Of a DNA stretch of 64,000 bases, positions 1-64,000 are shown one piece after another; position 1 is the stretch's first letter, and each line of letters begins with the position of its first letter. Both the position numbers and the translations under genes were made by a program. The notes under the pieces were generated by a model. That model saw only the letters and a list, made by a program, of their open reading frames with translations, was not told the DNA's origin and did no database searches. This DNA is from Vibrio sp. NTOU-M3. GTDB lineage: Bacteria > Pseudomonadota > Gammaproteobacteria > Enterobacterales > Vibrionaceae. Location of the stretch: assembly GCF_040869035.1 (NCBI RefSeq), contig NZ_CP162101.1, positions 1,178,001 through 1,242,000 of the forward strand. The letters run 5' to 3'.

Positions 1-1348
1 CACGCTCGATTGCTTCAATCATTGGGTCTTCGCCAATGTAGAATAGTGGGCGTTTACCTTGCTGGCGTTTAAGCAAGATAGCAGCAAGTGTTGCTGCGTC
101 TAGCTCTAGAGACTCTTGAAGTTTTTCAACAAGCTCAGAGAATTTATCTAGTGCTTTATGTTCTTTTTCCGTTTCTAGCTCTGTACCTAGTTTCGCTAAG
201 CGAGCTTCAGCGACTTTGTCACGATGCGGAAGTTGGATCTCTTCCATTGAAGACTTAGTAACACGCTCGATAGTGCGAAGCATACGAAGCTGGTTAGTAC
301 GAACAAGAAGGATCGCTTTACCTTTACGTCCAGCGCGGCCAGTACGACCGATACGGTGGATGTAAGATTCGACATCGAATGGGATGTCGTAGTTGAATAC
401 GTGCGTGATACGTGGCACATCAAGACCACGAGCAACAACGTCAGTTGCTACTAGAATATCGATAACACCTTGTTTGATGTGATCAACCGTACGCTCACGT
501 AGTGACTGAGGAATGTCACCGTGTAGTGCAGACGCTTTGAAGCCGCGTGCACATAGCCAGTCAGCTAGACGCTCAGTGTCTTGACGAGTACGTACGAATA
601 CGATTGATGCGTCTGTCTCTTCCGTTTCAAGTAGACGAGACATTGCTTCGTCTTTTTCTACGCCTTTAACAACCCAGAACTGTTGCTCTACTTTATCTAC
701 AGTATGGTTTTTACCAGCTACGTCTACCGTAATTGGATTACGCAAGAAGCGCTCAACAATGTTTTTCAACATTGGAGGCATTGTTGCAGAGAATAGTACA
801 CGTTGCGCAGAAGAAGGAGCGTGCTCCATGATCGCCGTTACGTCATCAACGAAGCCCATGTTCAACATTTCATCCGCTTCATCTAAAACGAATGTGTGTA
901 CTTCGTCTAGGTGTAGACGATCACGGTTGATAAGGTCTTGAACACGGCCTGGTGTACCTACCACAATGTGAGCACCATTTTTAAGTGCACGCATTTGATC
1001 AACGATTGATGTACCACCGTAAATCTCAAGCACTTTCAGGCCAGAGATGTTTTGACCTAGGTTCTTCATTTCTGCTGCTACCTGAATAGCAAGCTCACGA
1101 GTTGGTGCTAGAACAATTGCTTGTGGTTTACGTTGTGACAGGTCAAGCTTGTTGAGCAAAGGCAAAGAGAATGCGGCAGTTTTACCAGTACCCGTTTGCG
1201 CTTTACCTAACGCATCAGAACCTTCCATTAGGTGTGGGATTGCTGCTGCTTGGATCGGAGTTGGGGAAACAAAACCCATTCCGTCAAGAGCAGAAAGGAT
1301 AGAGTCGTTCAGCGCTAAATCGCTAAACTGAATTACAGAATCTGTCAT
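1..1348 (-). CDS. deaD: DEAD-box RNA helicase DeaD/CsdA (C-terminus beyond window)
   Basis: ATP-dependent RNA helicase that unwinds structured RNA in ribosome assembly, mRNA decay and cold adaptation. The start is the ATG complementing 1346-1348 (protein begins MTDSVIQFSDLAL). The 449 complete codons visible cover both RecA lobes: Walker A AQTGTGKT, PTRELA, the DEAD box inside VLDEADEMLNMGF, SAT, and the motif VI region HRIGRTGRAG. DeaD proteins usually exceed 600 residues, so the basic C-terminal RNA-binding extension must lie left of base 1. It is transcribed divergently from rnb, another RNA-metabolism gene. Other DEAD-box paralogues (RhlE, SrmB) are less likely because the N-terminus and the continued reading past 449 residues fit DeaD. 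Confidence 0.93.
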   Translation of the reverse strand, partial: MTDSVIQFSDLALNDSILSALDGMGFVSPTPIQAAAIPHLMEGSDALGKAQTGTGKTAAFSLPLLNKLDLSQRKPQAIVLAPTRELAIQVAAEMKNLGQNISGLKVLEIYGGTSIVDQMRALKNGAHIVVGTPGRVQDLINRDRLHLDEVHTFVLDEADEMLNMGFVDDVTAIMEHAPSSAQRVLFSATMPPMLKNIVERFLRNPITVDVAGKNHTVDKVEQQFWVVKGVEKDEAMSRLLETEETDASIVFVRTRQDTERLADWLCARGFKASALHGDIPQSLRERTVDHIKQGVIDILVATDVVARGLDVPRITHVFNYDIPFDVESYIHRIGRTGRAGRKGKAILLVRTNQLRMLRTIERVTKSSMEEIQLPHRDKVAEARLAKLGTELETEKEHKALDKFSELVEKLQESLELDAATLAAILLKRQQGKRPLFYIGEDPMIEAIER

Positions 1349-1713
1349 TGGGATCCTACTATATATATGTCAACAAAGGTCCCACGAGCTCTACCAATTC
1401 CAATACCAATCCAGAAAAGAGCTGATTCCGTTCAGATGCGGATAAGTCGTAAATCGCATCAAGCCGCTAGGGACGTAAATAAGGGGGCGGATTATTCCCT
1501 AAAAGCATAAAAAAAGCCAGAAAAAATTGAAATTCATCACATATTTTTCTCATAACTGGTAAAAGTGGCGAAATTCCCGCCATGAAGCGTTTTACAAAGG
1601 AAAAAGCCCTGTCCGGAAAGGCCAAAAATTGCTCGTTTGGAGTACCGTTTTAATTAGCAAATCCGAGTCGTGGTGTTATAGTGTGGCCAATTATTGATGT
1701 TAGACGATTAAAG
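1349..1713. other. Intergenic region between divergent deaD and rnb
   Basis: About 365 bases without a convincing gene. It must hold the deaD promoter and leader on the minus strand and the rnb promoter on the plus strand. DeaD genes of enteric relatives have long 5' leaders, which would fit this spacing, but I see no specific regulatory motif that I can name. Confidence 0.6.
1654..1682 (+). promoter_or_regulatory. Candidate sigma-70 promoter of rnb
   Basis: TTAGCA (1654-1659), a 17-base spacer and TATAGT (1677-1682) resemble -35 and -10 boxes. Transcription would begin near 1689, just upstream of the ATG at 1714. This argues against the in-frame GTG at 1681 as a start. The call is by eye. 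Confidence 0.4.
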
Positions 1714-3717
1714 ATGTTTCAAGATAACCCGTTACTCGCTCAGCTAAAGCAACAGATTCAAGAAAACCTTCCTAAAAAAGAAGGGACAATCAAAGCGACT
1801 GAAAAAGGCTTTGGTTTCTTAGAAGTCGACAATAAAACCAGTTTCTTCATTCCACCACCGTACATGAAAAAATGCATTCATGGCGATAAAGTCGTGGCGA
1901 TCATCAGAACCGAAAATGAACGTGAAGTGGCGGAACCTCAAGAGCTTTTAGAGCAAAGCATGACGCGTTTTATTGGTCGCATCAAATTATTTAAGGGCAA
2001 GTTGAATGTTGTGCCAGACCATCCGCTACTGAAAAAGTTATCGCTAAAAGCCAAAGTAACGAAAGGGCTTAAAACGGATGATTTTGCTGAAGGTGATTGG
2101 GTCGTTGCCAATTTAACTCGTCATCCATTGAAAGGTGACAATGGTTTCTTTGTTGAGATCTCGGAAAAAATTACCGATGCAGACGACAAAATTGCACCTT
2201 GGTGGGTAACGTTAGCTGAGAACGACTTGCCAAACAGTGAGCCTGCTGGCATCGATAACTGGGCGCTAATAGATGATGTGGATCTAGAGCGCGTTGATAT
2301 GACGCACGTTCCTTTTGTCACTATCGATGGCGAATCGACCAAAGATATGGATGATGCGCTGTATGCGAAGAAGCTAGATGACGGTAGTTTTGACCTGACG
2401 ATTGCTATCGCTGACCCAACGGCATACATCACTCCGGACAGTGATATGGATAAGGTTGCGAGAGAACGTGGTTTTACCATTTACCTACCAGGTCGCAACA
2501 TCCCTATGCTGCCGCGCGATCTTGCTGATGAGCTATGTTCGTTGATGGAGAACGAAGTCCGTCCTGCGCTATGTTGCACAGTGAACGTCGATAAAGATGG
2601 TGTGATTGGTGATGACATAAAATTCTTCGCTGCGAATATCAAGTCTCATGCGCGCTTGGTATATGATCATGTCTCTGATTGGTTAGAAAATGGCAAATCA
2701 GAAAACTGGGAACCAAGTGAAGCGATTGGCGAAATTGTTCGTGACTTGTATGAATTCTCCCTAGCTCGAGCAAACTGGCGTGAAATACATGCCGTGGTAT
2801 TCCCAGATCGTCCTGATTATCGATTCGAACTTAGTGAAGACAATGATGTGGTTGCGATTCATGCAGACATGCGCCGCAGTGCAAACCGTTTGGTGGAAGA
2901 GTCGATGATCACCGCCAATATTTGTGCGGGTAAAACACTTCAATCGAGCTTTAACTCTGGTGTGTTTAATACCCACGCAGGGTTCAAACCTGAAAAGATT
3001 GAAGATGTAGTAGCACTTGTGAACCCAGAAGGTGATTTGCCATTCACTGCTGAATCCGTTGCGACTCTTGACGGCTTTGCTGCGCTTCGTCGTTGGTTAG
3101 CGAGTCAAGAAACATCTTATTTAGATAACCGTATTCGTAAAGCGCAAGCATACAGCGAAATTGGTAATCAGCCGCTGCCGCATTACGCTATGGGCTTAGA
3201 GCTATACGCGACATGGACATCACCAATTCGTAAATACGGCGACATGATCAACCACCGTATGTTAAAGGCACATATCTTAGGTAAAGAGCCTGTTCAGACT
3301 GCTGATGAGTCGGTGGGTGAAGAGCTTGCTATCCACCGTAAACATCACAAAATTGCCGAGCGCAATGTAGGCGATTGGTTGTATGCGCGCACGTTAGCGG
3401 ATGCGCCAGCGAAAGAAACGAAGTTTACAGGTGAAATTTTCGATATTTCACGCGCAGGGGCTCGTGTTCGTTTAGTGGAGAACGGCGCGGCAGCATTTAT
3501 TCCAAGTTCAGTGATTGTTGATAACAAAGAACGTATCGAATCGAATGGTGAAAGCGGAACGATTTCGATTGATAAAGAGTTGGTTTATCGATTGGGTGAC
3601 ACGCTAGAGGTGGTTCTTATTGAAGTGAACCAAGAAACTCGGAGTTTGGTGGCTAAGCCAACACAGGTTTTCTCTGAGCCTCAACCTACGGACTCGAAAG
3701 AAAACGCGGCAGCATAA
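1714..3717 (+). CDS. rnb: Exoribonuclease II (RNase II)
   Basis: Processive 3'-5' exoribonuclease that degrades single-stranded RNA in the cytoplasm. From the ATG at 1714 the protein (667 aa) begins [14 protein letters not shown], which matches E. coli RNase II. The reading frame continues upstream to a GTG at 1681, but that codon overlaps a likely -10 box and the extra residues have no family counterpart. Order of domains: N-terminal cold-shock/OB folds (residues about 20-170), the RNB catalytic domain with the metal-binding aspartates in [11 protein letters not shown] (about 210-220), and a C-terminal S1 domain (about 570-650). Length is normal for RNase II, which is shorter than RNase R. 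It forms a single-gene unit ended by a clear terminator. Confidence 0.96.
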
Positions 3718-3736
3718 ATAAGCCATAGTTTAAAAA

Positions 3737-3771
3737 CAAAGCCAGTAATGAAAGCATTACTGGCTTTTTTT
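3737..3771 (+). terminator. Rho-independent terminator of rnb
   Basis: A 13-bp stem (AAAGCCAGTAATG / CATTACTGGCTTT) with an AAAG loop runs into a T tract. Confidence 0.9.
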
Positions 3772-3976
3772 ATCCCTATTGTTCAATGCATTGTGAAAGC
3801 GAAATATGACCTGCTTAATTCATCTGGTGAACCTCGCTAATGCCTAATGCTGTTTATTTGCTAGGGGAATTTTCAATGGCTAATTTTAGCTAAGGTAATT
3901 TAAGTAAAATTAACTACTAAAAAACAGAGATTTATATAGATTGGTTTGTCATCAGTAAACAGGTGACTACCCATTT

Positions 3977-5878
3977 ATGAACATAGATAAGCCCAAGACT
4001 TTCGTGCTTTCAGTGGCTGTATTACTCATTGTTATTGCTGGATGTAAGCCTCAAGGCCTAGTTTTGAGTGATACTTCTTCGCCACCGAAGATATCAGATG
4101 ACATAAAAGATAACGACGATACAGAAGAAACTGAGGCTGGTACTTCAGAACCCCAAAAAGAAGCGCTGCAGATAGAAATCCTCGATGTTTCGTTGTTACA
4201 AGGGGAAGTCATTGAAGTGCGAGCATCTCTTGTATCAGCACGTAATAGCCATTCCTCAAAAAGCATCGATTATCAGAATCTGAAAATTAAAATTGATGGT
4301 ATCCCTGTCCAAGGTATTCCATCAGGAGACGTGCTTGTCATCCCTTGGGAAAAAGTGGGGGCTCAGACAATTGAATTTTCCTATGGCGAACTTGTTGTAA
4401 GTAAACAGCTCAATGTTATCGAAAAATCAATGCTCAATGAGGGTGTGTCTTTAATTAAGCTAGGTGAAAACGATGAGCGCTGTTTAACACTTAGCGAATC
4501 TTTAGATCAAGTGCGTGTTGAGGTGTGTGATATCAGTAATCCCAAACAGCAATGGCGGTTTAAAGACAGTTCATCAAAGTACTATATTGAGAATGTGTTT
4601 TTGCTTGAGTCTGGTGCGGACAAAACGTGTTTAGCGAAGAAAGGCAAAAACGGCCCTCCGTTTTTCCTTAATTGTATTGCCAGTGGAAGTGGCGACTTAA
4701 CTGGCTTCCGTTTATGGCAAACTCCATCGTTGAATCAGTTTGATAATACTACTGAGCTGTCTCACTACTATACGTCTCGTTTAGGTGGGGATAATAAATA
4801 TAACCGGTTGATGCTTGAAAATGACAACATCGTGGTGAAAAACATCCTCGATGCGTCAGACAGAACAACGTGGTTGATTCCTAATATCGAGTTTGCTGAT
4901 TTTCGACAAAGGCGAGTGTTAGGCACAAAGAAAATACTGCTTATTGATACCTACTATTCTGAAAATGGGCCAAGCAGTGAAGTATATGCCGCAAGCGTTA
5001 AGGAAACGGTGTTAAGTCAGGAGCCTGATGCCAATTCACTTGCAAGAGGTGTCACTATTGCGTCTCACGGCCGCTTAAACCTTGTTGGTACGTTCATTCC
5101 TAACATTGATGTGGGGCCAAAACCTGATGCGTGTACCAGTAGTGTTGTTGGGCTGGCAAAAGATGCGGTGAAGAGCCTTGTTGATCTAAACGACTTTGAT
5201 TATTACTTCGTGAATACTCAGAAAGTAAAGTGTTCATGGAGTGGATTAGCTGCAACGCCCGGAAAATGGACCATTGCTAATGCGTCTGGTCACAAGATGC
5301 AGCTCTGGAACCACGAGTTTGGTCATAACCTAGGGGGATTTCATGCTCGCTCTCTAGAATCTTGCTCACGAGAAGCGGGCGGTATCATTCTTGATGAGCA
5401 ATGCGAGGAAAAAAATCAGAAAGATCCCTCCAATACACTGAATGGGGGAGGAGTGCATTTATTTCCTATCACTTACCATGCGCATACCGGGTGGTTAGAT
5501 CTTTCAACAGAGCTTCCACGGATTACTAAGCCCGGGCGATACTATTTATCGTCGCTGTGGGGAGATGGATTGGTGCAGGGGTATCGATTATTACGCAAGG
5601 ATGGCAGCTCGATTTTTGTCGAATATAGAAAGCTTCAAAACCAGTTTGAACAGTGGAGTGAAGACGATCCATACATCAATGGGGTGATTGTTCGAATGGC
5701 TAAATCTAGTGGGTCAACGATAACGAGTTACATCGTTGACACCAAACCACTCACAACAACCATTCAAGATGCGCCTCTTTCTGTTGGGGAGTATTTCGTT
5801 CTTCCAGACATTGGATTGAAAGTGACGTTTGAAACTGCCACCGACGATGGTGTGTTACTGAATGTAGAGGCCTATTAA
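3977..5878 (+). CDS. Lipoprotein zinc metalloprotease with ricin-like domain (M11/gametolysin-like)
   Basis: Predicted secreted, lipid-anchored endopeptidase. The N-terminus is a lipoprotein signal peptide ending in the lipobox IAGC (Cys near residue 23; Lys at +2 suggests outer-membrane sorting). An acidic low-complexity linker follows. Residues about 155-290 hold repeated Cys and QQW-type motifs typical of a ricin B (beta-trefoil) carbohydrate-binding domain. The catalytic signature HEFGHNLGGFH lies at residues 446-456. It fits the metzincin pattern HExxHxxGxxH, with zinc ligands His446, His450 and His456 and catalytic Glu447. The arrangement resembles peptidase family M11. An AGGTGA at 3961-3966 may serve as ribosome site, though the spacing of 10 is long. 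It stands alone, between the rnb terminator and its own terminator. The substrate is unknown. Confidence 0.75.
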   Translation: MNIDKPKTFVLSVAVLLIVIAGCKPQGLVLSDTSSPPKISDDIKDNDDTEETEAGTSEPQKEALQIEILDVSLLQGEVIEVRASLVSARNSHSSKSIDYQNLKIKIDGIPVQGIPSGDVLVIPWEKVGAQTIEFSYGELVVSKQLNVIEKSMLNEGVSLIKLGENDERCLTLSESLDQVRVEVCDISNPKQQWRFKDSSSKYYIENVFLLESGADKTCLAKKGKNGPPFFLNCIASGSGDLTGFRLWQTPSLNQFDNTTELSHYYTSRLGGDNKYNRLMLENDNIVVKNILDASDRTTWLIPNIEFADFRQRRVLGTKKILLIDTYYSENGPSSEVYAASVKETVLSQEPDANSLARGVTIASHGRLNLVGTFIPNIDVGPKPDACTSSVVGLAKDAVKSLVDLNDFDYYFVNTQKVKCSWSGLAATPGKWTIANASGHKMQLWNHEFGHNLGGFHARSLESCSREAGGIILDEQCEEKNQKDPSNTLNGGGVHLFPITYHAHTGWLDLSTELPRITKPGRYYLSSLWGDGLVQGYRLLRKDGSSIFVEYRKLQNQFEQWSEDDPYINGVIVRMAKSSGSTITSYIVDTKPLTTTIQDAPLSVGEYFVLPDIGLKVTFETATDDGVLLNVEAY

Positions 5879-5917
5879 TCAGTTTTGAATCATCGAATAG
5901 CGAGCGGATGATTCTTT

Positions 5918-5945
5918 GCCCTTCCCACTGGAAGGGCTTTTTTGT
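5918..5945 (+). terminator. Rho-independent terminator
   Basis: 8-bp stem GCCCTTCC / GGAAGGGC with a four-base loop, followed by seven T. It ends the metalloprotease transcript. Confidence 0.85.
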
Positions 5946-6028
5946 GACTGGAAGCTAATAACAACACAGCGCGCTCGACTCCGTGCGTGACTGCGCCTAT
6001 AACGCACATGGAACGCAGGAGAGTAAAC

Positions 6029-7168
6029 GTGATACTGGACAATCAATTGGCGCAGCAAATTGTCGATCGTACGATGGCAATCATTGGCTACAATATCAAT
6101 GTGATGAACCACGCTGGGATCATCATAGGGACAGGAGAACCCACTCGCTTAGGGCAAGTGCATGATGGTGCGATTCTCGCCCTAAAGCATGGAGATTCCA
6201 TTGAACTGACCAAACAGAGCTGCGAGAGCTTAAAAGGGGTCAAGCCGGGCATTAATATGCTACTGCACAGCAACCAACAAGTGGTGGGTATCGTGGGCAT
6301 CACAGGTGAGCCTGATGAGATCCGAGACTTTGCCAACTTAGTTAAAATGTCTGCGGAAATGATCATTGATCAAGCAGCATTGGTTGAACAGTTGCAGTGG
6401 GATCGGCGGCACAGAGAAGAATTCATCACTGCGTGGATCAATAATGAGCTGTCAGCACAAGAGTTGAGTCACTGGGCCGCTAAATTGTCTATCGATCTTT
6501 CTCAGCCTCGCGTTGCTGTCGTGATCCAATTCAGAGAAGGTCAGACACCCAAAAGCCTACAAAGTATTCGCAAAGTGGTCGATTTGCTTGAATACCCTCA
6601 GCGTGACAACTTAGTGGCGATTTCATCCATGACCGAAATCGTAGTCCTAAAACCTTGTCGGCAAGGGGAAGCGTGGCAAAGCGAACAAGAAAGTGTGCGT
6701 ATTGATAAGCTGCTTTCTCGTTTATCAGAACACAATATCGATGGGTTTGATATTGCCCTTGGCCAACTCTTTACCTCACCTACAGAGCTATATCGTTCCT
6801 ATCAAAGCGCAAAGCAAGTACTGCTTATTGGCAGACAGCGAAACCCTGAACAAGTTAAGCATTTGTACGAAGAGCTGCGATTACCAGTATTGCTTGCTCC
6901 ACTCAATGACTATTGGCAAGGTGAACAAATGTGTTTGTCTATCCGTAAGTTACGAGAAAACGACCGCTCTGGACAATTAATGAAAACCCTTGATGTGTTC
7001 TTTCAATGCAATGGGAACTTATCTGAATGTGCTAACTCTTTGTTTATTCATAGGAATACGCTGAGATACCGTTTGGACAAAATCACTGAAATTACCGGAC
7101 TATCAACCACGGAATTTATAGGTTTAGCCGAACTCTATATTGCGTCACAGATCTCAAAATTGAATTAG
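6029..7168 (+). CDS. cdaR: CdaR-type sugar diacid / glycerate regulator
   Basis: Transcriptional activator of the CdaR (SdaR) family, which in enterics responds to glycerate and controls glucarate, galactarate and glycerate genes. The start is taken as the GTG at 6029, because AGGAG at 6017-6021 lies seven bases upstream and the protein (379 aa) then begins MILDNQLAQQIVDRTM, close to E. coli CdaR. Upstream in-frame ATGs at 5987 and 6008 lack a ribosome site. Residues about 1-135 form the diacid-recognition domain (TGEP, GVKPGINMLL). The C-terminus has the PucR-type helix-turn-helix with NxLRYRLDKI (HRNTLRYRLDKI). It precedes a GntP-type permease and glycerate kinase on the same strand, so those are the likely targets. 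Confidence 0.9.
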   Translation: MILDNQLAQQIVDRTMAIIGYNINVMNHAGIIIGTGEPTRLGQVHDGAILALKHGDSIELTKQSCESLKGVKPGINMLLHSNQQVVGIVGITGEPDEIRDFANLVKMSAEMIIDQAALVEQLQWDRRHREEFITAWINNELSAQELSHWAAKLSIDLSQPRVAVVIQFREGQTPKSLQSIRKVVDLLEYPQRDNLVAISSMTEIVVLKPCRQGEAWQSEQESVRIDKLLSRLSEHNIDGFDIALGQLFTSPTELYRSYQSAKQVLLIGRQRNPEQVKHLYEELRLPVLLAPLNDYWQGEQMCLSIRKLRENDRSGQLMKTLDVFFQCNGNLSECANSLFIHRNTLRYRLDKITEITGLSTTEFIGLAELYIASQISKLN

Positions 7169-7170
7169 AA

Positions 7171-7186
7171 TTGTGCGGATGCACAA
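7171..7186 (+). promoter_or_regulatory. Perfect dyad TTGTGC-N4-GCACAA, candidate CdaR operator
   Basis: A perfect 6+6 inverted repeat with a GGAT spacer sits three bases after the cdaR stop and about 170 bases before the permease start. Its position suggests an operator for the glycerate genes. Binding by CdaR is an inference. Confidence 0.5.
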
Positions 7187-7353
7187 AAATGTTATCTAAT
7201 TGATAAAAATATTTGTTGTATTGCCCAAAGGAATAAACTAGCTTGATGCGGATAATAGACTCTACCCTACAAAGCCTCTTTATCTTCTCTATCCAGCCAT
7301 GTTGGAAAGAGGGTAAACACAACGAAAAGGCATAGTGACTAAATGGAGTTTTT

Positions 7354-8706
7354 ATGAGTCTTATACTAATCCTATTGGCGGTGATTGCGTTTATCGTACT
7401 CGCTACCACCAAATTTAAATTACATCCCTTCCTCGCGTTGATCATGGCGGCATTTTTGGCCGCATTTGCGTATGGCTTGCCCGCCGATAGCATTGCTAAA
7501 ACCATAGCATCTGGCTTTGGTGGCATTCTCGGTTACATTGGTCTGGTCATTGTCTTAGGTACCATCATTGGGGTGATACTTGAGAAAAGCGGTGCAGCCA
7601 TTACCATGGCAGATACCGTGATTAAAGTGCTTGGTGACCGTTTTCCAACGTTGACCATGAGTATCATTGGTTACATTGTTTCCGTTCCTGTGTTCTGCGA
7701 TTCGGGCTTTGTTATTCTTAATTCTTTAAAAGAGTCGTTGGCGAAACGTCTTAAAACTTCTAGCGTAGCGATGAGTGTTGCCTTAGCGACCGGTCTATAC
7801 GCCACTCACACTTTTGTGCCGCCAACGCCGGGTCCAATTGCCGCAGCAGGTAACTTAGGGCTGGAGTCAAATCTAGGTTTAGTGATTGGTGTCGGTATCT
7901 TTGTTGCTGGTGTAGCCGCGATTGCCGGTATGCTGTGGGCAAACCGTTTCAAAGATGTTGAGCCTGATGGTGATGAAGAGCTTGATGAAGTGAAACAAGA
8001 TTGGAAAGCGCTCAAAGCTTCATATGGTGAGCTGCCAACAGCAAGCCAAGCATTTGCCCCAATCTTTGTGCCAATCATTTTGATTTGTTTTGGTTCGATT
8101 GCTAAGTTCCCAAGTCACCCACTAGGTGAGGGCTTTGTATTTGATGTTCTAACGTTCTTAGGCCAACCGCTGACAGCCTTGGTTATCGGCTTGTTCTTGT
8201 CGGTTCGTTTATTGAAGTCAGAGAAGAAGATTGAAGAGTTTGGCGAACGCATTAGCCAAGGTATTACTGCTGCGGCGCCAATTCTATTGATCACTGGTGC
8301 CGGTGGCGCATTCGGTGCAGTACTCAAAGCAACACCACTCGGTGAGTATTTAGGTACAACATTGTCGGCGCTCGGTGTCGGTATCTTTATGCCATTCATT
8401 GTTGCTGCTGCTTTGAAATCAGCTCAAGGATCGTCAACGGTTGCGCTGGTGACTACTTCGGCATTAGTGGCTCCATTGCTCGGTCAACTAGGCTTGGACT
8501 CAGAGATGGGACGAGTACTGACCGTGATGGCAATTGGTGCTGGTGCAATGACGGTCTCTCATGCGAACGATAGCTTCTTCTGGGTAGTGTCTCAATTTAG
8601 CCGCATGAAAGTGGGTTTGGCGTACCGTGCTCAAACCATGGCAACGTTAGTGCAGGGTGTCACGGCAATGACACTGGTATATATTCTTAGCCTAGTACTT
8701 CTATAA
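7354..8706 (+). CDS. GntP-family gluconate/glycerate permease
   Basis: Inner-membrane proton symporter of the GntP family, 450 aa with about a dozen hydrophobic segments along the whole length. Family signatures visible are the N-terminal MSLILILLAVIAFIVL segment and HANDSFFWVVSQFS near residue 410. GGAG lies upstream of the ATG. Family members take up gluconate, idonate, fructuronate or glycerate. The glycerate kinase that starts 25 bases downstream and the CdaR regulator upstream make D-glycerate the most likely substrate here. The E. coli garP/gudP carriers of this pathway belong to another superfamily, so this is a substitute carrier rather than an orthologue. Confidence 0.88.
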   Translation: MSLILILLAVIAFIVLATTKFKLHPFLALIMAAFLAAFAYGLPADSIAKTIASGFGGILGYIGLVIVLGTIIGVILEKSGAAITMADTVIKVLGDRFPTLTMSIIGYIVSVPVFCDSGFVILNSLKESLAKRLKTSSVAMSVALATGLYATHTFVPPTPGPIAAAGNLGLESNLGLVIGVGIFVAGVAAIAGMLWANRFKDVEPDGDEELDEVKQDWKALKASYGELPTASQAFAPIFVPIILICFGSIAKFPSHPLGEGFVFDVLTFLGQPLTALVIGLFLSVRLLKSEKKIEEFGERISQGITAAAPILLITGAGGAFGAVLKATPLGEYLGTTLSALGVGIFMPFIVAAALKSAQGSSTVALVTTSALVAPLLGQLGLDSEMGRVLTVMAIGAGAMTVSHANDSFFWVVSQFSRMKVGLAYRAQTMATLVQGVTAMTLVYILSLVLL

Positions 8707-8730
8707 CAACCATAACAGCAGGAGTGTGAT

Positions 8731-9864
8731 ATGAAAGTGGTTATCGCCCCAGATTCATTTAAAGAAAGCCTGACAGCGAAACAAGTATGTGATGCCATTC
8801 AGGCAGGCCTTGCCAGAGAGTGGACTGAGGCAAAATTTGTCTCTGTTCCCGTTGCAGATGGCGGTGAAGGTACGGTGCAGTCGTTGGTTGATGCAACCAA
8901 TGGTCGTATTGTTGAAGTCAAAGTGACGGGACCACAACACAACGTAGTTGAGGCATTTTACGGTATTTTGGGCGATGACCGCACCGCGGTGATTGAAATG
9001 GCAGCAGCCAGTGGGTTACACCATGTTCCAGCAGAGCAGCGTGACCCAAAGTTAACCACCAGTTATGGCACGGGTGAACTCATCCTACATGCTCTTGAAC
9101 AGGGCATTAGCCGATTCATTATCGGTTTAGGTGGCAGTGCAACAAACGATGCGGGCGTGGGGATGCTTTCTGCATTAGGTGCTCAATTTCTTAAGGCAGA
9201 TGGTCAGCCGATCATGCCCACCGGCGGTGGACTCACTGAATTAACACAGATCGATGTATCTCGATTAGACGCACGTTTAACGCAATGTGAAATCTTGGTG
9301 GCTTGTGATGTCGACAACCCGTTGTGCGGTGAGAAAGGCGCTTCAGCAATCTTTGGCCCACAAAAAGGTGCGTCTGAGCAAGATATCGCGTTGCTGGACC
9401 AAGCATTACTCAATTTTGGCATGTTAACTGAGCAAGTGACGGGGCAAGATGTGCTTTCTAGACGCGGAGCTGGTGCTGCTGGTGGCATGGGGGCTGCTCT
9501 ACTTGGGTATACCAATGCCATTTTGAAGCCAGGTATCGAGATTGTGCTTGAGACGGTCAACCTTAAAGAGATTGTTAAGGATGCAGATATTGTATTCACC
9601 GGTGAAGGGCGCATCGATTCACAGACTGTTCATGGTAAAACCCCAATGGGAGTTGCTCAGGTCGCAAAGCTGTATGACATCCCGGTGATCGCACTTGCGG
9701 GGTGTACAGGGCATGGCTACCAAGCGGTTTATCAATGTGGCATTGACGCCGTGTTCGCCGCAGTACCAAGAGCGATGTCTTTGCAAGATGCCATGAACGA
9801 GTCCGATTTTAATCTTGCTGATTTAGCGGAGAATGTTGCGCGGCTTTGGTCGCTAACACATTAA
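8731..9864 (+). CDS. garK: Glycerate kinase
   Basis: Phosphorylates D-glycerate to phosphoglycerate (2-phosphoglycerate for the GarK/GlxK class), feeding lower glycolysis. The protein (377 aa) has the normal length of this class. Signatures include the N-terminus MKVVIAPDSFKESLTA, VADGGEGT, GLGGSATNDAGVGML and FTGEGRIDSQTVHGKTP. AGGAG lies seven bases before the ATG. It is the last gene of a two-gene unit with the permease and is followed by a strong terminator. GarK and GlxK cannot be told apart by eye; the regulatory context favours garK. Confidence 0.92.
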   Translation: MKVVIAPDSFKESLTAKQVCDAIQAGLAREWTEAKFVSVPVADGGEGTVQSLVDATNGRIVEVKVTGPQHNVVEAFYGILGDDRTAVIEMAAASGLHHVPAEQRDPKLTTSYGTGELILHALEQGISRFIIGLGGSATNDAGVGMLSALGAQFLKADGQPIMPTGGGLTELTQIDVSRLDARLTQCEILVACDVDNPLCGEKGASAIFGPQKGASEQDIALLDQALLNFGMLTEQVTGQDVLSRRGAGAAGGMGAALLGYTNAILKPGIEIVLETVNLKEIVKDADIVFTGEGRIDSQTVHGKTPMGVAQVAKLYDIPVIALAGCTGHGYQAVYQCGIDAVFAAVPRAMSLQDAMNESDFNLADLAENVARLWSLTH

Positions 9865-9890
9865 GTTGATCGTTTTCTTTCCTGTTTATT

Positions 9891-9914
9891 GCCAGCGTTG
9901 TCGCTGGCTTTTTT
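9891..9914 (+). terminator. Rho-independent terminator of the glycerate operon
   Basis: Stem GCCAGCG / CGCTGGC with loop TTGT, then six T. Confidence 0.9.
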
Positions 9915-10122
9915 ATGCTTGTATCTTGGGTTTGCTTTTTAGGGCTAAACATAATTGTGAAATAAATCTTACTTTCATCATTGTCGTGTATAGATAGTGA
10001 GACATTTATAAATTTATAAAACGAGGCTACTTTACATACAAACTGAGTGGTCTTAATTTTCCTTATTGTGAAACGAAGTTTTAAAAATATTAAATATAAA
10101 TTTCAATATAAGGCGGTTTGTT

Positions 10123-13100
10123 TTGAATAGAACAAAATTATCTCTGTTAGCGGCTTCTGTCATTGTCGCCGTTGGGTGTCATGATGACCATGCAACTGGC
10201 ACAACAGAGCAAGACCCTGTAGAAACAAGAACTTATCAGGCAAAAGCCATTGATGGTTACCTTAGAGGGGCCACAGTATGGTTGGATCTTAATCAAGATT
10301 TCCAGCTTAATGAAGGAGAACCTCATGCGACCTCAGGTGAAGGAGGGGTTGCACTGCTTGATGTGAGTGATATTGCAGGAGATCCAGAAGAGTATCCACT
10401 CATTACTCGTGTGATCAAACACCAAACGGTGGACGAAGACCATGGAGAGGTTGTTCGTAAATCCTACTTAATGACAGCCCCGGCAGGCGTAAAGAACATC
10501 ACGCCGCTTACTCATCTCATTCATAGTAAACAACGTGCTGAAAACCTTTCTCTAGCAGAAGCCCAAGCAGTGGTTGCAGAAATGGTCAACATGCCAAATG
10601 TCGATGCTTTGCTGCAAGATTATGTAGAAGATGAACAAATACAACTCCACGCTTTTGCTCGCAGTTTTGCCGTTGTGTTGTCCGATCTAGAACAAGCTCC
10701 TACTCAACAAGAGTTAACCAAAGCGAATCAAGCGTTAGCTTCGGTTGCAAATGCGATGAATAGTTTCGTTGAGCAACAGGAAAATGCGGGTATTGCTGTG
10801 GATTACAATGCGATTGAGTTGAATTCTGTCGCATCGAATGAAGAGGTACTGACAGACACGGAACTATTAACTGAGCTGATTACATTACGAGACACGGATG
10901 GCGATGGCATTAGTGACGGCTTCGATGATGATGATGACGGTGATGGCGTTGTTGATACAGAAGACGCGTTGCCATTAGATGCTTCAGAAACTCAAGATTC
11001 GGATGGTGATGGCATTGGTGATAAAGCCGATCAACAGCCACATGATGCAAGCAATCAAAACCAGATTGTGCTTGACCTACTGACAGAGGAGTTGGACACC
11101 CAAATAAAAGGTGCTCAACTGCTAAAGCAAAAAGCAGAAGAAAAGCAAGAAGCAGCTCGCCAAGAAAAACAGATTCTGGAAACGGAACATCAAATAACGC
11201 TACTTAAATCGGAAAATGAACTAAGCCATTTAGAGCAGCAACTATCCGATGCTGCCAGTGAGGAAGAAAAGCAACAAATAACCCAACAGATTGAAGCAGT
11301 AAAAGTATCAATGAGTGCATTAAATCAAGAATTTAATGCGACGGTGGCTCCGCTAAACGCAAAGCTAGAGAAAGCGGAAAAACTAATCTCGGTTGCGGAT
11401 AAGACAACGGATCAGGTTAAAGAGCAGCATCAAGCGATTCAACAACAGCACAATGTAGAATTGCCACCAGTTGTTATCGATAAACCAAGCAAACCTGATG
11501 TCTCTGTACCGCTAACGGATTTTGAAAAATTACAGCAGAGAATCGTACCGGATTTTGTTGTGCAAGAAGAGAAACGAGTGGGCAAGTCCGGCTCGACGAT
11601 TGAAGCTCGCGCCAATGAGTTTGTTGCCACTCAACAAGAGGATGGTAGCTGGCCGGGTATTGATTATGCTTCAACCAGCCGAAGTGGATGGCCAGCAGAA
11701 ATTCACCTTAAGAAGCTGAGAACTGTTGCGACTGCATACGCGAAAACAGGGTTAGCAGTCTATGAAAGTGCGACGGTTAAAGCATTAGAGCACTGGTTTG
11801 CGGTGAAGCCAAGCGCGCATTGGTGGTGGGAATACATCGGGAAACCAAAGTTCTTAGGCCCCGTTGCTCTTCAGTTGGGTGATGCGCTACCAAGTAATAT
11901 TAAACAAGAAGTTATTCAAATCTTGCCGCAAGACATTGGCTCTCAACCATCTTTTGCACTAACAGGTGCAAACCGTACAGACATTGCACTTGGGGTGCTA
12001 TACCGAGGTTTATTGAGTGAAGATGCCTCGATGGTAGGGCTTGCACTGAAAGACATTGAGAACACCATTGAGATCACGGTAGAAGAGGGGATACAGCACG
12101 ACTGGTCGTTCCAACAACATGGCACGCAACTGTATACCGGAGGTTATGGTGAAGTCTTTCTAAATCCAGTGCTGCGTTGGGCGTATCATGTTCATGATCT
12201 GCAATGGAAGTTTGAACAGCACAAAGTCGATATGCTAGCAGGTTTACTTTTGGATGGTATGCGTTGGATGGGTCGATTCGGTCAGCTGGACTATAACGTC
12301 TCAGGTCGTGGAATCACGCGTCCGAAAGCAGAGCTGTCTGAGTTAAGTGGCGCGGTTAATACACCTAAATCGCTCACTAACATGGATATGGTCGCAATGC
12401 TCAGCCCAGATCGCGCTGAAGAAGCGATGGCATACAAAGCCCATGTTTATGATAGCGGGGCTGCAGGAATTGACGGCTTTAAGCATTTTTGGCGCAGTGA
12501 TTACTCGGTTAAAGCAACTGAAGACTTTACCTTCGGCATTAAAATGAATTCCAAGCGTTTGAAGCCAACTGAAAATGGTAACGGAGAGAACTTACTCGGT
12601 TATTGGCTTGGTTTTGGCTCCACGTTTTTGATGCAAAGTGGTAAAGAGTATTACAACATCTTCCCAGTATGGGATTGGGGCAAAATCCCGGGAGTGACGT
12701 CACCTGAGTATATTGCAGCACCTGCTTACTGGGGCGAAATCATGCAATCTGTCAGTTTTGTTGGTGGCTTAAGTAACGGTAAGGTCGGTATTACAACCAT
12801 GGACATGGACATGGATGTGACTCACTTAGAGCGCATTGAATCTGATTGGAAACTTGATCGAGGTAAGCGAACACCACTCACAGAAGGGGGCGGTAATACC
12901 AAAGCGAAAAAAGCATGGTTTAGTTTCAATGACGAAATCGTTGCTTTAGGCGCTGGTATCAGCTCGACGCACAGTGAAACGGTGAATACCACGCTAAACC
13001 AAACGTTACTGAATGGTGAAGTGACCATCGGTGATGGCCAGCAAATTCTGAGTGCGGGAGATCATGATGTAAACAGCAGCAATTGGGTTCACCATGATGG

Positions 13101-16100
13101 AGTGGGCTATGTCTTTTTAGGCTCTGGTGAGCGTCAGCTGTCGAACAAAGCACAACAAGGCAGTTGGTCTGCCATCAAACGTGGTACATCCGATGAGATA
13201 ATTAGCAAAGACGTATTTACGCTGTCGATTCCTCACGGAGTTAAGCCGCAAAATGCCTCTTATGAGTACATTGTTGCTCCGGGAAGAACAGCAGAGCAAA
13301 CCGCGCAATATCAACAAAACTTACCTGTACGTGTGGTTCAAAACACCAATACCATTCAAGCGGTTGAGCATAGTGGCTTAAACATGGTGAGTGCCGTGTT
13401 CTATCAAGCGGGTACGTTGGAAGTTTCACCGCAGTACACTGTGACCGTTGATAAACCAAGCGTGATATTGCTTGATAACTCGGGTTCTGAGCTAGTTGTG
13501 ACGGCTTCGACGCCGGGAGATGCGTATAGCGTGGTCAACCTCACGGTTACTCGTGATGGTCAAACAGCGACACAACGCATGATCACTCCGGGAACGGCCG
13601 ACCAAATGGGTAATAGCGTTCAGTTTATCTTTAGTCAGGGTCAAGATGTCACAGCATTAAACGATGAAACAGCGGTTGCTATTTTTAACGGTGCAACAAT
13701 TGTTGATCAAAACACAGCTCAAGGCGCGGAAAAACTAAAAGCAGGCTTAACGCTTGCTCCACAAGAAGATGTTTTTGTTCAAGGAGGCAGCTCAGCTTCA
13801 TCTACGTATGGTGGCAGCGGTTACATGCAGCTCAAGAACGGCAGTGGTGTTTATGACCGTCGTATTCTACTTCGATTTGATCTCAGTGAAATTGGCCGCA
13901 ACAAAGTCGAAAACGCCAAATTACGTTTATATGTTCGTGGTGTGAAAACAGAAGGTGTTGACCGTTTAATTGTCGCTCGCTTAGTCGAAGGTGAAGCGTG
14001 GTCAGAAGCCAATCTCACATACAACACGTATCCGCAACTTTCGATGTTGGCGCAATCCAGTGCAACCGTTGTTTCTGATACAGATAAGAGCACATGGATT
14101 GAGCTGGATATCGCAGATGTGATTAACGCAGCCACTACACCAGACAATATCGTGATTGAGTTAGCCGATTTAGGGGCAAATCAAGGCGCAAACTTCATTA
14201 GTTTTGCAACCAAAGAGTATGGTGACAAAGGCCCGCAACTTGTTTTGCAAGGGGTACAAGGTGATGCGTCAAATACTGGAGATTCAGGTAGCAGCAATAC
14301 CGATACTGACAGCAGTTCAGGTTCGGATTCAGGATCTGACAATGGTGATATAACAAATGGTAGCACCGATACTGGCAACTCAGGCAATGATGGTGTCGTT
14401 GACTCAACAGCAAAAGCTGAAGCCGAGAAAGCGCTTGCTTCACAGTTACAGCTGACGGTGGTGCAAGATGCGCGTGTCGAAGGTGGCGAAAATGCGAGCA
14501 CGAACTTTGGTTCATCAGGGTATATGACAGTAAAGAATGGCCCAGGCAAGTTTGACCGACGTTCTGTACTACGCTTTGATATCTCTCAGCTTGCGGGAGC
14601 AACGGTTACCGCCGCCAAACTCAGGGTATATGCCAATGTCGCTGACCTCAAAACGTTGGACTCTGCTGGTGTACAAGCCGTCGAACTACAAGGTTTTGAC
14701 TGGGATGAGAATGCTCTGAACTGGAATAGCCTTCCAGATATGACAGGCGCAAGTACGTCAGGAACGGCTGTAGTGACGCATACGATCAACAAAGATACGA
14801 CAGGTGTTGAACGTTGGTTAGATCTTGATGTGACAGACTTAGTGAATGCGAATACGGGCAAGCAAACACTTGATCTATTACTTCGAAATCCAAACAGCAG
14901 CGATCAAATTGCCTACTTCAGCTTTGCAACCAAAGAGGCTGCTGGTGGTGCGAATGCTGCGCATTTGGTGATGACGAATAAAGCATCTGGCTTTATGGAT
15001 GCAACAACTCTAGCTACCTATGACAATGCGTTACAAAACTGGCAAACCCACCTAGTCGGTAGTGATGCGCTAGCAAGTGATCCGAATGCTCAGGCGATCA
15101 TTGATAAACATGTGCTTGCCGGCAAAAAGGCATTTGAATCCATGGCGCCGAAAAGCGAATGGAATGAGGCAATATGGAGTGACCAACCGCTTGCTGGTGC
15201 ACGTGATGGACGTAAGATCAAAGAAACCTTCCGTAGGTTAAAATACATGGCGATCGCTTACCATATGCCGGGTGAGTTGAAAGACAATGTAGAGCTTAAG
15301 CAAGCGTTAAATGATGCGTTAGACGTGATGCTAACTAAGCATTTCACGATTGGAATGAGACATCTCGGCAACTGGCATGAGTGGGAAATTGGTGCGCCAG
15401 CGTTCTTAAACGATATCCTCGTTTTGATGCGTGAACAGTTACCTGCGTCTTTGATGCAGCAAGCCATTGAAGTTTCCCGCTATATGTTGCCTGATCCTCG
15501 TTATCAATATGGGAGTGAAGGCAGCAGAGGAAGACAGTTTAGTAATACGGGCGGCAATCGAGCTGATACGGTACTGATCAACCTTATTCGTGGGTTATTG
15601 GATTATCGTGAAGATGAAGTCAATCTTGCACTGGCATCGTTGCCAGTTGTATTGAAAGAAGTCACACGTGGTGATGGTTTCTACCGTGACGGAAGCTTTT
15701 TACAGCATATCGACATTCCTTATACAGGAACGTATGGCGGCGTGTTGTTGTCTGGTGTGAGCAAAGTGCTTTTTGCGTTGCAAGGCTCAGATCTACTTCC
15801 GACGGAGCTGTTGAAAATTTCAACCTTAGTTAATAAAGCCTATGAGCCTTTGCTATTTAAAGGGCAAATGCTAGACATGATGAATGGCCGTGCCATTGCT
15901 CGTGGATGGGCTCAGGCAAGCGGTGAAGGTGCGGGCATCTTGCGTTCACTATTAAGGTTGTATCCAGCAATTGAAGGGGCAGAAAAGCAGCGCCTTGGCG
16001 CGATGTTAAAGCAGCACCTACAACACAATCGAATGCAGAGTGCTTACGCGATTGCAACAGACTTGGTGTACTTGCCAATCATCAACGAGATATTGGCAGA

Positions 16101-17295
16101 TGATACCTTAACGCCTCGTGGTGAGCTGGAAGGTAACTTCTTGTTCTATAACATGGATCGGGTGGTTCACCGTAAAGGTAACTATGTGTTTGGTATTGCA
16201 GGACATTCTTACCGAACAGGTAACTATGAAACAGGCAGTCGTGGTGAGAATGCTCGTGGTTGGTATACCGGTGACGGCATGACCTACCTGTATGATGCCG
16301 ATTTAGCTCAGCACTATAATCACTGGCCTTTGATGGACATGACACGCTTAGCTGGAACCACATCCGATACGCGAGTATTAACCGGTAGTGATGGGCGTCG
16401 TGCAGCGTATAAGGGTGGTCGAAAAACCGCATTGCGTTGGGTCGGTGGCACATCAAACCAAGAGTTTGGCACCTTTGGCATGGACTTCTATAACTGGGAT
16501 AACAGTTTAAAAGCGAAGAAATCTTGGTTTATGTTTGACGATGAAATAATTGCCATTGGTTCTGATATTCAAGGGGAGCGTGTCAATCAAACCGTCACGG
16601 GTATTGATGGTCGAAAACTAAACCCACAAGGTAACAATGTGGTGACTGTCGATGGTGTATCGTTGAAAGATGGTGTCGCTCCTGAGCGTACTATTCACAT
16701 CGAAGGTAATACCGAAGGGAGTCAACTGGGTATTGTTCTTCCGTATGTTCAGTCGGTGAGTGTTGAGCGAAGCCAGCAAACGGGTGACTGGGCAGACCCA
16801 TTTGTTGTCAATAGCAACAAGATGGATGATACCCAAGTGACGGGCTGGCGCTTGCTCAGTACCATTCAACATAGCGCGGAAAACAACCATTACGCTTACG
16901 TGCTATTACCACAAAGCAGTGCCGCTCAAACGCAGGCTTACGCCAATGATTCTGATGTGACGATATTGCACCAGAATGCGCAAATCCACGCGGTAAAAGA
17001 ATCGACACTCGGTTTGTATGCTGCGAATGTGTGGGTGAGTGAAGAAGTGACAACTCCAGAGGTAGTAAGCCGAGGCAAAGTTTCGCTGCTTACTCGGGAG
17101 CATAATGGAAAACTTCATGTTTGGATCTCTCAACCTACACGAGATGCCGGGTCAGTTGCGGTGAAATTCTCTCAATTCTCTGGTGCAACCATCAGTAGCG
17201 ATGAGAAGAATAGAGTCAAATGGCAAGATGGTTTCTTTGTGGTTTCGACTGAGCAACTTGGAGGCAGTACCTATCATTTCGTAATATCTCAGTAA
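10123..17295 (+). CDS. Giant bimodular polysaccharide lyase family 8 lipoprotein
   Basis: 2390-residue predicted surface or periplasmic lyase of uronic-acid polysaccharides (PL8: hyaluronate, chondroitin, xanthan lyases). The start is TTG at 10123 with AGGCGG six bases upstream. Lipobox AVGC is at about residue 19. Then come an acidic calcium-binding thrombospondin type 3-like stretch (257-308, DTDGDGISDG), a coiled coil (316-450), PL8 module 1 (about 467-1200), DNRLRE/CBM96-like domain 1 (1205-1380), a Ser/Asp/Gly linker (1383-1430), DNRLRE-like domain 2 (1444-1622) and PL8 module 2 (1627-2390). Both modules keep the PL8 catalytic set. Module 1 has Asn617 (TGANRTD), His666, Tyr675 (YTGGYG) and Arg729/Arg733. 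Module 2 has Asn1812 (GGNRADT), His1862, Tyr1871 (YTGTYG) and Arg1923/Arg1927. The modules differ widely, so this is not a recent duplication. The substrate cannot be named. It is a single-gene unit. Confidence 0.85.
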   Translation: MNRTKLSLLAASVIVAVGCHDDHATGTTEQDPVETRTYQAKAIDGYLRGATVWLDLNQDFQLNEGEPHATSGEGGVALLDVSDIAGDPEEYPLITRVIKHQTVDEDHGEVVRKSYLMTAPAGVKNITPLTHLIHSKQRAENLSLAEAQAVVAEMVNMPNVDALLQDYVEDEQIQLHAFARSFAVVLSDLEQAPTQQELTKANQALASVANAMNSFVEQQENAGIAVDYNAIELNSVASNEEVLTDTELLTELITLRDTDGDGISDGFDDDDDGDGVVDTEDALPLDASETQDSDGDGIGDKADQQPHDASNQNQIVLDLLTEELDTQIKGAQLLKQKAEEKQEAARQEKQILETEHQITLLKSENELSHLEQQLSDAASEEEKQQITQQIEAVKVSMSALNQEFNATVAPLNAKLEKAEKLISVADKTTDQVKEQHQAIQQQHNVELPPVVIDKPSKPDVSVPLTDFEKLQQRIVPDFVVQEEKRVGKSGSTIEARANEFVATQQEDGSWPGIDYASTSRSGWPAEIHLKKLRTVATAYAKTGLAVYESATVKALEHWFAVKPSAHWWWEYIGKPKFLGPVALQLGDALPSNIKQEVIQILPQDIGSQPSFALTGANRTDIALGVLYRGLLSEDASMVGLALKDIENTIEITVEEGIQHDWSFQQHGTQLYTGGYGEVFLNPVLRWAYHVHDLQWKFEQHKVDMLAGLLLDGMRWMGRFGQLDYNVSGRGITRPKAELSELSGAVNTPKSLTNMDMVAMLSPDRAEEAMAYKAHVYDSGAAGIDGFKHFWRSDYSVKATEDFTFGIKMNSKRLKPTENGNGENLLGYWLGFGSTFLMQSGKEYYNIFPVWDWGKIPGVTSPEYIAAPAYWGEIMQSVSFVGGLSNGKVGITTMDMDMDVTHLERIESDWKLDRGKRTPLTEGGGNTKAKKAWFSFNDEIVALGAGISSTHSETVNTTLNQTLLNGEVTIGDGQQILSAGDHDVNSSNWVHHDGVGYVFLGSGERQLSNKAQQGSWSAIKRGTSDEIISKDVFTLSIPHGVKPQNASYEYIVAPGRTAEQTAQYQQNLPVRVVQNTNTIQAVEHSGLNMVSAVFYQAGTLEVSPQYTVTVDKPSVILLDNSGSELVVTASTPGDAYSVVNLTVTRDGQTATQRMITPGTADQMGNSVQFIFSQGQDVTALNDETAVAIFNGATIVDQNTAQGAEKLKAGLTLAPQEDVFVQGGSSASSTYGGSGYMQLKNGSGVYDRRILLRFDLSEIGRNKVENAKLRLYVRGVKTEGVDRLIVARLVEGEAWSEANLTYNTYPQLSMLAQSSATVVSDTDKSTWIELDIADVINAATTPDNIVIELADLGANQGANFISFATKEYGDKGPQLVLQGVQGDASNTGDSGSSNTDTDSSSGSDSGSDNGDITNGSTDTGNSGNDGVVDSTAKAEAEKALASQLQLTVVQDARVEGGENASTNFGSSGYMTVKNGPGKFDRRSVLRFDISQLAGATVTAAKLRVYANVADLKTLDSAGVQAVELQGFDWDENALNWNSLPDMTGASTSGTAVVTHTINKDTTGVERWLDLDVTDLVNANTGKQTLDLLLRNPNSSDQIAYFSFATKEAAGGANAAHLVMTNKASGFMDATTLATYDNALQNWQTHLVGSDALASDPNAQAIIDKHVLAGKKAFESMAPKSEWNEAIWSDQPLAGARDGRKIKETFRRLKYMAIAYHMPGELKDNVELKQALNDALDVMLTKHFTIGMRHLGNWHEWEIGAPAFLNDILVLMREQLPASLMQQAIEVSRYMLPDPRYQYGSEGSRGRQFSNTGGNRADTVLINLIRGLLDYREDEVNLALASLPVVLKEVTRGDGFYRDGSFLQHIDIPYTGTYGGVLLSGVSKVLFALQGSDLLPTELLKISTLVNKAYEPLLFKGQMLDMMNGRAIARGWAQASGEGAGILRSLLRLYPAIEGAEKQRLGAMLKQHLQHNRMQSAYAIATDLVYLPIINEILADDTLTPRGELEGNFLFYNMDRVVHRKGNYVFGIAGHSYRTGNYETGSRGENARGWYTGDGMTYLYDADLAQHYNHWPLMDMTRLAGTTSDTRVLTGSDGRRAAYKGGRKTALRWVGGTSNQEFGTFGMDFYNWDNSLKAKKSWFMFDDEIIAIGSDIQGERVNQTVTGIDGRKLNPQGNNVVTVDGVSLKDGVAPERTIHIEGNTEGSQLGIVLPYVQSVSVERSQQTGDWADPFVVNSNKMDDTQVTGWRLLSTIQHSAENNHYAYVLLPQSSAAQTQAYANDSDVTILHQNAQIHAVKESTLGLYAANVWVSEEVTTPEVVSRGKVSLLTREHNGKLHVWISQPTRDAGSVAVKFSQFSGATISSDEKNRVKWQDGFFVVSTEQLGGSTYHFVISQ

Positions 17296-17322
17296 TGATT
17301 AAAACGCAGTATGTGTACGTTA

Positions 17323-17352
17323 AATAAGCCGGTTTATCCGGCTTATTTTTTT
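17323..17352 (+). terminator. Rho-independent terminator
   Basis: 10-bp stem AATAAGCCGG / CCGGCTTATT with a five-base loop and a T tract, ending the lyase transcript. Confidence 0.9.
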
Positions 17353-17406
17353 GCGGCATTGAACTTGCTATCCTTTCTTTAGCGGCAGTGTGGCAAGGAG
17401 TGCAGC

Positions 17407-18237
17407 ATGAGGATCTGGGGAGTCATAGCGCTGGTGTTATTAACAGCGGTTGGATGCAGTTCGAGGTTTCTATACAACCATATCGACTGGGTTGTGATTG
17501 ATTATATCGAAGACTATGTTGAATTGACCAAAGAGCAAGAACGTTGGGTTTCTGAAAGAGTTGACGTTTTGACCGCTTGGCATCGAAGTGAAGAGATCCC
17601 TCGTTATATTCAGCAACTGGATACGCTCATCGAAATGGATCCACGAACACTAACGGTTGAAGAGTTTAAGCAGCAAGAAGCTCAAATCCAACAACACATT
17701 GATCGATTGGTGGAAAGGCTAATACCAGAGATTCATACACTGTTAACCCAGTTAGATGATGAGCAAGTAGAAGAGCTGATGAACGGCATCCGTGTTCGAC
17801 ATAGTAAGTTTAAAAAGAAATACCAAAATTGGAGTGAAAATGAAATTCGCACCCGCAATTTTGAACGAGTGTCGGAGTCATTTGAAAACTGGATTGGTGA
17901 TCTTAGCTCAGAGCAAAAACGAATTGCCAAAGAATGGGTCACTGAGTTAAATATCACAACGCTCGACTGGATAGCGCACCAGACTTTAATTCGCGTTGAA
18001 TTAAAGCGCTTATTTGCCACTCGTTATCAGCCAGATATCTTTATGCCGTCCTTCAATCAACTCCTTTTGACGCCGGAAATATTGTATTCACAACAGCTGG
18101 AAGCGAAAATAATGCACAACCGCATGGTAAACTATCGTTACGCTGTCACGATAATCAATCATATGACGGATGCACAAATTGACCACTTTCGCTCCGAGTT
18201 ACAAAAATGGAAAGAGAGAGCCAAAAGTCTAAATTAA
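17407..18237 (+). CDS. DUF6279-family lipoprotein
   Basis: 276-residue lipoprotein of unknown function. The signal peptide ends in AVGCSS (Cys17). The mature part starts RFLYNHIDWVVIDYIEDYVEL, a pattern typical of the DUF6279 family, and continues as a largely helical, charged, coiled-coil-like protein rich in Glu, Gln and Arg. AAGGAG lies upstream of the ATG. It follows the lyase terminator, so it is probably transcribed separately. No catalytic motif is seen. Confidence 0.75.
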   Translation: MRIWGVIALVLLTAVGCSSRFLYNHIDWVVIDYIEDYVELTKEQERWVSERVDVLTAWHRSEEIPRYIQQLDTLIEMDPRTLTVEEFKQQEAQIQQHIDRLVERLIPEIHTLLTQLDDEQVEELMNGIRVRHSKFKKKYQNWSENEIRTRNFERVSESFENWIGDLSSEQKRIAKEWVTELNITTLDWIAHQTLIRVELKRLFATRYQPDIFMPSFNQLLLTPEILYSQQLEAKIMHNRMVNYRYAVTIINHMTDAQIDHFRSELQKWKERAKSLN

Positions 18238-18349
18238 AGATATATAAATTTTGTATACATAAAATTAAAACATAATAATAAGTTTTAACTACGTACATCC
18301 TTTCGCTGTATTTAAGCTACGTAATAAGCTTTATTTAGGAGTACAAAAC

Positions 18350-18457
18350 ATGGGAAATAAAAAAGAAGGCTTATTGGAATATATCTACATCATTACACAA
18401 ACAATTTTGTTTGCATCTCTGATGGTTGTGTCTTTTTTCTGGTGGTTAGGCTCATAA
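18350..18457 (+). CDS. Small single-pass membrane peptide (35 aa)
   Basis: An ATG at 18350 preceded by AGGAG at 18337-18341 (spacing 8) opens a 35-codon frame that starts MGNKKEGLLEYIYI and ends WWLGS. A short polar, lysine-containing N-terminus is followed by a hydrophobic stretch of about 22 residues ending in a Trp pair. This is the layout of a small inner-membrane protein with the N-terminus in the cytoplasm. It lies between the DUF6279 gene and the convergent DUF3024 gene. I do not recognise a family. The good ribosome site and clean membrane profile support it being real. Confidence 0.6.
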   Translation: MGNKKEGLLEYIYIITQTILFASLMVVSFFWWLGS

Positions 18458-18468
18458 ATAACAACAGA

Positions 18469-18810
18469 TCACCAAAATAGCGCTTTAGGGTCTTTATCGA
18501 TCTCACGCATGATTGCAGTTAGGTCATTGCTTTGTGAGAGGTAAGGGTAGGGGCGCCATTTTTCCCCGTCATCGGTAACGTAGAGTTGCCACAAGTTAGA
18601 GTGTTGATCCCACACCACTTTGGCGACGGGGCTCATATAATCACAATGCGATGAGTCGAGTAGGTAGTGCTGCTTGATGAACACGACACCTTCTTCGATG
18701 ATTTCATAGCTGGATTTACCCAACTCAACAGGCAGGCTGCGATTACGAGTTTGGCAAACCAGTTGCGCTCGGCTTTCTACTTGCTTTTGTAACAAACTCA
18801 CAAGGCTCAT
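18469..18810 (-). CDS. DUF3024 family protein
   Basis: 113-residue soluble protein of unknown function. It begins MSLVSLLQKQVESRAQL. The central part, with WDQHSNLWQLYVTDDG and WRPYPYL, is characteristic of the small DUF3024 family found in Vibrio and related genera. No signal peptide or membrane segment is present. It runs opposite to its neighbours and lies alone. Confidence 0.75.
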   Translation of the reverse strand: MSLVSLLQKQVESRAQLVCQTRNRSLPVELGKSSYEIIEEGVVFIKQHYLLDSSHCDYMSPVAKVVWDQHSNLWQLYVTDDGEKWRPYPYLSQSNDLTAIMREIDKDPKALFW

Positions 18811-18944
18811 AATTCATCCATCTTATCAACACGCATTACTATTATTATGTATTAGAAATATGCAAGTCTGTATAGCATTTCACAAAATTGTCATCTGACA
18901 GACATATGATGAGCGCAATCAAATATCTGGTTATGGAGAAAATT

Positions 18945-19760
18945 ATGTTTCGAGCCACGTTGATGGTGTTGTTTTCATTCGTATTGATGCCAGTAACGGC
19001 ATGGGCCAATGAGATAAATATCACCGGCTCTACATCAGTTGCACGTGTCATGGATGTTTTAGCTGAACAATTTAATCTTTCCCATCCTGAAACATATATT
19101 GCCGTGCAAGGAATTGGCTCTACGGCAGGCATTGCCATGGTGAAAAAGGGTGTTGCAGAGTTGGGGATGAGCTCCAGAGTGCTCACAGAAAGAGAGCAAG
19201 AAGAAACGCTAAAAGTGCAGCCATTGGCATACGATGGTTTGGCTGTCGTGGTAAACCCGCTTAACCCAATTCAGAATCTAACGAGAGAGCAGCTTTACGA
19301 TATCTATCGAGGAAAGATCACTAATTGGAAACAACTTGGTGGAACGGACCAAAAAATTGCCGTGGTCACACGAGAAGCCTCTTCCGGGACCCGATACAGC
19401 TTTGAGAGTTTGTTAGGGCTGGTGAAAGTCGTGAAAGACAGACAAGTGTCGGCAATCAGCCCGAATAACCTTGTGGTGAATAGCAATAGCATGATGAAAA
19501 CGTTAATCAACCATAATAAGCAAGCAATTGGTTTCATCTCGACAGGCTCAGTGGACCATTCAGTTAAAGCGATTCAATTTGAAGGTGTGGATGCTAATGC
19601 GAAGACGATAGCCAATGGCAGCTATCAGCTTTCTCGTCCTTTCCTCGTGTTCTATTTAGATGGAACACTAGATAAGAACACAAAACTGTTTGTGAATTTT
19701 CTAGGGAGTGGAAAGGCAAAAGCGTTGATTGAAGAATACGGGTATATTGCGGTGAAATAG
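18945..19760 (+). CDS. PstS-like phosphate-binding periplasmic protein
   Basis: Periplasmic binding protein of the phosphate (PstS) family. The start is ATG 18945, because GGAG at 18935-18938 lies six bases upstream and a signal peptide (FSFVLMPVTAWA) follows at once. A longer frame from 18888 is unlikely. The mature protein (about 250 aa) opens with NITGSTSVARVMD and contains ASSGTRYSFESLLGL, both of which line the phosphate site in PstS. Length is on the short side for PstS. No pstCAB genes follow, so it either serves a distant transporter or is a sensor or scavenging paralogue. A terminator follows directly. Confidence 0.8.
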   Translation: MFRATLMVLFSFVLMPVTAWANEINITGSTSVARVMDVLAEQFNLSHPETYIAVQGIGSTAGIAMVKKGVAELGMSSRVLTEREQEETLKVQPLAYDGLAVVVNPLNPIQNLTREQLYDIYRGKITNWKQLGGTDQKIAVVTREASSGTRYSFESLLGLVKVVKDRQVSAISPNNLVVNSNSMMKTLINHNKQAIGFISTGSVDHSVKAIQFEGVDANAKTIANGSYQLSRPFLVFYLDGTLDKNTKLFVNFLGSGKAKALIEEYGYIAVK

Positions 19761-19765
19761 AAATA

Positions 19766-19795
19766 CAAAAAAGGAGCCAACAGGCTCCTTTTTTA
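19766..19795. terminator. Bidirectional terminator
   Basis: AGGAGCC / GGCTCCT stem with loop AACA, flanked by A and T tracts, between the convergent PstS-like and MaoC-like genes. It can serve both strands. Confidence 0.9.
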
Positions 19796-19803
19796 ATCCC
19801 ATA

Positions 19804-20481
19804 TTAAAAGTGCAGTTGAATCACTGAAACCACGACAGCCCCTGGGCGTCTTACGCCTTCGATCTCAACTTTAATTTCTCGCTCGATTTCCAAACCTTTT
19901 TTGATTGGCGTAACTTTAGAAAGTGTACTTACAGCACGAACACGATTTCCTGCTTTTACTGGGTAAGGGAAACGTACTTGGTTTAAGCCAATATTGACGA
20001 CCATTTTAGCCGTCGGGAACATGTTGTTGTCTGGATCAACGCTGTCTGTCAGTTTCGGCAATAGAGCCAGCGTTAAAAAACCATGCGCGATTGTGGTTTT
20101 AAAAGGGGATTCAGTCGCAGCACGTTCTGGATCGGTATGGATCCACTGCATGTCTTCAGTCACACGTGCGAACTGATCGATACGCTCTTGTGACACATCA
20201 AGCCATTCACCGATATGAATAACGTCACCCAGCTGGTGCACCAGTTGGCTATGAAGTCGTTGTGCTTCAGGCTTCATCACAATAGGAGCAGGCGCAGCTG
20301 CTTCATCGTTAACCGCAGGTTGCTGAAAATCTCGAAGCTTAGTTAATAGCTGACGGCTGTGAGTTTTGTTCACGAGCTCACCCCAGTACTCACGTACTGT
20401 AGGGGGCATCCACTGCATAAACTCAGAGTGATGTTTAGACAATGATTCACTTCTATGCTTAAAAAGATCCGCGACTTTCAT
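19804..20481 (-). CDS. MaoC-like (R)-specific enoyl-CoA hydratase
   Basis: Hotdog-fold hydratase of the MaoC family, which adds water to trans-2-enoyl-CoA. It links beta-oxidation with other acyl-CoA uses. The start is ATG at 20479-20481, with GAGG five bases upstream; a GTG two codons earlier is less likely. The C-terminal domain (residues about 80-225) has the hydratase signature HTDPERA followed by TTIAHGFLTLALLP, giving the Asp and His expected at the active site. The N-terminal 75 residues are a helical extension common to Vibrio homologues. It runs opposite to its neighbours as a single gene. Confidence 0.85.
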   Translation of the reverse strand: MKVADLFKHRSESLSKHHSEFMQWMPPTVREYWGELVNKTHSRQLLTKLRDFQQPAVNDEAAAPAPIVMKPEAQRLHSQLVHQLGDVIHIGEWLDVSQERIDQFARVTEDMQWIHTDPERAATESPFKTTIAHGFLTLALLPKLTDSVDPDNNMFPTAKMVVNIGLNQVRFPYPVKAGNRVRAVSTLSKVTPIKKGLEIEREIKVEIEGVRRPGAVVVSVIQLHF

Positions 20482-20743
20482 CTCCACCTCAGAATAACTA
20501 TTGATGCGGTAACTTAGTAATTTTGAAGTACTTCACACTAGTGTGCAACGACTTTCGGGCGTACACTTGTTTCCTCAACTTTACTTTTTTATTTTAAAAC
20601 AGCAAGTTAGCAATAAAACACTATTTTATTAGAACCTCTGTTAATAGAGTCTTTACTTCAACGCTTCCTATTCGAGCAAATTGGTCTTAAAAAGGCGTTC
20701 GCTTAGTTTGTCACCACTTAAACATTAGATAGCAAATTAGTAC

Positions 20744-20772
20744 TTTACAAGAGTCGTGCCAGAATCTAATAT
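20744..20772 (+). promoter_or_regulatory. Promoter of tRNA-Ser
   Basis: TTTACA (20744-20749), a 17-base spacer and TAATAT (20767-20772) give a near-consensus sigma-70 promoter. A GC-rich stretch (GCGCCCCGC) follows the -10 box. Such a discriminator is the mark of stringently controlled stable-RNA promoters. Confidence 0.75.
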
Positions 20773-20784
20773 GCGCCCCGCAAC

Positions 20785-20875
20785 GGAGAGATGGCTGAGT
20801 GGTTGAAAGCACCGGTCTTGAAAACCGGCATACGTTAATAGCGTATCTAGGGTTCAAATCCCTATCTCTCCGCCA
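20785..20875 (+). tRNA. tRNA-Ser (anticodon UGA)
   Basis: The acceptor arms GGAGAGA (20785-20791) and TCTCTCC (20865-20871) pair fully. G73 follows and the CCA end is encoded (20873-20875). The anticodon TGA is at 20819-20821. The long variable arm (TACG..CGTA type) is typical of a serine tRNA. The T-loop GGTTCAAATCC is intact. Length is 91 bases. Confidence 0.97.
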
Positions 20876-20881
20876 CATTCG

Positions 20882-20914
20882 AAAAGCCCGCTGAGAAATC
20901 AGCGGGCTTTTGTC
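20882..20914 (+). terminator. Terminator of tRNA-Ser
   Basis: 13-bp perfect stem (AAAAGCCCGCTGA / TCAGCGGGCTTTT) with loop GAAA, six bases after the CCA end. Confidence 0.9.
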
Positions 20915-21204
20915 GTTCTGGATCTTTAATACGTCTTTTACTTATTGTCTATCCAGTTAAGAATTCTGAGGGGAGCCAATTTTATCGGTTTGCTCTGGTT
21001 TGTGATGAAATCATTACCAATGACAAGGAAGGGTTATTGGGGGGCTAACTCCATTTTTAGCTCGTAAATAAGCACTGGATGTAGAAATAAAACTTCAATC
21101 TCTTTAGAAGAATATAAGAGTTAATCCTTAGAGCTAAAATTGACAATCCATATTTGAAAATATTATATATTTTTCACATACTTGGTAAGTATTGAAAGAA
21201 TACA
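20915..21204. other. AT-rich intergenic region
   Basis: About 290 bases between the tRNA terminator and the AraC gene. Base composition shifts to AT-rich near 21050. No gene, repeat of the tRNA 3' end or recognisable regulator site was found. It presumably carries the promoter for the AraC regulator. Confidence 0.5.
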
Positions 21205-22068
21205 TTGGCAATTTTTTACAAGGATGTAAAGGTTTCTACAGTGCTTCAAAACGAGTTTTACCACATTAAAAACCATACTGCTTTTGATGGTATCGATGTA
21301 ATTGATGCTCAATTCATAGAGACATCATTTGGCAAACATGCTCACAGTGAGTACGTGATATCGTTAGTAGAAAAAGGAGTTAAACAGTTTTTCCACAAAG
21401 GAAAAACACATACTGCTGGAGTGGGGGCAATTTCAGTAATTAGCCCTGATGAAATTCATACAGGGAATAAAGGTCAGTGGCAAGGTTGGCGCTACAAAGC
21501 GATATACCCAACAGAAGAACATATTAGCAATATTTATTACGAAATTTATTCTCGGAATGGATTACCTACATTCAAAGATAGTGTGATCATAGACTCTCGC
21601 TTTCAGAGCTATATGCAGATGCTATTTTCAAAAATGAATAATCATACAGAACAGCTTGAAATTGAAATATATCTGGAGTTGATTTTAGTAAAAATGATTC
21701 TACGATATGGCAGTGTAAACTTATCCCCAATAAAAGAAGCCGATGCGAAATCTAATATACAACGAGTCAGAGATTTTTTAGCGGACCACTATACAAAGAA
21801 AGTATCGTTGGATGATTTGTCTGCTTTATCAGGAGTGAATAAATACCATTTGATACATGAATTTAAACGGTATTTTGGTTCGACTCCTCACCAATTCCAA
21901 ATTCAACAGCGAATAAGTAACTCTCAAATGATGCTAAAACAGGGCATAAAACCTATTGATGTCGCTTTATGTTGCGGTTTTCACGACCAGAGTCATTTTC
22001 ATAAAGCTTTTGTTAGCGCAATGGGTGTAACTCCATCAATGTATCAACGTCAATTTTTTACAAGATAG
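21205..22068 (+). CDS. AraC-family transcriptional regulator
   Basis: 287-residue regulator. The N-terminal part (about 30-120) is a cupin-like AraC ligand-binding domain (HAHSEYVISLVEKG; GAISVISPDEIHTG). The C-terminal 100 residues carry the two helix-turn-helix motifs of AraC proteins (VSLDDLSALSGVNKYHL, and GFHDQSHFHKAF with GVTPSMYQRQF). The start is uncertain. TTG at 21205 gives the longest product but has only a weak ribosome site. GTG at 21241 has AAAGG eight bases upstream. The next two genes on the same strand (methyltransferase and LysE exporter) may be its targets. Coding sequence is visibly more AT-rich than most of the window. Confidence 0.85.
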   Translation: MAIFYKDVKVSTVLQNEFYHIKNHTAFDGIDVIDAQFIETSFGKHAHSEYVISLVEKGVKQFFHKGKTHTAGVGAISVISPDEIHTGNKGQWQGWRYKAIYPTEEHISNIYYEIYSRNGLPTFKDSVIIDSRFQSYMQMLFSKMNNHTEQLEIEIYLELILVKMILRYGSVNLSPIKEADAKSNIQRVRDFLADHYTKKVSLDDLSALSGVNKYHLIHEFKRYFGSTPHQFQIQQRISNSQMMLKQGIKPIDVALCCGFHDQSHFHKAFVSAMGVTPSMYQRQFFTR

Positions 22069-22129
22069 ATGAAAAATATCGCTCTAGATTGACTGGGTTA
22101 TATAAAACGTCAGTGAATGGAGCATAAAA

Positions 22130-22903
22130 ATGGAATTACAAGACATTGAATTTTCAACTGAGCGTTCGCGCTCTTATAAGCTTGCTTTGAGCCAGTTTCC
22201 AAGCTGTTGGGATGAAGACAAACTTATGATGTATGATTTTCTTTGTCCTAAGAAAGGGGAATTTATACTGGAAATTGGGGCTGGTAGCGGTTTTTTTTCA
22301 TTTGATATCGCAGATGCGATTGGCCCAGATGGCAGCTTGTTTGTTGTAGACCCTTCTCCTGAACAGCTTCAACCTATCTATGATCGGGCTGCTTCTAATA
22401 TACATGTGATACAGAAACCAGCGGAAAATATAGATCTACCCAGTGATATTGAACTTGATGCGATTTGGTCTCGAGGAGCGTTTCACCACGTGAAAAGTAA
22501 AGAAGCCGTTTTGTCCCATTTAGCTGAATATTCGACTGCCAAAACTAGGTTAGTCATTTGTGATATCTTTAGCGGTACAAAATTGTCAGATTATTTTGAT
22601 GAGCATGTGGCTATTTCTTGTACTACAGGACACGAAGTTAGCTTTTTAAGCCAAGCTTATGCGAAGAGTCTTTGTTTGAATACAGGTTGGAAAGAGCCAA
22701 GTTTTTCCGAACTTGCGTTGCAGTGGCATTTTCAAGAAAAGGAAGATATTGGTAAGTTTCTCTCCTTGCTTCATTCCAATAAGCCAGAATTTTCTCAACA
22801 ACATAGCTTAGATGATGCTGAGAGACTTTTAGGTATCAAGCGAACTCCTTCAGGTTGGGCGTTAAATTGGCCCATGACAGTAATGACCACAACAAAAGCA
22901 TAG
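22130..22903 (+). CDS. Class I SAM-dependent methyltransferase
   Basis: 257-residue cytosolic enzyme with the Rossmann-fold SAM-binding motif I ILEIGAGSGFFSFDIA (about residues 45-60), an acidic end of strand 2 (VVDPSP) and a later motif DAIWSRGAFHHV. This is the Methyltransf_11/25 type. GGAG lies upstream of the ATG. It lies directly before a LysE exporter, and the two are separated by two bases, so they are probably translated together. The substrate is unknown; a small amino-acid-like molecule would fit the exporter, but that is a guess. Confidence 0.8.
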   Translation: MELQDIEFSTERSRSYKLALSQFPSCWDEDKLMMYDFLCPKKGEFILEIGAGSGFFSFDIADAIGPDGSLFVVDPSPEQLQPIYDRAASNIHVIQKPAENIDLPSDIELDAIWSRGAFHHVKSKEAVLSHLAEYSTAKTRLVICDIFSGTKLSDYFDEHVAISCTTGHEVSFLSQAYAKSLCLNTGWKEPSFSELALQWHFQEKEDIGKFLSLLHSNKPEFSQQHSLDDAERLLGIKRTPSGWALNWPMTVMTTTKA

Positions 22904-22905
22904 AT

Positions 22906-23493
22906 ATGGAAACTCAAATAGCATTTATTGCTATCTGTATCGCTTCAGCAGCATCCCCCGGGCCGGGGATGTTAGCTGTGGTGAGTAATAGCATTATTCA
23001 AGATTTAAAACGCACAATACCCGTAATTATGGGTATTTCGACAGGATTAATGATCGCCTCCATTTTGTCGAACTCATGGTTATTCACCATTATCAATACT
23101 AATGAGCATTACTATCGGCTAATGACTTGGGTTTGCAGTAGCTACATTTTGTATTTGGGTGGAAAGGCCATCTATTATTCTCGTAGCGAAGCCATGATTG
23201 AAGATAGTACATACACATACAAAAATGGCGTGTTAATATCGTTGCTCAACCCTAAGACATTGATTTTCTTCGGTGGATTATTTCCAATATTTATCGATAA
23301 CAATCATAGCTTTATTATTCAGGCTAGCCTTCTTACGCTTGAATTGATTGTTATTACGTTGATGATCCATGTTTTACTTTCACTGTCTGTAGAAAAAGTG
23401 TCGCTGCTTTTAAAGAAACATATCATTCTCATAAATCGCTTAACCGGATTATGCTTTATTCTGCTTGGCCTCGCTGGTTTATTGGTGCATTAA
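22906..23493 (+). CDS. LysE-family amino acid exporter
   Basis: 195-residue inner-membrane protein with about six hydrophobic segments. The N-terminus METQIAFIAICIASAASPGPG holds the ASPGPG signature of the LysE/RhtB superfamily, which marks ATG 22906 as the start. A longer in-frame opening at 22855 would overlap the methyltransferase and add a polar tail. The segment LLNPKTLIFFGGLFPIF is also typical. The start codon follows the methyltransferase stop by two bases and lacks a strong ribosome site, which suggests translational coupling. Probable role: efflux of an amino acid or derivative. Confidence 0.88.
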   Translation: METQIAFIAICIASAASPGPGMLAVVSNSIIQDLKRTIPVIMGISTGLMIASILSNSWLFTIINTNEHYYRLMTWVCSSYILYLGGKAIYYSRSEAMIEDSTYTYKNGVLISLLNPKTLIFFGGLFPIFIDNNHSFIIQASLLTLELIVITLMIHVLLSLSVEKVSLLLKKHIILINRLTGLCFILLGLAGLLVH

Positions 23494-23626
23494 ATTTACC
23501 CGTAGACTTCAAACAGCCTTTCGGGGTCTACAGGGTGTTCAAAAGATCCAGGCCTGTTTGGTTTAAAAGCGTTTTAGATGTCAGCGGTCTTTTGGGTTTC
23601 CGTAATATCAGTTGGTGATTCCGTTG

Positions 23627-24430
23627 TTAATAATACTGATTGTACAGTTCTATGGTTTCGCCACTTTCTTTCATTAATAGCAGCTGTTGTTGGAACTGGT
23701 AAGCAACCGTGCCTTTTAAAGGTTGAGTTGGCCAGTTCGAAGCGCCTAATGGTTCACCGGGAACAAAGCGTGGATTGATACCTTCATTTAAATGTTTCGA
23801 CCTCTTAGAAAATGCTAAATAAAGAGGTGTTGCACCTCCACAGCAATTGAGGTGTACCTTGATGTCTTTCGCGTTATGTAATTTTAGGTAGTAAAGCAGT
23901 GTCCCTCTAGGATAGATATAAAAATCCCCTCGTTTTTTCCTAATAAGTTCTATTGCTTCAGGTATGGATAGCTCCGCTTTAGTGTAGTAGCTAATGTTTT
24001 CTACGCCAGAAGCAAAGTCTGGTGCGCCGAGAGACTGAATTAAAGTTAAGCCACTGAGCTGATGCTTGTTTGTGATTTCTTTAAGGTCATTGCGAGATAT
24101 GCCTATTTCCCCGCCGGGCAAACCACTTTCCAAAAAGAGAACGTAATCAGCTCGTTCCATATTAAATATAAAGCCGGGATAAATATCGATTTCCCCATCT
24201 TGAAGCATCTTTAAGAGTCTTTTCTTTGGGCTTCTTACCACCGTCAGTTGGCATCCAATCTGCTGAGCCGCTTGGCTATAAAGGTCGTAATAGAGCCCAT
24301 CATTCAGTGGCGCTTTGGCAATAAGAGGGAGGCGTTCTGTTGTTCTAAACCCCATTTTTAATTCGCAGCTAAATGCTGACGATGCAAAGAGTAACGTTAG
24401 GGTTGCAACAAATAAAATGGATTTACTCAA
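23627..24430 (-). CDS. Periplasmic solute-binding protein family 3
   Basis: 267-residue secreted protein of the bacterial extracellular solute-binding family 3. These bind amino acids or act as sensors. The start is TTG at 24428-24430, supported by AGGAG six bases upstream; the next in-frame start would cut into the signal peptide. The signal peptide (LFVATLTLLFASSAFS) is followed by a Cys close to the cleavage site. ERLPLIAKAPLNDGLYYDLY and DGEIDIYPGFIFNMERADYV fit the ligand-binding lobes. No ABC permease genes are adjacent, so it may be an orphan receptor. Ligand unknown. Confidence 0.75.
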   Translation of the reverse strand: MSKSILFVATLTLLFASSAFSCELKMGFRTTERLPLIAKAPLNDGLYYDLYSQAAQQIGCQLTVVRSPKKRLLKMLQDGEIDIYPGFIFNMERADYVLFLESGLPGGEIGISRNDLKEITNKHQLSGLTLIQSLGAPDFASGVENISYYTKAELSIPEAIELIRKKRGDFYIYPRGTLLYYLKLHNAKDIKVHLNCCGGATPLYLAFSKRSKHLNEGINPRFVPGEPLGASNWPTQPLKGTVAYQFQQQLLLMKESGETIELYNQYY

Positions 24431-24516
24431 AACCAGCTCCTGCTATGGCGTGTTTATAAAGTCTAGCTGTCATAGAGAAATGATGAGCAAAAATGTAATC
24501 TCCTTTTTAATTTATG

Positions 24517-24545
24517 AAAACAGCAATGCCATGTAAGACATTGCT
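24517..24545 (-). terminator. Weak terminator-like hairpin after solute-binding / before CDF gene end
   Basis: AGCAATG (24522-24528) pairs with CATTGCT (24539-24545). It lies just after the CDF stop when read on the minus strand, with GTTTTC following. The stem is short and the loop long. Confidence 0.4.
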
Positions 24546-24561
24546 ATTTAGATTGGTTGGG

Positions 24562-25434
24562 TTAGCTTGTTGAATCCACATGAATGAGTTCAATAACACT
24601 ATCTTCTATGCCGTATTTGTAGTGAAGTGCTTGTTTGACTTCAGTTCGGACAAGGTCAAATTCAAGGTTGGAGATGACGATTTTCGCATCTAAGTAGTTA
24701 TTGTGTTCGTTTGATTGCCACACCCTCACACTGTCTACACGTTCAACATCATTTTGCTCAGATATGGTGTTGATCACGTCATCAATATCGATGTGTTTTG
24801 GTGCGGCTTGCATCAACACTCGAACACTGTCACGCAATAAGACTAAACCATGATAAATGACGTAAATCGAGATAAGTAATGTCGCAATAATATCAACAAT
24901 ATAGAGCTGATAAAAAACGATGAGTAACCCGGCGGCAATCACGACAAGCGATGCTAAAGCATCTGATACATTATGAATGAACGCCGCTTTGATGTTCATG
25001 CTCTCTTTTGCCCCAGAGGTGTAGGTGATGTAAGCGGTAATGATATCGATAACTAACGCAAATCCGGCGACGCCAAATACGATCCACCCATTAATGGGGG
25101 TTGGGTTAAAGTATTTATTTATAGCTTCAACAACAAGGTAGATGCCAACAATGATCAACGTGGAACTGTTGATTAATACACCGATCATTTCTGCTCGTTT
25201 GTAGCCGTAAGGCATTTTCTTATTGGCAGGTTTGTTGCCGATCACTTTGGCAATAATTGCGACGATGATGGCTCCTGCATCGCTTAAGTTGTGCAAGGCA
25301 TCTGCCAGCAAAGATAGGCTACCTGATAAAACCCCCGCAACCACTTGAACAATGGTGAGTAAAACATTAATGAACACGGCACCAATCAACTTGGTTGTGC
25401 TCGTATTTTCATTGTGTGCATGGACGTGGCTCAT
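24562..25434 (-). CDS. CDF-family cation exporter (ZitB/CzcD type)
   Basis: Inner-membrane divalent-metal/proton antiporter, 290 aa. The start is ATG 25432-25434, with AAGGAG seven bases upstream; the longer frame to 25467 lacks one. The His-containing N-terminus (MSHVHAHNEN) precedes six membrane segments. Metal-site motifs are visible in segment 2 (LLADALHNLSDA) and segment 5 (FIHNVSDALAS), which match the HxxxD sites of zinc-type members. The cytoplasmic C-terminal domain (about 205-290) is present. The likely substrate is zinc, possibly cobalt or cadmium. Confidence 0.9.
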   Translation of the reverse strand: MSHVHAHNENTSTTKLIGAVFINVLLTIVQVVAGVLSGSLSLLADALHNLSDAGAIIVAIIAKVIGNKPANKKMPYGYKRAEMIGVLINSSTLIIVGIYLVVEAINKYFNPTPINGWIVFGVAGFALVIDIITAYITYTSGAKESMNIKAAFIHNVSDALASLVVIAAGLLIVFYQLYIVDIIATLLISIYVIYHGLVLLRDSVRVLMQAAPKHIDIDDVINTISEQNDVERVDSVRVWQSNEHNNYLDAKIVISNLEFDLVRTEVKQALHYKYGIEDSVIELIHVDSTS

Positions 25435-25590
25435 GAGATTGCTCCTTATGGACTCGTTATCACCCAATCGGTTTTCATAACTGGATTATAAACATTGGAG
25501 TTAACTCAAAGGTAAATGGCTTGTATGTAAGAAGATGTAAATAAATTGGAATGCCGCAACGTCTCCAAATGCTGCCCAAAGGGGGGCGTT

Positions 25591-25673
25591 TCTATGCCTT
25601 TTACTCTTTGTTGCAAGGTATTCGCTTAGAATGACTAGGTGTCACACCTTGCGTTGCGATTAAAAGGCATAGA
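25591..25673. repeat. 83-bp structured inverted-repeat element
   Basis: Perfect 13-base terminal arms (25591-25603 and 25661-25673, TCTATGCCTTTTA and its complement) enclose a second 7-base pairing (GCAAGGT 25613-25619 with ACCTTGC 25646-25652) and a small apical hairpin. There is no T tract and no reading frame. It resembles an intergenic palindromic or MITE-like unit, located between the CDF gene and the end of the response regulator gene. Confidence 0.55.
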
Positions 25674-25714
25674 GTTCGAACAAAATTTAACCGCGAAAGA
25701 TCAACAGATCCTAG

Positions 25715-27040
25715 TCAAGGTTCACTTTTTTCAAGGATTCGTTGCAGTCGAGGGCGGCTGATCTTGAGGATTTCACAAGCTTTTCCTTTATGACCGTTGA
25801 CGGACTCTAATACCTTGAGAACATGGTGGTACTCGATATCTTGCAAGCTTAGATTGGCTGAGGTATTGCTGTCTTCTTGAGTGATTAAATCCGTTTTGAG
25901 TTCCTCAAATAGATCCGCTGTGAGGATATCTCCCGGGCACAATGCAACGGCTTTTGTCAGCGTATTTTCCAACTCACGTACGTTCCCGGGCCAAGGATAA
26001 CGACAGAGGGTATCCATTGCATCTAGTGCTACTTTGGTCACTTTTGTTCCAAGTTCTTTGTTCGCACGAGCGAGCAGGGCGGGGATCAAATCATGTAAAT
26101 CTTCAGGGCGCTCTCTCAATGGCGGGATATGTATTTTGACAACTTGTAAGCGATAAAACAGATCTTCTCTGAACTGTTTATCATTGATGGCTTGTTCAAA
26201 ATCGATGTTCGTTGCGGAAATAATGCGTGCAGAGGTACGTACGGGCTGTTTGCCGCCAAGTGGCGTAAATTCTTTCTCTTGCAGTACCCTTAGCAACTTG
26301 GCTTGGATTTGAGGCGAGAGTTCACCTACTTCATCAAGAAACAGTGTGCCTTGATTGGCCAGCTCAAATTTACCTGCTTGTTCGGAGATAGCCCCAGTAA
26401 ATGCCCCTTTTTTATGCCCGAACATCTCTGATTCCAGTAGGTTTTCTACCAGTGCAGCACAGTTAAGTGCGACGAAAGGGGAGCCAGAGGGACGTCCAGC
26501 GTTGTGAATAGCCCGAGCGACCATTTCTTTACCTGTACCAGACTCACCAGTGATCATGACGGAAGCATTCGTAAGGGCAACACGGCCGATGGTTTTGTAT
26601 ATCTCTTTCATTGCATGGGAAGAACCTACCATCGAATGACCATACGTGTCTGGAATTGTAAGGGCGTCTTGATGCGTAGAAGCGCGATACTCTATGGCGG
26701 TGGCAACGGCCTGATCCAATTCATCAATATCAATGGGTTTGTGGATGTACTCATCCGCGCCTTTTTGCATTGCCGTAATGGTGCTATCCATATCATGGAA
26801 GGCGGTGATCATAATAATGCGAACGCTCGATGAAATGGCTTTGAATTCTGCAATTCCTTCGATGCCAGATTTTCCTTCCATGCGTATATCTAAGATGATC
26901 ACATCCGGGCAGAAATCTCGCGCAATGGACACACCATCATCAACGCAGTGGGCGGTTTTAACGTCGTGCTGCTCGGAATAGTGCAGCTGTAACATTCGGC
27001 TAATTCCAGTGTCGTCATCGACAATTAACAGCTTACTCAT
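25715..27040 (-). CDS. Sigma-54-dependent NtrC-family response regulator
   Basis: 441-residue bacterial enhancer-binding protein. The ATG at 27038-27040 is preceded by AGGAAG nine bases upstream; a TTG two codons earlier is less likely. The receiver domain has phospho-acceptor Asp51 (VIILDIRM). The AAA+ domain has Walker A GESGTGKE and the sigma-54 contact loop GAFTGA, and is followed by PWPGNVRELENT. A Fis-type helix-turn-helix (GKACEILKISRPRLQRIL) ends the protein. It starts 18 bases after the kinase stop, so the two form an operon. The sigma-54 promoter with dyads near 32.1-32.26 kb, across the HEAT gene, is the nearest plausible target. Confidence 0.92.
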   Translation of the reverse strand: MSKLLIVDDDTGISRMLQLHYSEQHDVKTAHCVDDGVSIARDFCPDVIILDIRMEGKSGIEGIAEFKAISSSVRIIMITAFHDMDSTITAMQKGADEYIHKPIDIDELDQAVATAIEYRASTHQDALTIPDTYGHSMVGSSHAMKEIYKTIGRVALTNASVMITGESGTGKEMVARAIHNAGRPSGSPFVALNCAALVENLLESEMFGHKKGAFTGAISEQAGKFELANQGTLFLDEVGELSPQIQAKLLRVLQEKEFTPLGGKQPVRTSARIISATNIDFEQAINDKQFREDLFYRLQVVKIHIPPLRERPEDLHDLIPALLARANKELGTKVTKVALDAMDTLCRYPWPGNVRELENTLTKAVALCPGDILTADLFEELKTDLITQEDSNTSANLSLQDIEYHHVLKVLESVNGHKGKACEILKISRPRLQRILEKSEP

Positions 27041-27058
27041 GGTCAAAGACTTCCTGTA

Positions 27059-29557
27059 TTACGTATTAGCCGTTGCCGGCAGGGTTGTTGTATTTGAAGG
27101 GGAGGCGGGAATGCGTATCCGTGCCTGTGTCCCTTGAGGTAAAGGTATCAGTTGAATCTGCCCTTTGTGAGCATCAATGATGCGCTGTACAATTGCCAGC
27201 CCTAATCCTGTGCCTTTCGCTTTAGTGGTAAAGAAAGGTTCGAATACTTTGTCTACAAGACAAGGATCAATGGAGTGGCCGTTATTTTCAATATCTATCA
27301 GCAGTTGAGTCTCGGAATCTGTGATCATGATATTTGAACAGATCACCACTTGTGGTGGCTCTGTTGTCGCTTGTTGTGCTGCTTGCATGGCATTGAGCAG
27401 CAGGTTTTGTAACGCTTGACGCAGTTTAGTTGGGTCGGCGTAAAGCGTGGGTAAATTAGGTTGTAGGCTCAAGGTAATATTAACGTTGTTTTGTTTACTA
27501 AGCTTTTGCTGACTGGCGGCGAGTGTTTCAAGCAGCTTGTTTAAATCTATCCACTCTGGTTTGCATTGATCAGGGCGAGAATAAGCCAGCAGCTCTTCTA
27601 AGATGGCTTCCATATAGCGCACCTGCTCAAGGGAGATATCAAACATCTCATTTTTTTGCGTTCTGGCTTGGAGCTGCAGCACCATTTTTATCGAGCTGAG
27701 TGGGTTACGCAGATCATGCGCAATCATACTGACGACTTTACCAACGGCGGCCAGTTTTTCATGATGAATACGTTCGCGCGTTTGTGTTTCAACTTCTTGT
27801 GCGAGCCTCTTTTCTTCGCTGATGTCTTGCTTCACCGCTACGTAATACAGCGTTCGACCATCGACGTCTTTTACCGGGGAAATACGCGCACGTTCCCAGA
27901 AGAGTTCACCGTTCTTTTTGCGGTTATGAAACTCGCCACGCCACTCTTGTCCTTCCTCAAGGGTTTGCCACAAATTTTGGTACTCAGAACTGTCCATTTC
28001 TCCCGATTGTAGAAACCGTGGTGTTTGCCCTAAAACGTCTTCACGTTGATATCCGGTAAGTTCACAAAACACCGGATTAACATACACAATGCGTCCAGTC
28101 AGGTCAGTGATCATCACGGAGTTCTGGCTTCGTTCAACGGCGTGGCTTAAGCGTTGAAGCTGATCCTGAGCCATCTTCTGTTCGGTCACATCTTCTCCAA
28201 GCAGTGTTAGGGAAACTTCTTGGTCGTTTGATTCTGTAAAGGTGGATGTCCAAGAAACTAAGTGGATTTCCCCTGTTTGGCTTAGCACCACACTTTCACT
28301 ATGCGGCTGATGGGTTTGTTGGCGAATGGCTTCATCTAAGGCTTCTTGAGCTTGAACTTGTAATTCTTTGGGAATAAATCGTTCGACCCAAGGGTGACCA
28401 ATAACTTGCTCTGAGCGATAACCCACCATACTTAGGAAAAAGTCATTGCAGAAAGTAATGATGCCTTCTCGGTTGATGCTCACAGCAGCTAACTGGATAT
28501 TCTCAAGTGTATGACGAAACTGCTGCTCATAACGCTGTTGCTGGTGGAGAAAGCGAGTTTGTACGCGATAGCGGCTGAAAATAAAGGCCGCCACACTGAC
28601 TAAGACAAACAGCAGACAATAGAACAAGCTGTAGTTGCTGTGAAACGCAATACGTGAAAGGTTAAAGCGCTCGGTAGGAAACACCGAAACAACGGTCCAG
28701 TTGCCGCTATTAGGCGCTTCAATTTGGGCAAAAGTATAATAGTTGATGCCTAAAAAGCGTTGCCCTTCTTTTTGCGAAATTATCCAGTCGAACACGTCCT
28801 CTGGCATATTTTTGTCTTTTGAAACTGCAAAGTTACTGCCTTGGGCATCGGTTGGATGAATGACGGCGATACCGTCTGGGTTGTAGAGGTAAACGTGGTT
28901 AGTGAACTCAGGCGCGACAGCAATAAGTTTGTTGATGAGCTGATTGCCTTTGTAGTTCAGAATAATCACGCCGAGTCGTTTGCCTTGGTCGTCAAAAACC
29001 GGAGTTCCTACTCGAATGGTTGGTTTAATTGGTTTTTGTATTTCACCTTCTTCAACGTTGAGATCAAGGGGGGAGATATAAACTTCTCCTTTACTTAATC
29101 GGTTTGAATACTGCCAGTAATAGCGGTGAGCTTTATTTTGCAGTTTAGCGCTCGGGACGACTGACACTTCGCCATTGTTATTGTTGACCCGTAACCGTTC
29201 GAAACCTTGAGTGTCGAGAAAGCGAATTTGATCATAACTGTGATTATTCACGCTAAGCTGAACAAAGTAGGCTTTTAATGAGGCATAAGGGGCAACTTGA
29301 GAAGAAAGAGTATTGCTGGCAACGTAACTAAGGTTTTTTGCATCTGCAGACATGCGAATTAAGGTTTCCCCTAACATCTCTTCAATTAGCCCAACAATGA
29401 CCCGCTCGTTGTGAAGCGCATACTGTTTGTCGTTATCCACGCTTAGCAGATAATGTAGGTTCATCCAGATCCCCAGAACAAGGTACCCCGGAATAGCCCA
29501 GAGAAGCCATTCAGAGAAGAAGGCTTTCTTGGTCGGCTTATGTTGGATGTTTCTCAT
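27059..29557 (-). CDS. Membrane sensor histidine kinase (Cache + PAS)
   Basis: 832-residue kinase paired with the following sigma-54 regulator. A first membrane segment (about 14-38) and a second (about 310-330) flank a large periplasmic double-Cache-type sensor. Two PAS domains follow (about 350-460 and 475-590; the latter has NPVFCELTGY and GEFHNRKKNGELFWERA). The HisKA domain has His614 in MIAHDLRNPLSS. The HATPase domain has NLLLNAMQAA, GTGLGLAIVQRI. The ligand is unknown. Because its partner probably drives the redox operon at 32.3 kb, the sensor may detect that operon's substrate or a related redox cue; this is inference. Confidence 0.9.
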   Translation of the reverse strand: MRNIQHKPTKKAFFSEWLLWAIPGYLVLGIWMNLHYLLSVDNDKQYALHNERVIVGLIEEMLGETLIRMSADAKNLSYVASNTLSSQVAPYASLKAYFVQLSVNNHSYDQIRFLDTQGFERLRVNNNNGEVSVVPSAKLQNKAHRYYWQYSNRLSKGEVYISPLDLNVEEGEIQKPIKPTIRVGTPVFDDQGKRLGVIILNYKGNQLINKLIAVAPEFTNHVYLYNPDGIAVIHPTDAQGSNFAVSKDKNMPEDVFDWIISQKEGQRFLGINYYTFAQIEAPNSGNWTVVSVFPTERFNLSRIAFHSNYSLFYCLLFVLVSVAAFIFSRYRVQTRFLHQQQRYEQQFRHTLENIQLAAVSINREGIITFCNDFFLSMVGYRSEQVIGHPWVERFIPKELQVQAQEALDEAIRQQTHQPHSESVVLSQTGEIHLVSWTSTFTESNDQEVSLTLLGEDVTEQKMAQDQLQRLSHAVERSQNSVMITDLTGRIVYVNPVFCELTGYQREDVLGQTPRFLQSGEMDSSEYQNLWQTLEEGQEWRGEFHNRKKNGELFWERARISPVKDVDGRTLYYVAVKQDISEEKRLAQEVETQTRERIHHEKLAAVGKVVSMIAHDLRNPLSSIKMVLQLQARTQKNEMFDISLEQVRYMEAILEELLAYSRPDQCKPEWIDLNKLLETLAASQQKLSKQNNVNITLSLQPNLPTLYADPTKLRQALQNLLLNAMQAAQQATTEPPQVVICSNIMITDSETQLLIDIENNGHSIDPCLVDKVFEPFFTTKAKGTGLGLAIVQRIIDAHKGQIQLIPLPQGTQARIRIPASPSNTTTLPATANT

Positions 29558-29637
29558 GAAGACCTTAAAAAATTGAGCGTTAGTTATAGGGTAAAAAAGT
29601 TGTGTTGAAGCGTCTTTAACGGTTGATGTTTTTGTGT

Positions 29638-29663
29638 GAATGCCCGCGTTTTTACGGGCATTC
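29638..29663. other. Strong hairpin between HEAT-repeat and kinase genes
   Basis: 9-bp perfect stem GAATGCCCG / CGGGCATTC with an eight-base T-rich loop. No T tract follows on either strand, so it is not a standard terminator. It lies in the 140-base gap between two genes read in the same direction and could act as processing or partial-termination signal. Confidence 0.5.
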
Positions 29664-29697
29664 CTTGTTACGAATGGGAGCTAGCACTTACGTTGGG

Positions 29698-31983
29698 CTA
29701 AGTCATTAATGCACCCATCAGTTTAATCCCATTGGGTTGTTGCTCTGGCGATAGGGAATTCAAGTGTTGCGTAAGCCAATTTAGAGCATGCGCTTGAAAC
29801 ATTTTAAAGTGTTGAAAAGCGATGGTGTGACATTCTTGATCATGTATCGGAAGAAGTATGACCGACTCGATGCTTTCATCGGGCTCTCTGAGTAAACAAC
29901 TGAGTTTGAGAGCCTGTTTACGGACGCCACCCGCAGGATCATCTAGTAGCACTGAGACAGCGGCTTTAACCACAGGTTTATATTGCAGCGTCAATTTAGA
30001 AAGGTGCTGTTCCACAGTAAATAGGGCGCTAAGCCGAACGTGTTCATCTGGGCTTTTTAGCGCCTCGAGTAGCAGCGGTAGGGCTTTGGATGTTGGAACA
30101 CAAGCGAGGTACTTCAACGCATGTTGCTGAGTTAACGGGTGGCCACCAAAAATAGTGGTTGCTGCGGCGCCGATTGCATTATGAATTTGACTGGATGGGT
30201 TAAGTGCTTTCTTTTGATGTGTCAGGGATTGGAATATTTCACGCAGCTCGCTGTCATTGGCACCCAACAAGGCCTCAATTAACCACTCAACCGCTTGTGG
30301 GTTAGAGGCTTGCCCTAAAGCACGCAATGCGAGAACTTTATTGTCGTATTCTGGTAGTCGGGCGATTTTCTTACGATTTAAATTGAGGTTGTCTGCACTA
30401 TCAAAGTGCTCTTTGACCACCTGACCAAAGGACGCCAGTTCGTCATCAAGTTCATTCACCATCTCAACGATATTGGTTTGTTGATCGTCTTGTTGGTGTT
30501 GGACATCTAATTTGGCTTCTAAGTTGGTTTGAGTGATCGCCGCTATGGTCGAAGACGGTGTATTTTCAGTTTGGTATTGGGCGGGAACATCGTGTTGTGC
30601 CAACGCTTCTAATAACGCTTCGTTTTGCTCGTTTTCCTTTTCGGCTTCATTGACTTCTATGGTGTCAGGGTAAGCACTCAGGCCAAAAATGGCGGTTCTG
30701 ATCAAGTGCTGGCAGTTTGGATGTGAGAGCTGGCTTATTAGATCAAAGCACGCTTGCCGAATCGAAGTATCGTAGAAAGGTACATCACCGTTCTCTTTGC
30801 AGCGTAAAATCCGCTGTTCAAGTGCTGGCAACAGAGCATCAATATGCGAGTTTAACGAAATTAACGTACGTATAAGCGGTGCTTGTATGTGGGTTTTGAG
30901 CTGGTCATTCTCAAGTAACTCAACCGCAATGGATACAAGTTGTTGCTGCTGAGAGGAAGAGAGCAAAGCAGGATTAGCTTGTTGTAAAAACGCCACAAAA
31001 GCATTTGGTTCATTGGCACAAAGCATATCGATGATCACCGGGTAATCTTGTTCTTCCAGGCTTTGTTGGTGCATCAACTGAATCAGTTGTGTTCGAGCGG
31101 CGGGTGCTGCCGTTTTCAAGTAGCTTAATAATCGGCTTTTATCGATTTCGTCATACCCAGACAGTTGTTCTAATCCGGTTATTGCTGCTTTTTGCACCTG
31201 CTCATCCGTATCTTGAAGGTGTTTGGCTATGTCCCAAAAATATTCGCTAGCATGCTTGCTCGTTAGTGCCTCGATGGCAATGCGCCGACAGAGTGGGTCG
31301 TCATCCGTGAGGTGTTTGTACAAAAATGCTTTTGCGAGTTGAGTTTCACTAAATTTGAGGGCTTTAAGCAATTTGCGCCTTGCTGTGAGCGGCGCTGTGA
31401 GAAGGCGATCAGTAATCCAACTGGCATCAAGTTTAGCGATGCCCCGATATAATATGCTTTCTAGTTCGGGCTCTGGATCTTGTTCAAGCACTTCCTGAAA
31501 CAGCTTGAGATAAGCAGGACTTGGGTGCTCAACCAATATACTGACCGCTTCGAACTGAAGATCCCACCAATCGTCCCAATCACTGCTTAGTCCCCATTTA
31601 TCATCCGCAAGCCGTCCTTGAGCGATTTGCTGGACCAATTTGTCTACAGGGTTGAGCGTTAAGTGATGAGATAAGGCATGAAGTGCGCCAATGCGAGCAT
31701 CGCTTTCAGGGTGATATTTCACCACTTCACACAGTGAATCAACGTTACCGCCTTGAAGCTGAGCAAGTGCTGATGCCGCATCGATGACGACATCAGGGTC
31801 GGGGTGATACAAACAGTCGTTCAGAGCTGGCTCCGTCGCGCTAATCTTGTTTGCTGCTACTACGCCAGCCGCATAGCAGCGCTGTGCTTCATCTCCTTGT
31901 TGGAGTAATTGGATCAATAATTGTTGTGCTGACTGTTTAGCGGCTTCTAAATTCTCACCTCGATTTGTGATGGTTTTGTCCAT
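29698..31983 (-). CDS. HEAT-repeat protein
   Basis: 761-residue soluble alpha-solenoid protein. The ATG at 31981-31983 has AAAGG eight bases upstream. Repeated helical pairs of the HEAT/PBS-lyase type run through almost the full length, for example DPDVVIDAASALAQLQGG, DDPLCRRIAIEALTSK and SPDEHVRLSALFTVEQHL. A low-complexity Gln/Glu-rich segment (about 445-520) divides two solenoid halves. No signal peptide is present, so it is cytoplasmic. It is divergent from the redox operon and read toward the kinase/regulator pair. HEAT proteins act as scaffolds, and in some systems as maturation factors. A role in assembling the molybdopterin or heme enzymes next door is possible but unproven. Confidence 0.82.
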   Translation of the reverse strand: MDKTITNRGENLEAAKQSAQQLLIQLLQQGDEAQRCYAAGVVAANKISATEPALNDCLYHPDPDVVIDAASALAQLQGGNVDSLCEVVKYHPESDARIGALHALSHHLTLNPVDKLVQQIAQGRLADDKWGLSSDWDDWWDLQFEAVSILVEHPSPAYLKLFQEVLEQDPEPELESILYRGIAKLDASWITDRLLTAPLTARRKLLKALKFSETQLAKAFLYKHLTDDDPLCRRIAIEALTSKHASEYFWDIAKHLQDTDEQVQKAAITGLEQLSGYDEIDKSRLLSYLKTAAPAARTQLIQLMHQQSLEEQDYPVIIDMLCANEPNAFVAFLQQANPALLSSSQQQQLVSIAVELLENDQLKTHIQAPLIRTLISLNSHIDALLPALEQRILRCKENGDVPFYDTSIRQACFDLISQLSHPNCQHLIRTAIFGLSAYPDTIEVNEAEKENEQNEALLEALAQHDVPAQYQTENTPSSTIAAITQTNLEAKLDVQHQQDDQQTNIVEMVNELDDELASFGQVVKEHFDSADNLNLNRKKIARLPEYDNKVLALRALGQASNPQAVEWLIEALLGANDSELREIFQSLTHQKKALNPSSQIHNAIGAAATTIFGGHPLTQQHALKYLACVPTSKALPLLLEALKSPDEHVRLSALFTVEQHLSKLTLQYKPVVKAAVSVLLDDPAGGVRKQALKLSCLLREPDESIESVILLPIHDQECHTIAFQHFKMFQAHALNWLTQHLNSLSPEQQPNGIKLMGALMT

Positions 31984-32121
31984 GCCCACATCCTTTTCTC
32001 TCTTTTGCTTACAAGGTGTTTAGCAGGTTTTATGCCTGAATGTTTATCCGTTAAAAATCTCTTAAAAACAGTTGGTTACATAATTTGGTTTATGGATGGT
32101 GCACGCAAGCCGTGAAGTGAT

Positions 32122-32169
32122 TGAACGATATGTTCACTTATGGGGGAGTGAATTAAACGAATCGTTCAA
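32122..32169 (+). promoter_or_regulatory. Two upstream dyads, candidate enhancer sites
   Basis: TGAAC-N5-GTTCA (32122-32136) is a perfect dyad. TTAAACG-AAT-CGTTCAA (32153-32169) is a near-perfect one (one mismatch) sharing the CGTTCA core. The centres are 32 bases apart, about three helical turns, and lie 90-135 bases upstream of a sigma-54 promoter. This is the classic layout for an NtrC-type activator. Confidence 0.55.
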
Positions 32170-32242
32170 AAAAACACGATGTGATCTGATTCAAATTGCT
32201 CTTAATTATTTGATTATAAACAATAAAATTTAATAGGGAAAA

Positions 32243-32259
32243 TTGGAACGGTTTATGCT
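32243..32259 (+). promoter_or_regulatory. Sigma-54 promoter of the redox operon
   Basis: TTGGAACGGTTTATGCT has GG at 32245-32246, exactly ten bases, and GC at 32257-32258, the invariant spacing of sigma-54 promoters. Transcription would start near 32270, about 75 bases before the first ATG. Confidence 0.65.
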
Positions 32260-32345
32260 CAACCAGTAGTGGCGAATATAAAAACGCTGCGCACATAACA
32301 TACTGGAATGGCGCAGCAACTAGCTGGAAGCTAAGGAGCATAACA

Positions 32346-33434
32346 ATGAAAAAAATGCTGATCCTTGCTGCTACCGTAACGGTGTCATTTTCAGTTTGGA
32401 GTCAGGGAGAGCCGAAGTTTGGCCCTCTACCGAAATTGAAAGTCGATGCTGCAAAAGCAGAATTAGGAAAACGCCTGTTCTTTGATACTCGACTCTCTGG
32501 CAATACCGCATTGTCTTGCGCGTCGTGTCATAAACCCGAGAATGGATATTCTTATCCGGAAGCCTTGTCACCTGCTTACACGGGCAGTAAAGGTTTTCGA
32601 AATGTACCGACTTTAATCAATACAGCCTACAAAAAAGTGTGGTTCCACGATGGAAGAATCGGGACCAATCTTAACGATGTAACGCGTGAAAATATTACGG
32701 AAGATTGGTTGATGAATATGGACATGCGATTGATGCAAGAGCGTCTTAAGCAAGATCCAGTCTATGTGAAAATGTTCAAAGATGCCGGTTATGGTGAACC
32801 ATCAAATGGTTCCGTGCGTAAAGCCATTCCTGAGTACCTGAAAACACTCACTTCAAACCCAACACCTTTTGATAACAACAAACTCAGTTCAGAGGCTAAA
32901 AAAGGTTTCGCTTTATTTAAGGGCAAAGCGGGGTGTGCCTCTTGTCACAATGGTCCGTTATTTACTGATGGTAAGCCATACAACACGGGTGTTCCTGAAA
33001 ACTTAGATATTTTCCGCGACCCAATGCGTCATCAAACTTTTATTGCCTTCAACATGTTTATGGGAAATGAGAATTACATGAACCTTAAACGTGATGTCGG
33101 TGCACACGTTCAGACGCACAAGGCAGATGGAACCGACATGGGTAAGTTCATGACACCAACATTGCGAGAGCTTACGCAGACAGCACCTTACATGCACAAC
33201 GGTATGTTAGCGACGCTTGAAGATGTGGTTGCATTTTATAACGCCGGTGGCGGGCAAGATAGTAATAAAGATGCTCGACTTAAGCCATTGAACCTTAGCG
33301 ATAAAGAGCAAGCGCAGTTGGTGGCTTTCCTGAAATCCTTGTCTAGTGAACCGCTGACCAGTGAGAAACACGTGTGGATGGCGAACGATTACGACTACAA
33401 GCTGATCTCCGATTGGCGCAACGCGAAAAACTGA
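32346..33434 (+). CDS. Diheme cytochrome c peroxidase / MauG-like protein (IdrP-like 1)
   Basis: 362-residue periplasmic diheme protein. AAGGAG precedes the ATG. The signal peptide ends near residue 20 (FSVWSQ). Heme 1 attaches at Cys58-x2-Cys61-His62 and heme 2 at Cys197-x2-Cys200-His201. The C-terminal signature TAPYMHNGMLATLEDVV is typical of the peroxidase/MauG superfamily. Family members reduce hydrogen peroxide or oxidise protein side chains. It is the first gene of the operon and is paired with a second, distinct diheme protein. Such pairs accompany iodate reductase (IdrP1/IdrP2), where they are thought to detoxify reactive intermediates. Confidence 0.88.
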   Translation: MKKMLILAATVTVSFSVWSQGEPKFGPLPKLKVDAAKAELGKRLFFDTRLSGNTALSCASCHKPENGYSYPEALSPAYTGSKGFRNVPTLINTAYKKVWFHDGRIGTNLNDVTRENITEDWLMNMDMRLMQERLKQDPVYVKMFKDAGYGEPSNGSVRKAIPEYLKTLTSNPTPFDNNKLSSEAKKGFALFKGKAGCASCHNGPLFTDGKPYNTGVPENLDIFRDPMRHQTFIAFNMFMGNENYMNLKRDVGAHVQTHKADGTDMGKFMTPTLRELTQTAPYMHNGMLATLEDVVAFYNAGGGQDSNKDARLKPLNLSDKEQAQLVAFLKSLSSEPLTSEKHVWMANDYDYKLISDWRNAKN

Positions 33435-33444
33435 GGAGGACGAG

Positions 33445-34677
33445 ATGAAAATGAACTCAATCACCTTGTCTGCAATGACGGCACTGACCTTATCTCTGAC
33501 CGCATTACCAGCTTGCGCTAAACAAGACGATAAGTCGTTAACGGCAGATCAAGTTGCAGCCAGCCTGCCAGCAGTGCAACTGGATGGAAAAAGCTATCCG
33601 GCATTGGCACCGCTTGGTGACGTGCCAACACCAAAAGATAACCCGACAACACCGGAGAAAGTTGAGTTAGGTAAACTGCTTTTCTTTGATGGCCGCTTAG
33701 GGGGTGATACCACAACCCCTTGCTCTGCGTGTCACAATCCTGCACTAGGTTGGGATTTCCCAGCGGACTTGTCTTTAGGTTATCCGGGCACGGTGCACTG
33801 GCGAAATAGTCAGACAATTATTAATTCCGCCTACTACCAGAAACTATTTTGGGCAGGTTCTTCCAAGTCTCTTGAAGGACAAGCGAAAAGTGCTGCGAAA
33901 GGGGGTGTTGCGGGTAACGGCGAAGATGACATCATGGAAGCACGGTTAGCATTGGTGCCAGATTATGTTGAACGCTTTAATCATGTGTTTGGTGACAACT
34001 ATCCGAAAGTCAGTAACGCATGGAAAGCCATTGCGGCGTTTGAGCGCACATTAGTACAAACCGATACACCGCTGGATAACTACTTAATGGGGGATAAATC
34101 GGCCCTTACAGAAGCTCAGTTACGAGGTAAAACCTTATTTGAAGGCAAAGCAAAGTGCATCGCTTGTCACAATGGTGCGCTGGCGTCTGATCAAAAGAAC
34201 TACAACATAGGTGTGCCAACCAATAAACGCTGGGAAAGCGACCCGCTTGCTCAGATCACTTTCCGTTATGAACTCTACGCTAAGGGCTCTAACGAAAAGA
34301 TGTATCGTGAGACTAAAGCGGATCCCGGGGTGTATTTCCGCGGCAAACGCAAGGAGATGAAAGGTAAGTTCCGTACGCCAAGTATCCGTTATACCAAGTA
34401 CACCGCGCCATACATGCACAATGGCACCATTGCGACCTTGGCCGATGTAGTGGATTTCTATGACCGAGGTGGTATTGCAAAGGATGGACGTACCACAGAT
34501 TTCCCACAAACCAAAAGTCCGCTTATTCAGCCACTTGGGCTGACGGCTGAAGAGAAACAAGACTTGCTGGCGTTTATCGACGCCTTCTCGGGAGAGCGCA
34601 TCACCATGGATTATCCGAAGCTGCCTGAATATCAGCGCTTGTTCAGTGAAGAAGAATTGGCGGAGGTGAAGAAATGA
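33445..34677 (+). CDS. Diheme cytochrome c peroxidase / MauG-like protein (IdrP-like 2)
   Basis: 410-residue periplasmic diheme protein. AGGAGG lies five bases before the ATG, overlapping the previous stop. The signal peptide ends around residue 25 (LTALPACA). Heme sites are Cys93-x2-Cys96-His97 and Cys238-x2-Cys241-His242, and the C-terminal TAPYMHNGTIATLADVV matches the family. It is longer than and clearly diverged from its upstream partner, so the two are old paralogues with separate roles. Its stop overlaps the start of the Rieske gene by four bases (ATGA), which indicates translational coupling and a shared complex or pathway. Confidence 0.88.
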   Translation: MKMNSITLSAMTALTLSLTALPACAKQDDKSLTADQVAASLPAVQLDGKSYPALAPLGDVPTPKDNPTTPEKVELGKLLFFDGRLGGDTTTPCSACHNPALGWDFPADLSLGYPGTVHWRNSQTIINSAYYQKLFWAGSSKSLEGQAKSAAKGGVAGNGEDDIMEARLALVPDYVERFNHVFGDNYPKVSNAWKAIAAFERTLVQTDTPLDNYLMGDKSALTEAQLRGKTLFEGKAKCIACHNGALASDQKNYNIGVPTNKRWESDPLAQITFRYELYAKGSNEKMYRETKADPGVYFRGKRKEMKGKFRTPSIRYTKYTAPYMHNGTIATLADVVDFYDRGGIAKDGRTTDFPQTKSPLIQPLGLTAEEKQDLLAFIDAFSGERITMDYPKLPEYQRLFSEEELAEVKK

Positions 34678-35273
34678 TTTTCGGTAAAGATAAAGCGAAT
34701 AAAAAAGAGAGTGCTACAGAACATCGGAAATGCATGATGTCACGTCGTAAGTTTTTGATGTATAGCGGGGTGACGGCAGGGGCGGCAAGTGTTATGCCGA
34801 TCACTTTGTTCCCCGGAACGGCGCAAGCTATGCACACCAATGCTCGGGTTGTGGGTTATCCACGAAAGTTACTTGGCAAATTGAGTGATCTTAAAGCCAA
34901 TAAACCTGTGTATTTCAACTACCCCGATGATGGACCAAATAGCCAAGGTATTTTGGTCAAAATGGATGTTCCAGCAGGCGGTGGTATTGGCCCCAAACAA
35001 GATGTGGTCGGCTTCTCTTTGATGTGTACTCACCAAGGCGGTCCGCTCAATGGTCAATATAAAGTAGTTGGTGAACACCGGGTGTTAGGTCAGTGTCCAT
35101 TCCACCTGTCTACTTTTGATATGCGCAGACATGGCATTATCGTTTCTGGTCAAGCATATGAGAGTTTACCGCAGGTACTGCTTGAGCTAGATGGTGATGA
35201 AATATATGCCGTGGGCATTATGGGGCTGTTATTTGGCCGAACTGAAAACATAATTGCGATGCAGGAGACGTAA
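34674..35273 (+). CDS. Tat-exported Rieske iron-sulfur subunit (IdrB/AioB-like)
   Basis: 199-residue electron-transfer subunit with a [2Fe-2S] cluster. A twin-arginine signal (SRRKFLMYSG, Arg24-Arg25, then a weak hydrophobic stretch and TAQA) directs folded export. The Rieske ligands are Cys118-x-His120 (CTHQGG) and Cys141-x2-His144 (CPFH). The size and position directly before the molybdopterin subunit match AioB of arsenite oxidase and IdrB of iodate reductase. The catalytic subunit lacks its own export signal and would travel with this one. The ATGA overlap with the upstream gene ties it to the operon. Confidence 0.9.
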   Translation: MIFGKDKANKKESATEHRKCMMSRRKFLMYSGVTAGAASVMPITLFPGTAQAMHTNARVVGYPRKLLGKLSDLKANKPVYFNYPDDGPNSQGILVKMDVPAGGGIGPKQDVVGFSLMCTHQGGPLNGQYKVVGEHRVLGQCPFHLSTFDMRRHGIIVSGQAYESLPQVLLELDGDEIYAVGIMGLLFGRTENIIAMQET

Positions 35274-35275
35274 TC

Positions 35276-37972
35276 ATGACGACTAACTTCTATATTCCTG
35301 AAGATCATGCGCCGCTGCCTCCCAAAAATGCAGAAGTGCTGACAACGGCATGTGACTACTGCGTGGTTGCATGTGGTTACAAGGTTTACCGCTGGCCACT
35401 TGAACAAGCAAACGGTGGCATGAAAGCGAGTGAAAACGCATTTGGTGTCAATTTCCCAAGTGCGCCACTTCAAGCTTGGGTGGCTCCTGCCCAGCACAAT
35501 GTGGTGATGCACAATGGCAAACCGCATAATATTGTGGTGGTTCCGGATAAAGACACTCAAGCGGTCAATAAAACGGGTGACTCCTCGATGCGAGGTGGGT
35601 TGCTGGCACAAAAACTCTACAACCCATCAACTGGAACTCGTGACCGTTTAACGCAACCTTTGGTGCGTATTGGGGGGAGTTTACAACCGGTGCCGTGGGA
35701 GTTTGCGCTCGATATTGCAGCGGAGATAGGTAAGCATGTGATTGATACCCATGGTGCCAATGCCTATGGGGTAAAAACCTTCTCATACCAATATATTGAA
35801 AATACCTACGCGATCACTAAATACGCATTGCGCCATGTTAATACGGCGAACTTTACGTTCCACGATACTCCTTCGGACGTAACGTCTACCCCCGGATTCC
35901 GAGATGCAGGGTTTGATAACTTTGGGCCAAGCTACGACGATTGGGGCGCTGCCGATACGCTGATGATTTGTGGTACTGATCCGTATGAGACGAAAACCAT
36001 CATCTTTACGCAGTTCATCATGCCAGCGGTACAACGTGGTATGAAAACCATCATGCTTAATCCGCGTGAAACCGCAGGTATCGCTTGGCTTAAGAAACAA
36101 GGTGGCTTGCATATCGACCTGAATCCGGGTTCGGATAATTTAGTTGTCGGTGCAATCATTCGCGTTATTTTGGAGAGAGGTTGGGAAGACAGCGAGTGGC
36201 TGCAAAATTGGGTCAATAATAAATGGGAGTCCAGCTCAGGCTTTGGTCAAGGTACGCGTAACACGCCTTGGCAGTGGCGAACAACTTGGGGCAAGTTCCA
36301 GACCAATGGTTTTGAAGACTATAAGAAATGGAATCTGGCACAGAAAGAGTACGATCCTAAGTATGCAGCCAAACTGGCGGGCATTGATGTCGATAAGATT
36401 TACAAAGCGGCTGAAATGTTAGCCAAACCAGTTGATGGCGTACGCCCGAAAGCTTCAATCGGTATCGAAAAAGGATTTTATTGGTCCAATAACACCGGCA
36501 ATACCAATGCTATTTCGGCGCTAGCCACGGTGATTGGCACTGGAGGACGTGAAGGGCGCGTCATTGGTCGATTCGGTGGTCACCAACGTGGTGGCCAGTC
36601 CGGTGGTAAGCTTCCGCGTAATAAATCCCCAGAGAAAGTACCGGGACGTCGTCGTCGTTCAATTGATACTGACCGTTACTTATACTCAGGCCATACACGC
36701 TTTGCCCATGTGATTGGTACCACATGGATTCAAGCCATGTGTGGTAGCCAAGGGTTACAGAAGAAGTTCTGGGAACTGACGGTTGCTAACCCGCATCAAG
36801 TGTTTAGTTATGATAAACAAGAGATCATCGACACTTTGAAAAAGCGTGCCGACTCCGGTGGCATGGTGGTGATCAATCAAGATATTTACTTGCGTGACCC
36901 CATTGGTGCCAAGTTTGCCGATATTGTTTTCCCGGCTGCAACTTGGGGTGAAGTGGACTTTATGCGAGCTAACGGTGAACGCCGATTACGTCTGTATCAA
37001 AAGTTTGCTGATGCTCCCGGGCAAGCGCAGCCAGATTGGTGGATCATCAGTCAGCTTGCAACGCGCATGGGTTATGACGGTTTCGACTGGAATAACTCAA
37101 ACGATGTTGCAGAAGAAGCGTCTCGCTTTAGTCGGGGAAGCCGTAAAGATTTCCATATGATCAAAGTTGCGGCTCATGCTGAAGGCAAAACATTGCATGA
37201 AAAGTTATTGGAGTACGGCACGGATGGCATTCAAGGTCCGGTCTTCTATAACTACGACACCAAGCAGCTGGTGGGAACTAAACGTCTTCATGATACGGAG
37301 ATGACGGCAGAAACCCTAGCAGAGAAAGGGCTAACCGATGGGCCTCAAGGGGCCAATGTGTTGAAGAAACAGCTTACTGCGTTTAACAGCCAAACCGGTA
37401 AAGTGAACCTGCAAAAACACCCTTGGGATTTGTTTAGCGATTTCTATGCGTGGCTTCAGCCAAAAGAAGAAGAGCTTTGGTTCTCCAATGGCCGTATCAA
37501 TGAGATCTGGCAATCCGGTTTTGATGATGTCGAGCGCCGTGCGTACGTCATTCAACGCTGGCCAGAAAACTGGGTTGAGATTCACCCTGATGACGCTAAA
37601 AAGCGCGGAATAGAGTCGGGTGACCAAGTCATGATGTACTCCGATCGTGTGGCTAACTTTAAGGACACTATTCTCGGGGTTCATGGTGATGACTTCCAGT
37701 TCAGTAAGCTGATGGAGAATGGCCATATTAAATTGGATACAGCGGCGGTTACGGCAGTTGCGATTGTGACGCCTGCGGTGAAGAAGGGCACTCTTTACGC
37801 CAATATGATCGATATGCGTCAGCCATCTAATTCGTTAACAACACGGGTGGTGGACCAAATCTCCGGGAACTACAACTTCAAGATGGGTGTTGCCAACATT
37901 AAGAAGTTAGGGGAATCCAAGTACAAGCATGAGTTCCGAGCGTTCTCATTTGCCCCTCGTAATATCGTTTAA
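35276..37972 (+). CDS. AioA-family molybdopterin oxidoreductase, likely IdrA-like iodate reductase
   Basis: 898-residue catalytic subunit of the DMSO-reductase superfamily, arsenite oxidase (AioA) branch. GGAG precedes the ATG, two bases after the Rieske stop. Cys26-x2-Cys29-x3-Cys33 (CDYCVVACGYKVYRW) and a Ser in GDSSMRGG at the fourth position predict a [3Fe-4S] cluster as in AioA. NNEVWQ-type C-terminal cofactor motifs (SNGRINEIWQSG) are present. Of the four residues I recall as lining the arsenite site, the Arg and His of RFGGHQRGG (Arg432, His436) remain. The His and Glu appear replaced in the 196-218 region (Pro206 and Asn215 by ungapped comparison). That and the two peroxidase partners favour iodate reductase over arsenite oxidase. 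Function remains unproven. Confidence 0.82.
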   Translation: MTTNFYIPEDHAPLPPKNAEVLTTACDYCVVACGYKVYRWPLEQANGGMKASENAFGVNFPSAPLQAWVAPAQHNVVMHNGKPHNIVVVPDKDTQAVNKTGDSSMRGGLLAQKLYNPSTGTRDRLTQPLVRIGGSLQPVPWEFALDIAAEIGKHVIDTHGANAYGVKTFSYQYIENTYAITKYALRHVNTANFTFHDTPSDVTSTPGFRDAGFDNFGPSYDDWGAADTLMICGTDPYETKTIIFTQFIMPAVQRGMKTIMLNPRETAGIAWLKKQGGLHIDLNPGSDNLVVGAIIRVILERGWEDSEWLQNWVNNKWESSSGFGQGTRNTPWQWRTTWGKFQTNGFEDYKKWNLAQKEYDPKYAAKLAGIDVDKIYKAAEMLAKPVDGVRPKASIGIEKGFYWSNNTGNTNAISALATVIGTGGREGRVIGRFGGHQRGGQSGGKLPRNKSPEKVPGRRRRSIDTDRYLYSGHTRFAHVIGTTWIQAMCGSQGLQKKFWELTVANPHQVFSYDKQEIIDTLKKRADSGGMVVINQDIYLRDPIGAKFADIVFPAATWGEVDFMRANGERRLRLYQKFADAPGQAQPDWWIISQLATRMGYDGFDWNNSNDVAEEASRFSRGSRKDFHMIKVAAHAEGKTLHEKLLEYGTDGIQGPVFYNYDTKQLVGTKRLHDTEMTAETLAEKGLTDGPQGANVLKKQLTAFNSQTGKVNLQKHPWDLFSDFYAWLQPKEEELWFSNGRINEIWQSGFDDVERRAYVIQRWPENWVEIHPDDAKKRGIESGDQVMMYSDRVANFKDTILGVHGDDFQFSKLMENGHIKLDTAAVTAVAIVTPAVKKGTLYANMIDMRQPSNSLTTRVVDQISGNYNFKMGVANIKKLGESKYKHEFRAFSFAPRNIV

Positions 37973-38038
37973 CTCAGTAATGCGTCGGGGAGTAGGGACC
38001 CCGGCGCACTTACTTTATCGAACAAAAATGGAGTATCA

Positions 38039-38353
38039 ATGATGAAGAAAGAGCTTGGTTTGGTGATGGCAAGTGCTGTTCTGTTGTGTGCCGCATCGGG
38101 TAGTGCAATTGCAGGCGATATCGAGGCTGGCAAAGCGAAGTCGGCTACCTGCATTGCGTGCCACGGCGCGAATGGAATTTCGCCCACAGACCTCTATCCG
38201 AACTTGGCAGGACAAAAAGCGGCTTATATGGTGAAACAGATGAAAGCGTTCAAAGAAGGATCTCGCCAAGATCCGACAATGAGCGCAATGATTGCCCCTC
38301 TCACAGAAGAAGATATGACTAATATCGCCGCTTATTATGCGTCTTTGAAGTAG
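38039..38353 (+). CDS. Periplasmic monoheme cytochrome c (c553-like)
   Basis: 104-residue class I cytochrome c. A signal peptide ([17 protein letters not shown]) is followed by Cys38-x2-Cys41-His42 (CIACHG), [17 protein letters not shown] and a likely distal Met in [12 protein letters not shown] is upstream. It is the last gene of the operon, 66 bases after the catalytic subunit, and ends at a strong terminator. It is the natural electron shuttle between the quinol/cytochrome pool and the Rieske subunit. Confidence 0.88.
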
Positions 38354-38409
38354 AAAACGACAAAATGGGGTAACTCAGCAAGGCTAACCCTTGGGTTAGT
38401 GTCTCGTTT

Positions 38410-38435
38410 GGCAGCCAATATGGCTGCCTTTTTTT
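38410..38435. terminator. Terminator between redox operon and kinase gene
   Basis: 8-bp stem GGCAGCCA / TGGCTGCC, loop ATA, then seven T on the plus strand. Convergent kinase gene ends six bases later. Confidence 0.9.
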
Positions 38436-38440
38436 GCCGA

Positions 38441-40483
38441 TTATTGTGCAAGTAGCCTAAATGTAAACGTCAAACCTGCCGACTTATTGCGTTTTACCTC
38501 AATCATTCCTTGCATATCACGAATACTATTGGCACTGATGGACAATCCAAGCCCTAACCCTTCTCCGATTTTCTTGCTCGTCATAAAGGGCTCAAACATA
38601 TGATCCAGTTGGTTATCATCCGCACCGGAACCATTGTCTGTAATGGATACTTCTATCCATTTGTCTATCTGACAGGCTGAAATGACTAACTGAGGCTGAG
38701 CCTGTTGATGAAGAGCGTCGATTGCATTTTTGATTAGATTACCAAGTACCTGACGGATGCGTTGTTCTTCGCCCATAACATTAGGCAATTGGGTTGCAAG
38801 CCGAACATGAACGTCGATGGATGCTAATTCAGCTTGATAGATGCGAAGGATCTCGGCGATTGCATCGGTTAAGGAGACGGGATGCAATGACTCTGGCTTA
38901 TTGTACGCGAAAGATTTCAGCTGAGTCGTCATACGGTTCATACGTTCAATTAACTGGTGTATCAGGCGGTTGTTATCTTGTAATAGCTGGCTTTCTCCTC
39001 GCGCCATCAAGACTTCGTTGCTGGTAATCAAGGTTTTAAGTCCGGTCAGTGGCTGGTTAAGTTCATGCGTGATGGCACTCGACATTCGGCCAAGTGCAGC
39101 AAGCTTACTGCTTTCAATAAGCTCTTGCTGTGCTTGCTTGAGCTGTTCTGTGCGGGTTTCTACCCGTTTAGCCAGTGCTTGGTTTGCTTGTTGTAGAGCT
39201 TGTTCGGCTTTTTTTCGTTTGCTTATGTCCAAGACAGTCGCTAAGTAATAGGGTTCACCATGCCAGACAAAAGAGGTGAGCGAAAAAAGAACAGGAAATA
39301 GGCTGCTGTCACTTCGTTTGGCCAGCGTTTCAACCCCAGTAATTTCGGCGAGCTCTCGATGACGGCTTAAGTTTTTGAGTAATTGTAATGTGGTGGAATT
39401 TGGGTTTCCGACATCAAACAAGTGCCAAGCGGGAGTCTGTTTGGCAAGGTTGTCGGGTAATGAAAACAGTCGCTGCGCCATGGGATTGATTTCAAACAAG
39501 CGTCCGTTGTTGTCCAATAAAAGCAAGCCCACTTGGGTTTTATTGATGATCTGATTCAGCCGTTGTTGGGACTCTTGCAATAGCTTTTGAATCCGCAGTT
39601 GACCTAATGCCTTTTGACGACGCTGGTAAATAATGATCAGCAATAAAATCAGCAATAAATTAAACAATGCGACACTCCAACCCGCAATGGTTGCTAACTG
39701 CCTGATGGGTGAGAGAGGAGAGAGGTAACTGAGTTGCCATTGAAGGTCATCCAGTTTTACCTGTTGAGCCAGATAAGGTTGGCTTAGTGTGAGATGCTTT
39801 ATTCGCGTGCCACTATTTAAGGTTTGGTCTGTAAGGCTGAGAGTTGCGGCATTGTCGTTGAGCCAACTGACAGGGTATTGCGACGAGGTTGATAAGAAAT
39901 AGTCCAACCGTTGGTTCTGCACGAACAAAAGGTCTTCACTGGTGAGCCACTGCTCGGTTAGCAAGCTGAGGTTAATTTGAACCACGGCAATCCCCGCGAT
40001 GTCGAGATCGTGATAAACAGGGGCCGCAAGATAATAAAAAGGTGTGCTGCCGCGAGTTCGGCTTACGAGCGTAACGCCTTCTCCTTGCTGATGGATTTGA
40101 TCTACGATCGACTGAATATCTGCTTGAGGTAATGATTTGTTTTTATTACTTGAAACCAAGACTTGCCCAGTATTGGATAGCAGATACCATCCCTTGGTGT
40201 TAGCTGCTTGATCAAGTAATGTAAGCTCATGCGTTAATGTGGGCTTAAGCTGTGTTTCTCCTGTCACCAACCTCAACGTGCCTGAGCTGTTTGTGATCAG
40301 GTAGGGTAGGTGATAGAACCGCTTAAGCGCCCGGCGCACGTCACCAATATAGTTGAGCAAGTCTTGCTGCTTGGCTTCCAATGTTTGCTCTGCTTTCCAC
40401 TGGTAGACAAATTGCGTTGTTATCCACTGTGATAAAAAGAGAAACATAGCCACGGCGATGGCAATTAACGTCTTACGCAACAT
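38441..40483 (-). CDS. DctB-like sensor histidine kinase
   Basis: 680-residue membrane kinase of the C4-dicarboxylate sensor type. The ATG has TAGGAG upstream. Membrane segments at about 5-22 and 268-290 flank a periplasmic double-Cache sensor. A PAS domain follows (about 310-430) and then a coiled coil. The HisKA domain has His473 in SSAITHELNQPL, the form found in DctB. The HATPase domain has NLIKNAIDAL and GEGLGLGLSISANSI. It is divergent from a DctD-like regulator, and the two flank a TRAP transporter locus. The ligand is probably the carboxylate carried by that transporter. Confidence 0.9.
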   Translation of the reverse strand: MLRKTLIAIAVAMFLFLSQWITTQFVYQWKAEQTLEAKQQDLLNYIGDVRRALKRFYHLPYLITNSSGTLRLVTGETQLKPTLTHELTLLDQAANTKGWYLLSNTGQVLVSSNKNKSLPQADIQSIVDQIHQQGEGVTLVSRTRGSTPFYYLAAPVYHDLDIAGIAVVQINLSLLTEQWLTSEDLLFVQNQRLDYFLSTSSQYPVSWLNDNAATLSLTDQTLNSGTRIKHLTLSQPYLAQQVKLDDLQWQLSYLSPLSPIRQLATIAGWSVALFNLLLILLLIIIYQRRQKALGQLRIQKLLQESQQRLNQIINKTQVGLLLLDNNGRLFEINPMAQRLFSLPDNLAKQTPAWHLFDVGNPNSTTLQLLKNLSRHRELAEITGVETLAKRSDSSLFPVLFSLTSFVWHGEPYYLATVLDISKRKKAEQALQQANQALAKRVETRTEQLKQAQQELIESSKLAALGRMSSAITHELNQPLTGLKTLITSNEVLMARGESQLLQDNNRLIHQLIERMNRMTTQLKSFAYNKPESLHPVSLTDAIAEILRIYQAELASIDVHVRLATQLPNVMGEEQRIRQVLGNLIKNAIDALHQQAQPQLVISACQIDKWIEVSITDNGSGADDNQLDHMFEPFMTSKKIGEGLGLGLSISANSIRDMQGMIEVKRNKSAGLTFTFRLLAQ

Positions 40484-40628
40484 GATGGGCTCCTATACAT
40501 AGCCAGCACAGCTTGCGTGTTCAAGTATGCTTGTTAAAGCATTGTTACCTAAAAGTGAGATCCAGCTCCTTTTCTGTTGTGCGCGGTTCGCCTACCTTAG
40601 CGGGCATAGGTATTAGTGGTACACCGTT

Positions 40629-41984
40629 ATGGAAAAACAGCACACTCCTCTCATTGCATTAATTGAAGATGACGATATTGTTCGCCAAGCGACGACTCAA
40701 TGGCTTGAATTAGCAGGCTTTCATGTTGATGTGTTTAGCAACGCAACTGATGCTCTGTTGGCATTACCAAATGGCACGCATCAAGCGGTGATTTCGGACG
40801 TAAAATTACCGGATATCGACGGTATCAACTTGCTCAGCCAGCTACGTGATGCTGATGTGATAGCGCCTGTCATCTTGATCACAGGGCATGGCGATGTCGA
40901 TATGGCGGTCAAAGCGCTTCAATTAGGCGCTTATGACTTTATCGAAAAGCCATTTAATCCAGAACGTCTTTCGACAACGGTAGCAAGCGCGGTAGAGCAA
41001 CATGTACATCAGAACGCTTGTGACGAACGTTTGCAGTATTTACAAGCACTATCAGGTATCGAGCAACTTTTGATTGGTCAAAGTGATGTGATGAAACAGC
41101 TACGTGAGCAGGTTGCTCGCGTAGCAACGATAGATACCAACGTTATTATTTATGGAGAGACGGGGGCAGGCAAGGAGCTGGTAGCAACGGCACTGCATGA
41201 GATGAGTCAGCGTTACAAGCATCACTTTGTTCCTCTTAATTGTGGCGCAATTCCAGAAAACCTATTTGAAAGTGAATTGTTTGGTCATGAAGCCGGAGCC
41301 TTTACCGGAGCGGTTAAGCGCCGCATCGGTAAATTGGAACATGCGAATAAAGGTACGGTTTTCTTTGATGAAGTCGAAAGTATGCCATTAAACATGCAAG
41401 TAAAGGTGCTTCGATGCCTACAAGAGAATGTGGTAGAGCGTGTTGGTGCCAATACAATGATTCCGGTAGATATCAGGGTGATTGCCGCAGCCAAAGAAGA
41501 TTTGTTGCACCACGCTGAATTTCGTCAAGATCTCTACTATCGCCTGAATGTCGCGCAGCTTCATATTCCACCGTTGCGTGAACGGGATCATGATGCGTTG
41601 CTCCTATTTGAGCATTTCGCTTTGCAAGCCAATCCTGAGACTCGCTCAGTCAGTGATGCAGATGCTCGTTCGCTGCTTGCTTACTCATGGCCGGGTAATG
41701 TGCGAGAGCTGAGAAATGTGGCGATCCGCTTTGCTTTGGATGACACGCTTTCTGTGGTTGAGATCTTATCGCAAAGGCCAAATAGCACCGTTGAAAATAC
41801 GCATGCTGGTGTGCCATTAGCCACTCAATTATTGAACTTTGAACGAAAGGTGATTCATGAAGCGTTGTTGCGGCATCAAGGTAAGATCACGGATGTGATG
41901 AATGAACTGGATTTACCGAGACGGACACTGAACCAGAAGATGCAAAAATTGGGTCTGAGCCGTATCGATTACACCAAGGTTTAA
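40629..41984 (+). CDS. DctD-like sigma-54 response regulator
   Basis: 451-residue enhancer-binding protein. The receiver has Asp57 (AVISDVKLPD). The AAA+ domain has GETGAGKE and the sigma-54 loop GAFTGA, with WPGNVRELRN. The C-terminus is a Fis-type helix-turn-helix (GKITDVMNELDLPRRTLNQKM). It lies directly upstream of the TRAP operon, whose promoter region holds a strong sigma-54 site and matching dyads. It is therefore the likely activator of that operon, signalled by the divergent kinase. Confidence 0.92.
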   Translation: MEKQHTPLIALIEDDDIVRQATTQWLELAGFHVDVFSNATDALLALPNGTHQAVISDVKLPDIDGINLLSQLRDADVIAPVILITGHGDVDMAVKALQLGAYDFIEKPFNPERLSTTVASAVEQHVHQNACDERLQYLQALSGIEQLLIGQSDVMKQLREQVARVATIDTNVIIYGETGAGKELVATALHEMSQRYKHHFVPLNCGAIPENLFESELFGHEAGAFTGAVKRRIGKLEHANKGTVFFDEVESMPLNMQVKVLRCLQENVVERVGANTMIPVDIRVIAAAKEDLLHHAEFRQDLYYRLNVAQLHIPPLRERDHDALLLFEHFALQANPETRSVSDADARSLLAYSWPGNVRELRNVAIRFALDDTLSVVEILSQRPNSTVENTHAGVPLATQLLNFERKVIHEALLRHQGKITDVMNELDLPRRTLNQKMQKLGLSRIDYTKV

Positions 41985-42005
41985 TCGACCAGTGAAATAC
42001 GATCG

Positions 42006-42121
42006 GCAAGAACTTGCTTATACATAAAAATAACATTTGATTTAAATTGATCACATAAATGCGGTAAATGTGAGTTGGATAAGCTCAATCATGGTGGTGA
42101 TATAAGCAAAATCTTGCTTAT
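42006..42121 (+). promoter_or_regulatory. Two dyads sharing TTGCTTAT, candidate DctD-type sites
   Basis: GCAAG-AA-CTTGC then TTAT (42006-42021), and ATAAGCAA-N4-TTGCTTAT (42102-42121, perfect 8+8). Both lie upstream of the sigma-54 promoter at 42205, and share the half-site TTGCTTAT. They are good candidates for binding of the regulator encoded just upstream. Confidence 0.6.
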
Positions 42122-42204
42122 TGAGATAAGTGAAAATCGGCGTAATTTTGCTGATTTAAAGGGTTATTTTTCCTATCTACATGAAATGTATGAAAAAGAT
42201 CATG

Positions 42205-42220
42205 TGGCATTATGCTTGCT
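42205..42220 (+). promoter_or_regulatory. Sigma-54 promoter of the TAXI-TRAP/lhgO operon
   Basis: TGGCATTATGCTTGCT has GG (42206-42207), ten bases, then GC (42218-42219), and matches TGGCAC-N5-TTGCT nearly throughout. It lies 55 bases before the first gene. Confidence 0.8.
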
Positions 42221-42275
42221 CTATAGGTTTTGATTAACAATTCCTTAACGTGAACGTATTACACGGAGAGTAACA

Positions 42276-43280
42276 ATGAAGTACAAGACAATTGTCAAAA
42301 CCTTAGCAGTGGCACTGGCATCATTTGGAGTAGCAACGAGTGTTTCTGCGCAAGATCGCAGCTACATCTTAGCGACCGCATCAACTGGTGGAACCTATTA
42401 CCCTGTAGGAGTGGCATTAGCGACACTGAGTAAGGTGAAGTTGACACCGAAACATCAATTTTCTCTGTCTGCTATTAGCTCTGCTGGATCTGGTGAAAAC
42501 GTAAAACTGCTGAATGAAAATGAGGCACAGTTTGCGATCTTACAAGGGTTATATGGGGCGTGGGCTTGGTCTGGTGAAGGCCCTTACAGTAAAACGGGAC
42601 GTCAGGAAAAACTTCGTTCGGTTTCCATGCTATGGCAAAACGTCGAGCATTTTATTGTACGAGCAGAATTGGCAAAAACGGGGACGGTGACTGATCTCAA
42701 TAATCTAGAAAACAAGAAGTTTTCTATCGGTAAAAAGAATTCAGGGACTGAAAATTCTGGCCGCCAGATCATGAAAGAACTGTCCATCAATCCAGACAAA
42801 TTTAAACTCGCGTATATGGGGTATGGTGGCAGTGCGAGTGCGCTTCAAAATGGCACTATTGACGGTATGAATACGCCCGCTGGCGTTCCGGTTGGCGCTG
42901 TGACACAAGCTTTTGCGGCGTTGGGGAGCGATATTCAGTTATTGTCATTCACTGATGAGCAAATTAAAAAGGCCAATGGTAACTATCAGTTGTGGACGAA
43001 GTACGTTATCCCTGCCAATACCTATCCGGGTGTTGATAAACCCATTACGACGATAGCACAGCCAAACTTTCTTGCGGTTCGAGAAGATGTTTCTGAAGAA
43101 GATGTTTACCAGCTGACGAAAGCCATCTACGAAAATCTGCCATTCTTGCAAGGCATTCACAAGGCCACTAAAGCGATGGCGATTGAGAAAGCCATTGCTG
43201 GACTACCTGTTCCCCTTCATCCCGGCGCAGCTCGCTACTACAAAGAAATGGGTATCAACATACCTGAAGCTTTGATGTAA
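42276..43280 (+). CDS. TAXI-family TRAP transporter solute receptor
   Basis: 334-residue periplasmic binding protein of the TAXI type. A signal peptide ends at SVSA (about residue 25). The mature part begins with YILATASTGGTYYPVG, the family signature, and has GSGENVKLLNENEAQFAI and GKKNSGTENSGRQI. GGAGAG is upstream of the ATG. It delivers ligand to the fused permease encoded next. TAXI receptors are known for glutamate/2-oxoglutarate-like ligands in some cases; lhgO downstream suggests a C5 dicarboxylate such as L-2-hydroxyglutarate. Confidence 0.92.
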   Translation: MKYKTIVKTLAVALASFGVATSVSAQDRSYILATASTGGTYYPVGVALATLSKVKLTPKHQFSLSAISSAGSGENVKLLNENEAQFAILQGLYGAWAWSGEGPYSKTGRQEKLRSVSMLWQNVEHFIVRAELAKTGTVTDLNNLENKKFSIGKKNSGTENSGRQIMKELSINPDKFKLAYMGYGGSASALQNGTIDGMNTPAGVPVGAVTQAFAALGSDIQLLSFTDEQIKKANGNYQLWTKYVIPANTYPGVDKPITTIAQPNFLAVREDVSEEDVYQLTKAIYENLPFLQGIHKATKAMAIEKAIAGLPVPLHPGAARYYKEMGINIPEALM

Positions 43281-43293
43281 CCCGTGCTCTTCT

Positions 43294-43311
43294 GGCCTCG
43301 GATTCGGGGCC
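43294..43311 (+). other. Intercistronic hairpin after the receptor gene
   Basis: GGCCTCG / CGGGGCC pair (one G-T wobble) around loop GATT, with no T tract. Hairpins at this place often stabilise the 5' mRNA so that the binding protein is made in excess over the permease. Confidence 0.45.
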
Positions 43312-43350
43312 TGAAATAACAATGATAAAATATGGATGTTGGAGTTTTCG

Positions 43351-45492
43351 ATGAGCGATTCTATTGAGCGCGAACTGCAAAAGTTTGAGCTACCTACCCG
43401 TACGGAGTTTCCGTGGGTCACACGATTGATCACATTATTCGGGGTGATCCTGTCAGTTTTACATATTTGGTTTAATACCTTTTCTACGTTACCTGAGCTT
43501 TGGATCTCTGCTACTCACTTTGCGGGCTTCGCTGCTATCTGTGCATTGTGGTATCCGGCTCATCGTTCATTAAAGCGCAGTAAGCTTGCGTTAAAACTTG
43601 ATGTTGGTATTGCTGTCGCGGCTTTAGCCTGCCTGTTATACATCCCTTACGCCGAAGATGCCTTGTACGAGCGTGGGGTTAAATTCGTTACCAGTGATTG
43701 GGTTTTCGCTATTCTTGCCATTTTGATAGTTATTGAACTAATTCGGCGAACAATGGGTTGGTTTATCCCAGTGTTGATTGTGCTGTGTTTAAGCTATGTG
43801 GTTCTTTGGGGGAAATGGGCCTCTGGAATATTCCATTTCCCGGGGTTGAGTCTAGAAACCCTGTTGTATCGCAGCTTTTATTCATCTGAAGGAATGTTTG
43901 GTTCGATATCACGCATTAGCTGGAGTTTTGTCTTCATGTTTATCCTGTTTGGTGCGTTTTTAGTGCGATCTGGTGTTGGGGATTACATTATCAATGTCGC
44001 TAGAGCGGCAGCAGGAAAAATTATCGGCGGCCCAGGGTTTATTGCGGTTATTGGTTCTGGGTTGATGGGGTCAGTTTCTGGTTCAAGTGTGGCAAATACC
44101 GTTTCAACTGGGGTGATCAGTATTCCCTTGATGAAAAAAGCGGGGTTTCCATCGCGATTTGCTGCCGGTGTTGAAGCAGCAGCATCAACCGGAGGGCAAT
44201 TGATGCCTCCAGTCATGGGTGCGGGTGCGTTCATTATGGCTTCGTACACTCAAATTCCGTATGTTGATATTATCGCCGTCTCTTTTATGCCCGCTCTGAT
44301 TTATTTTCTGTCAGTTGCCTTTTTTGTTCGTATTGAAGCAAAGCGCAGTGGGGTTCAAAAAGTGACCGTGTCAGATCAGTCTTTATTGAAAGTGTTGCTA
44401 TCCGGTTGGCATAACCTTATTCCGCTTGTCGTTTTGGTGTGTTTATTGGTGCAAGGCTTTACGCCAACGTATGCCGCCGGGTTGTCGATTGTGTCTGTGG
44501 TTGTGGCTTCTTGGTTTTCTAAAGACCATAAAATGGGACCGAAAGCGATTGTTGAAGCCTTATCCCAAGGCGCAAAAAACATGGCAACAACTGCCGTTTT
44601 ACTCGTTGGAATCGGTTTGGTGATCAATGTGATCAGTACTACGGGTATTGGCAATACGTTCTCGCTGATGATTAATGAATGGGCGGGTGGCGATTTGTTG
44701 ATTATGTTGGTGTTAATTGCGTTGGCATCGTTGGTGCTTGGTATGGGCTTACCAGTAACAGCGGCCTACATCGTTTTAGGAACGCTTTCGGCGCCAGCAT
44801 TGTATAAATTGATCGCAGAAAATCAGCTTTTAGAAATGCTGGTGGCAGGGCAATTACCAGAGCAAGCTAAAGCGATTTTCATGCTTGCGGCGCCTGATAA
44901 ACTCGCTTTACTAAACGCGCCGATGCCGATAGAAGAAGCCAAAGCAATGATCGCCGTTGTTCCAGCAGATTTTATGGAAACATTACTAGAGCAAAGTTTA
45001 GGGATAGAAGCGGTAGGGCTGGCTTTGTTAGCTGCGCATTTAATCATCTTCTGGCTATCTCAGGACAGTAATGTGACTCCGCCAGTTTGTTTAACCGCTT
45101 TTGCGGCCGCTACTATTGCGAAAACACCACCAATGAGAACGGGCCTGATGGCATGGAAAGTAGCTAAAGGGCTGTATCTAGTGCCGTTATTAATTGCTTA
45201 TACTGGCTTAGTTAGTTGGGACATTGGTACCGTGTTAATCACTGGCCTGTTTGCAATTGTGGGTACTTATGCCTTTGTGGCAGCGATCGAAGGTTATCTT
45301 GAAGGTGAATTAAACCTTCTCTTGCGTGCCGCTTTAGTTGTGATAGGTGCGGTATTAGTGTGGCATGATGTATCGATTTGGTTGCGCGTGTTGGCAAGCA
45401 CATTATTTGTCATGATTTTTGTATACAGTGGCCGTCGGTACGAGCAGCAAATGCGACTAGCTACCGATTCGAAAGGAAGTGCAGTAGGTTAA
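43351..45492 (+). CDS. TRAP transporter fused DctQM permease
   Basis: 713-residue inner-membrane sodium-driven permease, fusing the small (Q) and large (M) TRAP subunits. The ATG at 43351 has GGAG seven bases upstream; an ATG at 43336 lacks one. About four N-terminal hydrophobic segments (Q part, residues about 20-150) are followed by the M part with GSVSGSSVANTVSTG and ASTGGQLMPPVMGAGAF, the signature of TAXI-associated permeases. A further hydrophobic C-terminal region follows. It works with the upstream receptor. Three bases separate its stop from lhgO. Confidence 0.92.
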   Translation: MSDSIERELQKFELPTRTEFPWVTRLITLFGVILSVLHIWFNTFSTLPELWISATHFAGFAAICALWYPAHRSLKRSKLALKLDVGIAVAALACLLYIPYAEDALYERGVKFVTSDWVFAILAILIVIELIRRTMGWFIPVLIVLCLSYVVLWGKWASGIFHFPGLSLETLLYRSFYSSEGMFGSISRISWSFVFMFILFGAFLVRSGVGDYIINVARAAAGKIIGGPGFIAVIGSGLMGSVSGSSVANTVSTGVISIPLMKKAGFPSRFAAGVEAAASTGGQLMPPVMGAGAFIMASYTQIPYVDIIAVSFMPALIYFLSVAFFVRIEAKRSGVQKVTVSDQSLLKVLLSGWHNLIPLVVLVCLLVQGFTPTYAAGLSIVSVVVASWFSKDHKMGPKAIVEALSQGAKNMATTAVLLVGIGLVINVISTTGIGNTFSLMINEWAGGDLLIMLVLIALASLVLGMGLPVTAAYIVLGTLSAPALYKLIAENQLLEMLVAGQLPEQAKAIFMLAAPDKLALLNAPMPIEEAKAMIAVVPADFMETLLEQSLGIEAVGLALLAAHLIIFWLSQDSNVTPPVCLTAFAAATIAKTPPMRTGLMAWKVAKGLYLVPLLIAYTGLVSWDIGTVLITGLFAIVGTYAFVAAIEGYLEGELNLLLRAALVVIGAVLVWHDVSIWLRVLASTLFVMIFVYSGRRYEQQMRLATDSKGSAVG

Positions 45493-45495
45493 AGA

Positions 45496-46719
45496 ATGAA
45501 AGCAGTATACGACTATATCATCGTTGGTGGTGGCATTGTTGGTGTTTCAACCGCGTGGCAACTTAAACAGCAGTTTCCAGACAAATCCATTTTATTGATT
45601 GAAAAGGAATCCGGGTTTGCTCAGCATCAAACCGGTCACAATAGCGGTGTTATTCATGCGGGGGTTTATTATGCTCCGGGCAGTTTAAAAGCGGAATTTT
45701 GCAAACGAGGGGTGGATGCGACATTAACGTTTTGTGCTAAGCACCAAATACCGGTAGAAAACTGCGGTAAATTGCTTGTCGCCACGAATGCTGTGGAAGT
45801 TGAGCGAATGGAAGCGCTGTATCAACGATGCCAAGAAAATGAAATTGAGGTCGAGTTACTTGACCAAGCTCAGCTGAAATTGGCAGAGCCCAATGTGACA
45901 GGTTTGGGAGCAATCTACGTTAAAGCGACCAGTATTGTTGATTACCGTTTAGTGACGGAAAAAATGGCTCAGGAATTCTCTCAGTCAGGAGGCAGTGTAA
46001 GCTTGCGAACGGAAGTGGTGGCAGTGAATGAGCTTGAAGATGAAGTTCAGCTTACTTGTGTTTCTGATGGACAAAGCATGCAGCTAAATGCCCGTTTTTT
46101 GGTTACGTGTTCAGGCTTAATGGCTGATCGAATGACGAAGATGTTAGGCCTGAAAACCGATTTCCAGATCATTCCTTATCGTGGGGAATATTATCGACTC
46201 GATGCTCGCCACAACAAAGTGGTGAATCACCTTATTTACCCAATTCCTGATCCCGATTTACCATTCTTAGGTGTTCACTTAACCCGCATGATTGATGGTT
46301 CTGTGACTGTTGGCCCGAATGCAGTACAAGGGTGGAAGCGCGAAGGCTATGGGCGTATCAACATTAGCCTCAAAGATTGCTGGCAAATGGTGAATTTTCC
46401 GGGCTTTTGGAAAGTTACAGGGAAGCACTTTAAAACTGGATTAATGGAGATGAAAAACTCTTGGTGGAAAGCGGGGTATCTAAAACTGGTCAATAAATAT
46501 TGTCCGTCAATAACCGTAAGCGATCTAAAGCCATACCCTGCTGGAATTAGGGCTCAAGCTGTATTGCAAGATGGTACTTTGGTTCATGATTTTTTATTTG
46601 CGGAAAGTCCTCGCAGCTTGCATGTGTGCAATGCGCCATCACCTGCGGCGACATCTGCGATTCCAATCGGTGAGTACATTTGTAATAAGATTGCGGTTCG
46701 GCAGAATAACCTCAATTGA
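45496..46719 (+). CDS. lhgO: L-2-hydroxyglutarate oxidase/dehydrogenase
   Basis: 407-residue FAD enzyme oxidising L-2-hydroxyglutarate to 2-oxoglutarate and passing electrons to the quinone pool. The FAD motif is IIVGGGIVGVSTAWQL at residues 8-23. HQTGHNSGVIHAGVYY, IPYRGEYYRL, NHLIYPIPDP, GVHLTRMIDGSVTVGPNA and NAPSPAATSAIPIG match E. coli LhgO closely. It starts three bases after the permease gene and ends at a terminator. In E. coli lhgO sits in the csiD operon for glutarate use; no csiD or gabT lies here. Instead it is tied to a transporter, which suggests direct uptake of the substrate. Confidence 0.93.
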   Translation: MKAVYDYIIVGGGIVGVSTAWQLKQQFPDKSILLIEKESGFAQHQTGHNSGVIHAGVYYAPGSLKAEFCKRGVDATLTFCAKHQIPVENCGKLLVATNAVEVERMEALYQRCQENEIEVELLDQAQLKLAEPNVTGLGAIYVKATSIVDYRLVTEKMAQEFSQSGGSVSLRTEVVAVNELEDEVQLTCVSDGQSMQLNARFLVTCSGLMADRMTKMLGLKTDFQIIPYRGEYYRLDARHNKVVNHLIYPIPDPDLPFLGVHLTRMIDGSVTVGPNAVQGWKREGYGRINISLKDCWQMVNFPGFWKVTGKHFKTGLMEMKNSWWKAGYLKLVNKYCPSITVSDLKPYPAGIRAQAVLQDGTLVHDFLFAESPRSLHVCNAPSPAATSAIPIGEYICNKIAVRQNNLN

Positions 46720-46734
46720 GTTTGAAAGGCCACG

Positions 46735-46761
46735 AAAAAGCCCCGTGTTTTGGGGCTTTAA
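46735..46761. terminator. Bidirectional terminator
   Basis: 8-bp stem AAAGCCCC / GGGGCTTT with a seven-base loop, A run before and T/A after, between convergent lhgO and chemoreceptor genes. Confidence 0.85.
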
Positions 46762-46768
46762 TTGTTAA

Positions 46769-48325
46769 CTAAATACGTCTGAACTGTCCCACTAACTTAC
46801 CTTGCGATTCTAAATTTTCTACCAGCCCTTGGCATTCATCTCTCGTATCGCTTGCAAGAATATTGGTAGCTGCACAGACTTCACTAATGGATTGCACGCT
46901 CGAATTCATGTCTTCGGTTACTCTCGCCATCTCTTCAACGGCAGTGGCTATTTGTCCGTTTCTGTCAGCAATATCGGAAACTTGAGTTAACATGACATCC
47001 AATCGCTCTCCGGATACCGTTGCGCTATCCACACATACATTGGAAAGCTGAGTGCCGTCTTCCATTGCACTCACTGCTTTTTGGGTACTGGTTTGGATCA
47101 ACGTGATGATATTTTGAATTTCTTCGGTTGATTCATGGCTGCGTTGTGCCAGTTTTCTTACTTCGTCGGCAACAACAGCAAAACCACGACCTTGTTCTCC
47201 TGCCCGTGCCGCCTCAATTGCCGCATTCAATGCAAGTAAATTGGTTTGTTCAGCGACGCCTTGAATGACTTCGAGCACTTCCCCAATAGTGCGGCTATGC
47301 TCAGCAAGTTGCTGAACCACATCAGATGCATCGTTCAATTGCTGGGAAAGCATGTTAATTGAGTTAATGGTTTCCTCTACGGCATTTTTACCTTCTTCTG
47401 CCGCTTGATTTGCCTGATCAGTCGCTCCTGAAGCAATTTGAGCGTTTTGGGCAATTTCATTGGCTGTGGAGTGCATTTCGTTGATCGCCGCGGCAACTTG
47501 TTCTGTTTCAGCGGTTTGTCCTTGTAAATTAACCGCGGTCGTATTGCAGTTATCAGTGGACGATTGCGCTGCTTGAGAAACTTGTTCATTGGAGTCTTGA
47601 ATCCGTCCAACAACCGCGTTGATTTCTGATTGGCGCATTTTCAATGCGAGTTGGATTTCCGAAATATCATCAACATGCTTGGTGTAAACAAGTTCCATTA
47701 ATGGATTGTCGAATACTTTACGAGCTTCTCCTGACAGTGTTTCTAGGCGGCGAGTTAGGTGGAAAACGCTCATGACGCTAAGTGCCAAAAACACCCACAC
47801 GCCCAAACCAGATAAAAAGCCATCGACAATTGAACTGATGATGGCGGCAGGGATCATCATTGCTGCGCAGCGTTGCCATAAACGTGTTCGTGGTAGTTTG
47901 AGTTGAGTCGGGGTTTTCCCTTCACGAATCCGCTTATATAACTTTTCTGCATTTTCAACATTTTCTCGCGTTGGACATAGCCTTACCGATTGGTATTCAA
48001 CGGTTTTTCCGTCACTTTTAATCGGAGACGCAAATGCATCAACCCAATAATGGTCACCATTTTTACAGCGGTTTTTCACCATCCCCATCCAAGATTTACC
48101 CGCTTTAATGTGTTCCCACATGTCCTTGAAGGCTTCAGGCGGCATATCTGGATGACGCACAATGTTATGAGGTTGCCCCATGAGTTCTTCAAGTGTGTAT
48201 CCCGCTACTTCACAAAACTCTTTACTTGCATAAGTGATATGACTGCTCGGTGATGTGATAGAGAGCAGGTTATAGCTTGGTGGGTAAGTTACCTCTTTTT
48301 GCGTAACCGGTTGATTTACACGCAT
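46769..48325 (-). CDS. Aer-like PAS-containing methyl-accepting chemotaxis protein
   Basis: 518-residue chemoreceptor. A cytoplasmic N-terminal PAS domain (about 20-115; [24 protein letters not shown]) is of the FAD-binding Aer type. A hydrophobic stretch (about 153-185) anchors it. The signalling hairpin is [20 protein letters not shown] and following. Such receptors sense redox state or oxygen through FAD and steer energy taxis. It runs opposite to the stressosome operon, which also begins with an oxygen-type sensor. Confidence 0.9.
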
Positions 48326-48563
48326 AGTTGCCTCTTAACTGTATTTATTTTTTGAGAGTCACCGCTTGCCAAATGAAGATGAGCCTTTATTTATTAATTG
48401 TTATTAGGTCGCATCTATATTTATAGACGCAGTTGATAACGAACTCAACTACAAGTACTTGTTAGTGCTTTTAAATATTCATGAACTACCATTAGTACAA
48501 AAGTTTAATTTGACGTTAGTTTTGTTTTAGAACTGACCATCGATAATTAAAGGGAGTGTTTAT

Positions 48564-49478
48564 ATGACCAAACAAGTGAACTTTGGGAGCACGATGAATG
48601 CTGATGACATGCTGAAACTGCACGACTTAACGGAAGCGGATTTAGCGTTGATTCGGAAGTTTGATCAAATTATCGTGCCAAAACTCGATGAGTACGTAAA
48701 ACACTTTTACGATTGGCTAGAGCAAACACCTGAATATACGCAATTTTTTAATGACACCCATAAACTCAAAAGAGTACAAGACTCGCAGGTGAAATATTGG
48801 CGTACCTTTTTTGAAGCAAAGGTGGATACGCAATATTTAAGAGAGAGGGTAGATGTTGGGGAGGTTCACGCTCGAGTTGGTTTGTTGCTCCCCAGCTATT
48901 TTGCTGGCATGAATATGTCGATGGTGATTTTTACTAAACGTTTGTATGACGGAAGCTTATATAGCGACGAATACAGTTCGCTCGTGACAGCATTTACTAA
49001 GTTACTCCATATGGACACGACCATCGTTGTTGATACTTACTCTCGACTGATTAATAAACGGATTGCCGAGCAGAGTGAAGCACTACTTGCTATGTCTACG
49101 CCGGTTACTATGATTTGGCAAGACATCCTTATGCTGCCCATTGTAGGCATCATCGACTCAAAACGTGCGCAAGACATTATGAGTGCGGTCCTCACTAAAA
49201 TTTCTGAACATCGAGCTAAGATTTTCATCATGGATATTTCCGGTGTTGCGGTTGTTGATACTGCCGTAGCCAATCACTTCATTAAGATCACTAAAGCGAC
49301 CCAATTGATGGGCTGTGATTGCCTTGTGTCTGGCGTCTCCCCCTCTATTGCTCAAACTATGGTCCAGCTGGGGATTAATGTGGGTGAAGTGAAGACCAAT
49401 GCGACACTGCGTGATGCGTTAGAAACGGCTTTCCAAGTTGTTGGCCTGAATGTTCAGGCATTAAAACAGCTATCGTAG
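48564..49478 (+). CDS. rsbR: Stressosome protein RsbR with globin-type sensor
   Basis: 304-residue scaffold and sensor of the stressosome. The N-terminal half (about 10-165) is a globin-coupled-sensor fold, with likely proximal heme His102 (GEVHARVGLL). The C-terminal STAS domain (about 185-295) has LSG-type DISGVAVVDTAVANHF. Thr233 and Thr265 sit where RsbR is phosphorylated by RsbT. GGGAG precedes the ATG. It is the first gene of rsbR-S-T-X followed by a two-component system, the arrangement known from Vibrio vulnificus. Heme binding and oxygen sensing are expected from the family. Confidence 0.9.
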   Translation: MTKQVNFGSTMNADDMLKLHDLTEADLALIRKFDQIIVPKLDEYVKHFYDWLEQTPEYTQFFNDTHKLKRVQDSQVKYWRTFFEAKVDTQYLRERVDVGEVHARVGLLLPSYFAGMNMSMVIFTKRLYDGSLYSDEYSSLVTAFTKLLHMDTTIVVDTYSRLINKRIAEQSEALLAMSTPVTMIWQDILMLPIVGIIDSKRAQDIMSAVLTKISEHRAKIFIMDISGVAVVDTAVANHFIKITKATQLMGCDCLVSGVSPSIAQTMVQLGINVGEVKTNATLRDALETAFQVVGLNVQALKQLS

Positions 49479-49487
49479 AGTTTGGTT

Positions 49488-49850
49488 ATGTCTCAATCCA
49501 TTGCAATCAATCAACTTAATCACGCTTTAGTTGCCTCCATTCAGATCGATTTAACCGAATCTGCGTTGCGTGAGTTTAATCATGAGTTACTGACTAAATT
49601 GCAATCGACTCGTGCTAAAGGCGTGTTGATTGATTTGTCTGATGTGCGGACTTTTGAGCCACAGGATTTTTTACGTTTGCTTGATGTAGCAAAAACAGTG
49701 TGTGTCATGGGTAGGCGTTGTCTTTTTGTCGGCTTACGACCGGGTGTGGTAATTGGGCTAGTTAATTTAGGACTGGATTTGCCAGAGCTTCGTTGTGTCG
49801 CGAACTTAGATGATGGATTAAGCCAAATTAAGGATGACAGCTTATGGTAG
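49488..49850 (+). CDS. rsbS: Stressosome protein RsbS (STAS)
   Basis: 120-residue single-domain STAS protein that builds the stressosome core with RsbR and holds the kinase RsbT. ATG 49488 is preferred over a TTG two codons upstream. It has LIDLSDVRTF and LFVGLRPGVVIGLVNLGLDLP. In B. subtilis the phospho-acceptor is Ser59 in a DSF motif; here an ungapped comparison puts Pro58 at that position (RTFEPQDF), which is unusual. It overlaps rsbT by seven bases. Confidence 0.88.
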   Translation: MSQSIAINQLNHALVASIQIDLTESALREFNHELLTKLQSTRAKGVLIDLSDVRTFEPQDFLRLLDVAKTVCVMGRRCLFVGLRPGVVIGLVNLGLDLPELRCVANLDDGLSQIKDDSLW

Positions 49851-50269
49851 CAGAACAGACCATCAATATTGAGTCCAAAGAAAATCATTGTGTCGAAAGT
49901 GAATCTCAGGCGATGTCGACTGTGATGGCTTCTTACATTTTGGGTCGCAATCATGGGTTTAGTGAAAATATGATCAGTGAGATCGCTACGGTTGTTTCAG
50001 AACTTGCGATGAATATTGTGAAGTACACTCCCGGAGGAATGATTGAGCTCGCTGTCGTGAAATGTGAAGAGGTATCAGGAATACAGGTTGTGGCGGCAGA
50101 TAGAGGACCTGGGATAAAAGATATAGATGAAGCGATGCAGGAGCATTTTACCACTGGAAACTCATTAGGTATGGGGCTTCCAGGTGTGAAACGCATGGCG
50201 GATCAGTTTGAAATCGAGAGCGAACTTGGCGTTGGAACAGTTGTGACGGTCACAAAGTGGAGGCTCTGA
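49844..50269 (+). CDS. rsbT: Stressosome serine/threonine kinase RsbT
   Basis: 141-residue GHKL-fold protein kinase that phosphorylates RsbS and RsbR and is released to activate a downstream partner. The N box SELAMNIVKYTPGG (Glu and Asn present), G1 box ADRGPGIKD and G2 region GLPGVKRMADQF are visible. It overlaps rsbS (ATG 49844) and its stop overlaps the rsbX start. No sigma-B/anti-sigma genes are present, so its output target must differ from that in Bacillus; the downstream hybrid kinase is the obvious candidate. Confidence 0.92.
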   Translation: MVAEQTINIESKENHCVESESQAMSTVMASYILGRNHGFSENMISEIATVVSELAMNIVKYTPGGMIELAVVKCEEVSGIQVVAADRGPGIKDIDEAMQEHFTTGNSLGMGLPGVKRMADQFEIESELGVGTVVTVTKWRL

Positions 50270-50853
50270 TGGGGTTTGAATACTGTGTAAGAGTCGTACC
50301 TTACTTTGGAGAGTTGGAAGCTGGCGATGGTGTTGTGGTGTGGGAGGTGCCACAAGGGTTACTGGTTGTCGTCATCGATGTATTGGGGCATGGGCAAAAT
50401 GCAGCGCAGCTTGCGCGTCAAATGGAATACTATATTCAAGACAAAGCCAGCATGGATATTGAATGGCTAATGAGTCAGCTGCACAAATACTTTATTGGTA
50501 GCATTGGTGCAGCTGCAACGATGGTATTCTTTAATCGCGAGACCATGACGTTTAAAGGGGTTGGTATTGGAAATACATTATTGCGGAGGTGCGCGGAACC
50601 CATGAAATCTTTCCATGCTCAACCGGGCGTTGTCGGTGAGTTATTACCCACCTTAAGACCTTTTTCTTCTCCTTTTAGCTCTTCTGAATCTTATTTGTTT
50701 ACCACCGATGGCATTAAAGAAAATCTAGACTTTGACCAACTCCGGGGAGCATGCCATGGCTCACTTAGTCACCTAGCAGCGTTTCTTATTGATAACTTTA
50801 GCAAGCGACATGATGATGCAACGGTAATCGCTGTGAGGTATCACGATGGTTGA
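50269..50853 (+). CDS. rsbX: Stressosome phosphatase RsbX (PP2C)
   Basis: 194-residue PP2C-type phosphatase expected to dephosphorylate RsbS/RsbR and reset the complex. ATG 50269 overlaps the rsbT stop (TGATG), with GGAGG five bases upstream; the longer frame from 50257 is unlikely. [17 protein letters not shown] contains the metal-binding DxxGHG motif. [14 protein letters not shown] and [11 protein letters not shown] complete the family pattern. It overlaps the next gene by eight bases. Confidence 0.9.
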
Positions 50854-53800
50854 AAATGTACATTTCTCGATGAAAAATGATGAGTTGAGTAAGCTCGCAT
50901 TACGGCGAAAACTGACTCAATTACTTCAAGTTTATGGTTATTCTGCTGAAGAGCAGGACACTTTTGTTCTTTTGTCTGGGGTCTTACTCGCACACCTATT
51001 TGAGCACGTAGATGAACTCAACATGGGTATTCAATTGACTACACATGCTGCGATCATTTCTGAATATTCGGCAGGAACGTCGGCGCTATCTTTTGATATT
51101 CCATATATGGATTTACATTGTAAAGGTGAAGTAATTCAATGGTATATCCCCGCCAAACAAGCACTGAAAGAATCGGATGTTTTACTTATTAGAGAGCGGT
51201 TTGCAGAGAAAAGCCGAGATGAGCTGGTGCTTGAGTTGAAGTCTAAGAATGATCAATTGGCCGCTCATCAGGCGGGTTTAGAGCGTGAAATTGAGTTACG
51301 AACTCAAGATCTACGAGCAAGTGAAGAATTATCCAGAACCATTATTGATGGAGCACCTTCCAGTGTTGCAATCGTCGATAGTCAAGGCACTGTGCTACTT
51401 TGGAACAAAACAGCTCAAGAGATTTACGGGTACGAAAAAGAAGAAGCGGTGGGGCAGAATTTACTCGAACTATTGAGCATTGAAGTCCCTCCGATGTTAA
51501 AAAGCGTACTCGATGTGCCATTAAAAATCGAAGACCAAAAGCGGGTGAGTGGTGGTTTTTTTGAAGTGGAAACGTCAACACAAACGGGCAAAAAAGTGCC
51601 CATCGATCTTGGTATCTCGATATTTGAGCTGAATGGTCAATGTCAGGCGGCGATGTTTTTGCGTGACGTGACGGCGAGAAAAGTCGTAGAGAATGAACTC
51701 AATGAAGCCAGAGCAAAAGCGGAGGAAGCGGTTGAAGTCAAATCCATGTTTCTGGCGAACATGAGTCATGAGATCAGAACGCCGATGAATGCAATTATCG
51801 GTATGTCTCATTTGGCGCTTAAAACCGAATTAAGTCCAAAGCAACATGACTACATCTCAAAAATTCATAACTCAGCGACCTTACTGCTTGGCATTATTAA
51901 TGACATTTTAGACTTCAGCAAAATTGAAGCGGGTAAGTTGTCGATTGAGACCATCGAGTTCTACCTTGATGACGTCTTCCACAACGTGTCTATGGTGACT
52001 GGCCAGAAAGCCTTTGAGAAAGGTTTGGAGCTGCTGTTTGATATTCCGAGAGGGATGCCCAAAGTGTTATTTGGCGACCCGCTTCGGCTCGGGCAAATCA
52101 TCATTAATTTAGTTAACAATTCAGTGAAGTTTACAGAAAGTGGGGAAATCACAGTTAAGGTTCGCGTTGTACAGCATATAGAAAACAGAGTTGAATTAGA
52201 GTTTGAAATCGCAGACACCGGTATCGGCATGACGGAGCAACAAACCAATAACCTGTTTCAGGCCTTTACACAAGCCGATGGAAGTACGACTCGAAAGTAT
52301 GGCGGTACGGGGTTAGGGCTTTCGATATGTCGGCGTTTAGTTGAGTTAATGGGTGGCAATATTAGGGTAGAAAGCGATTATGGTAAAGGAAGCCAGTTTA
52401 TTTTCAATATCTGGCTAGGTATTGATCAACAAGCGGAGCAAAAGCCTCGCATTGTGCCGGAGACCCTCACGGAAGTTAAAGCTCTAGTTGTGGATGACAA
52501 TGAACATGCTTTGCTGATTATGGAAGATCTATTAAATGTATTACCTAGAGGACCAGCGTTAGCAAGCAGCGGCCAGCAAGCACTCGATATCTTACAACAA
52601 GCCAGTAATCAACAAGATCCATTTAATTTAGTGTTTATGGATTGGAACATGCCTGTGATGAACGGTATTGAGACTACTGAACAAATACGTTCTAAGTTAC
52701 CTGCCGAGCATCAGCCTAAAGTTGTGATAGTGACGGCTTACGACAAAGAAGACATTGCTGATGATAATGAATTGCTAGAGCTATCGGGGTATTTGGCTAA
52801 ACCTGTCGGAGAATCCCATCTTTTTGACATGTTGATGAACCTATTTTCACCCGAGAAGGGGAAAGCTTACCAACCAAGAAATAAATCTCACTCTGATCTT
52901 GATCACGTTGATTTTTCCAAGGTGAATGTGCTGCTGACTGAAGATAATGAGATTAATCAGCAAATAGCCATTGAGTTGATGGAAGGGAAAGGGTTATCTG
53001 TCACCGTTGCAAATAACGGGCAAGAAGCTTTAAACCAGTTGAAATCCAGTACTAAGCAACCACCTTTCGACATCATTTTTATGGACTTACAAATGCCAGT
53101 AATGGATGGTTATGAAGCAAGTAAACAAATTCGCTCTCAATCTGAATATGACGATATTTCGCTTATAGCAATGACGGCTCATGCCATGGTTGAAGAGAGA
53201 GAGCGCTGTTTGAAACTGGGAATGAACGATCACGTGTCAAAACCGATTGATCCAGAAGTATTGTTCCAAACCATTCGTAAGTGGTGTGAATCGAAACTAG
53301 AAGCAGTGACACTTGAAAGCTCTGTAAATCAAATAGCACCGGAAAAGGTAAGCGTTGATGATGTAAAACCAGTCGTGAATGCGCCTTTGGAACTCAAAGA
53401 CGTCACCTCTTTGGATTTTCGTAATGGGATGTTGCGTGTGGCGGGTAATGAGAATCTTTATAAGAAACTACTATCTCAGCTGATTGATAAAGAGTTTAAT
53501 TTTACTGACAAACTAGAAATCGCGTTGGAGAAAGAAGACTATGAATTTGCAGAGTTAACCGCGCATACTTTAAAAGGCTCGGCGGGTAATTTAGGCGCAG
53601 TTAGGTTAGCCGATATGGCCGCTAGGCTTGAATCTGAGTTCGCCCGCAAAGCGGCATTTGATGACGTAAAACCGTTATTAACAAAGGTTAATAAACATAT
53701 AGAACAGCTCTTTGGTGAGTTGTGTACTGTACTCCATCGTCCTTTACCATCGGTAGATAAAAAAGATGAGCTAGATACAGAAGCGATTTCGATTATCCAC

Positions 53801-54019
53801 CGCCTAAATATGCTACTCAATGACTTAGATGCCTATGCAATCGAGTTTCTTGACGAGCATTACCATCACCTCAATACTTTACTTAAATCAGAGGATTTTG
53901 AGCTGTGCTGCAAACACATCAACGACTGTGATTTTATTGCTGCGAGTGAATCGCTGCGAAAAGCAGCCAGTATCTATCCATTAGACTTGGATAGAGTAAA
54001 TGGAAGTGAGTATGAATGA
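50846..54019 (+). CDS. Hybrid histidine kinase of the stressosome operon
   Basis: 1057-residue soluble hybrid kinase. GAGG lies eight bases before ATG 50846. An N-terminal region (1-125) of no family I recognise is followed by a coiled coil and a PAS domain (about 165-285). Then come HisKA (His308 in [13 protein letters not shown]), HATPase ([19 protein letters not shown]), two receivers (about 545-660 and 690-810, Asp in [11 protein letters not shown] and [11 protein letters not shown]) and an HPt domain (His907, [12 protein letters not shown]). No membrane segment is seen, so input likely comes from RsbT or another cytoplasmic partner. The next gene, an HD-GYP regulator, overlaps it. Confidence 0.9.
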
Positions 54020-55139
54020 AGAAAAAGCAACTATCCTTGTGGTAGATGACAATTCAGAAAACAGAGCTCTGTTAAGCGGACTGCTTGCTTCAACGTTTCG
54101 AGTTCTCATTGCCACCAATGGTATGCAAGCGATACAAGCGTGTAAAAAACACCTACCAGATATCGTCCTATTAGACATTATGATGCCAGAAATGGACGGG
54201 TATGAGGTGTGTCGACGTCTTAAACAAGATCCTGAAACAGAGAATGTTCCAATCATTTTCTTAACTGCAAAATCTCAGATAGAAGATGAGCAGCGTGGCT
54301 TTGAAATGGGAGCCGTAGATTATATTTTGAAGCCTATCAGTCCACCTATTTTACTGGCTCGCGTTGGAACACATCTTAGATTGAAAGAAGCTAGAAGTGC
54401 CTTAGCAAAACAAAACGAGGTTCTAGAAGTTAAAGTCCAAGAGCGAACTCATGAACTCGAAGAAATCCAAAATGCGACAATGATGGCAATGGCGTCTTTA
54501 GCTGAAACCAGAGATAACGAGACGGGCAATCATATTCGTCGAACACAACAATACATTAAAGCGTTGGCAGATGAGTTGGTTCTTGAAGGTATGTTTCTTG
54601 AGGAATTAACAGAGGCAAATATCGCGACAATTTATAAGTCCGCGCCACTTCATGATATTGGTAAGGTGGGGATTCCTGATAGCGTATTATTGAAGCCGGG
54701 AAAGTTAACGAACGAAGAGTTTGAAATCATGAAGTCTCATACGTCATTAGGTAAAGACGTAATTGAAACAGTAGAGCGCTCAATCGACTTTCAGTGTGAT
54801 TTTTTAATGTATGCCAAAGAGATTGCCCATTATCACCAAGAGAAATGGGATGGTAGTGGGTACCCTAAAGGACTAAAAGGTAATGAAATTCCGATTAGTG
54901 CAAGGATGATGGCAATTGCTGATGTGTACGATGCGTTGATCTCAAAACGTGTTTATAAGCCTGCGTTCCCTCACGAAAAAGCTGTAAGTATTATTGAAGA
55001 AGGGGCAGGCCAACATTTTGATCCTGTGATGGTGAAAGCATTTCTCGCTATCGAGCAACAATTTAAGTCAATTGCAGAAGCATACAAAGATGACGATCTT
55101 GAAGACGGTATGGATATGTCTTTAGATAAGGCAAACTAA
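54012..55139 (+). CDS. HD-GYP response regulator (c-di-GMP phosphodiesterase)
   Basis: 375-residue output protein. ATG 54012 overlaps the hybrid kinase stop; an ATG at 54000 is the alternative. The receiver domain ([12 protein letters not shown]; acceptor Asp in [13 protein letters not shown]) is followed by a coiled coil and an HD-GYP domain with [32 protein letters not shown] and ADVYDALIS. Members hydrolyse c-di-GMP. As the last gene of the stressosome operon, it would convert the stress signal into lower c-di-GMP, affecting biofilm and motility. A terminator follows. Confidence 0.92.
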
Positions 55140-55170
55140 TCCTGAGGGATTACGAGATCAGTGAGTTGTT

Positions 55171-55200
55171 AAGAAAGGCTCCAGAGGGAGCTTTTCTTAT
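55171..55200 (+). terminator. Terminator of the stressosome operon
   Basis: 12-bp stem AAGAAAGGCTCC / GGAGCTTTTCTT with one G-T wobble and loop AGAG, ending in T-rich sequence. Confidence 0.8.
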
Positions 55201-55207
55201 TTAAAAA

Positions 55208-55591
55208 CTAAGGGCAAAGGTGACCTTGTTTAGCTACTTGGATCATCTTGTAATTGCCTTGCAAATCACGATACACAACGGTATTCCAAACTTCGTCGTT
55301 ATCCAAGGTAAACTCAATCGCGTAGTTCAAACCACTGACAACTTGGGTGCGAACTTCATTGATTTCTTTTACTTTTGCTGCGGTATTCATTTGGCTCATA
55401 ACGGTATCTAACGCTGATTGTACTTCAGGTGTGACTTTCGAAATGTTCCAGCCTCCGGGCATGTTCTCTTTTATTTGGCACATTGGTCTGTTTGGTGTTG
55501 TTTGTACTTCAGCGGGTTCCGGTGCTTTTTGGTTGCATCCTGCCAAAACCAGCGTACCAATGACTGATACAAGTAAGACTTTCTTCATCAT
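55208..55591 (-). CDS. Cystatin-like lipoprotein
   Basis: 127-residue lipoprotein. The signal peptide ends in VLAGC (Cys19 by the first ATG; Asn at +2). A short Pro/Glu-rich linker precedes a small domain with PGGW near its start and QVVSGLNYAIEF in the middle. These match the N-terminal glycine and QVVAG loop of cystatins, the parts that block papain-type cysteine proteases. Two Cys remain in the mature domain (MCQIKE and GHLCP). A protease-inhibitor role is inferred. It is a single gene facing the stressosome operon. Confidence 0.75.
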   Translation of the reverse strand: MMKKVLLVSVIGTLVLAGCNQKAPEPAEVQTTPNRPMCQIKENMPGGWNISKVTPEVQSALDTVMSQMNTAAKVKEINEVRTQVVSGLNYAIEFTLDNDEVWNTVVYRDLQGNYKMIQVAKQGHLCP

Positions 55592-55725
55592 ATTTCACCT
55601 AAATAAGTGTGCTTAAACTCATCTTATAGTGTTTTTGGTATGCAAGTTTGTACTAAAAATGAGATTTTTATTGGTTCATTTAGATGGGAATGTATTCTTC
55701 TTGAATGGATAGATCGGATGAATGG

Positions 55726-55752
55726 GTAGTCACCGATAGGTTCGGTGACTAC
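55726..55752. other. Perfect 11-bp hairpin
   Basis: GTAGTCACCGA and its exact complement around loop TAGGT, downstream of the DUF3316 gene. No T tract follows on either strand, so a simple terminator is not certain. Confidence 0.5.
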
Positions 55753-55780
55753 GGGCAAGGTAGGCTGTGGTGATACGATA

Positions 55781-56122
55781 TTAGTCGTTATCGCGGTATT
55801 TATATTGGTAGTCGACGTTGAGTATTGCTCGATATTTCATATCACCGAGTTGTTTAGAGTATTCTTCAACACTCAATTTCATGTCATCGATCTTGATGCT
55901 GTTATACTGCAACGTATTTTCGATGATACCGAGTTTGTTACGTAATTCCGATGCAGGCATGGTTCTCAAAGTATCCATCATTTCGTAACCAGCATCATAC
56001 GCTTCTTGTTTAGTTTGATACTCGTTTGATTTGAAAGAACGATCCGAATGTGTTGTTGAAATTGCCGCAAAAACTGATGAGCTCATTAATAGGGCAGAAA
56101 GCAATAAGATTGTCTTTTTCAT
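55781..56122 (-). CDS. DUF3316 family secreted protein
   Basis: 113-residue periplasmic protein with a clear signal peptide (LLLSALLMSSSVFA). The rest, with DRSFKSNEYQTKQEAYDAGY and a C-terminal YRAILNVDYQYKY, is typical of DUF3316, a family common in Vibrio. Function unknown. AGGAG lies upstream of the ATG. It is a single gene. Confidence 0.8.
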   Translation of the reverse strand: MKKTILLLSALLMSSSVFAAISTTHSDRSFKSNEYQTKQEAYDAGYEMMDTLRTMPASELRNKLGIIENTLQYNSIKIDDMKLSVEEYSKQLGDMKYRAILNVDYQYKYRDND

Positions 56123-56388
56123 AATATTTCTCCTGTGCGAGTGACAGAAGAGATATTACTCCCAAGAATGTAAAGGATCAGTCAAGGTATGTAAGGTTTT
56201 TCCTAGTTTGTGTAAGTGTATTCCTAACAAATGCTGACAAAATGTCATGAGCAAGCAAAATACCACATAATCATCTAAAATCTTGGGGAGTGTGTTGGGT
56301 TCTGGTCTTTATTTGGTCATATATGCTAATTATGTTCGATAATGTAGCAGGTTGTCCTTCTTTTTTGTCGAGAAGGAGGAGTGATATA

Positions 56389-56811
56389 TCAGTTAATTTC
56401 AATCCTATTTGGCTCCTCAATAACATGGTCTGGTTTTGGTACAACAATAACTAAAACGCCTTCTTGATACTCGGCGTAGATATCCTCCCAAAGTAAATTT
56501 TCGCCTAATGTGAAACTTCGAATCATTTTTCCTTCATAACGTTCTTTATGGATTACTCTGTTGTTGTCGGAGCTTTCAATTTGCTTGTTAGTACATGCTT
56601 CTAATGTCAGTACACCTCTTTGGTAAGTAATTGATATGTCTTCTTTAGCAACACCGGGTAAGTCCGCGATGATCTCAAAAGCGGTTTCTTTTTCTAGTAC
56701 ATCGATTCTTGGAGAAAAACGATCCATATCATGACGAGGACGAATAGCCGGAAATGCATTGTCAAATAGGCGATAAAAGTCAGCCCAGGAGTCTCTTGGT
56801 ATTAAGCTCAT
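56389..56811 (-). CDS. Hsp20 small heat shock protein
   Basis: 140-residue alpha-crystallin-type chaperone. ATG at 56809-56811 has AAGGAGGAG upstream, so the frame reaching 56886 is overlong. The domain runs from PRIDVLEKETAFEIIADLPG through GVAKEDISITYQRGVLTLEA to the strand EYQEGVLVIVVPKPD. The C-terminal RIEIN resembles the IxI anchor motif of oligomeric sHsps. It binds unfolding proteins under stress. Confidence 0.92.
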   Translation of the reverse strand: MSLIPRDSWADFYRLFDNAFPAIRPRHDMDRFSPRIDVLEKETAFEIIADLPGVAKEDISITYQRGVLTLEACTNKQIESSDNNRVIHKERYEGKMIRSFTLGENLLWEDIYAEYQEGVLVIVVPKPDHVIEEPNRIEIN

Positions 56812-56925
56812 ATTCTCCTCCTTAAACGCTATTTGAACGTGGCAATATAAGTTTAGAAGGTATGGTAAAGCTGGAGGGAGAAACACAATGATGATTGATC
56901 TTGATCAAACATCATTGTGCTCATG

Positions 56926-58020
56926 TCAATCGTCACTGAACTCCGATGCGATTTTTATAAATAGTGCTTCTTGCTCGCAGAAAGCTTCGATGAGTTCAGG
57001 GTCGAAGTGGTTGCCAGAACCTTTCAAGATGATTTCGCGTGCATCTTCATGGGTCATAGGATCTTTATATACGCGCCGACACCGAAGGGCATCGTATACG
57101 TCGGCGATTGCCATCATTCGAGCGCTTAAAGGAATACTCTCTTTAGAGATACCTTGGGGATAACCAGAGCCATCCCACTTTTCATGATGGCCATAAGCAA
57201 TTTCTTTGGAGACGGAGATCAAATCGGTTTGGGCACCTGAGAGCGTTTCTGCTTTTTCAAGTGCTTGTAGGCCAAGTGCCGCATGGGTTTTCATGATCTC
57301 AAATTCTTCATCGGTAAGTTTTCCGGGTTTTAACAGAATATTATCTGCAATGCCCACTTTGCCAATATCATGTAGTGGTGCTGCTTTAAAATAGCTATCA
57401 ATAACTTTGGGGGTTAACGTATTTTTGTACTTCGGTTTAGTCGCTAAATGTTCGGCAAGTAACTTCACATAATGTTGCGTTCTTAAAATGTGGTTACCTG
57501 TTTCAGGGTCCCTTGTCTCAGCGAGACTTGCCAGTGCAAACACAACTGCGTCCTGCATTCTGTCCAATTCTGTCGAACGTTTTACGACTTCCTTTTCTAG
57601 GTAACCATTTTGATCGCGCAGAATATCTTTAGAACGTTTATTTTGAAGGTGAGTTTTAACACGTGAACGCAACAAAGGAATACTAACAGGTTTATGAATG
57701 TAATCGGCAGCACCCAATTCAAATCCAAGCTTCTCGTCTTCAGGTGTGTCTTTGCCTGTTAAGAAAATAACCGGGATATGCTGTGTATCGGGGTTATGAG
57801 TAATAACCCGTATCACATCGTATCCGGTTAGTTCGGGCATTACGATATCAAGCAGGATCAGGTCTATGTCGAATTTTCTTAATATATCCATCGCCATTTG
57901 GCCTGATTTCGCTGCCTTAATTTGATAACGATTAGCGAGTCCTTGGCTCATAAATGCAAGGTTGTCTGAAGAATCGTCGACGATTAACACTGTGCAATCG
58001 CTGAGATTTTCTATAGGCAT
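56926..58020 (-). CDS. HD-GYP response regulator
   Basis: 364-residue receiver plus HD-GYP protein. ATG 58018-58020 has GAGGG seven bases upstream; the GTG at 58029 is an alternative. Receiver: VDDSSDNLAFM, Asp in [50 protein letters not shown] and ADVYDALRCRRVY. It resembles the HD-GYP regulator ending at 55139 in architecture and motifs, so the two are paralogues. It is divergent from the hybrid kinase at 58.1 kb, which is its likely partner. Confidence 0.92.
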   Translation of the reverse strand: MPIENLSDCTVLIVDDSSDNLAFMSQGLANRYQIKAAKSGQMAMDILRKFDIDLILLDIVMPELTGYDVIRVITHNPDTQHIPVIFLTGKDTPEDEKLGFELGAADYIHKPVSIPLLRSRVKTHLQNKRSKDILRDQNGYLEKEVVKRSTELDRMQDAVVFALASLAETRDPETGNHILRTQHYVKLLAEHLATKPKYKNTLTPKVIDSYFKAAPLHDIGKVGIADNILLKPGKLTDEEFEIMKTHAALGLQALEKAETLSGAQTDLISVSKEIAYGHHEKWDGSGYPQGISKESIPLSARMMAIADVYDALRCRRVYKDPMTHEDAREIILKGSGNHFDPELIEAFCEQEALFIKIASEFSDD

Positions 58021-58144
58021 TGGTGTCACCCTCGATTATTTACTGAAAAAATCATCTAAACGTCATTTACTTACTACACTTACCAATAACTATAGACAAC
58101 TTAAGCAGTAATGCAGAGATAATTATTAAGTTTAGGTGGGCTCA

Positions 58145-61100
58145 ATGCGATCAATCCGCACATTATTTACAATGCTATTTTTAGCCATGGGCTTAAGCTC
58201 ATTAGCTATGTTTGCGAACAACCAGAAGGTTGGGGATCTGCGTAATGCAAGTCGCTTTCATCAAAATGAATTGCATCTTTTTTATCGCCTGTCTCAAGAG
58301 CTTAAACAAAGTTCTGATCATCTTACAAAATTTGCTCGTGCGTATAGTGCTACTGGGGACGAGTACTGGATTAATTTATTTGACAAAGTTCTCGATGTTC
58401 GTCATGGCGTAATGCCAATACCAGAAGGGAATGAATACGAATATTGGGATGTTATTATTCATAATGCAAAAGTAGCAATCGCAACACCTGTTCATGAAAA
58501 AGAACCTTTATTAGATCGAATTCAAAAGTCTGGGATTGATGCTGTAGAGTTTTTAGAACTTAAGAATGCGCTGGCACTTTCGGATGCATTAGTGGAGCTA
58601 GAGCGTGAAGCATTTATGGCAATAAAAGGTTTCAAAAAATCAGATGATGGCCATTTTGTGGACACAGGAAAGCCGGATTTAGTATTGGCACGTCAGATTT
58701 TGTATAGTGATCAGTACTTTAATGAAAAAGCGAAGATCATGGCCGCTATTGGATCGGCACATAAGTCCATCGTCGCAAGAATTGAAAACAAAATAACAGA
58801 AGTTGATGAAGAAGAGCACTTCTATCAAATCCTGAATAACGGGCTGCTTGGTTTATTATTATCAACGATCGGCTTGTCGTTTATTCTGCTCTGGCGTTTG
58901 TACATTAGCCCTCTAAGCCAACTGCTGAAAACTGTAGTGAGCCAGGTTAAAGAAGAGAACTATGCGTTTACCATAACACAAACGGCTTATGCAGAGTTAC
59001 AGCGCTTTATCGATAGCCTCAATGTGGTTTTTCATCATATTGGTCAGCAATTAAGTCACAATACGTTGGTCAAAGACTTCAATATCATCATGCGCACGAA
59101 TCATTCGACTCAAGCGCTTTGTCAGGAAGTTTGCCAGTTTCTGCTTCACCAGTTTCCAGTGCAAATGGTGGGGGTGTACATTTTCCAAAATGAAAAGCTT
59201 CATCGAGTATCTGGAGTTGGCTATGGTGATAACGCTATCTCTGAATGTACTGATCCCGCTTCGACTCAAATGAGCGTACTACTCTCAGGGAAAACACATT
59301 CCATGAAAGGGCTGGAAGGAAAATACTATGTGGAATTGAATGGTGGGCAGCTTTCCTTTAATGAACTCTACTATTTGCCATTGTACGTGAATCAACAACC
59401 TGTGGCTCTGCTCGAAATTGGTGCCATTGAACATTTAACCGAGCAGCAGTACCAGTGGTTAACCCAAATGTTGGGTGATTTATCTGTCAGTATTCAGCTC
59501 AGCCAAAATGCTGAATTACAGCGTCAGGCAGAGCAAAAAGTCTTAGAGCAATCTCAGCTTAACCAAGAAATCCTTAATGCCACACCAAACCCTATGTATT
59601 GCTTATCTCCTGAAGGCAAGTATCTCTCTGTAAATGCAAAGTTTTGTGACTTAGTCGGTCTGGTACCAGAACAAGTTACAGGCAAAACACCGAGTGACAT
59701 TTTTAGCCCTGAAACTGCTGAGAGTTTTGCTACTGCCCATAAAGAGTTGAGTGCAGATTCTCTAAATAAAGATTATGAACTGTCGATGGTTGATGCTGAA
59801 AATGAACGCAAAGATATGTTGGTGTACGAAGCGTCATTTAGAAATAACAAAGGTAAGGTGTCTGGCATTGTTGGCTTGCTGCTTGATCTAACTGAACGCA
59901 AACAAATGGAGTTAGATTTAAGAGAGGCCAAAGAAACGGCAGACGCCATGAGCCAAGCGAAAGGGGACTTCCTTGCCAATATGAGCCATGAGATTCGGAC
60001 GCCAATGAATGCCATTTTAGGCATGGCACACTTGGCACTGAATACTCAGTTAGATGAAAACCAACATAAATACGTTTCCCGCATTAACGAGTCAGCGAAA
60101 AACTTACTGGGCATTATTAATGACATTTTGGATTTTTCTAAAATTGAGGCCGGCAAGCTTCATGTAGAAGAAACAAGTTTTAGCCTTGATGAAGTACTCG
60201 ACAATGTCACCAATGTTATTTCGTTAAAAGCACATGAGAAAGACCTTGAGTTTCTACTAGATATCGATCCGAGAATTCCTCCCGGTTTAATTGGCGACCC
60301 GTTGCGACTTGGCCAAGTCATTGTGAACCTTTGTGGTAACGCAGTTAAGTTTACTGAGCAAGGTGAAATTGTTGTTGCTGCTCGATGTGAAACAAGAACA
60401 GAAGACGCGGTAAAACTGCGTTTTACTGTTCGTGATACGGGTATTGGTATTCCCGAAGATAAGCTTGACTCGTTATTTGCGTCATTCAGTCAGGCAGACT
60501 CAAGCATCACTCGTAAATTTGGAGGGACAGGGCTAGGGCTGAGTATCAGCAAGCAATTGGTTGAGTTAATGGGAGGAGAACTTTCGGTTACGAGCAAACA
60601 AGGTGTTGGTTCTGTATTCGAATTTACTATTTTGTGCGGGCTGCAAGAGGCAAAAATGCGGGATATCTCGAAACCCATAAGCCACTTGGCTGGTAAGAGT
60701 GCTTTGGTTTTGGATGATAATGATTCTGCCCGCAATATTTTAACCACCTTGTTAGATGCAATGCATTTTAAAACCAAAGCGGTAAGCAATGCATTTGAAG
60801 CGATTGATGAAGTTAAAAATCGTCACTTTGATTTGTTGTTCCTCGATTGGAATATGCCGGGAATGAATGGGATTGAGACGGCAGAGCGAATGAAGCACCT
60901 TGGAATTGGGGAGCAAGCCAAGATCTTCTTAGTCACTGCATATGGTCGTGAGCTTTCGCTCAGTGATGAAAATTCCAAGCTATTTGATGGCTTAATTGTT
61001 AAGCCTGTAAATCCTTCAAACTTGCTCGATGCAATAATGAACGCATATGGGCTTGAACATGTTCGTAGTAATGCAGATCGCGCACTAAACGAAAAACCAT

Positions 61101-62113
61101 GGTTTTCAGGTGAGCAAGTGCTGCTGGTGGAAGACAATGTTGTCAATCAAGAGGTTGCACTTGGTTTACTAGATGAAGTGAACGTTAACGTTGTCATTGC
61201 CAATAATGGTCAGGAAGCGTTAGACCGTTTATCAGAACAAGCGTTTGACATAGTGCTCATGGATATGCAAATGCCCATTCTTGATGGGATCAGTGCGACT
61301 AAGAAGATTCGAACACTGCCTCAATTTAATGAGTTGCCTATTATAGCAATGACGGCCAATGCAATGTCTTCAGATGTGGAAAGATGTTTGGAAGCTGGTA
61401 TGAACGATCATGTTGCTAAACCAATCAGTGTCAACAATCTCTATAAAACGTTGAATAAATTTCTTCAAGCTAGTGAAAGCTCGATTATCTCAGAACACCC
61501 TATATGTTCTGAAAACAGACCCGCATTAACTAATGAGCACTCTTCTTTACCTATCCTTTCCGATATGGATGTTGTGGAAGCAGTTGAAGCAATTGGGGGC
61601 AATAAAAAACGTTATTTAGAGATCTTGCAACACTTTCTTGAAGGGCAAAGTGAGGAACTTAACAAGCTCAATGTTTTGATAGAAAAAGCGCAATGGGAGG
61701 ATGCTTCGAGGCTTCTTCATACACTAAAAGGCGCCGCATCCAATCTAGGTGTTAACCGGATCGCAGATCTTGCTATAGAAATGGAAGAGTTGGTCGATAG
61801 AGAGCTAAGGCCGCCCACAAAGCATATTGAGCAAGCGCAACAGTACTTAGAAACCTTGTCCACTCAGTTAAGTGATTGGCTTAGAGGACAAGATCAAGAA
61901 GAAGATGAAGATTGCGCTGCTGCTGAGCTATACCACAAGCTGGTCAAATGCGTAGAGAGCTTTGACGCAGAAGCCATTTTAGTGGTGCAGAAGGCAAAAG
62001 CATGTACGTTTTGGAATGACGAGCAAAAAAAACAGTTATTAACTGCTGTGGAAGATTTTGATTTTGAATTGGCGAAAAGCTTGTTAAATGAATTTCCTAA
62101 GCCAACGGATTGA
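58145..62113 (+). CDS. Membrane hybrid histidine kinase with periplasmic sensor
   Basis: 1322-residue hybrid kinase. ATG 58145 has AGGTGGG five bases upstream; the GTG at 58136 falls within that site. Membrane segments at about 5-24 and 230-255 flank a roughly 200-residue periplasmic domain. A GAF-like region (about 300-460), PAS (about 475-590), HisKA (His615, [13 protein letters not shown]), HATPase, two receivers (LFLDWNMPGMNG; VLMDMQMPILDG) and HPt (His1192, LLHTLKGAASNLG) follow. The periplasmic part shares many residues with that of the chemoreceptor next door, so both probably sense the same class of ligand. It is divergent from an HD-GYP regulator. Confidence 0.92.
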   Translation: MRSIRTLFTMLFLAMGLSSLAMFANNQKVGDLRNASRFHQNELHLFYRLSQELKQSSDHLTKFARAYSATGDEYWINLFDKVLDVRHGVMPIPEGNEYEYWDVIIHNAKVAIATPVHEKEPLLDRIQKSGIDAVEFLELKNALALSDALVELEREAFMAIKGFKKSDDGHFVDTGKPDLVLARQILYSDQYFNEKAKIMAAIGSAHKSIVARIENKITEVDEEEHFYQILNNGLLGLLLSTIGLSFILLWRLYISPLSQLLKTVVSQVKEENYAFTITQTAYAELQRFIDSLNVVFHHIGQQLSHNTLVKDFNIIMRTNHSTQALCQEVCQFLLHQFPVQMVGVYIFQNEKLHRVSGVGYGDNAISECTDPASTQMSVLLSGKTHSMKGLEGKYYVELNGGQLSFNELYYLPLYVNQQPVALLEIGAIEHLTEQQYQWLTQMLGDLSVSIQLSQNAELQRQAEQKVLEQSQLNQEILNATPNPMYCLSPEGKYLSVNAKFCDLVGLVPEQVTGKTPSDIFSPETAESFATAHKELSADSLNKDYELSMVDAENERKDMLVYEASFRNNKGKVSGIVGLLLDLTERKQMELDLREAKETADAMSQAKGDFLANMSHEIRTPMNAILGMAHLALNTQLDENQHKYVSRINESAKNLLGIINDILDFSKIEAGKLHVEETSFSLDEVLDNVTNVISLKAHEKDLEFLLDIDPRIPPGLIGDPLRLGQVIVNLCGNAVKFTEQGEIVVAARCETRTEDAVKLRFTVRDTGIGIPEDKLDSLFASFSQADSSITRKFGGTGLGLSISKQLVELMGGELSVTSKQGVGSVFEFTILCGLQEAKMRDISKPISHLAGKSALVLDDNDSARNILTTLLDAMHFKTKAVSNAFEAIDEVKNRHFDLLFLDWNMPGMNGIETAERMKHLGIGEQAKIFLVTAYGRELSLSDENSKLFDGLIVKPVNPSNLLDAIMNAYGLEHVRSNADRALNEKPWFSGEQVLLVEDNVVNQEVALGLLDEVNVNVVIANNGQEALDRLSEQAFDIVLMDMQMPILDGISATKKIRTLPQFNELPIIAMTANAMSSDVERCLEAGMNDHVAKPISVNNLYKTLNKFLQASESSIISEHPICSENRPALTNEHSSLPILSDMDVVEAVEAIGGNKKRYLEILQHFLEGQSEELNKLNVLIEKAQWEDASRLLHTLKGAASNLGVNRIADLAIEMEELVDRELRPPTKHIEQAQQYLETLSTQLSDWLRGQDQEEDEDCAAAELYHKLVKCVESFDAEAILVVQKAKACTFWNDEQKKQLLTAVEDFDFELAKSLLNEFPKPTD

Positions 62114-62169
62114 TTGAAAACTAAAACAGTTACTTACATCGAAATAGAGTATTTGTTAGGGAAAATGCA

Positions 62170-63906
62170 ATGAACATTAACAACACAATGAAGCTAGTTT
62201 TTGCTGTAATTGGCATTGGTATCATCATTAGTGTCGTCTCAGTACTCCAATTGAATGGACTATTGCAGCAAGTCGATAAAATGGCAAAAATCCGCTACCA
62301 ATCTTATCAAGCTGCAGATGAACTGCGCCAAAGCTCAGATGACCTAACCCGTTTAGGACGAACCTATGTACTTACCGGGGATGATGGTTATGAAAAAATG
62401 TACATGGATATCTTAGCCATTCGAAATGGTGACAAACCAAGACCACAAAACTACCACACAATTTATTGGGATTTGGTCATCGATTACGGTCAGAAACCTA
62501 AACCAGATGGTGGTCGCGTATCGCTGCAAACCATGATGGAAGAACTAGGGTTCAGTGACCAAGAATTTAAGCTACTTAAAGAGGCGCAAGCCAATTCGGA
62601 CGTTCTCGTACAGATGGAAGTTAAAGCGATGAATGCGGTGAAGGGACTGTTCCCAGATAGTGGTGGTAACTATACCGTGAGAGGTGAGCCAGACAAAGCA
62701 ATGGCAGCAGAGCTGCTGCACAGTAAAGCTTACCATCAGGAAAAAGCAAAAATCATGGCACCTATCGATAAGTTTTTTGTTGCCTTAGAGCAAAGAACGT
62801 CTGAACAGTTTTCTGATGCAGCCAACCAAGCAAAAACAATGGTATTAATCGGAAATATATCGTTAATCGTTGTTTTGGTGCTCGCGGTTATTGGTTATGT
62901 GTTAGTGAATCGTAAAGTTGTAAACCCGATCGACCAAATGGCTACACTACTCAAGCAGGTTGATGATGATTCTGATCTCACGTTGCGTGTTGATGACAAG
63001 AGTAATAATGAGCTGGGCGTGATTGGTGTTTCGATCAATAAAGTGTTAGATAGTTATGCGACCACGATTCGCAAGATAAATGAAGTAAATAGCACTATTT
63101 CCCATATCTCCGACTCTATCGCTAATATTACTGATAAGAATGTGGATGTCGCTAACCAGCAAAATCAAGAAATGGAAATGGCCGCAACTGCGATGGAAGA
63201 AATGACTTCTGCTTTGGCTAATGTCGCTGAGAGTACAACCATGGCAGAAAACTACGCGGGAAGTGCAGAGCAAGAGGCCAGTACCAGTAAGCAAGTCTTT
63301 GATAAGACCACAAGTGAGTTTGGTGATTTAGAAGGTGAATTTGGCCGAACTTCAGAAATCATTAAGCAGCTTGCTGAAGAGTCAAAAAATGTCGGAAACG
63401 TATTGGATGTAATCAAAGCGATAGCAGAACAAACCAACTTACTGGCATTGAATGCTGCGATTGAGGCTGCGCGTGCGGGTGAGCAAGGACGCGGTTTTGC
63501 GGTGGTTGCGGATGAGGTTCGTTCTCTAGCTCAACGTACGCAAGATTCCACTGGTGAAATAGAAGGGATCATTTCGACTTTACAAGAGAAAGCTCAAGAG
63601 TCGACCAAAACGATCGAGCAAAGTGCCGATAAAATGCAATCGACACGTTCGAATATGGGCGTTGCTAATGATGCGTTAGGCAGCATACAAGGTTCTGCTA
63701 CGGAAATTCATAAACTCAATACCTCGATTGCTGCTGCGACAGAAGAGCAATTAAAAGTAAGTGATGAAATATCATCAAACCTTTCTAATATTAAGTCTCT
63801 TTCTAATGAAATTGCGGATGAAATCAATCGCCTAGAACCGATTGTTGTGGACTTAAAAGATAATGTCACTGGGCTTCAAGGGGTAATTCAACATATACGG
63901 ACATAG
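62170..63906 (+). CDS. Methyl-accepting chemotaxis protein
   Basis: 578-residue membrane chemoreceptor. Membrane segments lie at about 8-30 and 221-246. The periplasmic sensor (31-220) contains [20 protein letters not shown] and [10 protein letters not shown], closely paralleling the upstream kinase (LKQSSDHLTKFARAYSATGD; EKAKIMAAIG). HAMP and the signalling domain with [20 protein letters not shown] follow. It starts 56 bases after the kinase stop and is probably cotranscribed. A strong candidate for coupling taxis and c-di-GMP output to one ligand. Confidence 0.93.
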
Positions 63907-63915
63907 TGTATGAGT

Positions 63916-63945
63916 AGGGGGCGCGAAGGGCCCCCTTGTTATTAT
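63916..63945 (+). terminator. Likely terminator
   Basis: GGGGGC (63917-63922) pairs with GCCCCC (63930-63935), followed by TTGTTATT. The tail is imperfect. The last 55 bases of the window hold no gene I can support. Confidence 0.6.
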
Positions 63946-64000
63946 CCGCAAGAGAAAAGCTTATCGAGGGAAAATCTCATTCATATACTAGCCAAACATG

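Follow-up and report, generated by a model that had tools for sequence, protein, structure and literature searches.

The five genes at 32346–38353 in Vibrio sp. NTOU-M3 raise the question of what their molybdenum enzyme acts on, as the same pairing of a catalytic subunit with a Rieske partner is found in arsenite oxidase (AioBA) and in iodate reductase (Idr). A sequence-only reading of the window (the whole stretch of DNA analysed, 64 kb) had proposed an Idr-type operon with an aberrant gene order. The cluster lies on contig 2 of a two-contig, 4.86-Mb genome. The matter is of wider concern because iodate reduction helps set sea-surface iodide, and this iodide supplies iodine to the atmosphere and contributes to ozone loss (PMC11445184).

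Gene content and order of the cluster

ORF, domain and motif analyses confirmed the gene complement first read from the DNA: two MauG/peroxidase-like genes, a Tat Rieske gene, an AioA-family gene and a cytochrome c gene (Table 1). The idrB ORF start overlaps the end of idrP1 by 4 bp. A motif scan of IdrB returned a Tat-like SRRKFL together with CTH-X20-CPFH, and by-eye inspection of IdrA revealed no apparent signal peptide. The P1 and P2 names were assigned by position, following PMC10989891. Their products are 37% identical to each other (131/355), and the P1–P2 identity given in PMC8801600 is likewise 37%. The cytochrome c, a candidate electron donor, belongs to a family that clustering finds in 7 of the 83 loci. 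On sequence grounds, the five genes are an iodate reductase (idr) cluster.

Table 1 Features of the idr cluster, its control region and the flanking genes (positions in the window)
Feature	Position	Strand	Remarks
Sigma-54 response regulator, AtoC/NtrC-like	25715..27046	-	domain search
Sensor histidine kinase, AtoS-like	27059..29557	-	PF21623 sensor region, PAS domains
HEAT-repeat protein, 763 aa	29698..31989	-	PF13646
Divergent sigma-54-like element AGGCATAAAACCTGC	32023..32037	-	faces HEAT gene
Palindromic site 1 TTGAACGATATGTTCAC	32121..32137	.	2 mismatches to TTNAACGNNNCGTTNAA
Palindromic site 2 TTAAACGAATCGTTCAA	32153..32169	.	0 mismatches
Sigma-54-type -24/-12 element TTGGAACGGTTTATGCT	32243..32259	+	upstream of idrP2
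idrP2-like di-heme CCP/MauG-family protein, 362 aa	32346..33434	+	PF03150 E 3e-38; CX2CH at 58, 197
idrP1-like di-heme CCP/MauG-family protein, 410 aa	33445..34677	+	PF03150 E 1.2e-40; CX2CH at 93, 238
idrB, AioB-type Rieske [2Fe-2S] subunit, 199 aa	34674..35273	+	TIGR02694 over cut-off
idrA, molybdenum catalytic subunit, 898 aa	35276..37972	+	TIGR02693 over cut-off; CX2CX3CX70S
Class I cytochrome c, 104 aa	38039..38353	+	PF00034; one CX2CH

The further claim that the P-P-B-A-cyt order differs from idrABP1P2 was wrong: P-P-B-A is both the usual and the published order, and 'idrABP1P2' is a name that makes no statement of order. Among the best 80 of at least 538 relatives, P-P-B-A is intact in 70 loci and interrupted by contig ends in nine; in the remaining locus, B was missed by the ORF caller. 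With tblastn, B precedes A in all 80 loci except L020 and L029, where the sequence starts at A. PMC8801600 describes idrP1P2 as always upstream of idrAB, and PMC10989891 lists the genes as idrP2, P1, B, A in Pseudomonas SCT, Denitromonas IR-12 and Ca. Methylomirabilis iodofontis. Locus comparison and published order both lead us to reject an unusual gene order.

The four core genes in the order P2-P1-B-A, a Tat-like signal on IdrB and di-heme P1/P2 proteins of 37% mutual identity are shared with the Idr systems of Pseudomonas sp. SCT, Denitromonas IR-12, Azoarcus DN11 and Aromatoleum TC-10. Some of these also have an AtoSC-like pair and a small cytochrome c, as NTOU-M3 does. Unlike some proven Idr loci, no moaA is present among the NTOU-M3 neighbours scanned. 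The NTOU-M3 cluster is an ordinary, well-formed example of a known system, and its host group has already been reported as a carrier.

The catalytic subunit is of the IdrA type

Both subunits score above cut-off for NCBIfam models named 'arsenate reductase (azurin)', and the nearest solved structures are AioA, which would suit an AioBA arsenite oxidase with two peroxidase genes adjoining by chance. That NCBIfam name, however, spans IdrA and AioA alike. AioBA of NT-26 and Thermus HB8 shares with the NTOU-M3 enzyme the family, the [3Fe-4S] motif residues, the Rieske partner and the His/Arg pocket residues, at 27–28% identity. The CX2CX3CX70S residues also occur in 6/6 AioA sequences and hence are not Idr-specific.

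The sequence-only reading had proposed to settle the assignment by tree placement. A midpoint-rooted maximum-likelihood tree was built by a quick method from 72 rows hand-picked among named loci, genomes, plasmids and search matches, none of them a named, proven iodate reductase. The 898-aa protein falls with the IdrA-type rows and outside the AioA clade. The 66 IdrA-type rows, NTOU-M3 included, split from the six AioA rows with an SH-aLRT support of 100. Identity is 27.0% to AioA of NT-25 and NT-26 and 26–31% to the other plasmid rows of this kind. Within the IdrA side, 47 rows form a clade with NTOU-M3 that we call 'marine', 18 form a second clade that we call 'fresh', and L135 stands alone; both names were coined in this analysis.

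H196, R432 and H436 are invariant in 72/72 rows, and two Glu positions of AioA separate it from IdrA. Position 204 (E207 in NT-26 AioA) is Glu in 6/6 AioA rows and Ser in NTOU-M3; the marine clade has Ser in 44/47 rows and Ala in 3/47, and the second clade has Asp in 18/18. Position 438 (NT-26 E453, the Glu that follows GGHQ) is again Glu in 6/6 AioA rows and is Arg in NTOU-M3, in 47/47 marine-clade rows and in 17/18 second-clade rows. In A. faecalis AioA, the Glu of the arsenite pocket is E203. The NTOU-M3 position equivalent to E203 is S204, so the arsenite-pocket Glu is absent. By tree placement and residues, the sequence is not that of an arsenite oxidase.

The Rieske subunits and the neighbouring genes were compared as well. 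The X20 spacing of NTOU-M3 IdrB recurs in 96 of 118 idr-type B ORFs (some loci repeat one gene), with X18 in 21 and X19 in one; AioB proteins have X13 or X15 (n = 6; spacing 13–15 in the AioBA systems compared). Azoarcus DN11 has X18 (CXHX18CX2H; PMC10149662), and the NTOU-M3 motifs match the published Idr ones with the exception of this Rieske spacing, which counts against the assignment. No peroxidase pair accompanies AioBA in the stretches examined, and no AioX-like gene is present among the NTOU-M3 neighbours scanned. Chance adjacency of the peroxidase genes is also at odds with the intact P-P-B-A order of 70/80 loci. Tree, residues and neighbours together lead us to set aside arsenite oxidase, a reading that we consider exceedingly improbable. 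The Idr-type operon first proposed for this Vibrio stands on the tree, synteny, the P1/P2 pair and the residue differences from AioA.

Two IdrA clades and the question of substrate

The marine clade contains Vibrio, Moritella, Marinomonas, Ruegeria, Sedimenticola, Thiomargarita and others, and the second clade an Azonexus plasmid, Sulfurivermis, Halomonas alkalisoli, Caenispirillum and others. NTOU-M3 IdrA is 47–48% identical to two plasmid proteins of the second clade. Three pocket positions differ between the clades (marine/fresh): 198 T/K, 204 S/D and 209 R/D.

According to PMC8801600, every iodate respirer proven by 2022 belongs to a single small clade (ten genomes), with a two-component system near most of them and c551 and moaA near half. 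The Azonexus plasmid cluster runs kinase–sigma-54 regulator–P-P-B-A–cytochrome–moaA. Because it has these very neighbours, we take the proven clade to be our 'fresh' one; the second clade thus probably, though not demonstrably, holds the proven enzymes, and NTOU-M3 IdrA probably belongs to a different clade from those of SCT, IR-12, DN11 and TC-10. Neither SCT, DN11, Denitromonas, TC-10 nor R. azorensis is among the names in the protein-search matches listed, which are mostly nameless. The published mass of R. azorensis IdrA (99.4 kDa) is a weak hint that it belongs to the second clade: likely-family second-clade proteins span 99.17–99.41 kDa (n = 3) and marine-type proteins 99.68–100.07 kDa (n = 12), and marine-type search matches of 99.4 kDa also exist. 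Compared with published R. azorensis protein masses, genome G457 agrees for IdrA (99.41 against 99.4 kDa) and AcnA (98.91 against 98.9 kDa), departs for IF-2 (89.68 against 89.1 kDa) and shows no suitable SecA start among the first 40.

The step from Idr to iodate reduction is thus less direct for Vibrio than in the neighbourhood argument of the literature. Marine-clade IdrA is not tied here to any published activity, and iodate is the substrate that we infer for NTOU-M3. The marine enzymes might instead mainly reduce another substrate, such as bromate, chlorate, an organic compound or a peroxo compound, with iodate acted on incidentally. The altered pocket loop and the confinement of proven respirers to one small clade would fit such a specialization. 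Nonetheless, a second-clade locus (L115) has the identical gene set and order and a sigma-54-type element before idrP, and the Arg at 438 is common to both clades. PMC8692401, moreover, deems all idrABP1P2 carriers likely iodate reducers. A different main substrate therefore seems to us quite unlikely, and iodate remains the substrate that we favour.

A HEAT-repeat gene accompanies many idr loci

Divergent from idrP2 lies the gene of a HEAT-repeat protein, which is probably cytoplasmic. The gene (E up to 1e-10) occurs in 13 of the 227 Vibrio genomes, and each of these 13 also carries idrA, which 23 of the 227 have (hypergeometric 2e-15). The distance between the HEAT gene and idrA is 3.0–3.4 kb in 14/14 pairs measured. 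By clustering, the family is present at 33 of 83 loci, upstream and divergent in 17 and downstream and co-directional in 16. With a profile, diverged copies also emerge at this position in V. splendidus, V. tasmaniensis and Vibrio THAF190c, plus two edge fragments. Among the 48 loci with enough flank, clustering places the gene in 27 and not in 21, three of which the profile later recovers; a HEAT gene at idr loci is common, not universal.

The arrangement varies with the host group. In gammaproteobacteria such as NTOU-M3 the gene mostly points away from idrP2, with which it has the control region in common, and in the alphaproteobacteria-titled loci among the best 80 it comes right after idrA in 13/13 (nine Ruegeria). 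As called by the ORF caller, the alphaproteobacterial idrA–HEAT gap ranges from -215 to 144 bases; L085 and L087 show a 4-bp overlap. Six Ruegeria loci have a moeA-like gene close by (one Pfam-checked). The family is loose, at 16–51% identity to the NTOU-M3 protein, and a strict family motif (W..WWD.Q) failed, matching only 15/26.

A block of HEAT, kinase and regulator genes is common to NTOU-M3, V. sinaloensis, V. penaeicida, V. sonorensis and Moritella; NTOU-M3 IdrA is 91–94% identical to that of the three named Vibrio species and 88–89% to that of Moritella. The V. splendidus-type loci L023, L024 and L119 differ in having a diverged HEAT gene and no kinase–regulator relative in the DNA examined. 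The portions of the literature consulted contain no pairing of HEAT repeat with iodate, and mention no HEAT gene for SCT, IR-12, DN11 or TC-10.

Our guess is that the HEAT protein loads or checks IdrA before Tat export. A rival role in sensing was considered because the gene is co-directional with the kinase and regulator genes. A broader and decidedly speculative proposal makes the protein an unnoticed IdrA partner, either a maturation or Tat proofreading factor in place of TorD/NarJ-type chaperones or a sensor adapter, alongside a reshaped marine active site suited to iodate at very low levels or to a different oxyanion; we hold this combination to be rather unlikely. The gene nonetheless offers a handle on whether Idr needs a private assembly factor.

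A conserved control region lies between idrP2 and the HEAT gene

The divergent HEAT gene and idrP2 are separated by a control region (31990–32345) that contains two palindromes and two sigma-54-type elements (Table 1). The palindromes TTGAACGATATGTTCAC and TTAAACGAATCGTTCAA are 32 bp apart, and 89 bases lie between the GC of TTGGAACGGTTTATGCT and the idrP2 ATG. In the 64-kb window alone, sigma-54-type matches are not above chance (4 versus 3.2 expected). Across loci, 12 of the 13 aligned upstream regions have a forward TGG-N8..10-TGC at the corresponding position, with L010 departing, and 10 of the 13 have a reverse sigma-54-like element. TGG-N9-TGC precedes idrP2 in 40/72 stretches, the Azonexus plasmid among them, versus 399/3600 random pieces. 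L010, L015 and L034 have the regulator and lack the exact TGG-N9-TGC.

Co-occurrence of the palindromes and the regulator was scored at 70 loci, ten of the 80 having been excluded as lacking idrP2 or 600 bp upstream. A regulator relative of at least 55% identity is present in 14 of these. A palindrome with at most two mismatches within 600 bp before idrP2 occurs in 14/14 loci with the regulator and 9/56 without, and a pair 20–40 bp apart in 9/14 and 1/56, respectively; as the loci are related, such association tests are non-independent and the numbers overstate independence. Of 1400 random 600-bp pieces drawn from the 14 loci with the regulator, 107 contain a palindrome and 22 a pair. Because the relaxed palindrome does no better than chance genome-wide (22 matches versus 24 for its reversed control), its support comes solely from the close pair and from conservation. 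The control region before idrP2 is the only place in the genome with two separate palindrome matches close together. Both palindromes are probable activator sites, and the AtoC/NtrC-like regulator is probably the activator of idr.

The kinase has an outer sensor region, and its cluster was found in 22 of 83 loci. In Azoarcus DN11, an AtoSC-like pair is reported beside idr (PMC10149662); this was the only study found to link iodate and sigma-54. The conserved control region provides a second handle, a promoter that should report iodate.

Proposed mechanism and physiological role

Gene content, gene order, clade, residue differences, the conserved promoter region and HEAT linkage were all observed here. 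We assign a probability of roughly 0.8 to a periplasmic system for iodate reduction, with an IdrA of the marine clade, that would work as follows, with substrate, electron path, regulator–site match and HEAT role as we infer them. IdrA (Mo-bisMGD, [3Fe-4S]), which has no signal of its own, would be exported folded along with the Tat-borne Rieske subunit IdrB, and the HEAT protein would probably help, ahead of export, to load the cofactor into IdrA or to check the quality of the enzyme. Electrons would pass from the quinol pool through bc1 and a small cytochrome c (that of 38039–38353 or another) to IdrB and on to IdrA. IdrA would reduce iodate, probably to hypoiodous acid, which would break down to iodide and iodate, and the di-heme IdrP1/P2 would clear peroxide-type by-products. 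The adjoining histidine kinase may respond to the acceptor itself or to the state that results, and both palindromes would be bound by the sigma-54 response regulator, which would activate two divergent promoters, serving the idrP2P1BA operon in one direction and the HEAT–kinase–regulator genes in the other.

The need for idrA, induction by iodate, the periplasmic site and the reaction model are carried over from papers on relatives and would apply to NTOU-M3 by analogy. In Denitromonas, deletion of idrA abolishes iodate respiration (PMC8692401), and in Roseovarius azorensis, where iodate reduction was demonstrated in 2024, iodate induces the idr genes (PMC11445184). R. azorensis and two other aerobes reduce iodate and show no anaerobic growth on it (PMC11445184), and respiration proper is therefore not certain. 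Iodate might thus serve at low oxygen as a redox sink or be detoxified, with no growth resulting. The NTOU-M3 genome, however, has eight PF00384 matches, IdrA included. Vibrio are facultative anaerobes, and both points together leave respiratory use open to the genus. Reduction with no growth is a possibility to which we give the lesser weight.

Distribution and prior record

Vibrio spp. and Moritella spp. are named among the carriers of the iodate reduction island in PMC8692401. Since idr in Vibrio was already published, the novelty is lower than the sequence-only reading had implied. No iodate test of an idr-bearing Vibrio was found in the portions of the literature examined. Of specialist interest are the HEAT gene, the sigma-54-type control region that it shares with idrP2, and the marine clade.

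NTOU-M3 is counted in the genus, class and phylum surveys that follow. IdrA (E at most 1e-60) is present in 23/227 genomes of the genus, or about one in ten, so that iodate reducers could be numerous in a genus that is easy to grow. A class-level draw returned IdrA in 15/369 genomes. In a phylum-level draw 7/398 genomes match, two of them AioA-like at 31–32%. A plasmid near-identity search with positions 25000–46000 returned one 4% match. The Vibrio IdrA proteins fall in two groups, of 91–94% and 80–81% identity to NTOU-M3 IdrA. Two genomes (G187, G210) have two IdrA copies, and a third (G208) has a second, broken copy.

Neighbors of idrA

The gene for the 763-aa HEAT-repeat protein, divergent from idrP2 in the window, is linked to idrA in Vibrio. 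All 13 HEAT-carrying genomes among the 227 Vibrio genomes compared are idrA-positive. Among the best 80 of 538 idrA relatives, the HEAT gene lies downstream of idrA in alphaproteobacterial loci (n = 13).

Many non-Vibrio marine loci carry three linked families near idr, mostly 5–10 kb upstream of idrA (L027, L028, L043, L047–L050, L059, L060, L063, and others); this trio is perhaps a quinol-side module of those loci' own. Some loci of Vibrio and Ruegeria have a cupredoxin gene (plastocyanin/azurin family) close to idrA, and its product is a possible alternative electron donor.

Coordinates and occurrence of features in the window and in compared loci and genomes
Feature	Position	Strand	Occurrence
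HEAT-repeat gene	window 29698-31989	minus	
Cytochrome bd subunit I-like protein			near idr, 22/83 clustered loci
Cytochrome c family of the trio			near idr, 21/83 clustered loci
Multi-cytochrome protein, 800 aa, with ethylbenzene dehydrogenase domain			near idr, 25/83 clustered loci
Cupredoxin gene	L009 13404-13877		near idrA; also L010, L023, L024, L119, L071, L083
Broken second idrA	G208 C2:722539-724152		
Polysaccharide lyase ORF	window 10123-17295	plus	
Second AtoS/AtoC-like pair	window 38441-40483 and 40629-41984	minus and plus	

Other copies and window genes

Another Vibrio genome (G208) holds a second idrA copy, broken into three pieces, ~29 kb from the intact one. A complete idr cluster with a regulator pair, cytochrome c and moaA resides on a 319-kb plasmid of Azonexus hydrophilus (L115), with TnsA-like and IS21 genes nearby.

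Elsewhere in the window, a single 2390-aa ORF encodes polysaccharide lyase 8 domains in two sets, together with two CBM96 modules. The second AtoS/AtoC-like pair is followed by genes for a TAXI-TRAP transporter and for L-2-hydroxyglutarate oxidase, and this region (38441-46719) is probably an acid uptake unit separate from idr.
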